Positions 1 through 64,000 of a stretch of 64,000 nucleotides of DNA are shown here, piece by piece. Position 1 is the stretch's first letter. Every line of letters starts with the position of its first letter. The position numbers and the translations under genes were made by a program. The DNA lies in assembly GCA_009829735.1 (NCBI GenBank), contig CM020618.1:23793346-23857345 (forward strand). Direction: 5' to 3'. The notes beneath the pieces were generated by a model. That model did not search any database and was not told where the DNA came from. It worked only from the letters and a program-made list of their open reading frames with translations. This stretch comes from Pyropia yezoensis. Lineage: Eukaryota; Rhodophyta; Bangiophyceae; Bangiales; Bangiaceae.

Positions 1-1685
1 GGACCAATCAAACCCCCACTGCTCGACCTGTGCACGTCCACATTTTACGGGACGCACAATAGCGCCCCGGTGGTTGCGGTGGCCGTCGTGGGGGGGCGGA
101 GGACTCTCCGCGTCTCGTCGCCGGCAGGCTACGCCGCTCCCCCGCCCATGGGCATCGGTCCACCGGTCGTGTCGGTGTGGGGATGTGGGAATGGGCGGCA
201 GGGGGGGCCCCCCCTGCCGCCCATTCCCCGGGGGGCGGAGGGGGGGGAACTGCCCAGGTGGGACAAGCGTCAGCTCCTCCGCGCCAGCTCAGCCGTCCAC
301 GCTGTCGCCGCTCCTCGGCGCCGCCTCGGCCGTAGCTGCTGTCTCCGACGCGCCGCGCCGCCAACCCCACCCCGCGGTGACTGGCGGTCGGTGAGCTCGT
401 TCGGGCGCACGGCCGCTCGACGATCCCAACAATGGGGACGGAGCGCCGCACCCGTGTCGGTGCTGCTAGATCGGTCAGTAGGCGGGCGGCGGGCGGGCGG
501 TGGGCGGGCAGCTGGAGGAGGCGGGGGGGAGGGCGGTGTTGTCCACACCCCTCCGCCAAGGTGCGCACCTGTCGGCAGACCAGGGGGCATACCGCTCGGG
601 CTCGGGGCACCCGATGGCGAGGGTGGAGGCTGTGCCAGCGCGCAAGTGAGCCGTTGTTCGCGAGCTGGTGGTGTGGCCGGGGGGGGGGGGGGGACGATAC
701 GATGTAGCGAGCGCGTCTCTACCCGCTCGTCCCCACTCTGGGGGATGCGCCATCATTTTTACTGGTGGAAACGACGGCCCGTCCGAGCCCCCTATTGGAA
801 GAGGACAGATACAGCCGCAGGGACGACGGGTCCCCGCAAGAGAGAGGCCACGGAGAAGCCGCTCCACGGGAGCCCCTCTTGGACGGTGGACACGCTGGCG
901 CGCGCCCTGTGCGGTGTGCAACAGTGTGGCCGCCAGCGATGGCTTGTGGTGCAGAGCAAAGGAGCAACCGCATACAAACCGCGCCTCGTCGGCGGGTGCA
1001 CGGTTGTCCCTTGGGGGAGGGGGTCAGGGATTCAACAGGGAGCGTTGGGATCCAAGAGCCAGAGCTTCCACGCTGTGGCCTTCCGCGCTGTGGCCTTGCT
1101 CGGTGTGCGCTGTGGAGAGGAGCTGCCTGTGGACGGCGGGGCGCCCTCCACCTCCCGGGCGGCTCGCCCGATGCGCCCCCGCCCCGCGTGTCGCGGAAGG
1201 CCGTAGCGTCTGTCTTGAGGAGGGGATGCATCGGCCACCACCACCCACATCCCCAGCCACTTGGTGCCCACCACACGAAACCACAACGGCGCGGAATCGT
1301 GTGTTGGTGCATGATGCACCTGCATCGCCAGCCGACCCTTCCCTGACCCCTTCCCTTGCGTATTCCCCCTTTGAGTGCGCGTAGAGCTCGCGAGCTCGGC
1401 GGGCGGCGTGGCAGGCAGCCGCCCCTCCCAGAACAAACAACCACGGAAAACCGGTGGCGCGCGCCGCAGATGCAGAGGGCGGCGGGGGGGGGGGGGGGGG
1501 GCGCCACGCTAGAGACACGACCACGTCGTTATGATGGCGACCGGCCGGTGGGCAACGAAGGCCGCGCCACGCCTTGGGGAGAGGCGCAGGAATTTGGTGA
1601 AGAGGTGGGGGGGCGGGGGGGTAGCGCTGGTGGCGTGGACCGACAGAGAGGCTGGCGCACGTCACTGTCCGTACCAGCGCAGGGC

Positions 1686-1722
1686 GGGGGAGAACCATCT
1701 CAGCTATAGCTGGTTCTCCCCC
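1686..1722. repeat. Perfect 12-bp inverted repeat (hairpin)
   Basis: GGGGGAGAACCA at 1,686-1,697 is matched exactly by its reverse complement TGGTTCTCCCCC at 1,711-1,722, around a 13-base loop. The loop and inner stem also form the 12-bp palindrome CAGCTATAGCTG (1,701-1,712). It would make a strong hairpin in DNA or RNA. No flanking gene explains it. Confidence 0.7.
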
Positions 1723-1869
1723 TCTCTCACTGGTCCCTTAGTAGCCTCTTTTCTTCTTCATCCTCCTAGACTGGTCTTGCTCACTCTCCGCCTCGCTGTG
1801 CCGCGAGGCTTGGTGGCATTGCCGCCAGGACTCACAGTCGGAGGTGCGGGAGGGCAGAGACACTGGCAT

Positions 1870-2005
1870 CGCAGCAATGCATTCCACGTCGGCGGCGCTG
1901 CGTGGCAGAGTGAAATGGGGATTGCCGCCAGAGGGACAGAGCCGACGCAACAGGGCATTCCCGGTCGGTGGTGCTGAGTGGCAGAGCGGGGGGGGTGATT
2001 GCCGC
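1870..2005. repeat. Imperfect tandem duplication, unit about 60 bp
   Basis: Two adjacent blocks (about 1,870-1,930 and 1,947-2,005) share the order CGCA(g)CA - GCATTCC - CGGCGGCGCTG/CGGTGGTGCTG - GTGGCAGAG - GATTGCCGC with scattered substitutions. Period is about 75 bases. The function is unknown; it may be a decayed minisatellite. Confidence 0.45.
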
Positions 2006-2706
2006 AGGGGGGGGGAGCGGAGGTCGGAGCGGCCAACCAAAGGGGCACCCGCTCCTATCGCCCACCATCACTCGTCCCGCCGCGGTGCGGCGGGACAGGG
2101 ACACGGGAGGACCGGCACGGGGCGCTCGCCATTCGGGGAGGCCGTCCCCCAGTGAGGAAGACCGTCGCCCGGTGGTGCCGCGCGCCGGCGGAGGCGACCG
2201 TCGGCGCCGCCCCCTTTGGCGAGGCACCCCCGGGCAGCCGGCTGCATGGGTGCCAGCCCGGTCGGACCCCCGCCACCGCCGACGGAGTTCGCCACCGCAG
2301 TGGCCATCGCCACCGCCACCACCGCCACCACCACCGCGACCGTCACGGCCGCCGCCACCCCCACCGTTGTCGCCGCTGCCGCCGCCGCCGCCGCGGCCGC
2401 CGCCGCCGCCGCCGGCACTGCCGATCACTGGCGAAAGACCTCCACAGCCACCGTGTGGCGTCCGCGTCCACAACCAAAGCGCCGCCCTCCCGTCGGCGGT
2501 GGCAGCAGGGAAAGACGCCAGTCTCAAGCGGCGGCGGCGGCGGCGGCGGCGACGACGGCTGAGGTGAAGATGGTGGCGGCAGCGACAGCGGGAGAAGGAA
2601 GGGTGGCAATGGCGGCGGCAGAGGGGACAAGGACGGCGGCCAGGAGGCGCCAGCAGCACGGGCGCCGCCGCAGGGGCGGTCGCGGCGGCGGCGGCCGCGG
2701 CGGCAG

Positions 2707-2742
<36 letters not shown>

Positions 2743-3754
2743 TGCCGCCGCGCCGCTGGTGCAGACGGTGGCGCCCCGCCCCTTTGGCTGCCCCCCCTTC
2801 CCCAAGCACGACGACCCCGTCAGCGGCACCGTCTCGGTCCAGCCCGCCGGAACCGGCGCGTGCAGCGGCACGTCGGCACCCCCCCGCCAATGACGAAGTT
2901 GGCCACGCCCAGGCGGCGCGAAAAAAATGACGCCGCCGCCGCCACGACAACCACCGCCGCCGCCCAGTGCCACCAAGACAACAGGCGTCACGGCCGCGGC
3001 TGCCTCGGCGAGCGGCTGTGCGACAGCCGCACCGCCACAGCCGGTGTCACTAGCGCCCACACAAGGTAGGCCCCTCCCGACCGTGCGGGCGCCGGGGAAG
3101 GCGTCCGCGCCCAACTGCGCGTCCGTGGCGGGATTGGCGGTGGTCGCCGTGGGGGGAGCGGCGCCGGCGGCACCGGCACCGTGACCGCCGCGTCCACCGT
3201 CGGCGCAGCAGCCCACCACCGTCGGCGTGGCCCCTCTGCCGCGACGCCAACCACGGCAGCGGTGGCAGTCCACCCCTCGCGGGCGACCGACGCGGCGGCG
3301 GGCGCCACAAAAACCGCGTCGCCGACGGGATGGGGCGCGCAGCGAGGGGGCGGGGCCCAGCCAGCCCAGACGCACCGACGGCGACAGGCACGGCAGCCGT
3401 CGCACGTCATCGCCGATGGGGATTCGTGCCGCGGCAGCCGCCGCCGCCGACGCCAACGCTGCCCCGACCCCGGCGGCCCCGTCACGGGTGGCACCTTCCT
3501 CACCGTACGCAGGACGTGCTCAACAACGCAAGTCAACCTCCTCTCACCTACTGGCTTGCTCACAGAAGTAGAGCCGAACGCGGTTCCCGCTCGTGCTCCC
3601 CACCAGATGATGGGTCTTCTCCATAAAGCGCGCGCCACACTCTTCGCCCTCACACTGCCGCACGTCGCTCCGCACTGGGGTCGTGTAGGCGAGGCAGCCG
3701 CTCAAGCGGGCATGTCCCGTTGACGCCCGTCCGAGGAGTGCCAAGCTGCACTCC

Positions 3755-5740
3755 TCAGATGGCACGTCGAAGCAGATCCGGCAGTAGCAGGGAGACAATC
3801 TCGTTCTTGGAGATGAGCAGCAGGTCCGGGTACAGGCTGAAGAACCGCCCGCTCTGGATGCACTTCTTGACGCCCTTGGTCAAAGGCCGGTTGGTCACAA
3901 CAAAGAATATGACACGGTCACCCCCAGTAGCCCACTTCTGGGTCGCGGCGCGGCCGTCCTTCATGAACTGATCGAAGAAGCCCACCGACAGGGCGCGGTC
4001 CACTTGCGTCTGCTTGGCTTGTCCAAACAGGTACACGTTGGCGTCCTCTGTGCCAGCAAGCGGCACCAACAAGCGAACATCCACGAGGAAGTTGCGCTCA
4101 GCCGTCAGGAAAACACCGTCCGTCAAGCGGTGCTGCGCATACTTCTCCGTCTTGTAGCGCCGAGCAATGACGTCAAGGACCTTCTCAGGTCTGGCCTTGC
4201 GGTTGGCGAGGAACATGCCATGGTTCGGCTCGCGGTAAACCTCGCACCGCCCACCTGGCACACACTTGACGGCGCGCATCGCGGCCGACCCCAACGCACC
4301 AGGGAAGAGATCCTCAAGAGAGACGGACATCACATCTGGAAGCGACTGGATCTCGTCTGTCCAGTGGGCCAGTCTGGCCGCTAGAAGGTGAGCGACGTAC
4401 AGCTCTTGCTGCATGTCCGCCCAGCGAAAGCGGCCCACCTCGTAGACAGCAGGCGGGAGAATCCCCTTGCCGCCCCACATCAGCAGCTGCATAAATGGCA
4501 TGCGGACGAGGCGAAAGCTGGCCGGCGACTGGCGAGCAGGGACGGTCGCCTCGTCCGTCACGTCGACGAGCTCAATCTCACCCCTGCTCTCGGCGTACTG
4601 CACGTCTCGCTCAACCGCCGACAGCACGGAGCCGGTCTCGTGCACAAACCTCACGGGGATCTGCAACAGCGCTGCCTGCGCGACACGCGTTGCCCCCGTT
4701 GGTTCGCTCGGCTTGGGGATGGATGTCCGCAGTCCGTCCGCAGCAGACTGCCAGTTGATGGCACGCATGGCACCACGGATCCCCAGAAGCTCCAGGTCCG
4801 CAGCCGCTTGGTCTCGGACGTCCTCCGCAAGCTCCTCCACCAGGCGTGGCCGAAAACCAGAGGACATCAAGACCTGCTCAGCCTCAGTAGACGACTCAAG
4901 CTCATTGCGAACGTCGACTCGCATGTTGGCAAAGGCCGGCTCCCGCGAGAAGATGTCCACGACCATGTCGAGCGCCTCCCTGTGGTCCAACGTGGGCACG
5001 GGGAGCTCCACGGGTTGCAGCCACTCAGTCCACAGGATGTCGAGGCCTCTGTAGGGCGTGCCGGTGACGACAGGAACGAAGGAGACCTTGGCGCCGAGTC
5101 GTTCGTGCAGCTCGACGTCCTTGACATAGTTGGCCACCGTCGAGAGCATCTCTTTGACAAAGTCGTGTGACGCCAGCTTAGCCTTATCCTTAAAGGTCTG
5201 GTACTCGTCAATGTGGAGGCAGATGACAAGCTCCGCGTGGGCTCCGTCCGCTGCGTGCCGAGCAGCTCGTGACGTGATGGCCTCGAGAACGCGACCGACT
5301 GTCAGACCAGTCAGGCTTCCGCCGTTCTGCTGATGCACCTGCTCGATGGAAAGAGTGAGGAGTCGAGCAAGCAAGCGAGCACCGAAGCACTCACTGGCGC
5401 TACTACCGCCATCAATGGATGAGCTAAAGCCGCAACCATTGCCTAGGTCTACGAGCAGCGGCACGAAGAACGTTGCCGCCTCAGAGCCAGCGGCTCGCGC
5501 CCGCCCAGCAATCTGCTCGGCGACGATTGACAGCGCCTCGTACCCCATCCGAGTTTTGCCGCATCCAGCAGGTCCTGACGCAACCAGAAGACGAGGCTTC
5601 TTCGTGGAAGAAAAAGTGGATGTGTTCCTGCTCGTGACGTCGCGGACGCACTTCTTGGCCTCCTTCTTCTTAGATCCCACCAGAGTTGGTAGGACCGACC
5701 GCTGCTTCCAGCTAGCATACTGCACGTCAATAGATGGCAT
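3755..5740 (-). CDS. P-loop ATPase with C-terminal nuclease-like region (CRN/RHS-type)
   Basis: The protein has 661 residues from the ATG at 5,740. A Walker A motif, GPAGCGKT, lies near residue 60 and a Walker B-like stretch, VICLHIDEYQTF, near residue 175, as in STAND-like ATPases. The C-terminal third has an FLVDVRLLVPL strand, then VYLFGQAKQTQ and VIFFVVTNRPL. This D...(Q/E)xK pattern fits a PD-(D/E)xK nuclease fold. An ATPase joined to a restriction-type nuclease is the layout of Crinkler and trypanosome RHS proteins; that link is inference from motif order. The start is uncertain: just upstream (minus strand) a pyrimidine-rich run ends in GCATTAG, a good 3' splice site, so an upstream exon probably exists. 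No header domain is visible in this window. It has lower GC and is far less repetitive than its surroundings, which suggests transfer or a mobile origin. Confidence 0.7.
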   Translation of the reverse strand: MPSIDVQYASWKQRSVLPTLVGSKKKEAKKCVRDVTSRNTSTFSSTKKPRLLVASGPAGCGKTRMGYEALSIVAEQIAGRARAAGSEAATFFVPLLVDLGNGCGFSSSIDGGSSASECFGARLLARLLTLSIEQVHQQNGGSLTGLTVGRVLEAITSRAARHAADGAHAELVICLHIDEYQTFKDKAKLASHDFVKEMLSTVANYVKDVELHERLGAKVSFVPVVTGTPYRGLDILWTEWLQPVELPVPTLDHREALDMVVDIFSREPAFANMRVDVRNELESSTEAEQVLMSSGFRPRLVEELAEDVRDQAAADLELLGIRGAMRAINWQSAADGLRTSIPKPSEPTGATRVAQAALLQIPVRFVHETGSVLSAVERDVQYAESRGEIELVDVTDEATVPARQSPASFRLVRMPFMQLLMWGGKGILPPAVYEVGRFRWADMQQELYVAHLLAARLAHWTDEIQSLPDVMSVSLEDLFPGALGSAAMRAVKCVPGGRCEVYREPNHGMFLANRKARPEKVLDVIARRYKTEKYAQHRLTDGVFLTAERNFLVDVRLLVPLAGTEDANVYLFGQAKQTQVDRALSVGFFDQFMKDGRAATQKWATGGDRVIFFVVTNRPLTKGVKKCIQSGRFFSLYPDLLLISKNEIVSLLLPDLLRRAI

Positions 5741-8700
5741 TGGCGCCTCAAGCAGTCTGGCCAGCAACTAATGCAACCAAAGAGTGAACGGCGAGAAAGA
5801 ACAGCATACAGGCACATAGCACGCTGGCAGGCAAAGACAACAAACAGGAAGATAAGTCAGAAATGGCATTCGCTCAAGACCAAGCCCGCTGTGGTGCGTC
5901 GCAGCACTGAAAGTACGACCCAGAGAGGGACTACCAAAGGAGTCCAGAAAAGCACACGTACTGCAGAAGTTCGCTCCGGGATGTCGTGTTGTGTAGGCAA
6001 CCGCGCACCATTCGAACGCTGCCGATCGCCACGGCATGTAACGAGCAGGCGAAGCCTCGCCTTGTCTGCCGACACTTGACAATGACGACCAGCAGCGAGT
6101 CCGACCACGTGTGGCGCCGGGGTCTGGGGCGGCGACCGTCCGAAGAATGAATGCGTTGGCCGGCTCACAAAGAGACACGAGCCGACAAAGGAAGCACAGC
6201 CCAACGGCGTGGGCGGTGTTCTCCTAGGGTCTGCGACAGCGGCATCGTAGCTGGCGCAGCCGGGGATCCGGAGTCGGCCAGGCGGTGTACTGGAGGCGCT
6301 CATCGCGAAAAGTGGAGCGGGAGGCGAAGAAAAAGAGAGGCGAAAAGACAAACTAGCACGTGCTCGAGGAAGACGAGGAGACAGGCACGGCTGACAGGGG
6401 CAGCACATTCGCTTGGGGCCACGCAAGAAGCGGAGACAGACACAACGGAGAAAGAGGGGTTGCTGCCACCGCCAGGGAGAGCGCCAGCGGCAGGGGCAGC
6501 GCCAGCGGCAGGGGCAGCGCCAGCAGAGGTAGGGCGGCTGCTGCCACCGTCAGGGGCAGCGCCGGCGGGAGGAGCAGCGTGAGCAGAGGCAGGGGAGCTG
6601 CCGCAACAGCGAGGGGCAGCGCCAGCTGCAGGGACAGCCACAGGTGCGGGCCAAGGCGGCGTCGGCGGCAGCGACTGGGGGGGCAGCGACCTGCCGACAG
6701 TGGCGAGGGTGCCGACCAGTGGGCCGCGACGGCAGCGGCGGCCGCGACGGCAGCGGCGGCGGCGACGGCAGCGGCGGCGGCGACGGCAGCGGCGGCGGCG
6801 ACGGCAGCGGCGGCGGCGACGGCAGCGGCGGCGGCGACGGCAGCGGCGGCGGCGACGGCAGCGGCGGCGGCGACGGCAGCGGCGGCGGCGACGGCAGCGG
6901 CGGCGGCGACGGCAGCGGCGGCGGCGACGGCAGCGGCGGCGGCGACGGCAGCGGCGGCGGCGACGGCAGCGGCGGCGGCGACGGCAGCGGCGGCGGCGAC
7001 GGCAGCGGCGGCGGCGACGGCAGCGGCGGCCGCGACGGCAGCGGCGGCCGCGACGGCGGCGGCGGCCGCGACGGCGCCCACCGCACTAGCCCGCATGTCC
7101 CAGGGGGTCCACCAGTGGCCGAGCATCGCCGTGGCGGCGGTCAAGAGGGCGGCCAGCAGGTGCGCCCCGCCGCCGCTTCGGCTGCCGCCCCCCAGCAAGA
7201 GTTGAGGGAATTGGGGCCGCCGACGAGGCCGCGCGGCCGCCCCACCGCTGCGGCGAGAAGAGGGCGATGGGGGAGGGGTCGCGGCCGTGTCCGCGGCCCA
7301 GGGCCCGCGACACCGCCGCAGCTATGAGGAAGGAAGGAAGGTGGGTCGCAGACTCCGCCGCGGCCAAGTGTCGAGTGTCCTCGCCCGCACCACTGCCGCA
7401 GCGTGAGAAGGGCGAGGGGGGGGGGTCGCGGCCGCCACAGTGGCCGTGAGACTGCGTCACCGCGACCGCCGCGGCGTAAAACTGGCAAGGGGGGGGGGCG
7501 TTGAGGCAGCCGCCTGGGAGGAGGGCCCGCGCGACCGCCCTGGCCAAGAAACAGGGAGAGGGGGGGCCGCGGCCGCCACCGAGGCCGCGGCCCTTGCTCC
7601 GTCTGTACAGATCCTCCCTCCCCAGGGGCGCTTCATTTCTCCACTTACCTTGTCAGCCCCACCCCCCCCCCTTGACCCTTACATCCCCCCCCCCCCCCCC
7701 CCCCCTTTCCGCGCTCGACCCTCCCCCGCCCACCTCCCAAACACCCCCCGCCGCCCGACTGCCCGTCCCAAGACCCCCGCCATGTCACCGGCGGCCACCA
7801 CCACCCAGGTGGCGTTGGCGTCACCGCCGGTGGTTGGCGGCACTGGCGGCGGGCTGCTACAGGCCGGCCGCCTTCCCACCCGCCATCGGCGGCGGAGGCT
7901 GCGGAGGCGGAAGCGGAGGCTGCGGCGGTGGCGGTCACCGAGGCCACCCGCCGACGACGGTGGCGGTGGCGCTATCCCCCCCCAGCGGCAGCCGCCGCCA
8001 TCCCACCGCCCCCACCCACCCTCACCAACACCCCCGCCGCCTCCACCACCAGACCGGGTGCCCCCCCTCCACGCCGGCCGCAGCAAGGCCGCGCGCCGGC
8101 CCCGCCCTCTAACTCCGGCAGACAGAGCACCGCTCTACCCCCCGCCCCCCCCCCACCGCTACTGGCGCGGCTGCCGCTATTGGCGCGGCTGCCGACCCCG
8201 CTGCGGCGGCCGAGGTGGCCGCCGGCCGCCGCCGCGTCGCCGCCGCGGCGGCGGCGCATCAGTGGGTGAAACCACCGCCCGTCGCCGGGTCGGGCATCCG
8301 CCTGGTGCCAGGCGCACCCGCCGCCGCCGATCTCACCGCCACCTGGTAAGCCACCGCCGCAGCCGTCGGGCTGCGGGTGGTGGCCAGCCGGGCGGCCTTG
8401 CGCCCCATAAAACCCAGTTCCGTGCGTAGGCGCTCCCGCGTGTGGCGGGGATGGCCACCGACAGGCCGTCGCGGCCACGACCGCGTCGCGGGGCAGCGGC
8501 CGCGGCGGTGGGGGCAGCCGCGTCAACGACAGCGGCAGCGGCGCCGCCGCCTCGGATGGTGGCAGCGGCAGCGGCGGGGGCGTGCGGGTGGCAGGCGCGG
8601 CCGTCGTCATGCCCGTCGCCACTGGCGGCGGCGCCGCCGCCGACAACGACGTGGCGGCCGGCGGCGGGGGCGGCCTGGCCGCCGCGGCGGCGGCGGAGGC

Positions 8701-9335
8701 AGCGGCAACGTGCCACCCCCCCGCCCCCCCCCGCTCCTGTTGCAACGCCCCTTAGCAGTTGCCAATCGCACACGCCAGGTCGGCGGCGACGGCAACGGCG
8801 GCGGCGCGGTCCGCCCAGCGGGACGTATCCACCAGCGCCACCACCGCCGGGACGCGGCCGCGGATGAGGATGGGCACCGCAGGGCGGGCAAAGCCCGCCG
8901 CTCAAACGGGACGAGGAAGTCGGCCACGCTCCCCGCCGCGTGGCAAACGCGGTCCACCAACGCGGCCCGGTTGGCGTCGCGTCCCCGCTTTGCATCGACA
9001 GCCAGCGCCCGCGTGGAGGGCGCGACCGTCTGCCGCTGGAGAAATCTCCGCGGCTCCCGCGAGGGTTGCCCAGATAACAGAGTAGCCCCCGCCCCCCGGT
9101 ACGAGGGACGACCATGTGATTTTCGCCAGGGTGGACCAAACCAGCGCCCGCCCGCACCCTTCCCCCTCCCTCCCCCCCACGCGCCTCCTGCCCTCCCCCC
9201 CCTTCCGCGCGTGGTTCCTGGGGGGCTGGCGGCTACGGCGCCCCCACCCACCGCAGTCGTCGAGGCGGGTCGGGTGGCCCCTGCTGCGCCCACCCGCGTC
9301 GTGCGGCACCCCGCTCCTCGTACGTACACGACCGG

Positions 9336-9366
<31 letters not shown>

Positions 9367-9536
9367 GGCCCCCGCCCTTGCCCATCTGCACAGCCACCTC
9401 CCCTACCCCTCCCCTACCCCGTCTTCCCCCGCCCCCCCCCCCCCCCCCCCCCCCCCGACCCCGGTCCCTCTTGTGACCGACGCGTGCGGCAGGTGCCCGG
9501 CCGGCTGGCCGGTCGGGCACCCGTCGCGCTCGGGCC
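5741..9536. other. GC-rich low-complexity region between ATPase and RING genes
   Basis: This stretch has no gene I can support. It holds two minisatellite-like blocks (6,480-6,525 and 6,728-7,069), C runs (for example about 7,685-7,706 and 9,431-9,457) and overlapping Arg/Pro/Ala-rich frames on both strands. A minus-strand frame between about 8,700 and 9,080 has less biased text (including VADFLVPFERRALPALR) and could be an exon or transposon remnant, but I recognise no family. A possible plus-strand start lies at 7,782 (GCCATGTCA), also without a recognisable product. Confidence 0.4.
6728..7069. repeat. 18-bp minisatellite, 19 copies
   Basis: Nineteen head-to-tail copies of GACGGCAGCGGCGGCGGC occur. 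The first unit and the last three end in CCGC instead of GGGC, and the final unit has GGC for AGC. Because 18 is a multiple of three and no stop triplet can form, all six frames stay open through it, giving spurious repeats of DGSGGG, AAAATA or SPPPLP. I therefore do not call it coding. A shorter block with an 18-base period (GCCAGCGGCAGGGGCAGC, about three copies) lies at 6,480-6,525. Confidence 0.85.
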
Positions 9537-9923
9537 ATGGCGGTGGCGGCGGCCGCGTCGGCCGCGTCGGCCGCGTCGGCGGCGTCGGCGGCAGCCGACC
9601 GCGGCGGCCGCGGTGGCGGCAGCAGCGGCGGCGGTGACGGCGGCAGCGGCGGCAGCTGCGGGTGCCCCCGACGTCGCTGCCGACGACGACGCGGCGGCGG
9701 CACAGCGGCGGCGGCGGCGGCGGCGTCGGCGGCGTCGGCGGCGTCGGCGGCGTTGTCGTCGGTGACGGCGGTGGCGGCGGCGGTGGTGGCGGCGGTGGCG
9801 TCGGCGGGGGTGGTGGGGGTGCTGCTGGCGGCCGCCGCCGGCAGTACCGCCGTGGACGCACTCGTCGTCGACGCACCTGCGCGGTACGTTTTGTTTTTGT
9901 GTGGGGTTGGCCCCGCTCGCCGT

Positions 9924-9981
<58 letters not shown>

Positions 9982-12373
9982 CGGGGGGGGGGGGGGGGGG
10001 GGGGGGGGCCTTGCGGCAGGGGGGGGGGGGGTGAGGTGGGAGTGGGTGTGGTCGTGACGCGCTGCGGTCGCGTCTGCGCGCTTGGGAGCTGTGGCCTGAG
10101 AGGGGGGAGCAAGGGGAGGGATGCCGCCCCGGCTGGCTGCCCCCAGCCAGCTGCTGGCGGGGACCCAAGGCTGCTTTAGAGTGCGCCGTGGGGATGCCGT
10201 GGCCTAACCGCCCGCGCCTCTTCCGTCTGTCCCATGTCTCTCGCTGTTCCCCTCCCCCACCCCCCCCCCCCCCCCCCTTGCACCGCCCCATCTGCTTCCC
10301 CCACGCAGGTGTGGCGGCAGCCACCGGGTGATCCCCCACGCGGGGGCCATGTTTGGCCCCGCCGCCGCCGACGGCCTTGTCCTCTCCGTGCCGCTGGTTG
10401 CCCTCCCGGTACAGCCGCCGGTGGTGGCCCCGTCGGCCGCCGCGGTGCCGTCCACCTTGACGGTGGGGGGGGATGGGGGCGGCTCTCGGCTAGGGGGCCC
10501 CCCCTCGCCCGCGGCGCCTCGCCTGCGCCTGCCGGCGGCGTTGCGGCAGGCGGCGGCGGCGGCTGCGGGGGCGGCAGGCGGTCGTCGCCGCCGTGGGGCC
10601 GGCCGTCGTGCCGCCCCCGCTCCTGCCGCCGCCGACGCGGCCGGCGCCCGCGCCGCCACCACCACCGCTGACGCCGTCCCTACCACTGTCAGGGGCGTCG
10701 GGGTGCTAGACACGGGGTGTGGGCCGCCTGCTGCGACTGCGCTGTCGGCGGCGGTGCTGCCGCTGCCGCCTGCGTCGACTGGCCTGGGCGGCGGGCGCGG
10801 GGTGCTGCCGCTCCTGGCCGGCCGCCGCTCGGCGGGCGCCGCGGCGGGGGCGGCGCTGGCGCTGGCGGGTGCCGACCCCGACGAGGCCCCCCGGGTGCCC
10901 CAGTCGGGCGGCGGTGGTGGCGGCGGCGGGCGGCTGAGCTTAGCGGACCTGCAGGCGGCGCTCCCCGGTGACGGGTGCGGGCGGGCGGAGGCGTCGGCCG
11001 ACCTTGCCGGCGCCGCCGTTGCGATTGCGCGCGGCGGCTGCGCGTTTTACACAAAGGTCCTTGCCGCACAGGCGGCGGGCGCGGCGGGGGTGGTGGTCGT
11101 CAATGCGCCTGCCGAGGGCGACCGGCTGGCCAATATGGAGCGCAATCACAGCCGCCCGAGGGGGCTGGCGGTGGGGGGCGGCGGGGGGGGGCGCCCCGCG
11201 TCGGCGCCGTCGCCCGCGTCGGCGCCATCGCCCGCCGCGGCGTCCACCTCTGTCCCGTCCGGCGGGGATGTGGACGGGTCGGGTAGCGGGGTGGTGGACA
11301 TCCCGTCGTCGTTGCGAGCCGTCGACGTTGACCTTCCGTCAGCAGGCCGGGCGGTGGCGACCGTGTCCACCGCGGCAGCGGCCGCAGCGGCAGCGGCAAC
11401 GGCGGCCGCGGACCGGAGCGCGGAAGAGGCGGGCGTCCGCATCCCCGCGGTGATGATTTCGGCCGCCGACTGGGCGGCGCTGGCGCCGTGCGTCGCCGCC
11501 GGCGTAGCCGTCTCATTTACGGGCGAAGGCGAGGCGACGCTGGACGTGGACTACGGGCGGGACGCGCTCAACGGCGCGCTCGTCCGCGGCATGGCCGCGT
11601 GGATCCTCTGCCAGTGCGGCCTCAACGTGCTCCGTGCCCGCCGCCGGGGAGGGATCGCCCGCGCCCGCGCGGCGGCGGTGGAGCGCATGACCGTCGTGCG
11701 GTGGGTGCGGGGGGGGGTGTCGGGGGGGTGGGCGCGGCGGCCGCCGCCGCCCCTACCCCCCGCACCGCCGGCACCCCATTCGCAGTCACAGCCGCCAGTT
11801 CCTAGGGGAGGGGCGGCGGCGGCGGCGGCGGCAGACGGTGCAGATGAGGATGAGCCGTCGGTGAGCGCCGCGCTGCTGCCCTGCCCACCGGCGGCGGCCG
11901 ATGGGGCGGTCGCGGTGGGGGTAGCTGGGCCACCGCCGCCGCCGCCGCTGCCGCCGTCTGGGGCGTTGTCGCCGGCGGCCGCCCCGCCGAGGGCGACGGC
12001 CGCGGCGGCTTCGGCGGCAGCGGCAGGGGCGGCTGCGACGACGACGGCGGGCGCCGTCCCCCCAGCCCCCCGGGCCACGGCGGCGACGTCAACGGCGCCC
12101 GCGACAGCGGCGGCGCCATCAACAGCGGCGGCTGCGGCGACGGCAGGGGCCACCGACGACGACGCTGACGATGAGGTGTGCGCCGTGTGCCTCGACGCGT
12201 TTGTGCCCGACGTGCTCGTCACGCCCCTCCCGTGTGGTCACGTTTACCACGCGGGGTGCATCAGCCCTTGGCTCCTCACCTCCTCCGTTTGCCCCGTGTG
12301 CAAGCGCGTCGTCGGGGGCCTCCCGCCGTGTGCGTGGGGGGGGGGGGCAGACTATGGGAGTGTGGGCGTATGA
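9537..12373 (+). CDS. PA-domain RING-H2 E3 ubiquitin ligase (PA-TM-RING family), two exons
   Basis: Exon 1 is 9,537-9,883 and exon 2 is 10,309-12,373; the phases match (2+1) and the product has 803 residues. Exon 1 starts in GCCATGG and encodes a long Ala/Val-rich hydrophobic stretch, a signal sequence or anchor. Exon 2 has a protease-associated domain: AIARGGCAFYTKVLAAQAAG and VVVVN, then, after a Ser/Pro/Gly-rich insertion, IPAVMISAADW. The C-terminus is a C3H2C3 RING-H2 finger with every ligand present: CAVC, then CGHVYHAGC, then CPVC. Members of this family (RNF13, GRAIL, plant RMR) are endomembrane ubiquitin ligases or sorting receptors. The segment expected to cross the membrane, near LVRGMAAWILCQCGLNVL, is only weakly hydrophobic. 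A run of 26 G follows the stop. The RING and PA calls are firm; exon 1 is a prediction. Confidence 0.75.
9884..10308 (+). other. Predicted intron of the RING gene with giant poly-G tract
   Basis: The donor is GCG|GTACGT at 9,883/9,884 and the acceptor CTTCCCCCACGCAG at 10,308, after a C-rich stretch. Joining them keeps the frame open. The intron contains 58 uninterrupted G (9,924-9,981), one C, 26 more G (9,983-10,008) and a further 13 G (10,019-10,031), all on the transcribed-sense strand. It also carries an 18-base or longer C tract near the acceptor. Confidence 0.55.
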
Positions 12374-13315
12374 GCTGGCGGCGGGGGGGGGGGGGGGGGG
12401 GGGGGGGGCATGGGGCGGGGTGGAGGGGGGACGGACGAGGCGTTCGGCGAGGGGGTGGATTATTGGGCCTGTCCATGCATGTGGCAGGTGGAAGAGGGCC
12501 AGGTGGAAGGGGCGTGAGCGGGGAGAGGGGATGGAGGAGGGGGAAACCCCCATGCGCCACGCGGACGGCGGCCGTACGGCCCGTCCGACCGACCCGACAC
12601 CGCGGGGCTGTATTTTTTTCCCCAACCCGTTGTTCGTCTCGTGGGGGCTGGGGGAGGGGTGGCGCGGCAGTGTCCTCCCCGCCGCCGCCAAAGCGGGAGT
12701 GTAGCGGAAGGAGCCACGCGCGCGCGGGCGCCCAGCCGCCGCCGCCGCCGCTCGCAGTGGCGGCCCTGCCTGCGGCGGCAACGGCAGCGGCGGCGGCGGC
12801 GGTAGGAACCGCGCCCGTTACATGGGGGCGCCCCTCACGCGCACGGCGCCGCCGCCAGCGGCCGCTCTGTGTGCGCGCGGCGGTGGTGGCGGCGGTGGCG
12901 GTGGTGGCGCGGGGCGCGGGGACGGGTGGGGGAGGGTAGCCCCGGGGGAGTCGACCGCCCCCGGTACGGCACAGCCGCAGCGGCCGCCACGCCGCGCCCA
13001 CCGCCGACCCTCTGGTCACACCCCACCCACCCCACCCTGTGGCCTCGCGCCGTGGACGGCGTGGACGGGCAACGGGGTCTGCGGCGGGGGGGGTGTTGCC
13101 CCCCGCCCCCCCAGAGCAGGCAATCTGCGAGCCACATCCACACCTCCCTTCACCACCACCCCCTTGTCCCCCCTCCCCCCCAAGCGGGCAAGCTGCGAGT
13201 CACATCCACGCCTCCCTTTGTCCACCCCCCCCTGCCGTCGCCCCCCTCCTCTCAGCGGGCTATCCCCGCTGGAGGAGAAGTGAGCACAAGAGGGTGGAAG
13301 GGCACCCGATTTTTT
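12374..13315. other. Convergent intergenic region with G run and 68-bp-spaced repeat
   Basis: This lies between the RING gene and importin, whose 3' ends face each other. It begins with 26 G at 12,383-12,408. A 37-bp direct repeat (AGCAGGCAATCTGCGAGCCA and what follows, ending CCTCCCTT) occurs at 13,115-13,151 and, with four differences, at 13,183-13,219. No gene is supported. Confidence 0.5.
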
Positions 13316-16300
13316 TTACGCCGCCGCCCCCCCGGCGCCGCCGCCCCCCCCCCCCGCGGCGCCCAGCGCCTCGACCGCCGCGCGCTCCGCCTCCGACAGG
13401 CCGCTCCACCAGGCGGGCTCCCCCCGGGCGGCAACCGCCACGACCGCCGCGCCAAACGCGGCGGCCTCGTCCACCGCGTCGAGCGGTGAGTCAAAGTCCC
13501 CCTCGTCCTCGTCACTCCCGTCGGCGCCCCAAAACTGTTCCAGCAGCGCCGCCGCCGCGTCAACGCCGCCGCCGCCGCCGCGCAGCGCCGACGGGTTGCC
13601 GCCCATCTCGGCGACAAGCGCGGCGAGCACCCCATCCTGCATGCCGTCGGCTGCGTCCTCATCGTCGGCCAGGTCGTCCACGTCGTCGTCGTCGACGGCA
13701 GCGCCGCCGCTGCCACCGCCACCGCGCCCGCCGGCGCCGCCGGAAAAGGCCTTGGCCGCCGACAGGAAGGGGCTGCCGCCCTTTGCCGCATCGTCCGCGG
13801 CAGTGGACCGCTGGGTGGCAAGTGCCTGGAGAAGGACCAACCCCAGCCGCACCACGTCCTGGTCGTGGGCGCCCGCGCCGCCCGTGGCCGCCAGAGCGGC
13901 GCCCAGCCCCACCACCGCCAGCTTCTTGTCATGTACCCGCGACACGCCAACGCCGGTCGGGCCCGCGAGGGTGGCGTAGGACTGGAGAAGGCGCGCAAAC
14001 GCCGCGTCGCCGCCGAGGGCGCCCAGTGTCAGCGGCGCGTTATACCAAAGGAGCGCCCAAACAATGCTAAAGAGGGCGGCCGCCAGCTTGCGGGCCTCCC
14101 CATACCCATCACCGTCCGAGTCACTGCCGTCGTCGCCACCCCCGCCCGCTGTGGCGGCGGGGAGCTCGGCAAGCGCCGGCGGCAAGCGGGCGGCAACGGC
14201 GGGTAGCAGCACCCCCGCCACGGCCGCGTCGAGTGCCCCGTCCCCCGCCGCCTTGCCGTGGAGGATGAGCGACTGGGCAACCTTGCAGCCCGCCGCGGCG
14301 TCCTCCTCGTCCCGGTCCGCGCCCGACCACAGGTCCACCACCAGCCCGACGGCGACATCCAGGTAGCGGCCCGATGTGGGGAGGTTGGCCGCGGCGACCG
14401 CCGCACCGCCAGGGACGCCCGCCGCGGCGAGCGCGGCGAGCGCGGGCGTAAAGGGGCGCCCCGGGGCGACCAGCCCCGCCCAGTCAAACGTCACCCAATT
14501 GTCCAGCGGCGCAACCGCATGGTGTGCATAGTTGGACGTCCACCCGTTGCAAAGGCCAACGGCGAGGCGCGGGAAGAGGGCCCACATAGGCGCCGACGGG
14601 GCGACGCTTAGGCTGCCCGCATGGTAGAGCAGCTGGGAGAGCACATCGAGGCTCTCCTCAAACATCTCCCGCCGGGCGGGGTCGAACATGCCGTCGAGGA
14701 CAGGGAGGAGAGCGGCCTCGGTGGCGGCAAAGCCCGCCACCTTTTCCGCGTCAGACAGGAGGTCGCTGCTCGCCAGGGCGGCCAGGCCTGCATTGACAGC
14801 GGTGAGGGCCTGGAGGGCGAGCGCAACGGCCGACAGCTCATCATCGTCGTCCTCGTCGTCGTCATCGTCGGGGTGGATGCCCCCGACGGGTCCGGGCGTC
14901 ACACCGCCAGGCCCGTCTGCACCGGATGGGGCCGAGCGGAGAAACGCCGCGACCAGCCGCTGCGTCAGCGCCGGCACCAGTGGCGCCACCTGATCCGAAA
15001 ACCGCGCCATGTACGCCTCCATCGTCTCGAGCACCACCGCCGCGTCGCTGCCCGCGCCCGAGAAGCTGTCGGTGAGGACAAGGAGGTGCTCAACGATGGA
15101 CGGCACCGCCGCCTCGAGGTACGCCACCACCCGAGGCGCCTCGACAGACGCATAGGGCAGCAGCGCTGCCGCTGCTGTGGCCCGAACAGCCACCGACGGA
15201 TGCTCGAGGGAGGCCAGCAGGCCGCCGAGGGCGGCCACGCCGTACACCTCAGTGAAGCCCGTCCACTCGGGCGACGCAAACTGGCCGACCAGCCACGCGG
15301 CGCGAGCGATAAGGAAGGGCGGCGAGGCCCTCATGGGCGTCAAGATAGGCAGCACGTGGTCGCGCACCGCAACGAGGAGGCTGCCCGCCGTGGTTTCGGC
15401 GTGGATGAGCCGGTTTTTGACGCTACCAAGCGCCAGCAGCGCCCCGTCCGTGAGGCGGTTCAGTGACGCCGCCGCAGGGGAGCCGGGTGCCGCCGCAGCG
15501 GCGGGCACTAGAACTTGCCCCAGCAGGCGGGCCAGAAAAGGGAGCACCACCGCCTTGACGCGCATCGACGCGAGGACGTGGAGGAGGGCAGACGCGGCCA
15601 GCCGCGGGCTGTACCGGTCGTCGGAGCGGAGCTCGTCCTGCTGCCGCACGTACTCAAGGGGGTCCGCCTCGAGAGTCACCGCGTCCTCGTCGGAAAAGCA
15701 CAGCAGCGGGAAGACAACCGTGTCGACCAGCGCCGCCGCGGCGGGGCGGAGCTCGGCCCACATAGCCGCCACGCCTACCGCCGCCTCCACATACGCCAGT
15801 GCCAAGGACACCACCCGGGGGGAGAGCGTCGCGGTCGGCCGGGGCGCCACGAGCATGCCGTCGGCGGCCGCCCCCGCGCCGGCAGACGACACCGACGCCA
15901 GCAGCATATCCCGGATGGCGGCGGTGGCGGCCGCCGCGTATTGCCCCCGGAACAGCTGCGCCATCTGCCCCGCCGCGGGCTGGTCGTCCGGCGTCCGCGC
16001 CGGGTCGCCGTACCGCCGCTCCAGGCGGAGGAGGATGTGCAGCAGCCACTTGCGGCTCTTCCACGACGGCGAGTCCACCCCCCCGCCGCCACCCCCCACT
16101 TCGACCGCATCGGCCGGCGGCGGCGGCGGTAGCCGGCGGCGAAGGGCGTGGAGGAGCAGATCCAGCCACCCCCGCCCGAGGCGCCCGCCATCGGCGACGA
16201 GCGCGGGCGGCATGGCGTACTGAATGGCCGACCAAAAGCACTTCAGCGCCAGTTTGTGGAGCTCATGCAGGTCCTCGGCGCCGGGGGAGGCTGTCAGCTC

Positions 16301-17188
16301 GGCCTCGAGCCGCCCCGCCAGGTCGAGGAGGGCGGGGAAGGTGGCTGCAACGGCCACGTCAAGCGGCTGGCGGGGGTAGGCCAGCCCCGCATGCGCAGGG
16401 CACGCCACCACGTTGAGCCGCGACGCGTCGGGGGAGGAAAACTCATACACCTTGGTCAGCGCCCGGAGGGTGGTCAGCGCCGCCCACGTGGGAGCCAGCG
16501 CCCTAACGCCGCCGGTGGCCCCATCCCCACCGCCCGCCGCCGCCGCCGCCGCGCCCCCCCCTGTCGCCGCCGACAGGCCCTCCACAATCGCCGGCAGCAG
16601 CGCCGGGTAGCGCGCCGGGAAGTCCGTCGCGATCACCACCTTGACCGCCTCGGCCAGCTGCACGCCCAGCCGCGGGGAGCCGGCGGTCGCCACCAGCGCT
16701 GGCGGGAGCGCCTCGCGGATCGCCGCGGTCGTGGCGCGGAGCGTCGGCAGCGCCGCAGCGTCGGCGGGGGTCGCGGCAGCAGCAGCAGCAGCGGCGCCCG
16801 CCCCCCCCGCCGCCGACGCTGCCGACGCTGCCGAGGCCGCCGACGAGGCGAGCGCCGACCGGCGAGCGAGCCCCCGGAGAAGGTTCTTGAGCCGGATGAC
16901 CGCCGCCTGCCGCACCGCCGCCGCCGCGGCGGGCGACGCGTCCGTGCCGGGCGGCGGCGCGGGGGCGGCGCCCAGCGCCAGCAGCATCGCCGCGTGGCGG
17001 GCCGTCTCCTCGGCCGAAGGGGGGGGCGGGGGGGCGCCAGCGTCGCCCCCGCCACCGCTGCCGCCGCCGGGCGCGCCCGCCGCGCCCGCCGCTGACAGGG
17101 CAGCCTCGGCCGCGGTGCGTGCGCCCGCATCGGGGCTGAGAGTGGCCAGCAGCAGCGCCGACGTCTCGGCAAGGCCGAGGGAAGCCAT
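13316..17188 (-). CDS. Importin-7/8-type nuclear transport receptor (importin beta family)
   Basis: The product has 1,290 residues from the ATG at 17,188 (MASLGLAETSALLLATL). The frame is open for 186 further codons upstream, but that text is Pro/Arg-rich and looks like leader. The N-terminus has the importin-beta N domain signature VRQAAVIRLKNLLRG. Residues about 375-395 read SRKWLLHILLRLERRYG, characteristic of importin-7/8, followed by VVFPLLCFSDEDAVTLEADP, also diagnostic. A run of Asp/Glu near residues 770-785 and another near 1,166 match the acidic C-terminal half of this group. The family carries ribosomal proteins, histones and kinases through nuclear pores with Ran-GTP. The animal relatives are near 1,040 residues; the extra length is Ala/Gly-rich insertions between helices. 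No intron is seen. It is convergent with the RING gene and divergent from the Hog gene. Confidence 0.9.
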   Translation of the reverse strand: MASLGLAETSALLLATLSPDAGARTAAEAALSAAGAAGAPGGGSGGGGDAGAPPPPPSAEETARHAAMLLALGAAPAPPPGTDASPAAAAAVRQAAVIRLKNLLRGLARRSALASSAASAASAASAAGGAGAAAAAAAATPADAAALPTLRATTAAIREALPPALVATAGSPRLGVQLAEAVKVVIATDFPARYPALLPAIVEGLSAATGGGAAAAAAGGGDGATGGVRALAPTWAALTTLRALTKVYEFSSPDASRLNVVACPAHAGLAYPRQPLDVAVAATFPALLDLAGRLEAELTASPGAEDLHELHKLALKCFWSAIQYAMPPALVADGGRLGRGWLDLLLHALRRRLPPPPPADAVEVGGGGGGVDSPSWKSRKWLLHILLRLERRYGDPARTPDDQPAAGQMAQLFRGQYAAAATAAIRDMLLASVSSAGAGAAADGMLVAPRPTATLSPRVVSLALAYVEAAVGVAAMWAELRPAAAALVDTVVFPLLCFSDEDAVTLEADPLEYVRQQDELRSDDRYSPRLAASALLHVLASMRVKAVVLPFLARLLGQVLVPAAAAAPGSPAAASLNRLTDGALLALGSVKNRLIHAETTAGSLLVAVRDHVLPILTPMRASPPFLIARAAWLVGQFASPEWTGFTEVYGVAALGGLLASLEHPSVAVRATAAAALLPYASVEAPRVVAYLEAAVPSIVEHLLVLTDSFSGAGSDAAVVLETMEAYMARFSDQVAPLVPALTQRLVAAFLRSAPSGADGPGGVTPGPVGGIHPDDDDDEDDDDELSAVALALQALTAVNAGLAALASSDLLSDAEKVAGFAATEAALLPVLDGMFDPARREMFEESLDVLSQLLYHAGSLSVAPSAPMWALFPRLAVGLCNGWTSNYAHHAVAPLDNWVTFDWAGLVAPGRPFTPALAALAAAGVPGGAAVAAANLPTSGRYLDVAVGLVVDLWSGADRDEEDAAAGCKVAQSLILHGKAAGDGALDAAVAGVLLPAVAARLPPALAELPAATAGGGGDDGSDSDGDGYGEARKLAAALFSIVWALLWYNAPLTLGALGGDAAFARLLQSYATLAGPTGVGVSRVHDKKLAVVGLGAALAATGGAGAHDQDVVRLGLVLLQALATQRSTAADDAAKGGSPFLSAAKAFSGGAGGRGGGGSGGAAVDDDDVDDLADDEDAADGMQDGVLAALVAEMGGNPSALRGGGGGVDAAAALLEQFWGADGSDEDEGDFDSPLDAVDEAAAFGAAVVAVAARGEPAWWSGLSEAERAAVEALGAAGGGGGGAGGAAA

Positions 17189-19659
17189 CCCTGGCAAGGG
17201 AAATAGGGGCAGCAGCGGGGGGGGAACGTGGGGGGGTGGGGCGGAAGGGACGGGTTGGGGGGTGGTGGGGATGAAGGGGGGGAGGAGGGAGAGGGGTGGA
17301 GAGAGGGACGGGGAGGGGTGGCAGTCGGGAGGTGACGCCACCGCCGAGGCACCGGCGCAGAGGTGTGGGCAGAGGGACGGGCGCCGCGGCCAAGACCCGC
17401 CGGCTACGGCGTGTGCGTCGCGCGGCGGCACGGGCGGGGGGGGCGACCGCGCGAGCAGGTGCCACGCCGGCGCGCGGGCGGGGGGCACACTGGCAGAGGG
17501 GCGTCGCCAGGCAGTCCCGAGACGGGTTGCCCAGTCGCCTGCGCCGGGGAGGCACCGCCACCAACCCCTGTCGAAGGGAGAGGGAGGGTGTGTGACCCGC
17601 GGCGACGACGGCGCCGACGGCGGCCGGGCCCATCGTCGTGCCTCTTTTGGCTCTCTTTTTCTTTTTTTCTCATTTTTTGCCGTGCGTCGTCTGGCCGCGT
17701 CGTCAGGAACAGAAGGATCATCAAGGATGAGGATTTGGAAATACATGCGACGCTCGCCCGGAGGTCAAGTCGCGGTCAAAAGATTTGTATTATTATTCAA
17801 TTGTGATTTAGTATGTCCAGTACTTGTATTCAGCAGGGGTGGATGGTCATGACGCACCGTGGGTGGGCATTTTGCCCTCCTTCCACCTCGCCCTGGCGCG
17901 TGCCCGCGTCGCCAGAGGCGGCGTCGCGACCCCGTTGGCACCACCGCTTGCCTCGTGGCGGCCAGCTGCAACATCAACCTCCCCACCCCCTTTCCCCCAT
18001 CGTTCTGCGTCCGCCCCCCCCCCGCCTGCCTGCCCGCCTGAGGTGCCGGGGTGTACTGTACCAAAGAATTTCCGCGCCGCTCCCCTCTGCTGCCCCCCCC
18101 CCCTTTCCGCCTTCCTCGCCGCCTCGCGCTCGCCCTTTGGCTCCCGCCGCGACCTCCCGCCCGCCGCGACCGGGCGCCACGTGCGGCGTGGCGGTCCACG
18201 CATGGCTTGGGGTGGGAGGGGGGGGTGGGGGGGCTGTGTGCTCACCTGGGTAGGGGAAGGGAGGCCAACGGTCGATGGCCGTTCGCGTCAGTCGGCTGCC
18301 TCTACCTGCCGACGCGTGCGTGGCGGCGTACCGGCGTTGGAGGCGGACGAAGTTTTGGTAGGGTGATGTGGGGTGGGGGGGGGGAAGGGAAGTTCAGACG
18401 ATGACGTGACGGTCAGACGGTGGATGGCGTGCACTTGGTGCGCTCGTGCTCCCAGCCTTGGCGGGGGGGCGGCGCCCGCCGCACCACACCCGTCGTTGCC
18501 CGCCGCTGCCGCCCTCTCTTGGTCTATTTTTTGTTTTTTTTGCCGACACAACGGCAGCCACATCAACGCGGCGGCAACGCAGGAAGAGGGGGGGGGGGGA
18601 GGGGGAGCGGCGGCGGTGGGCGGAGGGGGGGAGCGCGTCGTCCTGGCACCCCCACCCCGCCGCTGCAGCCGGGTGGCTGCGCCAAGTCGCGGCGGGCGCG
18701 GTGTAAGGGGGCGGACGCGGCGGCGTTGCCGCCACGGTCGCCGGGGCGGTCAGCGGGCCAACCCCCCCTTGCGCTCCCTTCGACCCCTCTGTCCCCCCTC
18801 CTCTCCCCCCTTCCTCCCGCCCCTGGGCGCGTCGATCCCGCCGTCATTGGCCGTGGCCAGCCGCCATTGGGGACACGTTCGTTGGGGCGTCACGACCCTC
18901 CTGCCCCCCCTCCCCCAGGGAGAGAGAGAGGGGGGGGGATGCGCTGGCTGGTGGTGGTGTGGAGGGGGGGGGGGTGGTCAGGACGGCCGCCGCGCCTGCA
19001 CGGCGGCCGTGCACGGCGCTGGACTTGAGAGGGGGAGGCAGGTGTGGCGGGGGGAGGCGGGTGCGGCAGGTGGCGCGGGTGCGCTGGCGGCGCGAGCGGC
19101 CGCGCCGGACTTGAGCGGGATCGGCGATGGAAGGTTGGGGGGGGGATGGGCGCGTGCACCCGCGCAGTGGGTGGGTGGGTAGGTGCTCTGTGCGGGGTTG
19201 CTGGCTCGTGGGGAGTGGTGCCGGGTGGCGGCGGGCGGGTAGGTGGGCGGGTAGGCGGGCGGACAGACGGGCGGGCGGGCTGGCGGGTGTGCGGCCGTCT
19301 GTGGCTCTCCTCTTTCCCTGTGCCCCTCGTGTAGGGCGGCGGGGTCCCTCTTAACCCGCGCCCGCCGCGCCCGCGGTCGGCGGTGGGTGTGCGACGGGGT
19401 GGACACGACCACGACCACCACGCAACAGCGTCGGCAGGGGGAGGTTGGGCAACGACTGGGAAGCCGCCCGGTGGTGGTGGACTGCCGGTGATTGGGTGCC
19501 TCGGCAGTTAGTGACGACGGCCGTCGGCGAGGCACGTCCCGCACCTCGAGCGGCGGCGGAGACGGTGGCGGTGGTGGCCAGCGGCGGCGGCGGTTGCGGC
19601 AGCGGTGGCAACGGGGCCAGATCGCCCCCCCGCACCAGCAGCGGCAAATCGGCGGCGCG
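17189..19659. other. Divergent intergenic region, importin and Hog genes
   Basis: This is a 2.5-kb shared upstream region. A short AT-richer patch at about 17,715-17,835 (TTGTATTATTATTCAATTG) contrasts with the GC-rich rest and is a plausible promoter core or matrix-attachment segment, though I see no clear TATA box. The remainder has G and C runs and TGGGTGGG/GGGCGGGC repeats (19,160-19,290). Open frames here are low complexity and are not called. Confidence 0.4.
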
Positions 19660-22008
19660 ATGTCCACGGATGGCCGCCGCAGGGTGCCTGCCCCGGCTGC
19701 CAGTAGCAGCGGCGGCCGCGTCGGCGGTGCGCGCTGCCGCCGCGGCTCGGCTCGGTCGGCGGTGGTGGGGGCGGTGATGGCGGTGGTGGCGGCCGCATGG
19801 TCTGGCGTTGCGGCGGTGCCCGCTGGGGGCCCCGCCGTGGGCATTGCCACTGACGGCTCGGACGATCTGTCCATCACGGTCACCCACCTGAGCGCCGCCG
19901 CGTGGCGGCGGCTCGACGCGGTCAGCCCGGGGGCGCGGCTGTCTTCCGCGCGGTCGCTGCCCGAAGCTCTCGTCCTGTCGGCCAAGGGCGCAGCCGCGGC
20001 GGTGCGCGACGCACCGGCCGCGACGGTAGAGGCGGGCAAGGCGCAGGCGGCGGCGCTGTTGGCCTCCTCGCGCGCTTTTTCACGGGCCAACGCGCTGGCC
20101 ACCCCCTTTCGGCGGGCATCGAACACTACCCTCTCGGACGTCAGCTGCCCTGCCTACACCATTGTCCACACAATGGTGCTTGACACGGGCACGCCTGGCG
20201 TGTGGCGGGCGCCCTTTGGCAGCATCTACATGGACGGGGTCAAGTGCTCGCGCGCCAACATGGACCGCCCGTCGGACATTGCGCTGGACCGGTACACCAC
20301 CCTCGTTAAGTCGTCCATCATTGATGACGCGGCCGCCGCGGCGGCGGCCGGGGTGACCAACGTGCGCAACGCGGTGCTCAACACGGGCAACGTGCGGAGC
20401 ACATACGACCTGCTCCGCCCGTCGGGGGAGATGATCATTGGCTACGAGCGCTGGGCGCGCAACTGTGGGCCGGGCAACATCTTTCTGCGGGGCAGCATCT
20501 ACATGTTTGTCCGCTCCGAGTCCAACACGATCAGTTTCAGTGACAATGGCATCTTCCTCGCCCCGCGGGAGCCGTTTATGGTGTCGTTTAACCCGGGCGC
20601 GTGCATCTACCGTACGGGTGCGGCGGGGGTGGCGGCGGGCAATGGCGCGACGCCGCCAATTGCGCCGACGCCCGCACCAACCGCTTCGCCGACGGCGACG
20701 CCCACGCCCACGCCCACGCCCACAGCCTTGCCCACGGCGCCGCCGACAGCGCCGCCGACTGCACCGCCGACGGCCCCCCCTACGGCGCCCCCAACGGCTC
20801 CCCCCACAGCCCCGCCGACGGCTCCACCGACGGCTCCCCCTACCGCACCGCCAACGGCCCCGCCGACGGCTCCCCCTACCGCACCACCGACGGCCCCGCC
20901 GACGGCCCCTCCCGCCGCCTCGGCGACGCGTGCGCCGACGGCTCCACCAACGGCGCAGCCGACCGCTCCGCCAACGCCCCGGCCGACGCCCCCTCCCGTC
21001 GCTGTGGACCCGCCGTCGTCGTCCTCGGCGGCGCCGACGGCGGCGCCCACCCGCGCGCCGGGCGGGCCGGCAGGGCCGACGGCGGCGCCAACGTCCGAGT
21101 CAACCTCACCGTCCGCGACCGGGACGCCAGTGCCAGGGGGCGGCGGCACGGGCTCTGGCAGTGGCGACGGTACGGGCAATGACGGCAGCGGCAGCGGCAA
21201 CGGGGAGGGCAACGACGGCACCGGCGACAATGACGGGAGCGGCATCGGCAATGAAGGAGGCGGCGGCGACGGCGGCGCCTTTGGCACGCCCCGCCCGTCG
21301 GTGCCGCCGCCCACCGCGTCGCCGACGCCGCCCACCGCGTCGCCGACGGCGCCGCCCGCCCCGGGGGGTGACGGCACGGGCCGGTCGGGTGATGATGGCG
21401 GCCCGTCGTGCTTCCCGGCCACCGCGCGGGTGCACCTCGCCGATGGGTCGACGGTGGCGGTCGGGGACCTGTCCACCGGTGCGGCGGTCGCGTCGACGCC
21501 CGGCTCGCCCGCGACGGCCGTTTATGGGTGGACGCACAAGGCCGCGGGCGGGGTCCACGAGTTTGTCCGCCTGTCGGTGGGCGACGCGCCCGCGCCCGCC
21601 TTTGCGGCCATTTCCACCCCCCACACGCTGACGCTGTCGCCCGACCATTACGTGGTGGCCAATGGCCGCCTCATCGCCGCGTCGGCAGTAGTCGTTGGCG
21701 ACCGCCTCGTCAATGCGACGGGCGGCGGGGTGGGCGTCACGGCCGTGACGCGCGTCACCGCGGCGGGGCTGTACCACCCGCACACCACCTCGGGGGTGCT
21801 CATTGTGGACGGGGTGCTCGTGTCGGACCTCACCGCCGCCCTCCCGCCAGCGCTGTCGCGGGCGCTCCTCGCGGGCGTCCAGCGGCTGGGCGTGAGTACC
21901 GGCGGCGCTGCGCTCGGCGGCCGCCTGCTTGCGGCGCTCGAGGGGGGGGTCAGCGCCCGGCTGGCGGCGGTCCTCCCGCGTGGGCCGCCCGCCAGTCCGC
22001 TCATGTGA
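19660..22008 (+). CDS. Secreted Hog (Hedgehog-type Hint) domain protein
   Basis: The product has 782 residues from the ATG at 19,660. The N-terminus has basic residues then VVGAVMAVVAAAW, a signal peptide probably cut near VAAVPA. Residues about 165-325 form an unrecognised cysteine-containing ectodomain with GSIYMDGVKC and GSIYMFVRSESNTISF. Residues about 335-480 are a TAPPTAPP-type linker, followed by a Gly/Ser-rich linker. The C-terminal Hint domain starts at Cys584 in PSCFPATARVHLADGS, has SPDHYVVANG as the TxxH-like block, and ends HTTSGVLIVDGVLVS, as in Hog modules. In Hedgehog this module cuts the chain before the cysteine and adds a lipid; whether it does so here is inference. Hog modules without a Hedgehog signalling domain are known from red algae and other protists. 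No intron is seen. Confidence 0.85.
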   Translation: MSTDGRRRVPAPAASSSGGRVGGARCRRGSARSAVVGAVMAVVAAAWSGVAAVPAGGPAVGIATDGSDDLSITVTHLSAAAWRRLDAVSPGARLSSARSLPEALVLSAKGAAAAVRDAPAATVEAGKAQAAALLASSRAFSRANALATPFRRASNTTLSDVSCPAYTIVHTMVLDTGTPGVWRAPFGSIYMDGVKCSRANMDRPSDIALDRYTTLVKSSIIDDAAAAAAAGVTNVRNAVLNTGNVRSTYDLLRPSGEMIIGYERWARNCGPGNIFLRGSIYMFVRSESNTISFSDNGIFLAPREPFMVSFNPGACIYRTGAAGVAAGNGATPPIAPTPAPTASPTATPTPTPTPTALPTAPPTAPPTAPPTAPPTAPPTAPPTAPPTAPPTAPPTAPPTAPPTAPPTAPPTAPPTAPPAASATRAPTAPPTAQPTAPPTPRPTPPPVAVDPPSSSSAAPTAAPTRAPGGPAGPTAAPTSESTSPSATGTPVPGGGGTGSGSGDGTGNDGSGSGNGEGNDGTGDNDGSGIGNEGGGGDGGAFGTPRPSVPPPTASPTPPTASPTAPPAPGGDGTGRSGDDGGPSCFPATARVHLADGSTVAVGDLSTGAAVASTPGSPATAVYGWTHKAAGGVHEFVRLSVGDAPAPAFAAISTPHTLTLSPDHYVVANGRLIAASAVVVGDRLVNATGGGVGVTAVTRVTAAGLYHPHTTSGVLIVDGVLVSDLTAALPPALSRALLAGVQRLGVSTGGAALGGRLLAALEGGVSARLAAVLPRGPPASPLM
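20665..21100 (+). repeat. Pro-Thr linker coding repeat (TAPP)
   Basis: About 30 degenerate 12-bp units of the kind ACGGCNCCNCCN encode TAPP/PTAP inside the Hog protein, after a short PTPT tract. Wobble bases vary between units, which points to selection on protein more than recent slippage. Such Pro/Thr linkers are usually O-glycosylated in secreted proteins. Confidence 0.7.
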
Positions 22009-22888
22009 GCGGCGCGTCCCGCATAACTGTCAACTGGAGGACGCTGTGCTAAATAGACTCTACGCGCTATGACTGTCGTTTTCTACTCTGTCGCGGCACT
22101 GCTGGGAGTGGGTTCCCCATAGGGGGGGCGCGCCACAGGGAAGGTAGGGTGGGGAGGGTTGGCCACGGGAAAAGAGTACTGGGGCTTCCCCCTTTCGTCA
22201 TCGTTCTCTGTTGCCTTTGGTCTCCCTTGCGAGCCCATCGCCGACTTGACTGTGCCGCACCAACCGGGGGGAGGGGGCGGCGCAGCATGTTCCGGGGCGA
22301 GAGGGACCCCGGCCGCAGCCCGCGCGCCCACGCGCCACCGCCGCGGGGCCGCGAAACGCGTGTGAGGGGCGGCGGGTGGCAAGTCGGTCGCTTAGGTGCG
22401 CCCCTCACACGCTGCCCCCCCCTCGCGCTCCCCCCCCCGCGCGCCTGCCACTTTTCACGGCTGTCCGGGCCGCTGGGGACGGTGCCCTCTCCCCACGCGC
22501 ACGGGTGCTGCGCCGGGGACCACCCCGCCGTGGTTCACACCCAGTGAGGCACACCGAGGAAGGGGCGGAGGGATGAGTTGCGAAGAAAAAAAAAAAAAGA
22601 GCAGCACGGCGACCACCCCGACGCAACACGGGGGTGAGGTAGAAAGAAACAAAAGAACTTGCGGGGCACTGCATGATGCCCCAACCCCGCCGCGACCCCA
22701 ACACCACCTCCCCCTAACCCCCAACAACCAGTCTCCGTCATGCCAAGCCCCCCCCCCCACCCTGTCCACCCCTCCCCCAACTGTCCCATTTCATCAAAGC
22801 CCCCCCCATCCCTCCCCCGCCTCCGCCTCCCTGCCCCCCCCCCCCAACCCCCACTGCAGATACCTTCCCCGCATGACACACACCGCCC
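22009..22888. other. Convergent intergenic region, Hog and prefoldin genes
   Basis: The 3' sides of two genes meet here. There is an A run at 22,585-22,598 and several C runs at 22,740-22,850. I saw no RNA gene or supported coding frame. Confidence 0.5.
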
Positions 22889-23779
22889 TCATGCCTGCGC
22901 CGACGGGGGCGCCTCAATCGCCCCCCCCTTCGCCGCCGCCCCCGCAATGGCCGCCGACGCGCTGGCGCCTCCCGCCGCCCCCGCCGCCGCGAGCGCCGCC
23001 TCCCGCCGCACCGCCACGTCCCAGTTGTACACGCGCGTCATGTTGACCTCCACCACGTTCATCTGGGCGCGGAGGAAGGCGAGGTCCCCCTCCATCTCGG
23101 CCAGCTGCGCTTGCGCGCCAGCCAGGTTCTCTCGCAGCAGCTCCATCGCGTCGGCCAGTTCGTACTCCACCATCACCGAGGCGCCCAGCCAGAGGCACAC
23201 CGACCGGCCCGCCTTGAGCGTCGCCTTGGCAAACAGCTGGGTGGACAGCTCAAAGTGGGTCTCGAGGACCCCCCCCCCCCCCGCCGCGCCATCCTTGGAC
23301 GCCCCCGCCGCCGCGTCGCCCGCGGCCGCGACGTCGTCGCCCCCCCCCGGTGCGCCCGCACCGTCGGCGCCGGCGCCCTCGGCGGCGGCCTGCAGCGCCT
23401 GGATCACATCCACCGCCCGCGTCACGTCGGGGATCTTGGTGGACAGGGCGGCGCGGCGGCGCTGGAAGCGGCCCTCCCAAAACTTGTACTTCGCCAGCAG
23501 CTGGTCCAGCGCCGCAATCGTCGGCGCCGCCCCATGGGCGGCGCCCACCGCGGGGACGTCCTCGAAAAAGACTGCCTCGGGAATGCCCCGGTGCTCCTCC
23601 TCCGTCGTTGGGTTGGTAAACAGGAGCGGCGCGTCGGGGGCGCCGACGACGCCTCCGCCCCCGCCCGTGGCAATGGCCATGGGGGGGGGGGGGCCGCCGC
23701 CAGCAGGAGCGGGGGGGGGGGCACCGGCGCTGCCCGCGCCGCCACCGCCGCCACTGCCAGTGTCGCCAGTGGTATCCAT
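22889..23779 (-). CDS. PFDN3: Prefoldin subunit 3 (VBP1 homologue)
   Basis: The product has 296 residues from the ATG at 23,779 in CCATGGA context. It is an alpha-class subunit of the hexameric prefoldin that passes nascent actin and tubulin to the chaperonin CCT. Signature blocks are all present in order: RGIPEAVFFEDVP, the coiled-coil start LLAKYKFWEGRFQRRRAAL, VCLWLGASVMVEYELADA in the beta hairpins, and DLAFLRAQMNVVEVNMTRVYNWDV at the end of the second helix (abridged here). A Gly/Ala-rich insertion of about 40 residues lengthens the end of helix 1, and a Gly/Pro-rich stretch of about 50 residues precedes the domain; the human protein is near 190 residues. The frame is open upstream to 24,595, but that part is not conserved. 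No intron is visible. Confidence 0.93.
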   Translation of the reverse strand: MDTTGDTGSGGGGGAGSAGAPPPAPAGGGPPPPMAIATGGGGGVVGAPDAPLLFTNPTTEEEHRGIPEAVFFEDVPAVGAAHGAAPTIAALDQLLAKYKFWEGRFQRRRAALSTKIPDVTRAVDVIQALQAAAEGAGADGAGAPGGGDDVAAAGDAAAGASKDGAAGGGGVLETHFELSTQLFAKATLKAGRSVCLWLGASVMVEYELADAMELLRENLAGAQAQLAEMEGDLAFLRAQMNVVEVNMTRVYNWDVAVRREAALAAAGAAGGASASAAIAGAAAKGGAIEAPPSAQA

Positions 23780-24776
23780 GGTGGGACACGAGACGGGAGA
23801 TAGGGGGGGCGGGGAGGGCAAGGCAGCAGCGACCGCGCCGCAGATGAAGGATGCGGGGGGAGGCGAGTCGAAAGAGGGGAACAGGGGTGGCAAGAGAATG
23901 GGACTCAGACGTAGCAGACTGGGGCCAGGGGCAAGCGCTCGTCTTGACGCGGCGGCGGGCGGGGCGGCCGGGGCGGCCGGGGAAACGCCAGGCGGCGGGG
24001 CAGCGTCGGGCGGGATCCGCTCGGCGTCGCGGTGACGCGCCGCACGACGCTGAGTGGGCGGAGGGGGTTGGTCGAGGAATCGCGCCGCTGCTTGCGTCCG
24101 CGAGAGGGGGGGTGCGCGCGGCGAGCGGTGGCGCCGTTTGGACTTGTATCGGTAGTTTTTTTTGTCCCTGCAGGTGTAGTTGTAAGGGGCATGTGCATGA
24201 GGTGCAACGTGGCAGCTGGAAAAGGGAGTGCGATTGAGTGCCGCGGAAGCCCAGTCGACGACGTTGGGTCCGTGGGCACTCCCAAGCGCGCCGCGGCCGG
24301 CAGCTGCAGCGGCCGTCGACGCGACCACGTCAAGCAGAGTCGTTGCGGCGAACGGGCGTGCGCACCCTGCACGCCAGAGGCGGTCTGGTCGGCGGCCTGC
24401 GCATGCAACGGCCTGAGGGCGGTGGCGACACGGGCGGCCGTCGGTCCCCGCCTGGGTCATAACATGCAGCCGAGAACGGACAACCAGTGATGCGACTGGG
24501 CCAGGGAGAAGTGGGGGGAGGGTCGCGGATGACTGAGGGGGGGGGTGATGCTGGCTGCTCGCATACACTGGTTGAAATGGAGCAGCCGAGGCCAAACGCT
24601 AGAAAGAAAAGAATAAAACATTGTTGCCATCGTGTGGCAGGCCATCGGCTACAGCCGCAGCCCTATGACTGTTACCCAAACCCACCTATTCTACTGGCCA
24701 GATCCCCGGGAGATAAGCATGCTAGCAGCTATGTCTTTGGCGCCCCCTCCCGCCTGCTGTCTGCGCAGCTCGTCCA
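23780..24776. other. Intergenic region upstream of prefoldin gene
   Basis: No supported gene. A plus-strand AATAAA lies at 24,612-24,617 with no plus-strand gene close upstream. GC falls in the last 300 bases, next to the 3' end of the secreted paralogue. Confidence 0.4.
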
Positions 24777-25538
24777 TTACGAGCGCTGGGGCTCGCCGAA
24801 CACGAAGTCGTCGGCCACCACCACGTCCCCGTGGCCGTCGTCGTGGTCCGTCACCTTGCGGTTGCCCAGCGTCATGCGCACGTACGACACCACCGGCTTG
24901 TTGAACACGACGCCCAGGAAGCTGAGGCCGCCCTTCTTGGCCGGGACAAACGCCTTGGCCAGGCGGCGGCGGTGGGCGTCAAAGTACTCGAGGCTGGTCA
25001 CGTGGTCGCGGTCCACGTCGACAAAGACGGCGCCAAAGCCGGTGGTTGTGGCCTTGACGCCCCGCTTCCCCGGCACCTCAAAGCGCACCTCCATCACGTT
25101 GTCCTTGAGAGGAGTAAACAGGCGCTTGGGTGAGAACGTCTTGAGCTGCTTGGACAGCTTCTTGTTGATCGACGAGAAGCGGTCGTCATCGATGTGCTGC
25201 TCCCGCGGCGGGTTGGACACGCGGAACTCCCCACCCTTGGCGTGGAAGACCGCCCCACGGGGCACCTCGGTGTTGAAGAAGTCGCCAGGCATCTTGAACG
25301 GCACCCCCGCGCCATCCCAGTTGATGCTCCGGCGGCCACGGTGGGCGGGCGGGCCCGAGCCGTTGTCCGGCTCGCCGAGGAGGCGGCCAAACTTCTCAAA
25401 CGCGTGGCGGATGTCGCCCGCGTGGGCGCCCGCGTCCTTGACCGCCTTGGCCCGCAGCTCGCGGCTGTCAGCCGAGGCGGTAGCGATCGTCGCCGCCGCG
25501 ACGGCCGCGAGCACCGACAGGCGAGTGAGGTAGCCCAT
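24777..25538 (-). CDS. Secreted protein of a bacterial-type family, paralogue 1
   Basis: The product has 253 residues from the ATG at 25,538. MGYLTRLSVLAAVAAATIATASA is a clear signal peptide. The mature protein follows a pattern I associate with secreted bacterial proteins of unknown function: an N-terminal AFEKFGRLLGEPDNGSGP, then RRSINWDG, PGDFFNTEVPRGAVF, FRVSNPP, RLFTPLKDNVMEVRFEVPGK, TTTGFGAVFVDVD, TSLEYFDA, GGLSFLGVVFNKPV and a final DVVVADDFVFGE. It reads like a beta-sandwich extracellular domain; the function is unknown. It is about 75-80% identical by eye to the divergent gene at 27,246, so the pair arose by an inverted duplication. The bacterial resemblance suggests an old horizontal transfer; this rests on memory of the family pattern. 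Confidence 0.8.
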   Translation of the reverse strand: MGYLTRLSVLAAVAAATIATASADSRELRAKAVKDAGAHAGDIRHAFEKFGRLLGEPDNGSGPPAHRGRRSINWDGAGVPFKMPGDFFNTEVPRGAVFHAKGGEFRVSNPPREQHIDDDRFSSINKKLSKQLKTFSPKRLFTPLKDNVMEVRFEVPGKRGVKATTTGFGAVFVDVDRDHVTSLEYFDAHRRRLAKAFVPAKKGGLSFLGVVFNKPVVSYVRMTLGNRKVTDHDDGHGDVVVADDFVFGEPQRS

Positions 25539-27245
25539 GGTGGTAAGAGGAAGTTGGGGGCGTGTCGTGAACGGGGGGGGGGTTGGTTGGGCGCCTGAGG
25601 CTTGGGTGCCGTCGCGGATCGAAGAGTCAAAGGGGTGCTTGTGCCTGCTTGGAAGAGAGTGGTGTGTGCGTGTGTGGATGGAGGAAGGTGGGGAGAGAAT
25701 GAACACCCACCCGGCGGTGCCCTTTTGTGCGCCCAAGAATTTTGTCGGGACGGGGCGAGCAGGCGCGCCACCTCGCCCTCTTTGCAGGTCGGCCGCCGCC
25801 GACGCCGCCCTGCGCGGAGCGCGGCAAAGGGCGGTAGGCGCCAGGCTGCCAACGCCGGCTACTGGGGCGCTGGTACCCGCTGCCATACCGTGCCATACCG
25901 GCTTGTGTGGGCTCCCGCCGTGTCAAGCCCTCGGACGCGACGCGGGTGGAAGGGGATGGAGGTGACACCCCACACCCACCACGAGCCCGAAGGGCTCCGC
26001 GCACCGCCGGAGACGGCGCATGCTAGCAGGAGTGCCGCTTTCGTGGAGGGCCGCTGCGTGAGTGTGATGATACCGCTGTGTTGTAAAAGGCGCGAGGACC
26101 AGGGGGAAGAGGGGGGGGGGGTGTCACGTCGTCTGCCTCTTCGCGCTGCTCGCGTCACGGTGTGTTGGACCGCGATGGTGAGCGCAGCACCGGAGTTACA
26201 TTGCAGGCGTGAGGGCCCTACCCCAGCAGAGCGTGTGCTGGCACACCAAACTGTACCGTTCGTGGACGGAGCCCCCATCGTCCTTGCCTGAATCTCTGCT
26301 GGTCTGCGCTGGCAACAGAATATGTACACGCTACATACAGTCCTGTTCTGTCGTCAGATCTGCTATAGCGTGCGTCCCGCGCGACTGGCAGAGTGCCATA
26401 CACGGGCAGAGGCCCGTGGGCACACGGTTCCGACAGGTCTGTCAGGCCGACCGGTCCACCCCTCAGCGCGATATTCCGAGGCGTCGGTCGTCTATTGGCG
26501 GACGCGGACCCCAGGTCCACCGACACGATTGACAGTCGCGATTTCGCCGTCCTCGAGTCCCGCCAAATTTAGGTTGGGTCAAGTACCAATCAAGCGGGGG
26601 CCAGCAGTGCTGCGGGGACAGGTCACCGCCACTGGAGCGGCATCGGTGGCATGACACCTCGCCATCCGGTGGCCGCGGCACCGACAGCAATGAAGCACCA
26701 CAGCGTGTTGGTGCCTCGACAATGTGCCCCTTGATCATGGGAGGACACACGAGGGGGGGGCGGGGGGTGTGTTTGTAGGCAACGCCGTCTGATCCGCGAC
26801 CGCCCTCCGCCTCGCACCACAACTGCAGTGCCGACACTTGGCATCTCGCCCCGCCGCAGGCCCGGGGTGACCAGATCGAGCTCCCGCGTGTTGGGGGCGG
26901 ACCACTGCCCCCCGCCCGTGCACGCCCAGCGATGCCCAGGCCGCGCAGGGCGAGTGGGACCCCGCAGCCGCGTCTGCAGACGTCGCGGGGCACCGCCCAC
27001 GAGTCCGTACAAAGACGCACCGTCGCGGAGGCCATCGGGTCAGATCTCCTCTCGCCTCATCCCCAACTCAACACACTCGCCAACGCACACGCATCCCCAC
27101 CCTCACACCCGACCAGAGATCCCACCTGCCCCCCCCAGCCCTCTGCCTTCCCCTCCCGCTGCCGGTCAACTCCTTCCTCCCATCCCCTCACGTACTGTTC
27201 ACACCCCTTTCGTCACTCGCTCTTCTCCAATCCCCATCCAAGACC
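25539..27245. other. Shared upstream region of the divergent secreted paralogues
   Basis: This 1.7-kb spacer lies between the two start codons. It is less GC-biased in the middle (26,150-26,700). Both genes are preceded by a C/T-rich leader with repeated CAC and CCCA. I saw no tRNA, no convincing TATA box and no supported gene. Confidence 0.4.
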
Positions 27246-28010
27246 ATGGGCTTCCTCACCCGCCTGTCGGCCGTTGCAGCCATGACCGCCGCCGCCGTCG
27301 CGGTGGTTTCGGCGCACCGCCCATCGGGCCTGCGGGCGCGAGTGGTGCGGGCACGTGGTGCTGCTGCGGGGGACATCACCCCCGCATTTGAGAAGTTTGG
27401 CCGCCTCCTCGGCGAGCCGGACAACGGCTCGGGCCCGCCCGCCCGCGACGGCCGCCGCAGCATCAACTGGGATGCAGACGGCGTGCCGTTCAAGATGCCT
27501 GGCGACTTCTTCAATACCGTGGTGCCCCGCGGGGCGGTCTTTGATGCCAAGCGCGGGGAGTTCCGGGTGTCCAACCCGCCGCCGGTGCAGCACATTGTCG
27601 ATAACCGCTTCACGTCACTGAACAAGAAACTGGCGCTGCAGCTGCTCCCCTTCTCCGCCCCGCGCCTGTTTACACCCCTCAAGGACAATGTGGTGAAGGT
27701 GCGGTTTGAGGTTCCCGGCAAGCGGGGCGTCAAGGCCACGACCACCGGCTTTGGGGCGGTCCTCCTTGACGTGGACCGCGAGCGCCTGACGAGCCTCGAG
27801 TACTTCGATGTTCATGGGCGGCGGCTGGCCAAGGTGTTTGCGCCGGCCAAGCGGGGCGGCCTCAGCTTCCTGGGCGTTGTTTTCAACAAGCCGGTGGTGT
27901 CGTACGTGCGCATGACGCTGGGCAACCGCAAGGTGACGGACCACGGCGACGGCCACAGGGACGTGGTGGTGGCCGACGACTTCTTGTACGGCGAGCCTGT
28001 GCGCGCTTGA
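27246..28010 (+). CDS. Secreted protein of a bacterial-type family, paralogue 2
   Basis: The product has 254 residues and is the head-to-head partner of the gene ending at 24,777. The start is fixed by AAGACCATGGGC and by alignment with its paralogue. MGFLTRLSAVAAMTAAAVAVVSA is the signal peptide. From FEKFGRLLGEPDNGSG to the final DDFLYGE the two proteins align without gaps; the signal peptide and the next 20 residues have diverged most. Conserved Asp/Trp/Gly blocks (SINWD, GFGAVLLDVD, SLEYFD, SFLGVVF) suggest one folded domain. There are no cysteines in the conserved core and no membrane anchor, so the product is probably released or wall-associated. Confidence 0.8.
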   Translation: MGFLTRLSAVAAMTAAAVAVVSAHRPSGLRARVVRARGAAAGDITPAFEKFGRLLGEPDNGSGPPARDGRRSINWDADGVPFKMPGDFFNTVVPRGAVFDAKRGEFRVSNPPPVQHIVDNRFTSLNKKLALQLLPFSAPRLFTPLKDNVVKVRFEVPGKRGVKATTTGFGAVLLDVDRERLTSLEYFDVHGRRLAKVFAPAKRGGLSFLGVVFNKPVVSYVRMTLGNRKVTDHGDGHRDVVVADDFLYGEPVRA

Positions 28011-29067
28011 GGGGCAGCAGAGTCACAGGTGACCCTGTAGGGCCAGCGTGCTCTGCCGTTCGAGCCTGGCGTTCTCTCACTCACTCTCTGAGAAGATGTT
28101 CATGAAAATCTGTAGAAAGTTTTGTACTTCGAATGAACTAAGTAGTATCGGCAACTCCCCCGCAAAGCCTCCTCGATGACCCCCGTCAGCGCGTCCCCTT
28201 CGACACAATGACCTTCCTGCCTGCCTTTGCGAGCCAGCCCTCCCTTGACCCCGCCCCCGGCGTTCACATTTTTCCCTCACCGCAGAGGATGCAGACAGTG
28301 GCGACCTGTACGCAGTATGGATAGCTTGCGCTGAGCTGAGATCCCGGCTCACTTCTTTCTCGTTGGCGGTGCGACTGACAATCCTTGGGAGAGCAGTCAT
28401 TGCCCGTCTCTGCGGCACTGTAGCGTATACCCGGGGTGACGGGGGGTGGGTGGGCAGGGGGTGCGGTAGGGGCGGTGACGAGGGGGTGGTAGGGTCGTCG
28501 CTGTCGCCGCGCTGCTGGTTTGTGTTCCTGGTGTATTGGTTGCCGAGGCCACGTGCCCCGTGGCAGCAGGGCAACGCGACTGGGCGGTGGTGAGGACGCT
28601 GGAGTCAGGGCACTCAATGGCCACCCTTGTCTGTCGTGGCAGCCCAGGATGGCCGGCGTGGCCGGGCCTGCTGCTGTCACCCCCCCACGGGTAGGGAGGT
28701 GGGGTGACGGGCGCTCTCGGCCGGGGCACGGACGCACACGCCGCGTGTGTCTGCGTTGTGTGGGCCGGCGGCGGCGGCGGCCGGCGCACGCGCCGCCCAA
28801 ACGAGTGTGGGGTACTTGGGTTTTTTGGCGCCCGCCCGGGGGAGGACGCCCGGCCCATCCGTGTCGTCACCCACCGACGCACTCCTCGCCGTGCTGCCGT
28901 CGCGTTCCCCTGTCGCGTGCGGGCGGCCGCCGCGTTCTTGGCCCACGCCCGACGTGTGGGTGGGTGGGGAGGGTAGGGGAAGAGGAAGGAGCAGCTGGCC
29001 ATCGTTGCGCCGGCGGTTCCCGGACGGGGCGCGGCGAGGTCCATCAAGGCTCACGACAACCTCCACG
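28011..29067. other. Intergenic region before the RCC1-like gene
   Basis: The first 350 bases are relatively AT-rich, probably 3' flank of the preceding gene. The second half is G/T-rich. Frames crossing it on both strands show no domain. No supported gene. Confidence 0.4.
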
Positions 29068-30426
29068 ATGCGACCAGTGGTGTCGGTGGCGCTGAGCCTG
29101 TGCGTGGCAGCGGCTGCTGCGGCATCGATTGTACTGACGCCTGTGGCGGCCCAAGAGGTGGATGTATCCCTCGTCACGTCCTTGTTGGGTCTCGGCAATG
29201 AGTTCTCTGCCGCCGTCATTGACGACACCGTGTTTGTGTGGGGCGACGTGACGCCCTACGCCACTGCCGACGTGGCGGGCCAGGACGTGCTCTCCATCTC
29301 CTCCCACAACAACTACTCGTGCCTGCTGCTGACGGGCGACAGCAACAACAATGTCTTTTGCATTGGCAATGACCCAGCAGACCCGCGCGTGTCGGGCGCG
29401 CGGACGGACCTGTCGTACCTGCAAGTGTCGACGGGCGACCTCCACGCCTGCGGCCTGACGGCGGACTTTCAGTATTGGGACTTTGCGGCGCAGGCGCCCC
29501 GGGCGTCCCTGACGTCGGCCGAGACGGACGCCTTCCACGCGTCTATCGAGCCCGTGTGCTGGGGTTCCGCGTCGGGCGGCAACGATTCGTACCTCACGCC
29601 AACCAACATTGGTACGACGGCGGACCCGATTGCGGAAGTACAGACTGGCGAGTCGGTCACATGCACCCGCACGCACTCGGGGCGGGTCAGCTGTGATGGG
29701 CTCTTGGATAATGCGGACGCCTACACGACTACGCAGGAGGTGGTGGGGCCCTCGGCGGACAATCCTGATGGCGTTCTGTTTAGCTCTATCATTGTCGGCT
29801 ATGACCACGTGTGTGGGTTTGCAACGGACGGGAGGGTCGTCTGCTGGGGGGCTGAGGGCTCGGCGCTCGTCGGTTCCATCCCGTCTGGCACCGACTTTCA
29901 GGGCACCTCCGGTACGCTGGCCAATGGGCGCGGATTCAGTTGCGTCCTCCGCTCGGATGGGACACCCGACTGTTTCGGCTTCCTCGTCAGCTTTTGGGAC
30001 CGCCAGACGCCGACCACTTCCTTTGACGTCATTGCGGCCGGTACATCGCACGCGTGTGGCATCCGGAAAGAGGACTCGCATATCGAGTGCTGGGGTGTCT
30101 GTGGCCATGGCGAGTGCGTGCCACCGCTGCAGCTGGCACCCGAGACGTTTTCGTGTTCAGAGCTGGCGTCGGGCGGTACGTGCATGCTCTTTTCCCGCAA
30201 CGACCCCACCCTTGGGTCTGACCTTTGCTCGACGCCCACGTGCAATGGCTTTTCGTGGGACCTCCAGGGCGAGTGCCTGTGCACCCGCGAGACGACGGAC
30301 GTGTGGACGTTTGCGGGGGCCACGCCAACACCCGCACCGGGCGCGCCCACACCATCCGACGCGCTTGTCCGTTGCAATGCGGTGACTCGGACCGTGTATC
30401 GCCGTTTCTCATGCCAAGTTGTTTGA
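29068..30426 (+). CDS. Secreted RCC1-like repeat protein
   Basis: The product has 452 residues from the ATG at 29,068; the frame is open further upstream, but that text is Pro/Ala-rich leader. MRPVVSVALSLCVAAAAAASIVLTPVAA is a signal peptide. The rest is built of repeats of about 45-50 residues with an HACG/H-V-CG motif followed by a CWG-type turn: VFVWGDV, VFCIGND, PVCWGSA, VVCWGAEG, PDCFGF and IECWGVC. This is the RCC1 seven-bladed propeller pattern in the cysteine-containing form common in bacterial and protist extracellular proteins. It is not the nuclear RCC1 exchange factor. A Thr/Pro-rich stretch near residue 425 precedes a short cysteine-containing tail. A lectin or enzyme-scaffold role is possible, but nothing specific is visible. 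Confidence 0.75.
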   Translation: MRPVVSVALSLCVAAAAAASIVLTPVAAQEVDVSLVTSLLGLGNEFSAAVIDDTVFVWGDVTPYATADVAGQDVLSISSHNNYSCLLLTGDSNNNVFCIGNDPADPRVSGARTDLSYLQVSTGDLHACGLTADFQYWDFAAQAPRASLTSAETDAFHASIEPVCWGSASGGNDSYLTPTNIGTTADPIAEVQTGESVTCTRTHSGRVSCDGLLDNADAYTTTQEVVGPSADNPDGVLFSSIIVGYDHVCGFATDGRVVCWGAEGSALVGSIPSGTDFQGTSGTLANGRGFSCVLRSDGTPDCFGFLVSFWDRQTPTTSFDVIAAGTSHACGIRKEDSHIECWGVCGHGECVPPLQLAPETFSCSELASGGTCMLFSRNDPTLGSDLCSTPTCNGFSWDLQGECLCTRETTDVWTFAGATPTPAPGAPTPSDALVRCNAVTRTVYRRFSCQVV

Positions 30427-30665
30427 GTGAGTCGGAGCAGGGGGGGGGGTTGGCGCTGCGTGGTGGTGGGTTACCGTTGCTCGGTTGGTTGCGGTTTCGT
30501 CCGCTGGCTTCCTTGGGCGGCCACTGCTGTGGCGCCTGAGACTGGGCGTAGGCGGTGTGTTGGTAGATTGACTTTTGACTGCACTTCTCTCGTTTTGTTT
30601 ATACACACGCTGTACAACAGCACCCATGCCACCACCATCCACGAGTTCCACGGACTGCTGGCCAT

Positions 30666-31220
30666 TTACAATGCCGAAGCAGGGCTGCTTGCCTCATCTC
30701 TTAGGTATCCCCCCACGTCTGCCTGGTTCAATACCACAATATCTGTCGGCGCCGCCTTGCGCCATTCTGCCCCCGGGCGGGCGGTCAGCCCAAAGCCCAG
30801 CGGCAGGCCGCCCATGGTGTGGACGACTACTCCGTCCCCCCCTGCCATGCCCTCCGTGACCTTGCCCACCCCCGCCTTGAGCACGTGGTTTCCGTACAAG
30901 AAGCTCATCTCAGCTGAAGGCTTGAGCCACACCTTGCCAACAGCGTACGGCGCCAGCACGTCCAGGGCAGTGATGGCCAGGTGAAACTTGCGGGCGTGGG
31001 TGAACTTGCCGACGCAGGTGCCGAGGGAGGCCAACCGCTCGCGGGCAATGTTGGAAGCCTTTCGAAGCACCAGCTCAGAAACGTAGTACACCCGCTCCCG
31101 ATGCAGGCGAAGCACGTGGGGGATGTCTGTGCGGGAGAGGAGAAGCTTGAGGTGGACGCCCAAGAACTTGGCCAGCTTGTCAAAGACCGCACGGGTCTCG
31201 TCTTCTGTCAGAGGGCGCAT
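30666..31220 (-). CDS. NIP7: 60S ribosome biogenesis protein NIP7
   Basis: The product has 184 residues, close to the usual 180. It starts MRPLTEDETRAVFDKLAKFL, the conserved NIP7 opening. Further blocks are LHRERVYYVSE, SLGTCVGKFTHARKFHL, ITALDVLAPYA, KVWLKPSAEMSFLYGNHVLK and PLGFGLTA, ending in a QADVGGYLRDE helix. The N-terminal half is the NIP7 pre-PUA domain and the C-terminal half a PUA RNA-binding domain. It acts in nucleolar pre-rRNA processing and 60S subunit assembly. No intron is seen. It is convergent with the RCC1-like gene, 239 bases apart. Confidence 0.95.
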   Translation of the reverse strand: MRPLTEDETRAVFDKLAKFLGVHLKLLLSRTDIPHVLRLHRERVYYVSELVLRKASNIARERLASLGTCVGKFTHARKFHLAITALDVLAPYAVGKVWLKPSAEMSFLYGNHVLKAGVGKVTEGMAGGDGVVVHTMGGLPLGFGLTARPGAEWRKAAPTDIVVLNQADVGGYLRDEASSPASAL

Positions 31221-32044
31221 TGTGTGGATGGAGAGGGGGAGGGGATGTGGGGTTCAGAGAGAGGAAGGTGTGAAGGGGGTCGGCAGCGAGTGCTCGGAGG
31301 GACACGAAGCGGTAGAGATGGGGAAGAAGCAGTTCCCGCAAGGACGACGGCCGCCGCCGCGTAGGCCACGAGTTTGGAAACGGCAGAGTGGTCAGACGCG
31401 AAAATACATCGTGAATTACATAAGACCATCTCGTTTGGAGAAGAAACCCTGAACTCTTTCTTGACCAAGACTGGCTTGGAGGCTACTTTGTTTGATAGTG
31501 GCTGGTGCGGCTGGCGGAGGGAAAGGGAAGGGGAGCACTCTGATAGACTGACCAGGCAAACACTTGCGGTAAGGACTCTACTTCACAAACGTGTTTCGGT
31601 CCACGTGCGAGGGGGGACCGGCCGGAGGAGACACGAACGCACCAGTCTGATCTGCCCTTGCTAGTGGTCGACACACCCCACAGTCCGCATGTTGGGCACT
31701 GGCAACGGCGCGCGCTGACCGTCCCGCGCCGTGCCCGCCCTACGTTCTGCCGCCCGCTGTGGCTAAGACGCACCTGCCCAACCCTCATTTTTGTGCGGAG
31801 ACAGGCTCTTCGCCCACCGGGCTCCCTGGGTCGCAGTGCGCACAGCTGTAGTACACAATGGCGACCCCTCTGTCCGCCGTTGACGCCCTGGCCGCTGTTG
31901 AAACTCAGGCAGCGGTGCTTTACCTCTTGCAGAGTCTCGTTGGGAGCAAGTGCGAATCCGCCAAGCGGCATTCTGGTGTCGACGCACCCGAAGACGGCCG
32001 CAAGCTCATCCGAGGATAGCCGTTTCTTCTTTGTTGGTACCAGC
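31221..32044. other. NIP7 upstream region and unresolved 5' part of the next gene
   Basis: Composition drops towards average GC from about 31,380. A start in good context at 31,858 (ACAATGGCG) opens a 53-codon frame, MATPLSAVDALAAVETQAAV..., in a different phase from the frame at 32,045. An acceptor-like TTCTTTGTTGGTACCAG ends at 32,043. The two may be exons of one gene, but I found no donor that keeps phase. A minus-strand frame over the same bases (RLSSDELAAVFGCVD) is an alternative. Confidence 0.3.
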
Positions 32045-32908
32045 ATGCTGGCTGCCAGGCTGGAGGTGGACAAGTGGGAGCCGCTGTTGACAAAGCTGAC
32101 TCTGTACGAGACGGTGGGCGGCGAAGAGGAGAATGGCCTCGTGTGGATGCCTGTGTACCAGGCTTTGCGTCGATACATCTTGGCGCGCGAGCGCACTTTG
32201 CATGAAGTTGCGGACGAGCGCCAGACAGTCGCACTTTCGTCCCCGGTGCACACTTTGGACGCAGCAGCAGTTAAGACTGAAGTTGGCGGTCATTCCTCAA
32301 TGACTGGGACGACTCCGGGATCTTTTCCTGATGTGGTGCCCAACGTGTCCGCTCCGCGGCACGGGCGCTCTAGCACTGGCCTGGATCACCGTCAAACCCT
32401 AGACAACAAGGAAGGCGCCTGGGCCTCGACCGGACAGTCTTCCACCGAGTATGTGGATCTGGTAAATGCTGCACCGACTGACAAGACGGAGGACTCTGCT
32501 TGCGCCCACACCTCCTCTGATCATCCTGAGCACAGCGTTGCTCAAACGGGTCCACGCGCTCCCAGTGCTTCTGGCGCGCATGGCGAGAAGGATCCCTCCG
32601 TGGACAACGCTTCCACCGCGTATGATCGGGACTCGCTGACTCAGAAGATTCAGTGCCTTCGACAGGCGTCAGCCGATATGGACGCTTTTTGCCGCGGGCT
32701 CCTATTGCCTGCTGGATCCCAAACTCTCACGCACGATGAGCGCAGTCCTTCTCTGCACTCTGCCGGTTACGGCGCCCGGGTGGCAATGGCTCTGGATGCG
32801 AGCTCAGTTGAGATTGAGAAGCAGATGAAGGCGTCGGACGAGTCGTCGTCGCTTGACGGCCCTGTTGGGGAAGAGCTTGTAGCAGATTTGAAGGCTCCTG
32901 CGCCGTAG
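32045..32908 (+). CDS. Unrecognised Ser/Thr-rich protein, 5' end uncertain
   Basis: The frame from the ATG at 32,045 gives 287 residues (MLAARLEVDKWEPLLTKLTL); it stays open upstream to 31,658. The first 70 residues look folded (LVWMPVYQALRRYILARERTLHEV) and the rest is a polar Ser/Thr/Asp-rich tail with one likely helix (LTQKIQCLRQASADMDAFCRGLLLP). No family is recognised. It converges on the next gene, 136 bases away, and lies in the same AT-richer island, which hints that the two belong together. Confidence 0.4.
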   Translation: MLAARLEVDKWEPLLTKLTLYETVGGEEENGLVWMPVYQALRRYILARERTLHEVADERQTVALSSPVHTLDAAAVKTEVGGHSSMTGTTPGSFPDVVPNVSAPRHGRSSTGLDHRQTLDNKEGAWASTGQSSTEYVDLVNAAPTDKTEDSACAHTSSDHPEHSVAQTGPRAPSASGAHGEKDPSVDNASTAYDRDSLTQKIQCLRQASADMDAFCRGLLLPAGSQTLTHDERSPSLHSAGYGARVAMALDASSVEIEKQMKASDESSSLDGPVGEELVADLKAPAP

Positions 32909-33044
32909 ACGCTACCTTACCGACCGTTGGCTGGGCGCTGCGATTAGCAGCACCTCCGGCTGCATCGTGCGCTTGACCCTTTCGAGCACAGTATATGCGT
33001 TGAGGCGGCGTGTGTGGGGGCGAGCGTGGAGTTGCTTTATCATC

Positions 33045-35150
33045 TCAAAAACTGGCATTCCCATTGCTCAAGTTGCAGGCCAGCAGCATGGTGCCAGTAA
33101 AGTCGTTGAACAATCGCGGATAGACGTGCGGGTACATGAAGTGAGCGCTTCCATCGTGAATGACCCCCAAAACCATGCATGACCTTAACAGGGCGATCTC
33201 TTTCGCTCGCATGCTTATGAAAGACGCTTCACGGGGCTGTCCGCTCGCTTGGGCCTCCACTTGCGCTTGCATAACGCAGCGTAATGGAACATGGATGCAT
33301 GATGGCTTGAGCTGTACAACGTCGTCGCCTGCCCGAACCACGCACCGTCGACTGCCAGGCTGCCCCAAAATGTCCACGCCCGCACCAGCAACAGAGAAGA
33401 GCCCAGGATCTTGACTCGTCGGGGCCTTACTCATCGTACCGTCCGGGGTGCAGCCGAGGGGAGAAAAGACGCGTATTATTACACTACGGATGTCGGTGAG
33501 AACCGCGTACTCTCTGTGGGTGCTGCCCATCCATGATCGCTCACCTTCACATTCCAAAGTAGCGTTTCGGAGGACAGATTGCGCGAGCCCAGGATGAGAA
33601 AAAGCTTGGCCCGGGCGCGTCAGACCAAGCCAAGCAGGGCACAGATGACACAATGCGCCCTTACCAAGCATAGTCCTTTGAAAGGCTGCCACGCCCCACC
33701 TCAGCAAACCGGGATACACACCGACCTCCGTCCAAAAGTGCGACTTCCTCAACTGGGGAAAGACACCAAGTCTGTTCATCAGCTCGATGGCGATTACAGG
33801 GTAGAAACAATCGTTGTGGCCAGGGACGTCCTCCATCCTGGCAAACGTCCCAGAAACCTCTTGCGGTGTATCGATCGTAACGCGGAGGCGTCCCAGGTCT
33901 CCGAGAGTCTTGTAGGAGTGCAGCGGCAAGCACTGAGGGCCACGTTGAGGCCTGTGTTGCCAAAACCAACCACACTCCCCTTGCAAGTCGGCTGCCGTGA
34001 TGAAGCGATCCTCGACGTCCAGACCCGGGGCGTCCATCCAATCCTGCAAGTCTATAGTCCATGTTCCGTCGGACCCAGGCTTCAAACCTCCTTTGGGTCC
34101 GGAACCGCTGCCACAGTCCGACTCACTGCCCTTGCGCTTCTTGCCCGGTGCTTCTGGGGAGCTGGCAGGGTTCTTCTTACAACGAATGCCCGCACCAGCC
34201 GTTCTGACACGCTTCTGCTGCCGCCGCCCGAGTCGGAACTTGAAGTACGAGAGAGTGACCATGCGCTAAAACGGAGAGAGCGCGAAGAGAACCACGATCG
34301 TAAGAGCCCGCTCCATTCCCGTTACACCGCCAGACATGCTTGCCATTGAAGCCATCGACAACGAGCATTCATCTCCACCCGCCAGGATGCATGCGTACTC
34401 GATGTCTTTCAGCTCGGCAGGCCCGATGAGGTACCAAGGCTTCTGGAATGACCTCTTGTCAATGAAGTGCCGTGCACAGCTGATCACACCGTTCAGCACC
34501 TCCCACGTGACAGACGTCAGCGTAGGCAAAGCAACCACTCCGAGGAAGCCCTCAACGACGCTGCCGTCAATGCGCACGCGTCGCCTCTCGCGGCCGCTGG
34601 GCACATTGTCATCGTCAAGAATGGGAATTGGTGGGCACAGGTGCTCTACGTTGTGGAAAGTGATCTTCCTGTCTTGCTTCCACTCAGCCAGAAACCGCCG
34701 CAGGCCGAACTCGTCAATCTGCGTGTCCGTCCTCGCCACCACGCGCTCAAGCGGTGGCCGTCGCAAAAGCGCCTGGTGACCGTTCACACCACTTGATCCA
34801 GCGAGCATACCCGGCGGTGCAGGGGATGGTACGATGTCGAGCGAGTCTTCACCTGGCGAAAGGATACGAGCTGGACGATCGGTGTCCAATAGGCTACCAG
34901 AAGTACCATCACGTCGTGCGTCTGACGTGGACGCCTCAATGGCACGGCTTAGGAAGGACTCGTCACTGACCTGTGCTGTTGGAAACACGTGCAAAACAGA
35001 GCGCTCTCGAGCAGACGACTCAAGAACGTCCACCAAGATGGACACGGACACAGGAGACCCGCACTGATTCGAGTGCTGCTCCCACAGACGTCCGATGTCT
35101 TGCATGTGCCATAAATGCCGTGATGCGACAGCGTCCAACGAGATAGACAT
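33045..35150 (-). CDS. Unrecognised gene, probably two exons
   Basis: Exon 1 runs 35,150 to 34,326 and exon 2 34,265 to 33,045, giving 681 residues. The two frames abut: the first stops at a TAG that is itself the end of a good 3' splice site (CTCTCTCCGTTTTAG), and a donor GGT|GTAACG at 34,326/34,325 removes 60 bases in phase. Exon 1 encodes a folded-looking stretch, HNVEHLCPPIPILDDDN, VEGFLGVVALPTLTSVTWEV and WYLIGPAELKDIEYAC. Exon 2 begins with a basic segment (FRLGRRQQKRVR, GKKRKG), a possible nuclear signal, then WTIDLQDWMDAPGLDVEDRF and GECGWFWQHRP. I recognise no family. More introns may lie in exon 2, where GTAAGG and CTTTCCCCAG sites occur. A 5' exon may exist between 35,160 and 35,443, where element A1 interrupts the locus. 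Confidence 0.5.
34266..34325 (-). other. Predicted 60-base intron
   Basis: Minus strand: GGT|GTAACG at the donor side and a pyrimidine-rich CTCTCTCCGTTTTAG at the acceptor. Removal joins two frames of 275 and 407 codons in phase. Without splicing the first frame ends exactly at the acceptor. Confidence 0.5.
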
Positions 35151-35443
35151 TGGCAATATCCTTAGACTTGCACACAGACAGGTCGATGACGTATATCACG
35201 CGCGCCCTGTCAGCGTTCTCGTGCAGGTACGCCCCGTTGAGTGACCCGCGTCGTGACAATTGCTTCTACCTTGTGCGTCGGCAGATTGCGGTGGGCGTCA
35301 GCACGGGCACGTAGAGATAGGCCGCAGTAGGGTGGATGGGAAGAGCTGGAACGAGCAAGAAGGGTGGTAGCAAAAGGAAAGGAAGGGCACGCAACCGAGA
35401 GGTGTTGTGAGCCCACCGCCGCAACGCCAGCGAGAACGAACAG

Positions 35444-35912
35444 TGTGGCAGTATTGACCCCCAGGTAGGGGGGCAACACGTGCCATACAAGGGGCGGCAG
35501 GCCACTAGCCTGATCCGTTCCTCCCCCTGCATTTGGGTCCATATTCCCTAAGTTTGGGATAGTTAGCTTAGTAGTAAATCCAACTTGGATTTGAGGGTTT
35601 TCTGCATTTATCGTCTTGAATTTTCGTGTGGCCCGGTGGGCAGGTGCTGCGGTGGGAGATTCTGAGTGGCGAGATTCTGAGTGGACCCTGGGGGGATAAG
35701 GGGAGGGACAGCGGGGCTTGGCCCTGCTTCCCCGTCCCGACCAAGAAACTGTTGGACCACACACCATCCTCTTGTTTGTCAGTGGGGGGTTTGCCCCACA
35801 ACAGGGACAGAGTGTGTGCGACTTGCACTTCTTCCGGTTCCCCCGACACGGGAGGCAGCCCTTGTACACCGCCCCAACTTGGGTGTCGTGTGTGCAAGTG
35901 GTTTTTGCCACA
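35444..35912 (+). repeat. A1 5' LTR (469 bp)
   Basis: It starts TGTGGCA and ends TGCCACA, a 7-bp perfect terminal inverted repeat. It matches the two A2 LTRs throughout, with one extra G near the start and many single-base differences, in line with greater age. Internally it repeats GAGATTCTGAGTGG in tandem. No TATA box is obvious. Confidence 0.93.
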
Positions 35913-35914
35913 TT

Positions 35915-35931
35915 TGGTGGAGCAGCAGGGG
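35915..35931 (+). other. A1 putative primer-binding site
   Basis: TGGTGGAGCAGCAGGGG begins two bases after the LTR. It starts with the expected TGG (pairing with tRNA CCA). The identical 17-mer follows the LTRs of A2 and B. Confidence 0.7.
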
Positions 35932-36031
35932 ACAGAGGTAAACTTTACCTTTGGGTGCACCCGGGTGTAGGGGGCCCTCTGTCTCAGAGGAACGGTGGAC
36001 TTGGACCGTGTCATACGGATCGTCAGCCAAC

Positions 36032-36671
36032 ATGGCTAGTTCGGACCCCCCGTCGTCCGGGGAGTACACGGGTGACGCACGTACTTCAGTGCCTTTGAAT
36101 ACTGGTGAGACACAGGTGGGTTTACCTGGGGTCGCAGAGGGACTAGAGGTCCCTCAAGCCAGCAGGGCTGGAAGTGCGGGCGGGCAACAGGCCACCCCGA
36201 CTCAGTCGGGAGTTCACTCGGGTGACACTTCTGATGTGGGTGGGCCGAAGTCTGGCCACCGTGTGGTATACTCAACGGGAACGTCCCAAGGGGTGAGGAC
36301 TGTCCCCGCGGGTTCCACTCGGGTTGGAGCCAACATTGGCTTGGAGCCGTCGCCAACTAGGCTTTCGGAGGACGGCGGACCTCCGTTGGTCGGCGATGGG
36401 CTCGCGCCCATGCCCCCGGTTGAGACCCCTGAGGAACGTGGTTACCCCTCAGGTGGACTCCCGGAGGCGGACCGAGACTCAATTGGAGTCGTCAATCCAC
36501 TCCTCGCGGAAACTGTCCGTCGGGAGGCGACCAATGTGTTGCGGCAGACTTTGCCGGACCTGGTGGTCACGATGACGAATACGATTCTGAATCAGATTGT
36601 GGCGAGTTTGCCAGATGGTCTTAATGTCCAGACCGGATTGGGGCTTTCGAGCCCGCAGGCGCCGGGGGAAT
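36032..36671 (+). pseudogene. A1 gag, 5' part, interrupted by element B
   Basis: It starts in CCAACATGGCTAG like A2 gag and matches its first 213 residues with few changes. The frame is broken by the TGTAGCA end of element B after codon 213. The rest of gag continues at 55,708. Confidence 0.9.
36667..36671. repeat. Target-site duplication GGAAT, left copy (element B)
   Basis: GGAAT precedes the B 5' LTR and is repeated at 55,703-55,707 right after the B 3' LTR. One copy is present at the matching uninterrupted site in A2 gag, which proves the insertion. Confidence 0.95.
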
Positions 36672-37242
36672 TGTAGCATCCCTGGCCCCGACTTGGCGCC
36701 GACCCGGGACTACAACCAGAGGGCACCAGGTGCCAGAACACGCCCGCCGTGTGGTGATGGTTGGCGGCCGTGGCCCGTGCCCGGCACTGGGATGCGGCGG
36801 ACTACGCTATCCACACGTGAGAGAGGGATTTCTGATGGGTTTTTGCATACTTGTGAGGGACTTGATTTGAGAGAATTTGAGTGTGAGATTAGTGGGTGGG
36901 AGTAGAATTAGTAGTGATAGTGGCCCCCGACCTGACGAGGTTAGACTCGGGTCGGGGCCACTCGGGGTTATGGGGGGGCTACCTGGCCAACGTGCCGAGG
37001 TTCCCCCAGATGCACGTTAAGAGGGACAGCGAGGCGCCCTTGGCCCGCGCCCTCAGGAAAAAGACAACTGCGCGTTTGCTTTCCTCTTCCCCGTGTGCAC
37101 TACCGTGCGTATCTGTTTGCTCTGCGAGCAGGCACGTGAGGCAACAGGCATACCATTCTCGTAGTTCCCCTTTCTGTGTTACCTGTCCCTTTCCCCCGAG
37201 GGATATTGACATGTGTCTGAGAGGATCGAGTTTTATACCACA
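36672..37242 (+). repeat. B 5' LTR (571 bp)
   Basis: It begins TGTAGCATCC and ends TTTTATACCACA; the terminal dinucleotides are TG and CA. It is unrelated to the A-family LTR. It differs from the 3' copy at one base seen by eye (CCCCCGAGG against CCCCCAAGG). Confidence 0.95.
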
Positions 37243-37246
37243 TATT

Positions 37247-37263
37247 TGGTGGAGCAGCAGGGG
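37247..37263 (+). other. B putative primer-binding site
   Basis: TGGTGGAGCAGCAGGGG begins four bases after the LTR. It is identical to the site in family A although the LTRs differ. An in-frame ATG follows at once at 37,264. Confidence 0.7.
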
Positions 37264-37452
37264 ATGATTGGAGTGTTTGAGAAGAGACATTTGGGAGCAG
37301 CGGTTGGGTTGTTCCTGTTCTGTCTTTTTCTGTGGTTTGGGAATTATTTGCACCCGTTCACGGGAATCCCATTCCTGGCTCTCCAACCCCTCTCTTGTGG
37401 TCTGGCGATCTTTGGGCACGCAGGCAACTGGACTGGCTGTCAAGAGACCAAC

Positions 37453-39213
37453 ATGGCTACCCTCCCTGGCACGACGGTGCCCGAAGGGGTAGACCCCGCG
37501 TCCCTTGACGCATCCCTGGTCACCGCGGGGGACGGTGCCCAACCCAGCGTTCTCCCTACGGGTGAAGCAGACCTGGGTGTGACATCCGGTAGCGGACTGG
37601 AGTCCACAGGCGGCCAAGCACCACCTGCTCCCGTTCCTCCGGCTGTTCCTCCTGTGGGAGCCACCCCGGGGTCAACGGCGTTTGAGTCCGCTCGCAGCAG
37701 ACGTCTCCCTCCTGTCGGTTCTACTCCTCAACCTCCAGGGATAGCCCCTGGTGTGTTTACTCCTGGACCCACACATGGCAGCTGGGTGTATACACCTCTT
37801 CCTGTGGGCACTAGCGATGCCAGAGGCACTGTTGTGACTGGTTCTACGGGTCTCCCTGAGACCTCGACTCCTGGGACCGGCCAAGCTTTTCCTCCCCTTG
37901 CATCCTATGGGGCGGGGAGCTCCAAGACCGGTAACCGGAGCAGCCGTAGGCGTCGGCGTCGTCGCCGTCGCTCTAGCACCAGCGAGACCAGCTCCTCCAG
38001 CTCTGAGGAGGGATATGATTGGGATGCATCTCCCGGTCCCACCCGGCGCAGGCTAGTCAAGTTTGACTTCCCTGCCCAGCAAGTGGGAGATGCCACCCTG
38101 AACAAGGTCACGTATTGGGGTAACTATCGGCTGGAGAACCAAGACCAAGGTTACACCCGGAAGATGGCCAAGAAGATGGCGTCTCTGAACCGGCGAATGC
38201 AGCCGAGCTTCGGGGGACATCCTAAGTTTTCCGGGAAGAGACCGGCGCTTATCTTTGCCTTCCTGCGCCGGTTTGTCAAGGCATGCAATGACAACGATGT
38301 GTCCGAGGGCAAGGCTCTCTACCTCCTGGTTAACTTCATGACCGGAGAAGCGGAACAGCGGTTTGCACAGGTTCTACCAGACTCTGCCGGACACATTGTC
38401 GGACGTACCGTCGCGAGTTATCCGGAGGCGGTCAACTGGCTCCTGTCCAACTACGCTGACGCGGACTCTCTGCGTACAGCAGTCGGCAGGCTGAACCGGG
38501 CAACCATGGAAAGACAAGAGACTCCAGAGGCGTTCGCCCGTCGTGTCCGGGAGATGAGCGATGCTTGTGGCAACGTTTACCCTGAGGACAGGCTCAAGAT
38601 GATCTTCTCGGAAGGGCTTCCTGAATATCTTCAAGTGGATGCGGAGAACTACAACCAGGAACATCAAGAACATACCTTCCAGCAGTTGATGGCCTACACC
38701 CAGGGCAAGTACCGGCAAGCCAGGGCCCTCCAAGCTCCCATGGTATCAACTCCCAAGCCGTTGTCGCGAGTTCGACCCGGACCCGACAAGTATAAGGGAG
38801 GTGATAGCCCTGTACCGGTACTCGCAGTTGGCGAGGCCTCACCCATGGGGTCAGGGGACAAGTGGGGCGGCTTCCTTTCTAAGGAGCAACCATCCCTGGT
38901 CGCCCCCAAGCAAGTCAAGAACCAGCGGTTCCGGTCTTGCTGGCTGTGCCAGAAGGAGGATCACATGTCCTACCAGTGCCCGACCATTCCCAAGGACCTC
39001 CAGGAGAAACTCAAGCGTCAAGGACTGGTGTTTGCAAAGGCGGTCAACTGGGCTGACCGGCGGGCACCCTTCAAGATGGACAAGGCACAGGTACATGCAA
39101 TCCGAGTGGCAACCTTACAGAGCATCACGGAGGCTCTGGCAAGGGAAGCTCCTACGGACTTCGACCGGGAGACCGAAACCTCTAAGGACTCCTCGGACCC
39201 GGGAAACGAGTAG
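37453..39213 (+). CDS. gag: B Gag polyprotein
   Basis: The product has 586 residues from the ATG at 37,453 (CCAACATGGCTA, same context as family A). Residues 1-150 are Pro/Gly/Ser-rich. Then come an RS cluster (SSRRRRRRRRRRSSTSETSS), a capsid-like helical region (FAFLRRFVKACNDNDVSEGK, RRVREMSDACGNVYPEDRLK) matching A Gag, and a CCHC zinc knuckle, CWLCQKEDHMSYQC. The stop TAG follows a slippery site by one codon. The frame is also open from an upstream ATG at 37,264, which would add 63 residues with a hydrophobic stretch (AVGLFLFCLFLWFGN); which start is used is unknown. Confidence 0.9.
   Translation: MATLPGTTVPEGVDPASLDASLVTAGDGAQPSVLPTGEADLGVTSGSGLESTGGQAPPAPVPPAVPPVGATPGSTAFESARSRRLPPVGSTPQPPGIAPGVFTPGPTHGSWVYTPLPVGTSDARGTVVTGSTGLPETSTPGTGQAFPPLASYGAGSSKTGNRSSRRRRRRRRRSSTSETSSSSSEEGYDWDASPGPTRRRLVKFDFPAQQVGDATLNKVTYWGNYRLENQDQGYTRKMAKKMASLNRRMQPSFGGHPKFSGKRPALIFAFLRRFVKACNDNDVSEGKALYLLVNFMTGEAEQRFAQVLPDSAGHIVGRTVASYPEAVNWLLSNYADADSLRTAVGRLNRATMERQETPEAFARRVREMSDACGNVYPEDRLKMIFSEGLPEYLQVDAENYNQEHQEHTFQQLMAYTQGKYRQARALQAPMVSTPKPLSRVRPGPDKYKGGDSPVPVLAVGEASPMGSGDKWGGFLSKEQPSLVAPKQVKNQRFRSCWLCQKEDHMSYQCPTIPKDLQEKLKRQGLVFAKAVNWADRRAPFKMDKAQVHAIRVATLQSITEALAREAPTDFDRETETSKDSSDPGNE
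39201..39207 (+). promoter_or_regulatory. -1 ribosomal frameshift slippery site, gag-pol of B
   Basis: GGGAAAC is in the right phase for X XXY YYZ: G GGA AAC in the Gag frame, then GAG TAG. The pol frame is -1 to gag and is open from 39,186, overlapping gag by 28 bases. The same heptamer and spacing occur in A2. Confidence 0.75.
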
Positions 39214-40563
39214 GGCAGGCGCTCTCCCCAAGCGTCTTCCCGAATCTCCAACGGCAGGGTACTTCTACCCGTTCTCCCCTTGCGTACCGGGAGAAAGGAC
39301 GGCAGTTACCCGCTCAACCGGTAGCCGCCTGGACACCCTGTTTGTTCAAGGGGACATTGCTCGTCCTGCGTAAAGAAAACCTCAAGATTAATGCTCGTAT
39401 GCGTGTGGGGGATAGCCTCCCCCAAGCTGTTACGCCGGTGGTTGACACGGGAGCCGGACCAAGCGTCATCACTGAGAACCTGTTACCTCCGGGCTGGCGT
39501 CGACATGCCTGGAGAGCGCCTACCCGGACCCATATCGTCGACGCTTCGGGTCAAACCCTACGACCGCTTGGCCGTCTTCCTGTCGCCATCTATGTCAACA
39601 ATGAACCAATGCTTTTTCCCTTTCTAGTAGTCAAGACCCTATCAGTCCCCCTCATCCTAGGCTGGGACTTCCAGAAGCAGCATGTCAAGAGCATCCTACC
39701 CGGAGAAGGGAAGGTCCAGTTCAACCATGGGTTTGTGTCACCGGTATTGGAGCATCTGGACGCCAAGGTTCGTGTAGCCAAGAGCAGGAGGGAACGCATC
39801 CCACCCTCTACCTTGACTCTCTTCAAACCGGTGCTCCTACCTCCTCGCTCGGAGACCAAGGTTCAAGTAACGACCCGGATTGCAGGTCAATGCCTGATCT
39901 ACGGACGTAAGGAATTTCTGGCGAATCACCGGTTATACTTGGCCAACGGACATCACAAGAAGGTAGAAAGGCACACCCCGTTCTCGGTGCTAATCGTCAA
40001 CGTGAGCCGGAAGCCAATAACCCTCGCCAAGGGCACCCGAGTTGGTACAGCAGAGCCTTACCGGGGATCCGCCCGTGCTATGAGCAAGGAAGACCTCCTG
40101 AACCTGCAACAAGAACTGGCATCCAACTTGACGGCCTTAGACGTACCTCCGAAACAAGAGCAGGCTGGCAGCGCTACTCCGAAACCCGAACAAGCACCAC
40201 CCGGGATGCCGAAGGTCAAGCAAGAAAATGTCCCTCCCGACTTGAAGGAGGCACTGGAGAAGCTTCTCCAGGAATATCGGCACCTGTGGTCGGGAGAGCT
40301 GGGCAAGATGGACGCCACTCTACACCGGATTCAACTCAAGCCGGAAGCTAGGCCAGTGCACATGCAACCATATCGGGCCGGACCTCATCGCCGGGATGAG
40401 ATTGAGAAGCAGGTTAACAAGATGCTCAAGATGGACGTTATCGAGCCGTCTGATGGCGAGTGGGCTTTCCCGGTGGTAGTCGTCCCGAAAACCGGCGGTC
40501 ACTTCCGTTTCTGCGTTGACTACAGGCGCCTGAACGAGATGACAGTCAAGGACGTATACCCGA
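39208..40563 (+). pseudogene. pol: B pol, 5' part (protease and start of reverse transcriptase), split by A2
   Basis: It is read by -1 shift from gag. The aspartic protease has VVDTGAGPSVI (GAC at 39,444) and, later, PLILGWDF. A linker leads to the reverse transcriptase N-terminus (MDATLHRIQLKPEARPVHMQ, DVIEPSDGEWAFPVVVVPK, FRFCVDYRRLNEMTV). It breaks at DVYP where element A2 enters; the frame resumes at 49,942-49,947. Confidence 0.9.
40559..40563. repeat. Target-site duplication CCCGA, left copy (element A2)
   Basis: CCCGA precedes the A2 5' LTR and is repeated at 49,942-49,946 directly after the A2 3' LTR. Confidence 0.95.
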
Positions 40564-41031
40564 TGTGGCAGTATTGACCCCCAGGTAGGGGGCAACACGT
40601 GCCATGCAAGGGGCGGCAGGCCACTAGCCTGATCCGTTCCTCCCCCTGCATTTGGGTCCATATTCCCTAAGTTCGGGATAGTTAGCTTAGTAGTAAATCC
40701 AACTTGGATTTGAGGGTTTTCTGCATTTATCGTCTTGAATTTTCGTGTGGCCCGGTGGGCAGGTGCTGGGGTGGGAGATTCTGAGTGGCGAGATTCTGAG
40801 TGGACCCTGGGGGGATAAGGGGAGGGACAGCGGGGCTTGGCCCTGCGTCCCCGTCCCGACCAAGAAACTGTTGGACCACACACCATCATCTTGTTTGTCC
40901 GTGGGGGGATTGCCCCACAACAGGGATAGAGTGCGTGCGACTTGCACTTCTTCCGGTTCCCCCGACACGGGAGGCAGCCCTCGCACACCGCCCCAACTTG
41001 GGTACTGTGTGTGCGAGTGGTTTTTGCCACA
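40564..41031 (+). repeat. A2 5' LTR (468 bp)
   Basis: Ends are TGTGGCA and TGCCACA. It differs from the 3' LTR only at GTGCGTGCG against GTGTGTGCG as far as I can see. Confidence 0.96.
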
Positions 41032-41033
41032 TT

Positions 41034-41050
41034 TGGTGGAGCAGCAGGGG
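41034..41050 (+). other. A2 putative primer-binding site
   Basis: TGGTGGAGCAGCAGGGG, two bases after the LTR, identical to that of A1 and B. I could not match its complement (ending CTGCTCCACCA) to a known tRNA from memory. Confidence 0.7.
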
Positions 41051-41150
41051 ACAGAGGTAAACTTTACCTCCGGGTGCACCCGGGTGTAGGGGGCCCTCTG
41101 TCTCAGAGGAACGGTGGACTTGGACCGTGTCATACGGATCGTTAGCCAAC

Positions 41151-43097
41151 ATGGCTAGCTCGGACCCCCCGTCGTCCGGGGAGTACGCGGGTGACGCACG
41201 TACTTCAGTGCCTTTGAATACTGGTGAGACACAGGTGGGTTTACCTGGGGTCGCAGAGGGACTAGAGGTCCCTCAAGCCAGCAGGACTGGAAGTGCGGGC
41301 GGGCAACAGGCCACCCCGACTCAGTCGGGAGTTCACTCGGGTGACACTTCTGACGTGGGTGGGCCGAAGTCTGGCCACCGCGTGGTATACTCAACGGGAA
41401 CGTCCCAAGGGGTGAGGACTGTCCCCGCGAGTTCCACTCGGGTTGGAGCCAACTTTGGCATGGAGCCATCGCCAACTAGGCTTTCGGAGGACGGCGGACC
41501 TCCGTTGGTCGGCGATGGGCTCGCGCCCATGCCCCCGGTTGAGACCCCTGAGGAACGTGGTTACCCCTCAGGTGGACTCCCGGAGGCGGACCGAGACTCA
41601 ACTGGAGTCGTCAATCCACTCCTCGCGGAAACTGTCCGTCGGGAGGCGACCAACGTGTTGCGGCAGACTTTGCCGGACCTGGTGGTCACGATGACGAATA
41701 CTATTCTGAATCAGATTGTAGCGAGTTTGCCAGAAGGCCTGAATGTCCAGACCGGATTGGGGCTTTCGAGCCCACAGGCGCAGGGGGAATCCCTCCCCAC
41801 GCCTATCTCGGGTCGCCCCGAACTGGGGGCGACACCTGTGACTCCCAACGAGGGAGCCACACCATACGCGGTGGGGCGTACGCCCTTCACGGGGGAGTTC
41901 CCCTCGGAAACGCCGGCGGCTACACCAAGCTCGCCGTACCAGACTACAGGCACTGAGGGTGGACATACCCCAGTGCCACAGCGGCTGTTCCCTCAACGTG
42001 AGGTGCCGCCCAAGATTCAGGTAGCCAACCCGGTCTACCAGCGGATCTTTGACTGTGAGACCTACGCTCTCCACAACAAGTCGGTGGCGTATGGTCCTGA
42101 CCAGGCCCGAGCTATGGGCCGTGCCAAGAAGAATGCACTTCATTCTTTTGGGCACAGAGCGGAGTGGGATGGAACTCCCCCCCTCCGTGTCTTTGAGTTC
42201 CTACGTCGTTTCACAAAAGCCTGTGACGACAATGCCATAAGTGAAGGCATGGCTTTTTACATGCTACAGGAGTTTACGAAGGGAGACCTGCGGACAGAAC
42301 TTATGTCCGTCATGCCCAGCTCCTCAAGTGGAGGCGCTGGGGAGGTGACGTCCTATTTGGAGCTCGTCAACTGGTTGTTGAGGGCCATGGTTGATGAAGC
42401 GGCGTTGGCTTCTCAAGTCGAGGAGTTTACGCAAGCCCATCAGGAAGAGGCGGAGGACGAGTTGTCCTTTGCGGAGCGAGTCCGTAAGCTCAACAATCTT
42501 TGTGGGTTTCTTCATCCACAAGCTGTGGTGAAGAGTCGGTTTGTGGAAGGACTCCACTGGTCAGTCCGGATGGAGACCCGGGAGCATAACACTGCCCGGG
42601 CGACCCTGGCCGAGTTGGCTAGGTTCGCCTACCGCAGAGGCGAGGCCTACCGCAAGTTGCGGGAAGAACAACGCCAGGAGCGTCAGGCCGAGTTGGCCAA
42701 GGAACGGGAAGAGGCGCGCCAGGCCAGAGAGTTGCGAGAGGCACGCCGAATCCGCAAGGAGAGGGTGGTAGCTGCCGTGGGAACTTCCCAAGGTACCTCG
42801 TCGTCTTCCCCAGTTGGGAAGACCCCTCCGGGAACTGATCATCGGTGTTGGAACTGCAACTCCGATGGTCACTGGGCATATGATTGCCCCAAGTTGAGTA
42901 AACGCATCCAACAGCTTGTTAGGAATGCGAGTAAGAAGTCGGCTACGAACGAAGTGCGTTCACGCCGCGAGGGTGGGTCTCGACCAGTGGTGGCGGTCGC
43001 CACACCCTCGACGGAGGGGGCGGACACGTCGTCCTCGGACTCGTCGTCGTCCCCTTCGCCCTCAGATTCGGACGCCAAGTCGGCGGGAAACGAATGA
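41151..43097 (+). CDS. gag: A2 Gag polyprotein
   Basis: The product has 648 residues from the ATG at 41,151. The N-terminal 290 residues are Pro/Gly/Thr-rich with one helical patch (LLAETVRREATNVLRQTLPD). The capsid-like region has VFEFLRRFTKACDDNAISEG, YLELVNWLLRAMVDEAAL and FAERVRKLNNLCGFLHPQAV, colinear with B Gag. A charged helix (REEQRQERQAELAKEREEAR) precedes the zinc knuckle CWNCNSDGHWAYDC and an acidic Ser-rich tail. The stop TGA overlaps an ATG in the pol frame (ATGA). Confidence 0.93.
   Translation: MASSDPPSSGEYAGDARTSVPLNTGETQVGLPGVAEGLEVPQASRTGSAGGQQATPTQSGVHSGDTSDVGGPKSGHRVVYSTGTSQGVRTVPASSTRVGANFGMEPSPTRLSEDGGPPLVGDGLAPMPPVETPEERGYPSGGLPEADRDSTGVVNPLLAETVRREATNVLRQTLPDLVVTMTNTILNQIVASLPEGLNVQTGLGLSSPQAQGESLPTPISGRPELGATPVTPNEGATPYAVGRTPFTGEFPSETPAATPSSPYQTTGTEGGHTPVPQRLFPQREVPPKIQVANPVYQRIFDCETYALHNKSVAYGPDQARAMGRAKKNALHSFGHRAEWDGTPPLRVFEFLRRFTKACDDNAISEGMAFYMLQEFTKGDLRTELMSVMPSSSSGGAGEVTSYLELVNWLLRAMVDEAALASQVEEFTQAHQEEAEDELSFAERVRKLNNLCGFLHPQAVVKSRFVEGLHWSVRMETREHNTARATLAELARFAYRRGEAYRKLREEQRQERQAELAKEREEARQARELREARRIRKERVVAAVGTSQGTSSSSPVGKTPPGTDHRCWNCNSDGHWAYDCPKLSKRIQQLVRNASKKSATNEVRSRREGGSRPVVAVATPSTEGADTSSSDSSSSPSPSDSDAKSAGNE
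43085..43091 (+). promoter_or_regulatory. -1 ribosomal frameshift slippery site, gag-pol of A2
   Basis: GGGAAAC is phased as G GGA AAC, followed by GAA TGA. Pol lies in the -1 frame. The alternative is stop-restart at the ATGA overlap (43,094-43,097); conservation of the heptamer in B, which has no such overlap, favours frameshifting. Confidence 0.75.
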
Positions 43098-46000
43098 CCG
43101 TTGGAGCTGGTCGTCCGAAGCTCACAACGGCAGCCTCGGCCAAGTGGGCCAAGAGGACGAACCAACCGTGTCGGATACTGCGGCGACCTAAGGGAGTCCG
43201 CCCACCTCGGGTGGGACTTCCCAAGAACGTAAACCCACGTCGGGTCATCGCGGTGCTGACGGGTGAGAACTTCCAGGTGGCTGGACGGGTGCAACTCGCC
43301 CCCGGCCGCGCCTGTTGTGCCCGTATCGTACTTGATACCGGGTCAGGAGCCTCCTTGATACGCAAGTCGCTATTACCAAAGGGGATGAGGCTCCAACGCT
43401 GGAAGTCTAAAGCTGACCATCTGATCGATATCAATGGTGGGGTACTTCCCATCGTTGGTGCCGTGACCCTACCAACTCGGTTGGGGACCCATGAGGTCGA
43501 CGTGACCTATGGTGTAGTTGAGAATATATCGGTACCCCTGCTTCTGGGTACCCCTTATGTCGTAACACAAGTGCCTTTGATTTGTGGCCCTGAGTACTGG
43601 GTCAAGTTGATGAATGGGGAGACTATCCCCATCCTTGGTAAGGGAAAGTCTGTGGCTCCTGTGACAGTCTCACAGTCGAAGCCTGTTTGTTCTGTGAGGG
43701 AAGGGTTTACTGCTACTCTGCGTTTAGCCCGTAAAGTCATGTTGCCCCCCAACTCGGTGGCGCACGTGGATGTTGTAACTGATTATGCGGGGAACGGGTT
43801 GGTGCACCCTAACCCCCGTCTTGCTCGCAAGCACCAAGTGCATGTTGCCCTTGGCACGATGGACTCCAAAGCCGGAGTCCCGTGGAGGATCCAGGTGATG
43901 AACCTGAGCTCGTCGCCCAAGTTCTTCAAGTCGGGGGCCAAGTTCGGCTATATCGACCAACACGAGGGACCGGTAGTAGCGGTCACCCTCAGCGCGGGCG
44001 CAAGTAGCGACCCGAAGTCCGGAAAGGAGAAGCATCAAGCCAAGTCGGCCGCCTCTCCTCGGCCCCAGGTAAACATGGAGGGTGTTCCACCCAGGTTGAG
44101 GGTTCAAGTTGAACGCCTCTTGGACCAATATCACAAGTTGTGGGATGGTCAATTGGGACTCATGAGAGCTACCCAACACCGGATCGAGTTGAAACCCGGT
44201 GCGCCCCCTATACGCCAACAACCGTATAGGGGGGGACCCCGTTCAAGGGCCCTCGTTAAGGAGCAAGTTGCTCGCATGGAGGCCCTCGATGTGATCGAGG
44301 CCAGCAACGCCGAGTGGGCGAGTCCGGTGGTGATCGTCCCCAAAGTTGATGGGACCCCCCGGTTCTGTATCGACTACCGTAAGCTCAACGAGAGCACGGT
44401 GAAGGATAGTTATCCCCTACCTCGGATGGATGACTGTCTGGACTCTCTGGGGGAGGCGAACGTGTTCTCTACCCTGGACTGTAACGCGGGGTACTGGCAA
44501 ATTCCCATTGCCCCGGAGGACAGGCATAAAACTACCTTTACCTGTCACTGTGGTACCTACCAGTGCAAGCGTCTACCGTTTGGCCTGTGTAACGCGCCGA
44601 CAACTTTCCAGCGCGCTATGGACATGATTCTGGCCGGAGTACGGTGGCAGATCTGTCTCGTGTACCTAGACGATATCATTGTGTTCTCCCGAAGTCCGGA
44701 GGAACACATTGGCCATCTTGGCCAGGTGTTCAAGCTACTTGCTGACGCCGGAGTGTCACTGAAGGCGAGTAAGTGCCACCTCTTCACTCAAGAGGTGGAG
44801 TACTTGGGACATGTTGTCCGTCCGGGGCGTCTCAGTGTCAACGAGAAAAACTTGAGGGCCATCCGCAAGGCTCAGTACCCCCGGACCCAGACCCAGATGA
44901 GGAGCTTCCTCGGGATGTGTAACGTGTACCGACGTTTCACTAAGGGCTTCGCCAAAGTGGCGAAGCCGTTGAATGAGTTAGTGAGCTCAACGCTACCGAA
45001 GAACCTGCCTCCCCCAAGTCGGGTGGAGCAGGAATCCTTTGAGACTCTTCGGGACCTTCTGCTGAAGCCCCCTATCCTGGCTATTCCCAGGTTGGGAGGC
45101 CACTACATCCTGGATGTGGACGCTAGCTACGACCAACTTGGTTGTGTGTTGCTTCAGCAACAGCCGGACAAGGAGTACTTGCCGGTGGGATACTTCAGCA
45201 AGGGGCTAAACTCGGCCGAGAAGAACTACGGAGTCACCGAGTTGGAAGGACTCGCAGTGGTATGGGCGGTGACGTCACTTCGTCACTACCTAGAGGGTGA
45301 GAAGTTCCTCATCCGCTGTGACCACCGCGCGTTGCAGTTCATCTTCAAGACGGACTGTACGAACACTCGTCTCAACCGGTGGAGGGTGCGACTTGCACCC
45401 TTCAACTTTGATATTGAGTACCGACCTGGCAGGCAACATGCCCTTGCCGACGGCCTCTCTCGGGTACCTACCGAGGGACTGGACACCACCCCAGTCGATG
45501 AGGACATCCCCATCGTGGGGGTAGTCACGCGCTCGGGTCAGGCGTTGAATCCCGAGGCGCCAGGGAACAAGAAGTACTTGCCCCTGTCCCTGGACGAGGT
45601 GGTGAAGGCCCAGGCCGAGGATCCCTTCTGCAAGTCGCAGAGGGATATACTGGATACGGTGGTTGAGACGCGCTTCTTTCTGGGAGACGATGGCCTCCTC
45701 ATGAGGAGGGGGGTATTCCAGGGGACCGAACAACTTGTCGTCCCCGCATCCCTCAAGGACAGTATCCTTGAGAGGGAGCATAACGCTCCCACGGGTGGAC
45801 ACCTGGGGTCTAGTAAACTGTACCAGACCCTGAGGACCAGGTACTACTGGCCGTCCATGGTGGTGGACATCTACAGTTGGGTGGCTGCCTGCACAAGTTG
45901 TGCACAGAACCGTCTGATGGAACGGCGGCCTACTACGGCTATGCTATTGTTCCCGGCCAAGGAGCCCTTCGCCGCGTTGGCGATGGACATCCTTGGGCCA

Positions 46001-47077
46001 CTGCCAGTGACCGAGGAGGGCAACCAGTACCTCCTGGTCATCTGTGACCGCTTCACGAAACTTACGCGAGCGATCCCACTGGCAGAGATCACGGCCATGT
46101 CGGTCGTGTCAGCCTTCCTAGATCACTGGGTTGCCGCGTATGGCATCCCAGATAGTACACTATCGGACAATGGACCGCAATTTGCGTCCGTACTGTTTCA
46201 GGGAGTGCTGGATATGTTGGGGGTTAAGGCAAACTATGCCACCCCCTACCACCCACAAACTAATGGGCAGGTGGAGCGCTTCAACAAAACTATTGTTAGG
46301 CAGCTGCGCCATTATGTGAGTGAGCACGTGAAGACGTGGGACCAATACATTTCTATTCTGACCACTGCCTACAATTCGCAGGTTCACTCATCTACCGGGG
46401 AAGTACCCCTCGCTTTTGTGACCCCCCGTCGCGTGCGGTCTATTGCCGTGCGGCGGCCGCTCCCAACTAGGGAGGATGGTGGCAGTACGCCCACTCCTAC
46501 TGAGAGTAAGGCGGAGTTCGCTGCTAGGCTTGAAAACCTCATCCCTAAAGTCAGGGCTGAGATGGACAAAGCACAAAAGCGCTACAAGCGTACCTTTGAC
46601 AAAAAGGTGCGCAACGCCAAGCATGTCCCCGAGCAGGGTGACTGGGTATTGGTCCACTCACACACCCCAACTGGGGGTAAGTTGGTGTTCCAGACGAAGG
46701 GGCCGTACCAGGTCCTTCGTACTGATGGGCGGCGCTTCACCATCGAAAGTGACGATGGGGTCCGCACAGTGAACGGACAGGACGTGGTCAAAGTTGCACC
46801 ACCGCCTGCAGGCGACCCAGCTTGGGCGCGTGCTTTGAAAACGTGGCGCCTGCCCTCGCTGCCTGCAGCCAAACAGGGCCCGCAGGAGTACGTGTTCGAC
46901 AAGTTCATCGACCACGGCTGGGATGAGGATACTGACCGCCTCATGTTGAGGGTGCGTTGGTTTGGCTACAAAGCCAAGGATGATACGTGGGAGTATGTGG
47001 AGGACCTTCCTGCTGAGAAGGTCCGGGCGTACTGTGCCCGGAACGAGATAGACCCTAACAGCCCTCCCTCAACGTGA
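43094..47077 (+). CDS. pol: A2 Pol polyprotein with chromodomain
   Basis: The frame has 1,327 codons. The aspartic protease has LDTGSGASLI near residue 81 and LLLGTPYV. The reverse transcriptase has LDCNAGYWQIP (Asp462) and YLDD (from residue 524). RNase H starts near residue 674 with LDVDASYDQ. The integrase has an H-H-C-C zinc region (HNAPTGGHLGSSK, CTSC) and the catalytic triad Asp965, Asp1025, Glu1061, spaced D-59-D-35-E. A GPY/F-like segment (KGPYQVLRTDGRRF) and a C-terminal chromodomain (LRVRWFGYKAKDDTWEYVED) follow. The chromodomain places it in the chromovirus branch, whose integrase targets marked chromatin. Order protease-RT-RNaseH-integrase is that of Ty3/gypsy. Confidence 0.97.
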   Translation: MTVGAGRPKLTTAASAKWAKRTNQPCRILRRPKGVRPPRVGLPKNVNPRRVIAVLTGENFQVAGRVQLAPGRACCARIVLDTGSGASLIRKSLLPKGMRLQRWKSKADHLIDINGGVLPIVGAVTLPTRLGTHEVDVTYGVVENISVPLLLGTPYVVTQVPLICGPEYWVKLMNGETIPILGKGKSVAPVTVSQSKPVCSVREGFTATLRLARKVMLPPNSVAHVDVVTDYAGNGLVHPNPRLARKHQVHVALGTMDSKAGVPWRIQVMNLSSSPKFFKSGAKFGYIDQHEGPVVAVTLSAGASSDPKSGKEKHQAKSAASPRPQVNMEGVPPRLRVQVERLLDQYHKLWDGQLGLMRATQHRIELKPGAPPIRQQPYRGGPRSRALVKEQVARMEALDVIEASNAEWASPVVIVPKVDGTPRFCIDYRKLNESTVKDSYPLPRMDDCLDSLGEANVFSTLDCNAGYWQIPIAPEDRHKTTFTCHCGTYQCKRLPFGLCNAPTTFQRAMDMILAGVRWQICLVYLDDIIVFSRSPEEHIGHLGQVFKLLADAGVSLKASKCHLFTQEVEYLGHVVRPGRLSVNEKNLRAIRKAQYPRTQTQMRSFLGMCNVYRRFTKGFAKVAKPLNELVSSTLPKNLPPPSRVEQESFETLRDLLLKPPILAIPRLGGHYILDVDASYDQLGCVLLQQQPDKEYLPVGYFSKGLNSAEKNYGVTELEGLAVVWAVTSLRHYLEGEKFLIRCDHRALQFIFKTDCTNTRLNRWRVRLAPFNFDIEYRPGRQHALADGLSRVPTEGLDTTPVDEDIPIVGVVTRSGQALNPEAPGNKKYLPLSLDEVVKAQAEDPFCKSQRDILDTVVETRFFLGDDGLLMRRGVFQGTEQLVVPASLKDSILEREHNAPTGGHLGSSKLYQTLRTRYYWPSMVVDIYSWVAACTSCAQNRLMERRPTTAMLLFPAKEPFAALAMDILGPLPVTEEGNQYLLVICDRFTKLTRAIPLAEITAMSVVSAFLDHWVAAYGIPDSTLSDNGPQFASVLFQGVLDMLGVKANYATPYHPQTNGQVERFNKTIVRQLRHYVSEHVKTWDQYISILTTAYNSQVHSSTGEVPLAFVTPRRVRSIAVRRPLPTREDGGSTPTPTESKAEFAARLENLIPKVRAEMDKAQKRYKRTFDKKVRNAKHVPEQGDWVLVHSHTPTGGKLVFQTKGPYQVLRTDGRRFTIESDDGVRTVNGQDVVKVAPPPAGDPAWARALKTWRLPSLPAAKQGPQEYVFDKFIDHGWDEDTDRLMLRVRWFGYKAKDDTWEYVEDLPAEKVRAYCARNEIDPNSPPST

Positions 47078-47188
47078 GGGAAGGCCGAGCAACAGTGCCA
47101 AGAGAGTGCTTCAAGTCGAAGTGGTACGCAGAGTGGCTTTAAACTACAGCCCTAACCCTCACACTCTCACAACAAAGGCAGCTGCCAA

Positions 47189-49132
47189 CTAGGCACGCAT
47201 GCTAGACTCTCCCACTCCACGGCCCTCGCCCTCACGTGGAGGCGAGCGGCGAGACCCACGCCGATAACGGTCTCCACTCGTTGGAAGGGGCGGCGGCTCC
47301 AAGTCGGAACCGTCGCGCCCCTCACGGTCGCGCAAGTGGCGCCGACCGTGGCTACTCTTCTGCCTGGTCTTGCGCGCAAGTTTGCGACGCAGACGCTGGA
47401 CAGACTCCGTCTCCGATGGGGTAGAGGACTCCGAGACGGAGTAAGACAACTCGTCTTCCGACACGGAGGGAGAGCGCCGCGAGTGACGGCGACGACGGCG
47501 AGGAGGCGAGTATGCCCGGCTCCCACGACGCTTGCCACGCCCAAGTGGGGTTGGCTGGGGCATAATAGCCCCAATGCGAGCCAACTCGGCCGTCATAAAC
47601 TCCGCCACCGACTCGCAACTCGCGGTCGCCACTGCAGTACGAACGCGCTCCTCAAGTTGAGGAGTCTCGGAACTTTGGAGGGTTGCGGTCGACGCGGCCA
47701 ACCAGGAAATGGTGCGCACCAACGTGGTGATCATCATCTCTGAGGTTAGAGGCGTGGGCGGTAACACCAACTTGGGGTATACCGTCAGGAGGGTGGCCCC
47801 CAAGTTGGGAGACACCGGTGTGGATGACTCCACGGCCACGCTGATCGGGATGTTCCCGTGAGGCTGGAAAGGAACAGGAGGAAGCGGAGGGGCACGCCGA
47901 GGTGGCGGTACCCGGGTGTAACTGCGACCCCGACTTGGGGCCCCCGCAGTAGGTTGAGTCATATGGTCATCATATGAGGGCACAGCCATAACTATGGGCT
48001 TGTCCGGGGGTGGCGCAGTGTGACGATCCACCCCCGGGGCATACGGGTAGTCCCCGATGCCCAACCCCTCTCGTAGGACCACACGGCCGTCGTGAAGTTC
48101 ACGAGCGACCCATACGAACTGGCGAAGTGCGCCATCGTCCTTGGGCCCCCGAGTGGGGCGGCGCAACTTGTGCTCAATGCTCTCCCACTCGATAAACTTG
48201 TGGAGGCGGAGCATCTCCTCAAGTAGAGTGAGTTGTCCTGACGAGCACCCCTCAGCAACTAGCTGAGGGGTGAGCTGTTCCAAACCCTGGATGAGCCGGA
48301 GGGGGAGATGCCAGAGCATCCCCCGCCGCTGAACACATGACACCCAGGTCGACATGACCTCGAGGAGCCACTGGGTGGCCAACATGGCCCACACCAGATG
48401 ATCAGGGCCAGCCGTCAACATGACGGAGCCGAAGTGGTCAAGCAACCGTGGCAACAACGCCGGGAACCCGTAGGGGACCTCAACTTGAGGCCACCACTCG
48501 GGCTTCTTCGGGTAGTATTGCTCCTTACTGGCAGCAGACTGCTGAGGAAACTCAAGTTGAGCCGAGGTCACCAAGTAGGGACCTCGCCGGAAGTCCTTCT
48601 CCATCCGCACATCAAAGTGATGAGTGTGCGGATCGGCCTCGTGAAGGTACGGGGGGCGAGTTGCCACCGCGTCCCAAGTGAAGGTCGGCAAGTCGCCGGG
48701 ACCCGGGATAGTTCCCCCGCGGTCCACCATGGCCTTGGCCCGCTGCACGTCCTCGACCTCCTCGTCGTCCAGGAAGGCAAACTGGTCCGTCCTGAAGCCG
48801 GCAGGGAACCCGACCCTACGGGGATACTTCTCCCGTAGGCGGTCCCATACCCGACCCATCGCTGCGCCGAGTCGGCCACAGCGAAGAACAGTCAACCCCT
48901 CCTCATACAGAGGCCAAGCGGGGTAAAACCACCGCCCCAAGGCCTCACGCGGGACAACTTGTCCCGCCTCCGGGGGAGATCCTGCCGTCAACCCAAAGCC
49001 GGGTGACGCGGGAGTCCCACCCCCCGGAGCGATCGCGGAGCCCCCGCCGGAAGTCCCGGCAGGCGCTGCACCGTAGGAGGTGTCCTCCATACGCTCATCG
49101 AGAGAGTCCGTCTCCACTCCCGGAGTCGCCAT
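47189..49132 (-). CDS. A2 antisense protein (aORF), unknown family
   Basis: The product has 647 residues from the ATG at 49,132 (GCCATGGCG) on the strand opposite to gag-pol, between pol and the 3' LTR; the stop codons of pol and aORF are 111 bases apart. The middle part looks folded and helical: PYLVTSAQLEF, EQYYPKKPEWWPQVEVPYGF, AMLATQWLLEVMSTWVSCV, LTLLEEMLRLHKFIEWESIE, GALRQFVWVARELHDG. It is followed by a Pro-rich segment and a second helical patch (MMITTLVRTISWLAASTATL). The tail is Arg/Ser-rich (RRRRRHSRRSPSVSEDELSY), like an RS or nucleic-acid-binding domain. No membrane segment and no known domain are seen. The core aligns with the B antisense protein, and the frame is conserved in A1, so it is selected for. 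The promoter is unknown; it may use the 3' LTR in reverse. Confidence 0.8.
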   Translation of the reverse strand: MATPGVETDSLDERMEDTSYGAAPAGTSGGGSAIAPGGGTPASPGFGLTAGSPPEAGQVVPREALGRWFYPAWPLYEEGLTVLRCGRLGAAMGRVWDRLREKYPRRVGFPAGFRTDQFAFLDDEEVEDVQRAKAMVDRGGTIPGPGDLPTFTWDAVATRPPYLHEADPHTHHFDVRMEKDFRRGPYLVTSAQLEFPQQSAASKEQYYPKKPEWWPQVEVPYGFPALLPRLLDHFGSVMLTAGPDHLVWAMLATQWLLEVMSTWVSCVQRRGMLWHLPLRLIQGLEQLTPQLVAEGCSSGQLTLLEEMLRLHKFIEWESIEHKLRRPTRGPKDDGALRQFVWVARELHDGRVVLREGLGIGDYPYAPGVDRHTAPPPDKPIVMAVPSYDDHMTQPTAGAPSRGRSYTRVPPPRRAPPLPPVPFQPHGNIPISVAVESSTPVSPNLGATLLTVYPKLVLPPTPLTSEMMITTLVRTISWLAASTATLQSSETPQLEERVRTAVATASCESVAEFMTAELARIGAIMPQPTPLGRGKRRGSRAYSPPRRRRRHSRRSPSVSEDELSYSVSESSTPSETESVQRLRRKLARKTRQKSSHGRRHLRDREGRDGSDLEPPPLPTSGDRYRRGSRRSPPREGEGRGVGESSMRA

Positions 49133-49252
49133 GGCTCTCCCCAAGTTGGGGAGAGACGTCCTGGCTATCGCGGCACGAGACCCGCCTCGAGTTGAGGGGG
49201 ACTCGGATCGTGGGTAAACGGGTGGCCTCCCCAGCGTGGGGTGGCCCCGTGT

Positions 49253-49266
49253 AAGGTGAAGGAGAA
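49253..49266. promoter_or_regulatory. 14-mer shared upstream of both antisense genes (A2 copy)
   Basis: AAGGTGAAGGAGAA (plus strand) lies 121 bases upstream of the antisense ATG. The same 14-mer lies 32 bases upstream of the B antisense ATG. On the antisense strand it reads TTCTCCTTCACCTT. It could be an antisense promoter element or an extra purine tract for plus-strand priming. Confidence 0.35.
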
Positions 49267-49460
49267 GTGGTGGTGGTGGTGAGGTGTGAACCGAGGAGAG
49301 CAAGCTGCCAAGTGGGCAAGCTTGAGGAGAGGGGCGGCCAACGTGACCGCCTCCACATCCGCGTTACGTACTCAAGGGGGGACAGCAAGTCGCGTCCCCC
49401 CCAACGCCGAGACGTGCGTTTACGCACCCCCTCACAGGGCCGACCGGGTCGGTCGGAACT

Positions 49461-49473
49461 GAGGAGAGGGGAG
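49461..49473 (+). other. A2 polypurine tract
   Basis: GAGGAGAGGGGAG abuts the 3' LTR, the expected place and composition for the plus-strand primer. Confidence 0.8.
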
Positions 49474-49941
49474 TGTGGCAGTATTGACCCCCAGGTAGGG
49501 GGCAACACGTGCCATGCAAGGGGCGGCAGGCCACTAGCCTGATCCGTTCCTCCCCCTGCATTTGGGTCCATATTCCCTAAGTTCGGGATAGTTAGCTTAG
49601 TAGTAAATCCAACTTGGATTTGAGGGTTTTCTGCATTTATCGTCTTGAATTTTCGTGTGGCCCGGTGGGCAGGTGCTGGGGTGGGAGATTCTGAGTGGCG
49701 AGATTCTGAGTGGACCCTGGGGGGATAAGGGGAGGGACAGCGGGGCTTGGCCCTGCGTCCCCGTCCCGACCAAGAAACTGTTGGACCACACACCATCATC
49801 TTGTTTGTCCGTGGGGGGATTGCCCCACAACAGGGATAGAGTGTGTGCGACTTGCACTTCTTCCGGTTCCCCCGACACGGGAGGCAGCCCTCGCACACCG
49901 CCCCAACTTGGGTACTGTGTGTGCGAGTGGTTTTTGCCACA
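49474..49941 (+). repeat. A2 3' LTR (468 bp)
   Basis: Nearly identical to the A2 5' LTR (one difference by eye), which indicates very recent insertion. It is followed by the target duplication CCCGA. Confidence 0.96.
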
Positions 49942-52684
49942 CCCGATACCCCGGATGGATGATTGCCTCGACTTTCTTGGTGATGCCACCCTCTTCTCGA
50001 CACTGGATTGTAATGCCGGTTACTGGCAGATCCCTCTGGCTGACGAGGACAAGGACAAGACCACCTTCACGTGCCACCTGGGACTATTCCGGTGCAAGCG
50101 TCTTCCTTTTGGTCTCACCAATGCTCCGGCCACCTTCCAAAGAGCCATCGACATCATCCTGTCCGGGCTAAGGTGGAGAACATGTTTGGTCTACCTGGAC
50201 GACATTATCGTTTTCTCCAAGACCCCAGCGGAACACCTGGAGCACCTTCGGGAGGTCCTGGCCCTCCTTTCCAAGGCTGGAGTTACCCTCAAGGCCGAGA
50301 AGTGCCACCTGTTTGAGACTGAGGTGGAGTATCTGGGGCATGTGCTGAGTCCGGGGGAGCTCCGAGTCAATGAGAAGAACATCAAGGCCCTCCGGCATGC
50401 ACGGCTACCCAAAACCCAGACGGAACTCAAGAGCTTCCTGGGTATGTGCAACGTCTATCGCCGGTTCGTACGGGACTATGCTCTGATTGCCCGGCCACTG
50501 ACCAAGCTGACCAGCAAGAAGCTTCCCGCACAACTCCCGGTGTTCGACGAGAAGCAGACCGCGGCCTTCGAAGAGGTCAAGAAGCGCCTGACCACCACTC
50601 CAGTACTGGCGTTACCCAAGCGGGAGGGCCAGTTTGTTCTGGAGACGGATGCCTGTGGCGTCCAGGTGGCGTGCTCACTACTCCAGCAGCAACCTGATGG
50701 GCACTTTCTCCCGATAGGCTACTACAGTCGCGTCTTGACTCCAGCTGAGAAGAACTATTCCACGACCGAGCGCGAGTGCTTGGCAGTCGTCTGGGCTTGC
50801 TTCCTGTTACGGCCATATCTTGAAGGACAAGAGTTCCTCATCCGGACGGACCACGCCAGCCTAAGGTGGCTGCTATGTATGGACAGCAGTCAAGGAAGGG
50901 TCGCCCGGTGGCGCCTACGCCTTTCGGAGTTCAAGTACAAGGTGTGCACCAAAGCAGGGAGGGAGCACCACTGCGCCGACACCATGTCCCGGCTGGAGAC
51001 TCCTGCAGCCGATACCGGTCCTATCCCGGAGGAAATACCTTGCTTCAGCCTCCCGAATGTCGGACGTGGCTGGCACGCTCCCCTGTATGAGACACCTGAA
51101 GCTCATCAACCGGTGACCATTCACCGGATGCTGGAGGCACAACTGACGGACCCTCAATGCTTGGAGCTTCGCCACCAAATGGACCTGAACCGGAACAGTC
51201 GCTTCTCCGAGTCTACGGACGGACTCCTAGTACGGGTGTCACCCTTCGATGGGGCCACTCAAGTCTACGTACCCCGGGGCCTACGAGCTGACATCCTACG
51301 CCTGGAGCACTCGTCTCCCCAGGCCGGACATCCTGGTATCAATCGGATGTATGCTTCCATGAGACGACACTATTACTGGAAAACCATGGCCAGTGACGTC
51401 CATAAGTACCTGGAGGCTTGTGTTTCTTGTGCAAGGAACCGGTTGTCCCAGAGGAAGAAGACTTCTAAGCTACGCCTATTCCCTGCGGCGGAGCCCTTTG
51501 CAAGCTTAAGCATGGACAGCCTGGGGCCCCTACCTGAAACATCCAGTGGCAACATATACCTGCTCATCATATGTGACCGGTTCTCCAAGTTTACTCGAGC
51601 AATCCCGCTGAGGACCATCACGGCTCTGGATGTCACGTCAGCCTTCTGCGAGTACTGGATAGCTGCCTACGGCCCTCCAGACTCCGTCTTAACCGACAAC
51701 GGTCCCCAGTTTGCATCCCTGTTCTTCCAAGGAGTCTGTGACCTGATGGGCATCAAGAACTTGTACACTACGACGTACCACCCTCAAACGAACGGCCAGG
51801 TGGAACGATTCAACCGGACCCTAGTAGACATGCTACGGCACTACGTGGAGGAGCACCAAGAAGACTGGGACGAGCTCCTGGCTGTCCTCACTCTAGCCTA
51901 CAACTCCCGAGTTCACCGGACAACGGGGGTCGCTCCACTCGACTTTGTCACCCCAAGGCGGCTGACCAACTTCTCCCTGGAAAGAATACCAGACGGTCTC
52001 CAGCCTGCACTGAAGTCAGGTCCCAAGGCAAAGGATGAGTTCCTGGAACAACTGAAGCTCCTGCTCCCAAGAGTCAAGGAGTCAATCTCGAAGACCCAGG
52101 AGCGATACAAGCGGGGCTATGACAAGGGCGTTCGGGAAAAGAACAAGGAACTGGGTGGTGGCGACTGGGTTTTTGTGGACAACCATAGCAAGACCCGGGG
52201 GAAGCTGGACTCGAAGACGGATGGACCTTATGAGATCCTGAATACGGACGGTTGGACCTTTCTTCTAGACGTGGATGGCTCCCCGTACCGCGTGAGCAGC
52301 GACCATGTCACCCGAGCTCCACCGCCAAGCCAACGGGACTTGACCCGGCGCAAGCGGGCCGCAGTACCCTGGCTATCCCAAGAAGAAGGTCGGGAATATG
52401 TCTACGTCAAGTTTGTGGACCATGCCTGGAGAGACGGACGCCTGTACCTGCGAGTACGCTGGTTCGGTTTTAACCCGGCAGATGATACCTGGGAACCCTC
52501 AAACCGGCTACCCATCGCGGATGTCTGTGCCTACACGCGACGGAACGGGATAGAGGGCACTCCAGTGGCGAGAGCCGGCAAGATTCTGGAGTCGGACTCG
52601 GAGGAGGACCAAGAGGATGGGGCCAACCAAGACCCTCGGGACGAGCCGAGTTCATCCGCAACGGATGCGGAACAAGAGGATTGA
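49942..52684 (+). pseudogene. pol: B pol, 3' part (RT, RNase H, integrase, chromodomain)
   Basis: It resumes the B pol frame broken at 40,563. It has LDCNAGYWQIPLADED, YLDD at 50,192, RNase H ETDACGVQVACSLLQQ, an integrase zinc region (HSSPQAGHPGINR, CVSC) and catalytic Asp (51,515), Asp (51,695) and Glu (51,803), again spaced 59 and 35. The chromodomain is LRVRWFGFNPADDTWEPSN. A hydrophilic acidic tail ends at 52,684. The only lesion found is the A2 insertion, so B was competent until then. Confidence 0.93.
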
Positions 52685-52829
52685 GAAGAAGGGAACGGGT
52701 ATATCAAGGAGAACACGCAATACAAGCATGGAACAATCAAGGAAAACAAGCACCCGCTCGGGCAACCCTTCTCTCCGCCTCTTCCCTCCTCGCTTCTCCC
52801 AAGACATTCACCCTCCTTGCCTCCAACTA

Positions 52830-54947
52830 CTACTCCCGGCGCGGACGCTGAGCCGCAGGAGTGTCCTCCAGCGCTGCCTCCGCGGCATGACGGGAACCGG
52901 AGGAAGACGGGATGACGTAGTGCGGTGGACGCGGTGCATCCCGGTATGACGCCATCGGAGTAGTACCGATAGTTGCCGGGGGCTCCCGCTCATCCAGATA
53001 TGCCCGTCGGCGCCCCTGGAAGCCAGTGAAGGCTTCTGACCACTGCTGGGCCAAGCCATGCCGCGTCAAGGTCGCTAGAAGTTCGCCAACCACCGGGCTG
53101 TTCGACATCTGGCCGCTGTCCGCGCAAGCAAACACCCGGTCGACCACGTTGTTCAAGACGCTGGCGTAAGTACCCAGCACCAGGGAGGACCCAACGCCTT
53201 CGACCTGCACCGGAAGACGACCCAGCTGGTCTTCAATCATACCGACGTCGTACTGGTCGCGTGTCCGACCACCTTGGATCAGGTACCAGTCAGGCACCCG
53301 GAAGCGGGTAAGGCGCAGAATCGGCGCCGGAATCTCGAACCGCCCCGAGGATGACACTACCGGACGGTCCACAACGGCCCCAGAAACCGGAGTACCCAAC
53401 TCCAGCGGAGGCACAGCGCCGCCGGCGTTGGAAGAAGGCGTCCGAGGCGGAGCGGCCAGAGTGGTAGGCGACCGCACGGCAACTCCCAGACTCGCTGCGG
53501 ACAAGCGCGGTGCCGGAGGAGCTTGAAGTACCGGCACAGCCGGAACGGGGCGCAAACGCGCCGGTGACGGTTCAGGCGAGGCCACCGGGGCGACAGGTGC
53601 AACAGGAGGAAGCGGAGCCGCCGCAGACGCCTGACCGACCGCCGCGGCCCATCCCGACTCCTGCACCGGCGGCCCAACTGGCAGAAGATCAAGGGCGGGC
53701 GGGGAAGGAAAGCTACCTAGCTGCGGCCACGCCGGAAGCGGCGTCGCCAGCTGCACCTTGGCCGGAGAAGACTGGTAGACCACCTGCGCCCAACCGAAGC
53801 CATCCCGACGCGGGCGGTTCTGGTCGGCAATCGCGTTCATGAAGTTCCGGTCATGCACCGGCACCAGACGCCGGAAGTCAATCATCGCCCGGAAGAGCCC
53901 CTTGTACTCTTCGTCCTGGCTGCACAGGAAGTCGACGGTCAACTTGTCGACAGTCCAGACCATCAGGAGGTCAGGGAGAAACCAAAGCCGGTTGGACACC
54001 AAGACCTCGTGAAGCCAGTGGTTGGCCGCCAAGACTGTCATCTCGGACGTGTACATCATGTACGGGATCGAGTAAAAGAAGCCCTTGATCGACGCCTGAG
54101 TCAAGGCGTCCAAGAAGTACCAGGTGAAAGGGATGCTGGAAGGAGCAAACCCGACCGGGATCTCGACTTCCTGCTGCTGCGGGATGACCTTGGGGTAGTA
54201 CGCCGCCCGGTTAGCCTTGTCCAGCTTCCAGAACTCCTGATGGTTGCAGCTCACGAGGAAGTCACGCTGACGCCCGCGTCGCTCACCCTGCTCCCGTGCC
54301 GGTGACAACTTGGAGTACTTCCGGGTCAGGAAAGGCGGCTCCAGAGCGACCATGCTCGGACGGGGGTCGCAGTTCAGGCTCCCCGACCCCTTGAGCGCCT
54401 CGTCCCAGACCTTGAGCGCCCGGTGGACGTACCCTTCCTCCTCCGGCCACCGGAGAACGGACGCGGACACGCGACGCTCGGTCAAGGGTAGATCCAGCAC
54501 CAGCGCGAAGGGGAGATCCTCCAGACGAGCTACCCAAGAGGAGCCCGAGAAGCTCTGGGAGCGGTCTTGTGCCAGGCGCATCTGGTCCGCCGTGTGAATA
54601 CGAGCCTTATCCATCTCTGTCACGACCCCGCGCTGGAGTTCCTTGCGCCAGAGGTCCAAGCAATCCTGCTGGCACTGGGCCGCGCCGGCGTTGCCGACCA
54701 CCGTGGAGTAACGCCGGGCCGCCAGAGGGTCCTGCCCAAGAAGCATCTCCGGGAGACCCACCGGGGGGGTCTCGACCGGGTGCATCACAGAAGCCGGGGG
54801 AACCCGATCCGTCCCCGCCGTGGCGACCGGCGCCGACATCGACACCCGAGGAACCGGAGGCAGGAGAGGGGCGCGACTACCCGAGTTCTCCTCCGCAACA
54901 CTCGCCGCCGGAACCACGGGCCCAGCTTGGATCTCGGAACTGGACAT
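52830..54947 (-). CDS. B antisense protein (aORF), homologous to the A2 antisense protein
   Basis: The product has 705 residues from the ATG at 54,947, on the opposite strand between pol and the 3' LTR (145 bases from the pol stop). The frame stays open to 55,139 in the LTR. The core aligns with the A2 antisense protein: DFLVSCNHQEF against PYLVTSAQLEF, AAYYPKVIPQQQEVEIPVGF against EQYYPKKPEWWPQVEVPYGF, AANHWLHEVLVSNRLWFLPD against ATQWLLEVMSTW, and RRDGFGWAQVVY against KDDGALRQFVWV. The C-terminal half is Pro/Ala/Val-rich with a further folded-looking part (RFRVPDWYLIQGGRTRDQYD, LVLGTYASVLNNVVDRVFAC). It lacks the Arg/Ser tail of A2. No known domain, signal peptide or membrane segment is visible. 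Confidence 0.8.
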   Translation of the reverse strand: MSSSEIQAGPVVPAASVAEENSGSRAPLLPPVPRVSMSAPVATAGTDRVPPASVMHPVETPPVGLPEMLLGQDPLAARRYSTVVGNAGAAQCQQDCLDLWRKELQRGVVTEMDKARIHTADQMRLAQDRSQSFSGSSWVARLEDLPFALVLDLPLTERRVSASVLRWPEEEGYVHRALKVWDEALKGSGSLNCDPRPSMVALEPPFLTRKYSKLSPAREQGERRGRQRDFLVSCNHQEFWKLDKANRAAYYPKVIPQQQEVEIPVGFAPSSIPFTWYFLDALTQASIKGFFYSIPYMMYTSEMTVLAANHWLHEVLVSNRLWFLPDLLMVWTVDKLTVDFLCSQDEEYKGLFRAMIDFRRLVPVHDRNFMNAIADQNRPRRDGFGWAQVVYQSSPAKVQLATPLPAWPQLGSFPSPPALDLLPVGPPVQESGWAAAVGQASAAAPLPPVAPVAPVASPEPSPARLRPVPAVPVLQAPPAPRLSAASLGVAVRSPTTLAAPPRTPSSNAGGAVPPLELGTPVSGAVVDRPVVSSSGRFEIPAPILRLTRFRVPDWYLIQGGRTRDQYDVGMIEDQLGRLPVQVEGVGSSLVLGTYASVLNNVVDRVFACADSGQMSNSPVVGELLATLTRHGLAQQWSEAFTGFQGRRRAYLDEREPPATIGTTPMASYRDAPRPPHYVIPSSSGSRHAAEAALEDTPAAQRPRRE

Positions 54948-54978
54948 GACGTCCAGACTCCGGGGGAACGAGAGGGCC

Positions 54979-54992
54979 AAGGTGAAGGAGAA
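54979..54992. promoter_or_regulatory. 14-mer shared upstream of both antisense genes (B copy)
   Basis: AAGGTGAAGGAGAA, identical to 49,253-49,266 in A2, in a region otherwise without nucleotide identity between the two families. It is 32 bases upstream of the antisense start. Confidence 0.35.
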
Positions 54993-55118
54993 TGGGGGGG
55001 GGCAGAATCGAAGCAGGTGGTCGTAACCGGGGTGAAGACGCTCGACCTCGGCACCGGTGTGGACGTGCTCGAGGCTGTGCACGGTGGCACCTGGTTCGGC
55101 CGGAGGACGCGCCGGACT

Positions 55119-55131
55119 AGGGAGGGAGCTA
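55119..55131 (+). other. B polypurine tract
   Basis: AGGGAGGGAGCTA abuts the B 3' LTR; purine-rich except for the last CT. Confidence 0.65.
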
Positions 55132-55702
55132 TGTAGCATCCCTGGCCCCGACTTGGCGCCGACCCGGGACTACAACCAGAGGGCACCAGGTGCCAGAACA
55201 CGCCCGCCGTGTGGTGATGGTTGGCGGCCGTGGCCCGTGCCCGGCACTGGGATGCGGCGGACTACGCTATCCACACGTGAGAGAGGGATTTCTGATGGGT
55301 TTTTGCATACTTGTGAGGGACTTGATTTGAGAGAATTTGAGTGTGAGATTAGTGGGTGGGAGTAGAATTAGTAGTGATAGTGGCCCCCGACCTGACGAGG
55401 TTAGACTCGGGTCGGGGCCACTCGGGGTTATGGGGGGGCTACCTGGCCAACGTGCCGAGGTTCCCCCAGATGCACGTTAAGAGGGACAGCGAGGCGCCCT
55501 TGGCCCGCGCCCTCAGGAAAAAGACAACTGCGCGTTTGCTTTCCTCTTCCCCGTGTGCACTACCGTGCGTATCTGTTTGCTCTGCGAGCAGGCACGTGAG
55601 GCAACAGGCATACCATTCTCGTAGTTCCCCTTTCTGTGTTACCTGTCCCTTTCCCCCAAGGGATATTGACATGTGTCTGAGAGGATCGAGTTTTATACCA
55701 CA
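55132..55702 (+). repeat. B 3' LTR (571 bp)
   Basis: Same length as the B 5' LTR, with one difference by eye. It is followed by GGAAT, the right-hand target duplication, and then by the rest of A1 gag. Confidence 0.95.
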
Positions 55703-55707
55703 GGAAT

Positions 55708-57014
55708 CCCTCCTCACGCCTACCTCTGGTCGCCCCGAACAGCGGGCGACACCTGTGACTCCCAACTAGGGAGCCACACCATACTTGGTGGGGCATATGC
55801 CCTTTATGGGGGAGTTCCCCCCGGAAACGCTGGCGGCTACACCAAGCGCGCCGCGCCGGACTACAGGCACTGAGGGTGAACTTACCCCAGTGCCACAGCG
55901 GCTGTTCCCTCAACGTGGGGTGCCGCCCAAGATCCAGGTAGCCAACCCTGTCTACCAGAGGATCTTTGATTGTGAGACCTACGCCCTCCACGACAAGTCG
56001 GTGGCGTACGGTCCTGACCAGGCCCGAGCCATGGGCCGTGCCAAGAAGAATTCACTTCATTCTTTTGGGCACAAAGCGGAGTGGGATGGAACTCCCCCCC
56101 TCCGTGTCTTTGAGTTCCTACGTCGTTTCACAAAAGCCTGTGACGACAGTGCCATAAGTGAAGGCATGGCTTTTTACATGCTACAGGAGTTTACGAAGGG
56201 AGACCTGCGGACAGAACTTATGTCCGTCATGCCCAGCTCCTCAAGTGGAGGCGCCGGGGAGGTGACGTCCTATTTGGAGCTCGTCAACTGGTTTTTGAGG
56301 GCCATGGTTGATGAAGCGGCGTTGGCTTCTCAAGTTGAGGAGTTTACGCAAGCCCATCAGGAAGAGGCGGAGGACGAGTTGTCCTTTGCGGAGCGAGTCC
56401 GTCAGCTCAACAATCTTTGTGGGTTTCTTCATCCACAAGCTGTGGTGAAGAGTCGGTTTGTGGAGGGACTCCATTGGTCAGTCCGGATGGAGACCCGGGA
56501 GCATAACACTGCCCGGGCGACCCTGGCCGAGTTGGCTAGGCTCGCCTACCGCAGAGGCGAGGCTTACCGCAAGTTGCGGGAGGAACAACGCCAGGAGCGT
56601 CAAGCAGAGTTGGCCAAGGAACGGGAGGAGGCGCGCCGAGCCAGAGAGTTGAGAGAGGCACGCCGAATCCGCAAGGAGCGGGTGGTAGCTGCCGTGGGAA
56701 CATCCCAGGGTACCTCTTCGTCTTCCCCAGTCGGGAAGACCCCTCCCGGAACAGACAATCGGTGTTGGAACTGCGACTCCGATGGACACTGGGCATATGA
56801 TTGCCCCAAGTTGAGTAAACGCATCCAACAACTTGTTAGGAATGCGAGTAAGAAGTCGGCTACGAACGAAGTACGTTCACGCAGCGAGGGTGGGTCTCGA
56901 CCCGTCGTCGCGGTCGCCACACCCTCGGCGGAGGAGGCGGACACGTCGTCCTCGGACTCGTCGTCTTCATCCCCGCCCTCAGATTCGGACGCCAAGTCGG
57001 CAGGAAACGAATGA
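55708..57014 (+). pseudogene. gag: A1 gag, 3' part
   Basis: This continues A1 gag in phase after the B insertion and matches A2 Gag to the end (zinc knuckle CWNCDSDGHWAYDC). A nonsense codon TAG at 55,767-55,769 replaces the GAG of A2. The slippery heptamer at 57,002-57,008 has changed from GGGAAAC to AGGAAAC, which should weaken frameshifting. Confidence 0.92.
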
Positions 57015-60000
57015 CCGTTGGAGCTGGCCGTCCGAAGCTCACAACGGCAGCCTCGGCCAAGTGGGCCAAGAGGACGAACCAACCGTGCCGGATACTGCCG
57101 CGACCTAAGGGAGTCCGCCCACCTCGGGTAGGACTTCCCAAGAACGTAAACCCACGTCGGGTCATCGCGGTGCTGACGGGTGAGAACTTCCAGGTGGCTG
57201 GACGGGTGCAACTTGCCCCCGGCCGCGCCTGTTGTGCCCGTATCGTACTTGATACCGGGTCAGGAGCCTCCTTGATACGCAAGTCGCTATTACCAAAGGA
57301 GGTGAAACTCCAACGCTGGAGGTCCAAAGCTGACCATATGATTGACATCAATGGTGAAGTACTTCCCATCGTTGGTGCCGTGACCCTACCAACTAGGTTG
57401 GGGACCCATGAGGTCGACGTGACCTATGGTGTAGTTGAGAATATATCGGTACCCCTGCTTCTGGGTACCCCTTATGTAGTAACACAAGTGCCTTTGATTT
57501 GTGGCCCTGAGTACTGGGTCAAGTTGATGAATGGGGAGACTATCCCCATCCTTGGTAAGGGAAAGTCTGTGGCTCCTGTGACAGTCTCACAGTCGAAGCC
57601 TGTTTGTTCTGTGAGGGAAGGGTTTACCGCTACCCTGTGTCTAGCCCGTAAAGTCACGTTGCCCCCCAACTCGGTGGCGCACGTTGATGTTGTATCTGAT
57701 TATACGGGGAACGGGTTGGTGCACCCTTACGCCCGTCTTGCTCGCAAGCACCAAGTGCATGTTGCCCTTGGCACGATGGACTCCAAAGCCGGAGTCCCGT
57801 GGAGGATCCAGGTGATGAACCTGAGCTCGTCGCCCAAGTACTTCAAGTCGGGAGCCAAGTTCGGCTATATCGACCAACACGAGGGACCGGTAGTAGCGGT
57901 CACCCTCAACGCGGGCGCAAGCAGCGACCCGAAGTCCGGAAAGGAGAAACATCTAGCCAAGTCGGCCGCCTCTCCTCGGCCCCATGTGAACATGGAGGGT
58001 GTCCCCCCCAGGTTGAGTGTTCAAGTTGAACGCCTCTTGGACCAATATCACAAGTTGTGGGATGGCCAATTGGGACGCATGAGAGCCACCCAACACCGGA
58101 TCGAGTTGAAGCCCGGTGCACTCCCTATACGCCAACAACCGTATAGGGGAGGACCTCGTTCAAGGGCCCTCGTTAAGGAGCAAGTTGCTCGCATGGAGGC
58201 CCTCGATGTGATCGAGGCCAGCAACGCCGAGTGAGCGAGTCCGGTGGTTATCGTCCCCAAAGTTGATGGGACCCCCCGGTTTTGTATCGACTACCGTAAG
58301 CTCAACGAGAGCACGGTGAAGGACAGTTATCCCCTACCTAGGATGGACGACTGTCTGGACTCTCTGGGGGAGGCAAACGTGTTCTCTACCCGAGACTGTA
58401 ACGCGGGGTATTGGCAAATTCCCGTTGCCCCGGAAGACAGGCATAAAACTACCTTTACCTGTCACTGTGGTACCTACCAGTGCAAGCGCCTACCGTTTGG
58501 ACTGTGCAACGCGCCGGCAACTTTCCAGCGCGCTATGGACACGATTCTGGCCGGAGTACGGTGGCAGATCTGTCTCGTGTACCTAGACGATATCATTGTG
58601 TTCTCCCGAAGTCCGGAGGAACACGTTGGCCATCTTGGCCAGGTGTTCAAGCTACTTGCTGACGCCGGTGTGTCACTGAAGGCGAGTAAGTGCCACCTCT
58701 TCACTCAAGAGGTGGAATACTTGGGACATGTTGTCCGTCCGGGGCGTCTCAGAGTTAACGAGAAGAACTTGAGGGCCATCCGTAAGGCTCAGTACCCCCG
58801 GACTCAGACCCAGATGAGGAGCTTCCTCGGGATGTGTAACGTGTACCGACGTTTCACCAAGGGCTTCGCCAAGGAGGCGAAGCCGTTGAATGAGCTAGTG
58901 AGCTCAACGCTACCGAAGAACCTGCCTCCCCCAAGTCGGGTGGAGCAGGAATCCTTTGAGGCTCTTCGGGACCTTCTGCTGAAGCCCCCTATCCTGGCTA
59001 TTCCCAGGTTGGGAGGCCATTAAATCCTGGATGTGGATGCTAGCTACGACCAACTTGGTTGTGTGTTGCTTCAGCAGCAGCCGGACAAGGAGTACTTGCC
59101 GGTGGGATACTTCAGCAAGGGGCTGAACTCGGCCGAGAAGAACTACGGAGTCACCGAGTTGGAAGGACTCGCAGTGGTATGGGCGGTAACGTCACTTCGT
59201 CACTACCTAGAGGGTGAGAAGTTCCTCATCCGCTGTGACCACCGCGCGTTGCAGTTCATCTTTAAGACGGACTGTACGAACACTCGTCTCAATCGGTGGA
59301 GGGTGCGACTGGCACCCTTCAACTTTGATATTGAGTACCGACCTGGCAGGCAACATGTTCTTGCCGACGGCCTCTCTCGGGTACCTACCGAGGGGCTGGA
59401 CACTAACCCAGTCGATGAGGACATCCCCATCGTGGGGGTAGTCACGCGCTCGGGTCAGGCGTTGAACCCCGAGGCGCCAGGGAACAAGAAGTACTTGCCT
59501 CTGTCCCTGGACGAGGTGGTGAAGGCCCAGGCCGAGGATCCCTTCTGCAAGTCGCAGAGGGATACACTGGATACAGTGGCGGAGACGCGGTTCTTTCTGG
59601 GAGACGATGGCCTCCTCATGAGGAGGGGGGTATTCCAGGCGACCGAACAACTTGTCGTCCCCGCATCCCTCAAGGACAGTATCCTTGAGAGGGAGCATAA
59701 CGCTCCTACAGGTGGACACCTAGGGTCTAGTAAACTGTACCAGACCCTGAGGACCAGGTACTACTGGCCGTCCATGGTGGTGGACATCTACAGTTGGGTG
59801 GCTGCCTGCACAAGTTGTGCACAGAACCGTCTGATGGAACGGCGGCCTAGTACGGCTATGCTATTGTTCCCGGCCAAGGAGCCCTTCGCCGCGTTGGCGA
59901 TGGACATCCTTGGGCCACTGCCAGTGACCGAGGAGGGCAACCAGTACCTCCTGGTCATCTGTGACCGCTTCACGAAGCTTACGCGAGCGATCCCCCTGGC

Positions 60001-60994
60001 AGAGATCACGGCCATGTCGGTCGTGTCAGCCTTCCTAGATCACTGGGTTGCCGCGTATGGCATCCCGGATAGTACACTATCGGACAATGGACCGCAATTT
60101 GCGTCTGTACTGTTTCAGGGAGTGCTGGATATGTTGGGGGTTAAGGCAAACTATGCCACCCCCTACCACCCACAAACTAATGGGCAGGTGGAGCGCTTCA
60201 ACAAAACTATTGTTAGGCAGCTGCGCCACTATGAGAGTGAGCACGTGAAGACGTGGGAGCAATACATGTCTATCCTTACTACTGCCTACAATTCGCAGGT
60301 TCACTCATCTACCGGGGAAGTACCCCTCGCTTTTGTGACCCCCCGTCGTGTGCGGTCTATTGCCGTGCGGCGGTCGCTCCCAACTAGGGAGGATAGTGGC
60401 AGTACGCCTTCTCCTACTGAGAGTAAGGCGGAGTTCGCTGCTAGGCTGGAACACCTCATCCCTAAAGTCAGGGCTGAGATGGACAAAGCACAAAAGCGCT
60501 ACAAGCGTACCTTTGACAAAAAGGTGCGCAATGCTAAGCATGTCCCCGAGCAGGGTGACTGGGTGCTGGTTCACTCACACACCCCTACTGGGGGTAAGTT
60601 GGTATTCCAGACGAAGGGGCCATACCAGGTCCTTCGTACTGATGGGCGGCGCTTCACCATCGAAAGTGACGATGGGGTCCGCACAGTGAACGGACAGGAC
60701 GAGGTCAAAAATGCACCACCGCCTGCAGGCGACCCAGCTTGGGCGCGTGCGTTGGAAGCGTGGCGCCTCCCCTCACTGCCTGCGGCCAAACAGGGCCCGC
60801 AGGAGTACGTGTTCGATAAGTTCATCGACCACGGATGGGATGAGGACACTGACCGCCTCATGTTGAGGGTGCGTTGGTTTGGCTACAAAGCCAAGGATGA
60901 TACGTGGGAGTATTTGGAGGACGTTCCCGCTGAGAAGGTTCGGGCGTACTGTGCCCGGAATGAGATAGACCCACACAGCCCTCCCTCAACGTGA
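57011..60994 (+). pseudogene. pol: A1 pol, two nonsense mutations
   Basis: It aligns with A2 pol over its full length with no frameshift. TGG has become TGA at 58,232-58,234 (start of reverse transcriptase) and TAC has become TAA at 59,021-59,023 (just before RNase H). The RT motif LDCNAGY has become RDCNAGY. Protease, YLDD, integrase triad and chromodomain motifs are otherwise readable. The copy cannot make Pol. Confidence 0.95.
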
Positions 60995-61105
60995 GGGAAG
61001 GCCGAGTATCAGTGCCAAGAGAGTGCTTCAAGTCGAAGTGGTACGCAGAGTGGCTTTTAACTACCGCCCCAACCCTCACACTCTCACAACAAAGGCAGCT
61101 GCCAA

Positions 61106-62518
61106 CTAGGCATGCATGCTAGACTCTCCAACCCCACGGCCCTCGCCCTCACGTAGAGGCGAGCGGCGAGACCCACGGCGATAACGCTCCCCACCAGTCG
61201 GCGGGGCCGGCGGCTCCAAGTCGGACCCGTCGCGCCCCTCACGGTCGCGCAAGTGGCGATGACCGCGGCTGCTCTTCTGCTTAGTCTTGCGCGCAAGTTG
61301 GCGACGCAGACGCCGGACCGACTCCGACTCTGACGGAGTCGAGGACTCCGAGACGGAGTAAGACAACTCGTCTTCCGACACGGAGGGAGAGCGCCGCGAG
61401 TGTCGGCGACGACGGCGAGGAGGCGAGTATGCCCGAGTCGCTCGACGTTTGCCACGCCCAAGTGGGGCTGGCTGGGGCATAAATGCCCCAATGCGAGCCA
61501 ACTCGGCCGTCATAAACTCCGCCACCGACTCGCAACTCGCGGTCGCCACTGCAGCACGAACGCGCTCCTCAAGTTGAGGAGTCTCGGAAGTTTGAAGGGT
61601 TGCGGTCGACGCGGCCAACCAGGAAATGGTGCGCACCAACATGGTGATCATCATCTCTGAGGTTAGAGGCGTGGGCGGTAACACCAACTTGGGGTATACC
61701 GTTAGGAGGGTGGCCCCCAAGTTGGGGGACACCGGGGTGGATGAATCAATGGCCACGCTAATCGGGATGTCCCCGTGCGGTTGGTAGGGGACAGGAGGAA
61801 GCGGAGGGGCACGCCGAGGTGGCGGGACCCGGGTGTAACTGCGACCCCGACTTGGGGCCCCCGCAGTGGGTTGAGTCATATGGTCATCATAGGACGGCAC
61901 GGCCATAAATATGGGCTTGTCCGGGGGTGGCGCAGTGTGGCGATCCACTCCCGGGGCATACGGGTAGTCCCCGATGCCCAACCCCTCTCGTAGGACCACA
62001 CGGCCGTCGTGAAGTTCACGAGCGACCCATACGAACTGGCGAAGTGCGCCATCGTCCTTGGGCCCACGAGTGGGGCGGCGCAACTTGTGCTCAATGCTCT
62101 CCCACTCGATAAACTTATGGAGGCGGAGCATCTCCTCAAGTAGAGTGAGTTGTCCTGATGAGCACCCCTCAGCAACTAGCTGAGGGGTGAGCTGTTCCAA
62201 ACCTTGGATAAGCCGGAGGGGGAGATGCCAGAGCATCCCCCGCCGCTGAACACAAGACACCCAGGTCGACATGACCTCGAGGAGCCACTGGGTGGCCAAC
62301 ATGGCCCACACCAGATGATCAGGGCCAGCCGTCAACATGACGGAGCCGAAGTGGTCAAGCAACCGTGGCAGCAACGCCGGGAACCCGTAGGGGACCTCAA
62401 CTTGAGGCCACCACTCGGGCTTCTTCGGATAGTATTGCTCGTTACTGGCAGCAGACTGCTGAGGGAACTCAAGTTGAGCCGAGGTCACCAAGTAGGGACC
62501 TCGCCGGAAGTCCTTCTT
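61106..62518 (-). CDS. A1 antisense protein, 5' end cut off by element C
   Basis: About 470 codons remain, colinear with residues from KDFRRGPYLV to the end of the A2 antisense protein. No stop or frameshift has accumulated, unlike gag and pol of the same copy. Differences seen are mostly conservative (VMAVPSYDD to FMAVPSYDD, PFQPHGN to PYQPHGD, AVESS to AIDSS, RKLARKTRQ to RQLARKTKQ). The original start is lost where element C begins at 62,519. Confidence 0.8.
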   Translation of the reverse strand, partial: KKDFRRGPYLVTSAQLEFPQQSAASNEQYYPKKPEWWPQVEVPYGFPALLPRLLDHFGSVMLTAGPDHLVWAMLATQWLLEVMSTWVSCVQRRGMLWHLPLRLIQGLEQLTPQLVAEGCSSGQLTLLEEMLRLHKFIEWESIEHKLRRPTRGPKDDGALRQFVWVARELHDGRVVLREGLGIGDYPYAPGVDRHTAPPPDKPIFMAVPSYDDHMTQPTAGAPSRGRSYTRVPPPRRAPPLPPVPYQPHGDIPISVAIDSSTPVSPNLGATLLTVYPKLVLPPTPLTSEMMITMLVRTISWLAASTATLQTSETPQLEERVRAAVATASCESVAEFMTAELARIGAFMPQPAPLGRGKRRATRAYSPPRRRRRHSRRSPSVSEDELSYSVSESSTPSESESVRRLRRQLARKTKQKSSRGHRHLRDREGRDGSDLEPPAPPTGGERYRRGSRRSPLREGEGRGVGESSMHA

Positions 62519-62880
62519 GTAGCACAATAGGAATCCGTCGCACGTCCACTCTCAGGGAACACTCACCAAGGGGGATCGGCACCAACGTCACCGGGAGGCC
62601 AAGGTTGCTGTCCTTGGAGCACAAGCCACGGGACCAAGATGGGAGCCCAAATGGGAGGGGTTTGTTGTTCTGCCTTGGCCGGCGGTGGATTCGCCGCCGG
62701 CCCCCTCGTTATAAACCCTCGGAGACACTACTAACTACCCTCCACCCCAAGATGCAAGTCCCTCTGGTCATACGTAACTTAAAGATACCGTGACCAGTCC
62801 GGACTCTCAAATTGAAAGCCAAGGATTAGAAGTAGCCCCCCTAATATTAGGGTCACAATACGGACAACCATATTGCTACA
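62519..62880 (+). repeat. C 5' LTR (362 bp, end inferred)
   Basis: It starts TGTAGCACAATA and the proposed end reads TATTGCTACA, a near-perfect terminal inverted repeat. A TATAAA box at 62,710-62,715 would suit a U3 promoter. No TGG-type primer site follows (next bases TGTCCCCCCC), so the right border is less sure than the left. Confidence 0.6.
62710..62715 (+). promoter_or_regulatory. TATA box in C LTR
   Basis: TATAAA lies 191 bases into the LTR. A second TATAA at 63,358-63,362 lies 109 bases before the Gag start and could be an alternative promoter. Confidence 0.45.
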
Positions 62881-63470
62881 TGTCCCCCCCTTAGAATCGG
62901 CCCGTCTTCGGGTCGAGTTGCATTCGGGATACCGAATGTAAGTGGGTCGCGTGACCGTTTACCAGTCGGGTGGGGCTTTGCGCCCTGTCGCGACAGACGC
63001 CCCTTTTCGAGGTTGCCTGAGGGGGGTGCCCCCCTTTGTGTGGTACACACACGATCCGTTTTCCGGACCGTTAATTTCCCGATGCGGGTTTCTGTTCACG
63101 ACCCCCCTTTCCGAGGGGTGGTGCAAGCGGATCCGCCACCAGGTGCCTGGTGGTAGGGGGGCCCCTCTCGTGTGGACGATTGAGTGGGGGGCGGGGGCTG
63201 CCCGCGTTACGTGGGGGCGGTTGGAGGTGACCCCCCCTCGATTACCCCGTGTGGGGAGGGCGTGGCCCCGCCCCAGGTGCCTGGCGGGAGCGCCCTCGTA
63301 GGTCGGCTGGCGCGGGTCGTCCCGCGCTTCCCTATCGCTGGTGCCCAGCTGTGTGGTTATAAGCGCGGGTGCCCGCGCTTCCCTGGCTCGTCCGTGCGAG
63401 CGTTCTCTGTACCGGGTCGAGCCGGCCTCGGCTTTTCTGCACGGGGCGCCCCTGCTACCCCGGTTGCACC
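62881..63470 (+). other. C leader region
   Basis: This is 590 bases between the LTR and Gag start, with imperfect GC-rich inverted repeats (for example CCAGGTGCCTGG at 63,138-63,149). No coding frame is supported. Confidence 0.4.
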
Positions 63471-64000
63471 ATGTCGGACCCCCAGGTACCCGGGGGTGAG
63501 GACGACCTCCTGCCTGAGGAGGGGGAAGAGGTGATGGTGGACGACGTTCCCGTCTCCGCCACCGCCGCCGAGTGCTTCTTAGCGAGCTCGTCCGAAGACG
63601 AGGGCGACCGGGTGACCGTTCGCGTGGCTCCGGACGGTGCTCCGGGCGGTTTGTCGTCCGTGTGCAGCGGCACGACGGCTCCGTCGGGTGGCGGGCAACC
63701 GCGGGTAGCTGCTGCGTCTACCCCTACTCCTCCGGCGGCCCGGATGGCGCCTGTCGCCGGTGCCGGCGCGGCTCTACCTCAAGACGGCGTCGCCGGCGTG
63801 TCGGGCGGTTATGGTGGCACCCCGACCGGGACGGCGGGTCAAGACGGCGCGGGTGCCCGCCCGGGTGGTTCATCCGCGGCTGCGGGTGGCGGGTCTACCC
63901 CTGCTGCCCCCGAGGTGCCCCCGTCGGGCTCGGGTGGCGGCGTTGCTCTGCCCGCGGTGCCGCGGGCGTCTGGTGGTCAAGGTGGGTCTACACCGATGGC
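63471..64000 (+). CDS. C Gag-like protein, N-terminal part
   Basis: A frame opens at CACCATGTCG (63,471) and has no stop to the window end (at least 176 codons). The product starts with an acidic stretch (EDDLLPEEGEEVMVDDVP) and continues Gly/Ser/Pro/Ala-rich (APVAGAGAALPQDGVAGVSG), the same kind of disordered N-terminus as the A and B Gag proteins. Position after an LTR supports Gag; the diagnostic capsid and zinc-knuckle parts lie outside. Confidence 0.55.
   Translation, partial: MSDPQVPGGEDDLLPEEGEEVMVDDVPVSATAAECFLASSSEDEGDRVTVRVAPDGAPGGLSSVCSGTTAPSGGGQPRVAAASTPTPPAARMAPVAGAGAALPQDGVAGVSGGYGGTPTGTAGQDGAGARPGGSSAAAGGGSTPAAPEVPPSGSGGGVALPAVPRASGGQGGSTPM

Follow-up and report, generated by a model that had tools for sequence, protein, structure and literature searches.

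LTR retrotransposons have for decades been known to carry antisense open reading frames (ORFs), and we know of no function for them. Those of plants look like repeated independent gains, and within Ty3/gypsy the fungal element Boty is placed close to the chromovirus side. In the sections of PMC7264820 considered here, an antisense ORF located between pol and the 3′ LTR is documented for maize Grande, rice RIRE2, Silene Retand and Boty, and the Grande antisense protein is described as nuclear and as having its own promoter. An earlier note on the present DNA had spoken of such frames as known in plants, which is correct, but the kind is wider, since it includes the fungal Boty. The part of PMC11963269 considered gives Retand elements as non-chromoviruses and describes two antisense retroviral genes with nuclear proteins, HTLV-1 HBZ and HTLV-2 APH-2, to which the ORFs reported below are likened by analogy only, with no claim of homology.

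In the red alga Pyropia yezoensis, repeats make up 48% of the genome (PMC7423979). Here we describe the antisense ORFs (aORFs) of two of its LTR retrotransposon families, A and B, found in a 64,000-nucleotide stretch of DNA (the window), together with related groups (C to F) elsewhere in the genome. They share with plant Tat/Retand-type aORFs (Transposase_28, PF04195; Grande gene23; RIRE2; Retand) the position between pol and the 3′ LTR, the antisense orientation, the large size and the presence in many copies. However, PF04195 is unmatched in A, B, C and four members of alignment A2, and a genome-wide search for it at E up to 10 gave 0 matches; by this domain they are not Retand-type aORF proteins. 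Boty (Botrytis cinerea) carries an antisense ORF in the same position and orientation, a likeness drawn from its description in the sections of PMC7264820 considered.

Results

The earlier note had placed frames of 647 (A2) and 705 (B) codons opposite gag-pol, between pol and the 3′ LTR, and both lie there (Table 1). In both elements the aORF and pol stand tail to tail: in A the pol stop is followed by 111 bases, the aORF stop, the aORF, its start, 341 bases and the 3′ LTR, and in B the same order holds with spacers of 145 and 184 bases. Each is a long ORF between pol and the 3′ LTR, opposite gag-pol and present in many copies, and A and B thus qualify as LTR retrotransposons with an antisense aORF. 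Pol is on the opposite strand to the aORF in 59 of the 60 A and B loci, the last having no pol in the piece examined. The remaining five frames in the A2 and B aORF regions hold 9 to 30 stops each, and from base composition alone a stop-free run of aORF length has a probability of about 1e-8. Both pol proteins have RVT_1, RT_RNaseH, Integrase_H2C2 and rve above cut-offs, in the order RT, RNase H, integrase; the chromodomain PF00385 scores 19.4 (A2), 20.0 (B) and 20.3 bits (C) against a cut-off of 25.1 (E 0.0005–0.001). The open frame with the B pol part starts inside the A2 LTR, and the protein match of the A1 aORF extends a few residues to 62533, into an adjoining LTR-like unit.

Table 1 Features of the nested elements, in window positions
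Feature	Positions	Strand	Details
A2 antisense gene (aORF)	47189-49132	minus	647 codons, 724 stop to stop
B antisense gene (aORF)	52830-54947	minus	705 codons, 779 stop to stop
A2 aORF conserved core	48128-48667	minus	residues 156-335, aligned with B, C, D, E, F
B aORF conserved core	53808-54350	minus	residues 200-380; predicted mostly helical, model pLDDT 62
A1 aORF	61109-62517	minus	5′-truncated, free of stops; pN/pS about 0.19 against A2 (469 codons)
Element A2, LTR to LTR	40564-49941	plus	inserted in B; TSD CCCGA
Element B, LTR to LTR	36672-55702	plus	interrupted by A2; TSD GGAAT; inserted in A1
A2 LTRs	40564-41031 and 49474-49941		1 mismatch in 468; 5-base duplication CCCGA
B LTRs	36672-37242 and 55132-55702		1 mismatch in 571; duplication GGAAT
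A2 pol frame	42935-47077	plus	RT, RNase H, integrase, weak chromodomain
Open frame holding part of B pol, right of A2	49649-52684	plus	RT (from profile position 59), RNase H, integrase, weak chromodomain
A2 gag frame	41061-43097	plus	CCHC zinc knuckle
B gag frame	37210-39213	plus	weak CCHC knuckle, below cut-off

The 60 loci analysed for dN/dS were chosen as those matching the protein best, and such a choice depresses dN wherever the match runs, which means the whole of B and the core of A; the unmatched parts of A, the pol of the same loci and the comparison of A1 with A2 serve as controls. The rows used were 30 of 30 for B, 29 of 31 for the whole of A (A1 and one more left out for coverage), 30 for the A N-part and upstream part (A1 does not extend there), 29–30 of 31 for the A C-part and 29 of 30 for A pol. 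Among same-genome copies the B aORF has a dN/dS of 0.255 (codon bootstrap of pN/pS 0.20–0.36), and the pol C-terminus at the same loci 0.29 (pN/pS 0.26 for the aORF versus 0.29 for pol). The A aORF gives 0.17 and 0.21 in the parts not used for picking copies and 0.13 as a whole, and the A pol C-terminus at the same loci is more constrained, at 0.09 over 171 codons. Between A1 and A2, pN/pS is 0.19 for the aORF and 0.20 for pol. Purifying selection on the aORF is about equal to that on the B pol C-terminus and, for A1 versus A2, to that on pol. A dN/dS near 1 and frequent stops, which the earlier note had named as grounds for giving up the gene, are not seen: among the matches listed, 48 of 63 scored B copies have no stop over 704–705 aligned codons, and neither does any of the 129 scored A copies in a 306-codon query.

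The first 100 codons of the B aORF are not clearly constrained (0.55; 0.23–1.96). Frame-specific constraint is absent upstream of the proposed ATG of A (1.27) and of B (0.67, other frames alike), and this places both starts; upstream of the B ATG, indels relative to the window copy are present in 27 of 30 copies. The aORF is a separate coding gene whose ATG is 341 bases away from the 3′ LTR in A and 184 bases in B, and the A2 and B frames are almost certainly real protein-coding genes.

The rest of the two elements has diverged, as the earlier note observed. Their LTRs have no match in a self-comparison of the window (at least 80 bases, E up to 1e-10), pol is 51% identical over 884 aa and gag 29% over 321 aa. 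Between the antisense proteins, BLASTP (E 2e-8) gives an alignment of 166 columns with 23% identity, and 0 of 1,000 shuffles reach its score, which bears out the shared core of about 150 residues seen before. The gene is not limited to the two families described before: the genome contains at least six sequence groups, four of them (C–F) additional and tied to A and B by significant links. The homology links are A-B, A-D, A-F, B-F, D-F, C-D, C-E, D-E and A-C, and B-C, B-D, A-E, B-E, C-F and E-F, which have no direct BLASTP match at 0.05, are joined only via other groups. A genome-wide search with D finds a verified A-family copy at E 2e-6; profile comparison of A/B with C/D/E, taken alone, is only moderate (P 0.0004 and 0.00074; 0.033 for C alone).

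An aORF of C or D lies up to 8 kb downstream of 19 of 150 RT hits, on the opposite strand in 19 of 19, and those of C and D sit opposite RT at fixed distances. Group E accounts for 0 of the 19 RT-linked C/D/E places, and for F (76 listed places) the same 150 RT hits give two downstream on the opposite strand, one upstream on the opposite strand and one downstream on the same strand. One aORF core is common to families with pol or integrase 40–51% identical. The proteins of A, B and C–F are one old family, which these red-algal Ty3/gypsy elements have retained through the divergence of their pol, gag and LTRs; both the family and its conservation across them appear to be new.

The aORF protein has a Pro/Gly/Ser/Ala-rich start, a middle domain that is probably helical according to structure prediction, and a low-complexity tail, which in A and C, unlike B, is strongly basic and contains RS dipeptides. 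The B protein has no basic run and a pI of 7.2, so a nuclear or nucleic-acid role need not apply to all members. Structure models of the domain are poor, and a fold search with one (weak) model gave no convincing match. No zinc-finger pattern was found in the aORF proteins, and A, B and C all lack CCHC. Neither A nor B was matched by a Pfam family, in agreement with the earlier note, which saw no known domain; at E up to 10, Pfam gave a single chance-like match (ASTN_2_hairpin, 0.0085, in one of four members), PHROGs none for four members, and PDB sequences just two (E 2.2 and 2.4). A protein database search that partly scored only about 8,000 candidates sharing most words returned near copies (P0003, P0004), one 42% relative of B (P0005) and nothing else, and scanning prokaryote genomes yielded 74 pattern matches but no relative.

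The strand, opposite to gag-pol, and a top 19-residue hydropathy of 1.2–1.3 in A, B and C do not fit an Env-like third gene. Nor does the aORF look like a Gag or capsid duplicate, given nothing better than E 0.1 by BLASTP and no CCHC pattern in A, B and C; hhalign of the aORF against gag gives P 0.21, from 16 columns that lie outside the core. A simple search for TATA motifs ahead of the aORF, on the antisense strand, gave nothing for A and, for B, a single motif in the LTR, 750 bases upstream.

Discussion

We lean slightly towards an accessory gene gained once in the ancestor of a large red-algal Ty3/gypsy (chromovirus-like) clade, inherited and selected since, diverging about as fast as gag and encoding an undescribed protein family. 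The gene may be transcribed apart from the genomic RNA, from an antisense promoter within or close to the 3′ LTR. Its protein would assist the replication cycle in trans, as an accessory factor that works most probably inside the nucleus or on nucleic acid of the element, with nuclear passage of the complex, RNA handling or element transcription as options. This mechanism we put forward tentatively; the basic tails in A and C and the Grande antisense protein, nuclear and with its own promoter, were counted for it. For coding gene, old family and mechanism taken as one statement, we see the chances as even.

In yeast Ty1, a Gag-derived fragment restrains its own family, and the aORF protein could be such a self-limiting factor (copy-number control), kept by selection because elements overrunning their host are lost. 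Expression apart from gag-pol would suit a regulator, and the families are numerous (at least 129 A and at least 63 B copies scored). We nevertheless regard this as unlikely, given that the aORF has no similarity to Gag, that a restraining gene would be hard to keep so constrained in a selfish element, and that the core is identical in 75 of 129 scored A copies among the matches listed, a pattern that points to a recent burst with little restraint. A second structural particle protein, translated from a messenger of its own, is somewhat less likely again. The earlier note had proposed such a structural role, and the size, predicted helical middle domain and Pro/Ala-rich flanks would fit, but the protein has neither sequence or profile similarity to either gag nor a zinc knuckle, and the weak model has no fold match. 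We find it improbable that the aORF is a captured host gene retained for a cellular activity brought along. Pfam, PHROGs and PDB sequences hold no convincing relative, as expected of an unrecorded algal source, but the matches near listed RT fall into repeat families whose identities are graded, a single host parent is not evident, and transduced genes are usually oriented as gag-pol, according to the sections of PMC7264820 considered.

The convergent layout would yield RNA complementary to the genomic RNA, and the antisense transcript might matter as RNA (double-stranded RNA, silencing), with the long frame incidental. The codon pattern largely refutes this and leaves it very little room: selection tracks the antisense-frame codons and is absent before the ATG, and protein similarity persists across diverged families. 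A by-product of sense-strand coding, which the earlier note had named as a possible refutation, can practically be dismissed. One sense frame does mirror the low dN/dS, with 0.33 in B and 0.17 in A, since its codons share their third positions with the antisense codons, but it has about 13 stops per B copy and about 24 per A copy, and neither region has a sense open stretch of more than 214 codons. In the aORF regions the sense strand is non-coding, and the aORF is no shadow of another frame, as had been argued.

If the single gain and inheritance that we favour is true, the aORF would be a standing third gene of the clade, as env is for retroviruses but on the opposite strand. Several families in one 107 Mb genome have in common a core that can still be recognised and is under purifying selection, their copies include very young ones, and an old curiosity is thereby made testable through the residues kept, the antisense promoter site and the protein's binding partner. 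The aORF may also serve as a marker gene for this element clade in red-algal genomes.

Results

Both antisense frames described in the earlier note in the nested Ty3/gypsy LTR retrotransposons A2 and B, each lying between pol and the 3' LTR (hereafter aORF), were found as stated. The claimed protein similarity extends over 166 columns at 23% identity (E 2e-8; no score as high in 1,000 shuffles), and pol is clearly diverged, A and B being 51% identical over 884 residues. Gag is 29% identical over 321 residues; the antisense protein thus diverges about like gag. Neither protein matches any Pfam family at E 0.1, in line with the absence of a known domain noted before. Of 60 A and B loci, 59 have pol on the strand opposite to the aORF and tail to tail with it; the remaining locus has no pol within the piece of sequence examined. 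The pol stop and the aORF stop are 111 bases apart in 29 A loci and 145 in the B loci (144 once).

In the right half of the window these elements are nested one inside the other, A1 and A2 together forming family A. LTR mates differ at one base in A2 and likewise in B, so both insertions are young. The identical sequence TTTGGTGGAGCAGC directly follows the 5' LTR in A2 (41032-41045) and B (37243-37260) and is probably one primer-binding site, despite unrelated LTRs. The LTR-like unit at the A1 break point also occurs, reversed and at 97% identity, in another A copy (L065 3552-3917), showing that A copies were invaded by another element family. The genome comprises 107,475,971 bases, with three large contigs of 43.6, 34.3 and 29.4 Mb; repeats are reported as a predicted 48% of the Pyropia yezoensis genome, LTR retrotransposons being the majority (PMC7423979).

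Features of the window (window coordinates)
Feature	Position	TSD	Remarks
A1	from about 35442, continues at 55703		interrupted by B
B	LTRs 36672-37242 and 55132-55702	GGAAT	interrupted by A2
A2	LTRs 40564-41031 and 49474-49941	CCCGA	
A2 aORF	47189-49132 (-)		647 codons
B aORF	52830-54947 (-)		705 codons
Extra LTR-like unit	62518-62884		about 367 bases; 5' TGTAGCA; starts at A1 break point inside aORF
Open frame	19492-22008		838 codons; Hint module (PF01079, E 8e-11)
Tandem repeat array	6722-7075		18-base unit, in open frames; related copies near 9539-9806 and 2528-2733

Given that A copies were picked by their match to the core, the conserved middle part of the aORF protein, the fair test of selection lies outside it. 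There dN/dS is 0.17 over the N-terminal 62 codons and 0.21 over the C-terminal 279 (pN/pS codon bootstrap 0.06-0.42 and 0.13-0.33, respectively), as expected of the conserved gene proposed earlier; the entire A aORF gives 0.13, the 77 codons upstream of its ATG 1.27, and the pol C-terminus (171 codons), tighter than the aORF, 0.09. The A1 copy of the window offers a comparison independent of any protein search: over 469 aORF codons, which contain no stop, 46 synonymous and 26 non-synonymous changes separate it from A2 (ratio about 0.19), and over 1,378 pol codons the ratio is 0.20, with two stops in A1. All 129 best-matching A copies listed are stop-free in the 306-codon query. The core is identical to that of A2 (top score) in 75 of these 129 (whole genome, G000; pieces L031-L060 and further rows), which points to a very recent burst of family A.

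For B, the 30 genomic copies best by protein score give a dN/dS of 0.255 in the antisense frame, far from 1 (pN/pS codon bootstrap 0.20-0.36; first 100 codons 0.23-1.96), and 0.288 at the pol C-terminus of the same loci. Of the five other frames, four range from 1.08 to 1.61. The remaining one has 0.33, since its third positions coincide with those of the antisense frame, but it carries about 13 stops per copy. The 74 codons upstream of the B ATG are open, with dN/dS from 0.66 to 1.56 across six frames; no frame-specific constraint was found there in the 30 copies, and 27 have indels relative to the window copy. Among the best-matching B copies listed, 48 of 63 are stop-free over 704-705 aligned codons.

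Two families had been proposed to carry the gene; both do, but it is not limited to them, as four further sequence groups of the same genome (C-F) are homologous too. The search beyond A and B copies covered the stretch downstream of the reverse transcriptase domain (RT) in two further element families. In one of them (L066, group C), pol is followed tail to tail by an antisense frame of 1,085 codons stop to stop and about 940 from the first Met within the apparent 3' LTR boundary, which was set by eye; the integrase of this element is 40-41% identical to those of A and B. Beyond the chromodomain, the group C pol frame (L066 1-1920) includes a further stretch with a match to part of PF05869 (Dam, DNA adenine methyltransferase; E 4.9e-7, 30.0 bits versus a cut-off of 28.1). 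The integrase of the other family (L065) is more distant (26% identity to A and B), and no aORF match was found in the 375 bases separating its pol from an A insertion.

A genome search with the C protein as query returned six C copies (at 100% and 88%), group D, which is large and mostly at 27-32% identity, and, more weakly, group E near E 1e-6 and A-typical 724-codon frames at E 0.02-0.07. The D protein retrieved C at E 8e-20, E and F, and D copies with identities as low as 46%; its residues 214-366 matched at E 2e-6 to 9e-4, many matches having the 724-codon frame, and the best of these (L074) shows 95% DNA identity with the A2 gene. With F, subfamilies from 100% to about 37% were followed by matches at E 5e-11 to 9e-9, of which one (C2:31028155) coincides with a B-like place from a separate search; E found more members and matched C at 5e-8. 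Pairwise BLASTP with low-complexity filtering on linked A-F and B-F (both 1e-11), D-F (5e-10), A-D (3e-8), A-B (7e-8), C-D (1e-16), D-E (5e-9), C-E (1e-6) and A-C (4e-5). For eight of these pairs (A-B, A-D, A-F, B-F, D-F, A-C, C-D and D-E), none of 1,000 shuffles scored as high. The remaining six pairings of the groups had no direct hit at 0.05.

Comparing 150 scored RT hits with 57 listed C, D or E places, we found a place within 8 kb downstream of 19 hits, on the opposite strand in all 19 (six C at 5,161-5,223 bases, thirteen D at 3,975-4,006). Three further pairs, also on opposite strands, have the place upstream of RT, next to neighbouring elements. By hand count, 27 RT hits match the profile from position 1, including all 19 linked ones; the other eight had no match among the 57 places. 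Some RT hits of the genome follow each other on one strand at 6.2 kb (C1:39368555/39374759) and 6.6 kb (C1:23119020/23125666). Such spacing suggests tandem elements too short for an aORF; carriers may thus share the genome with element families that lack the gene.

Discussion

The gene is under codon-level selection, has a fixed convergent layout in groups A to D and is homologous across element families; that it is a coding gene as such is close to certain. The earlier statement that antisense frames are known in plant LTR elements holds: frames in this position are reported for Grande, RIRE2, Retand and PvRetro13, and also Boty (PMC7264820). A TRP28 domain is reported in 97% of Retand clusters (PMC11963269); here it was looked for and not found. 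A large plant survey describes extra-ORF proteins as highly heterogeneous, with 314 groups in Ty3/gypsy (PMC6317226). The titles and abstract openings listed in searches of open-licence literature yielded no description of this gene in red-algal elements. An antisense ORF in such a position is a known kind; as far as seen, the protein family, the host group and how deep the conservation reaches are new.

The protein has a Pro/Gly/Ser/Ala-rich start, a middle domain with one invariant Leu and one nearly invariant Trp, and a low-complexity tail. Neither a zinc-finger pattern nor a likely transmembrane segment was found in the A, B and C proteins. Of two structure models the better one, that of the B core, is helical; its pLDDT is mostly 64-90 over the last 80 residues, the final ones excepted, and it gave no convincing match to known folds. 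Basic tails occur in A (net +14 across residues 501-600) and C (net +21 across residues 701-800, with ten RS/SR dipeptides), and not in B.

An accessory-factor mechanism is a tentative reading, with chances somewhat below even: the aORF would be transcribed separately, from the 3' end, and its protein would serve the element's own cycle in trans. The basic tails and the reportedly nuclear Grande protein (PMC7264820) point to the nucleus or nucleic acid. Since B lacks a basic tail, the shared domain is more likely to bind some protein partner or RNA that all members have in common, and the tail would add to this binding in some families.
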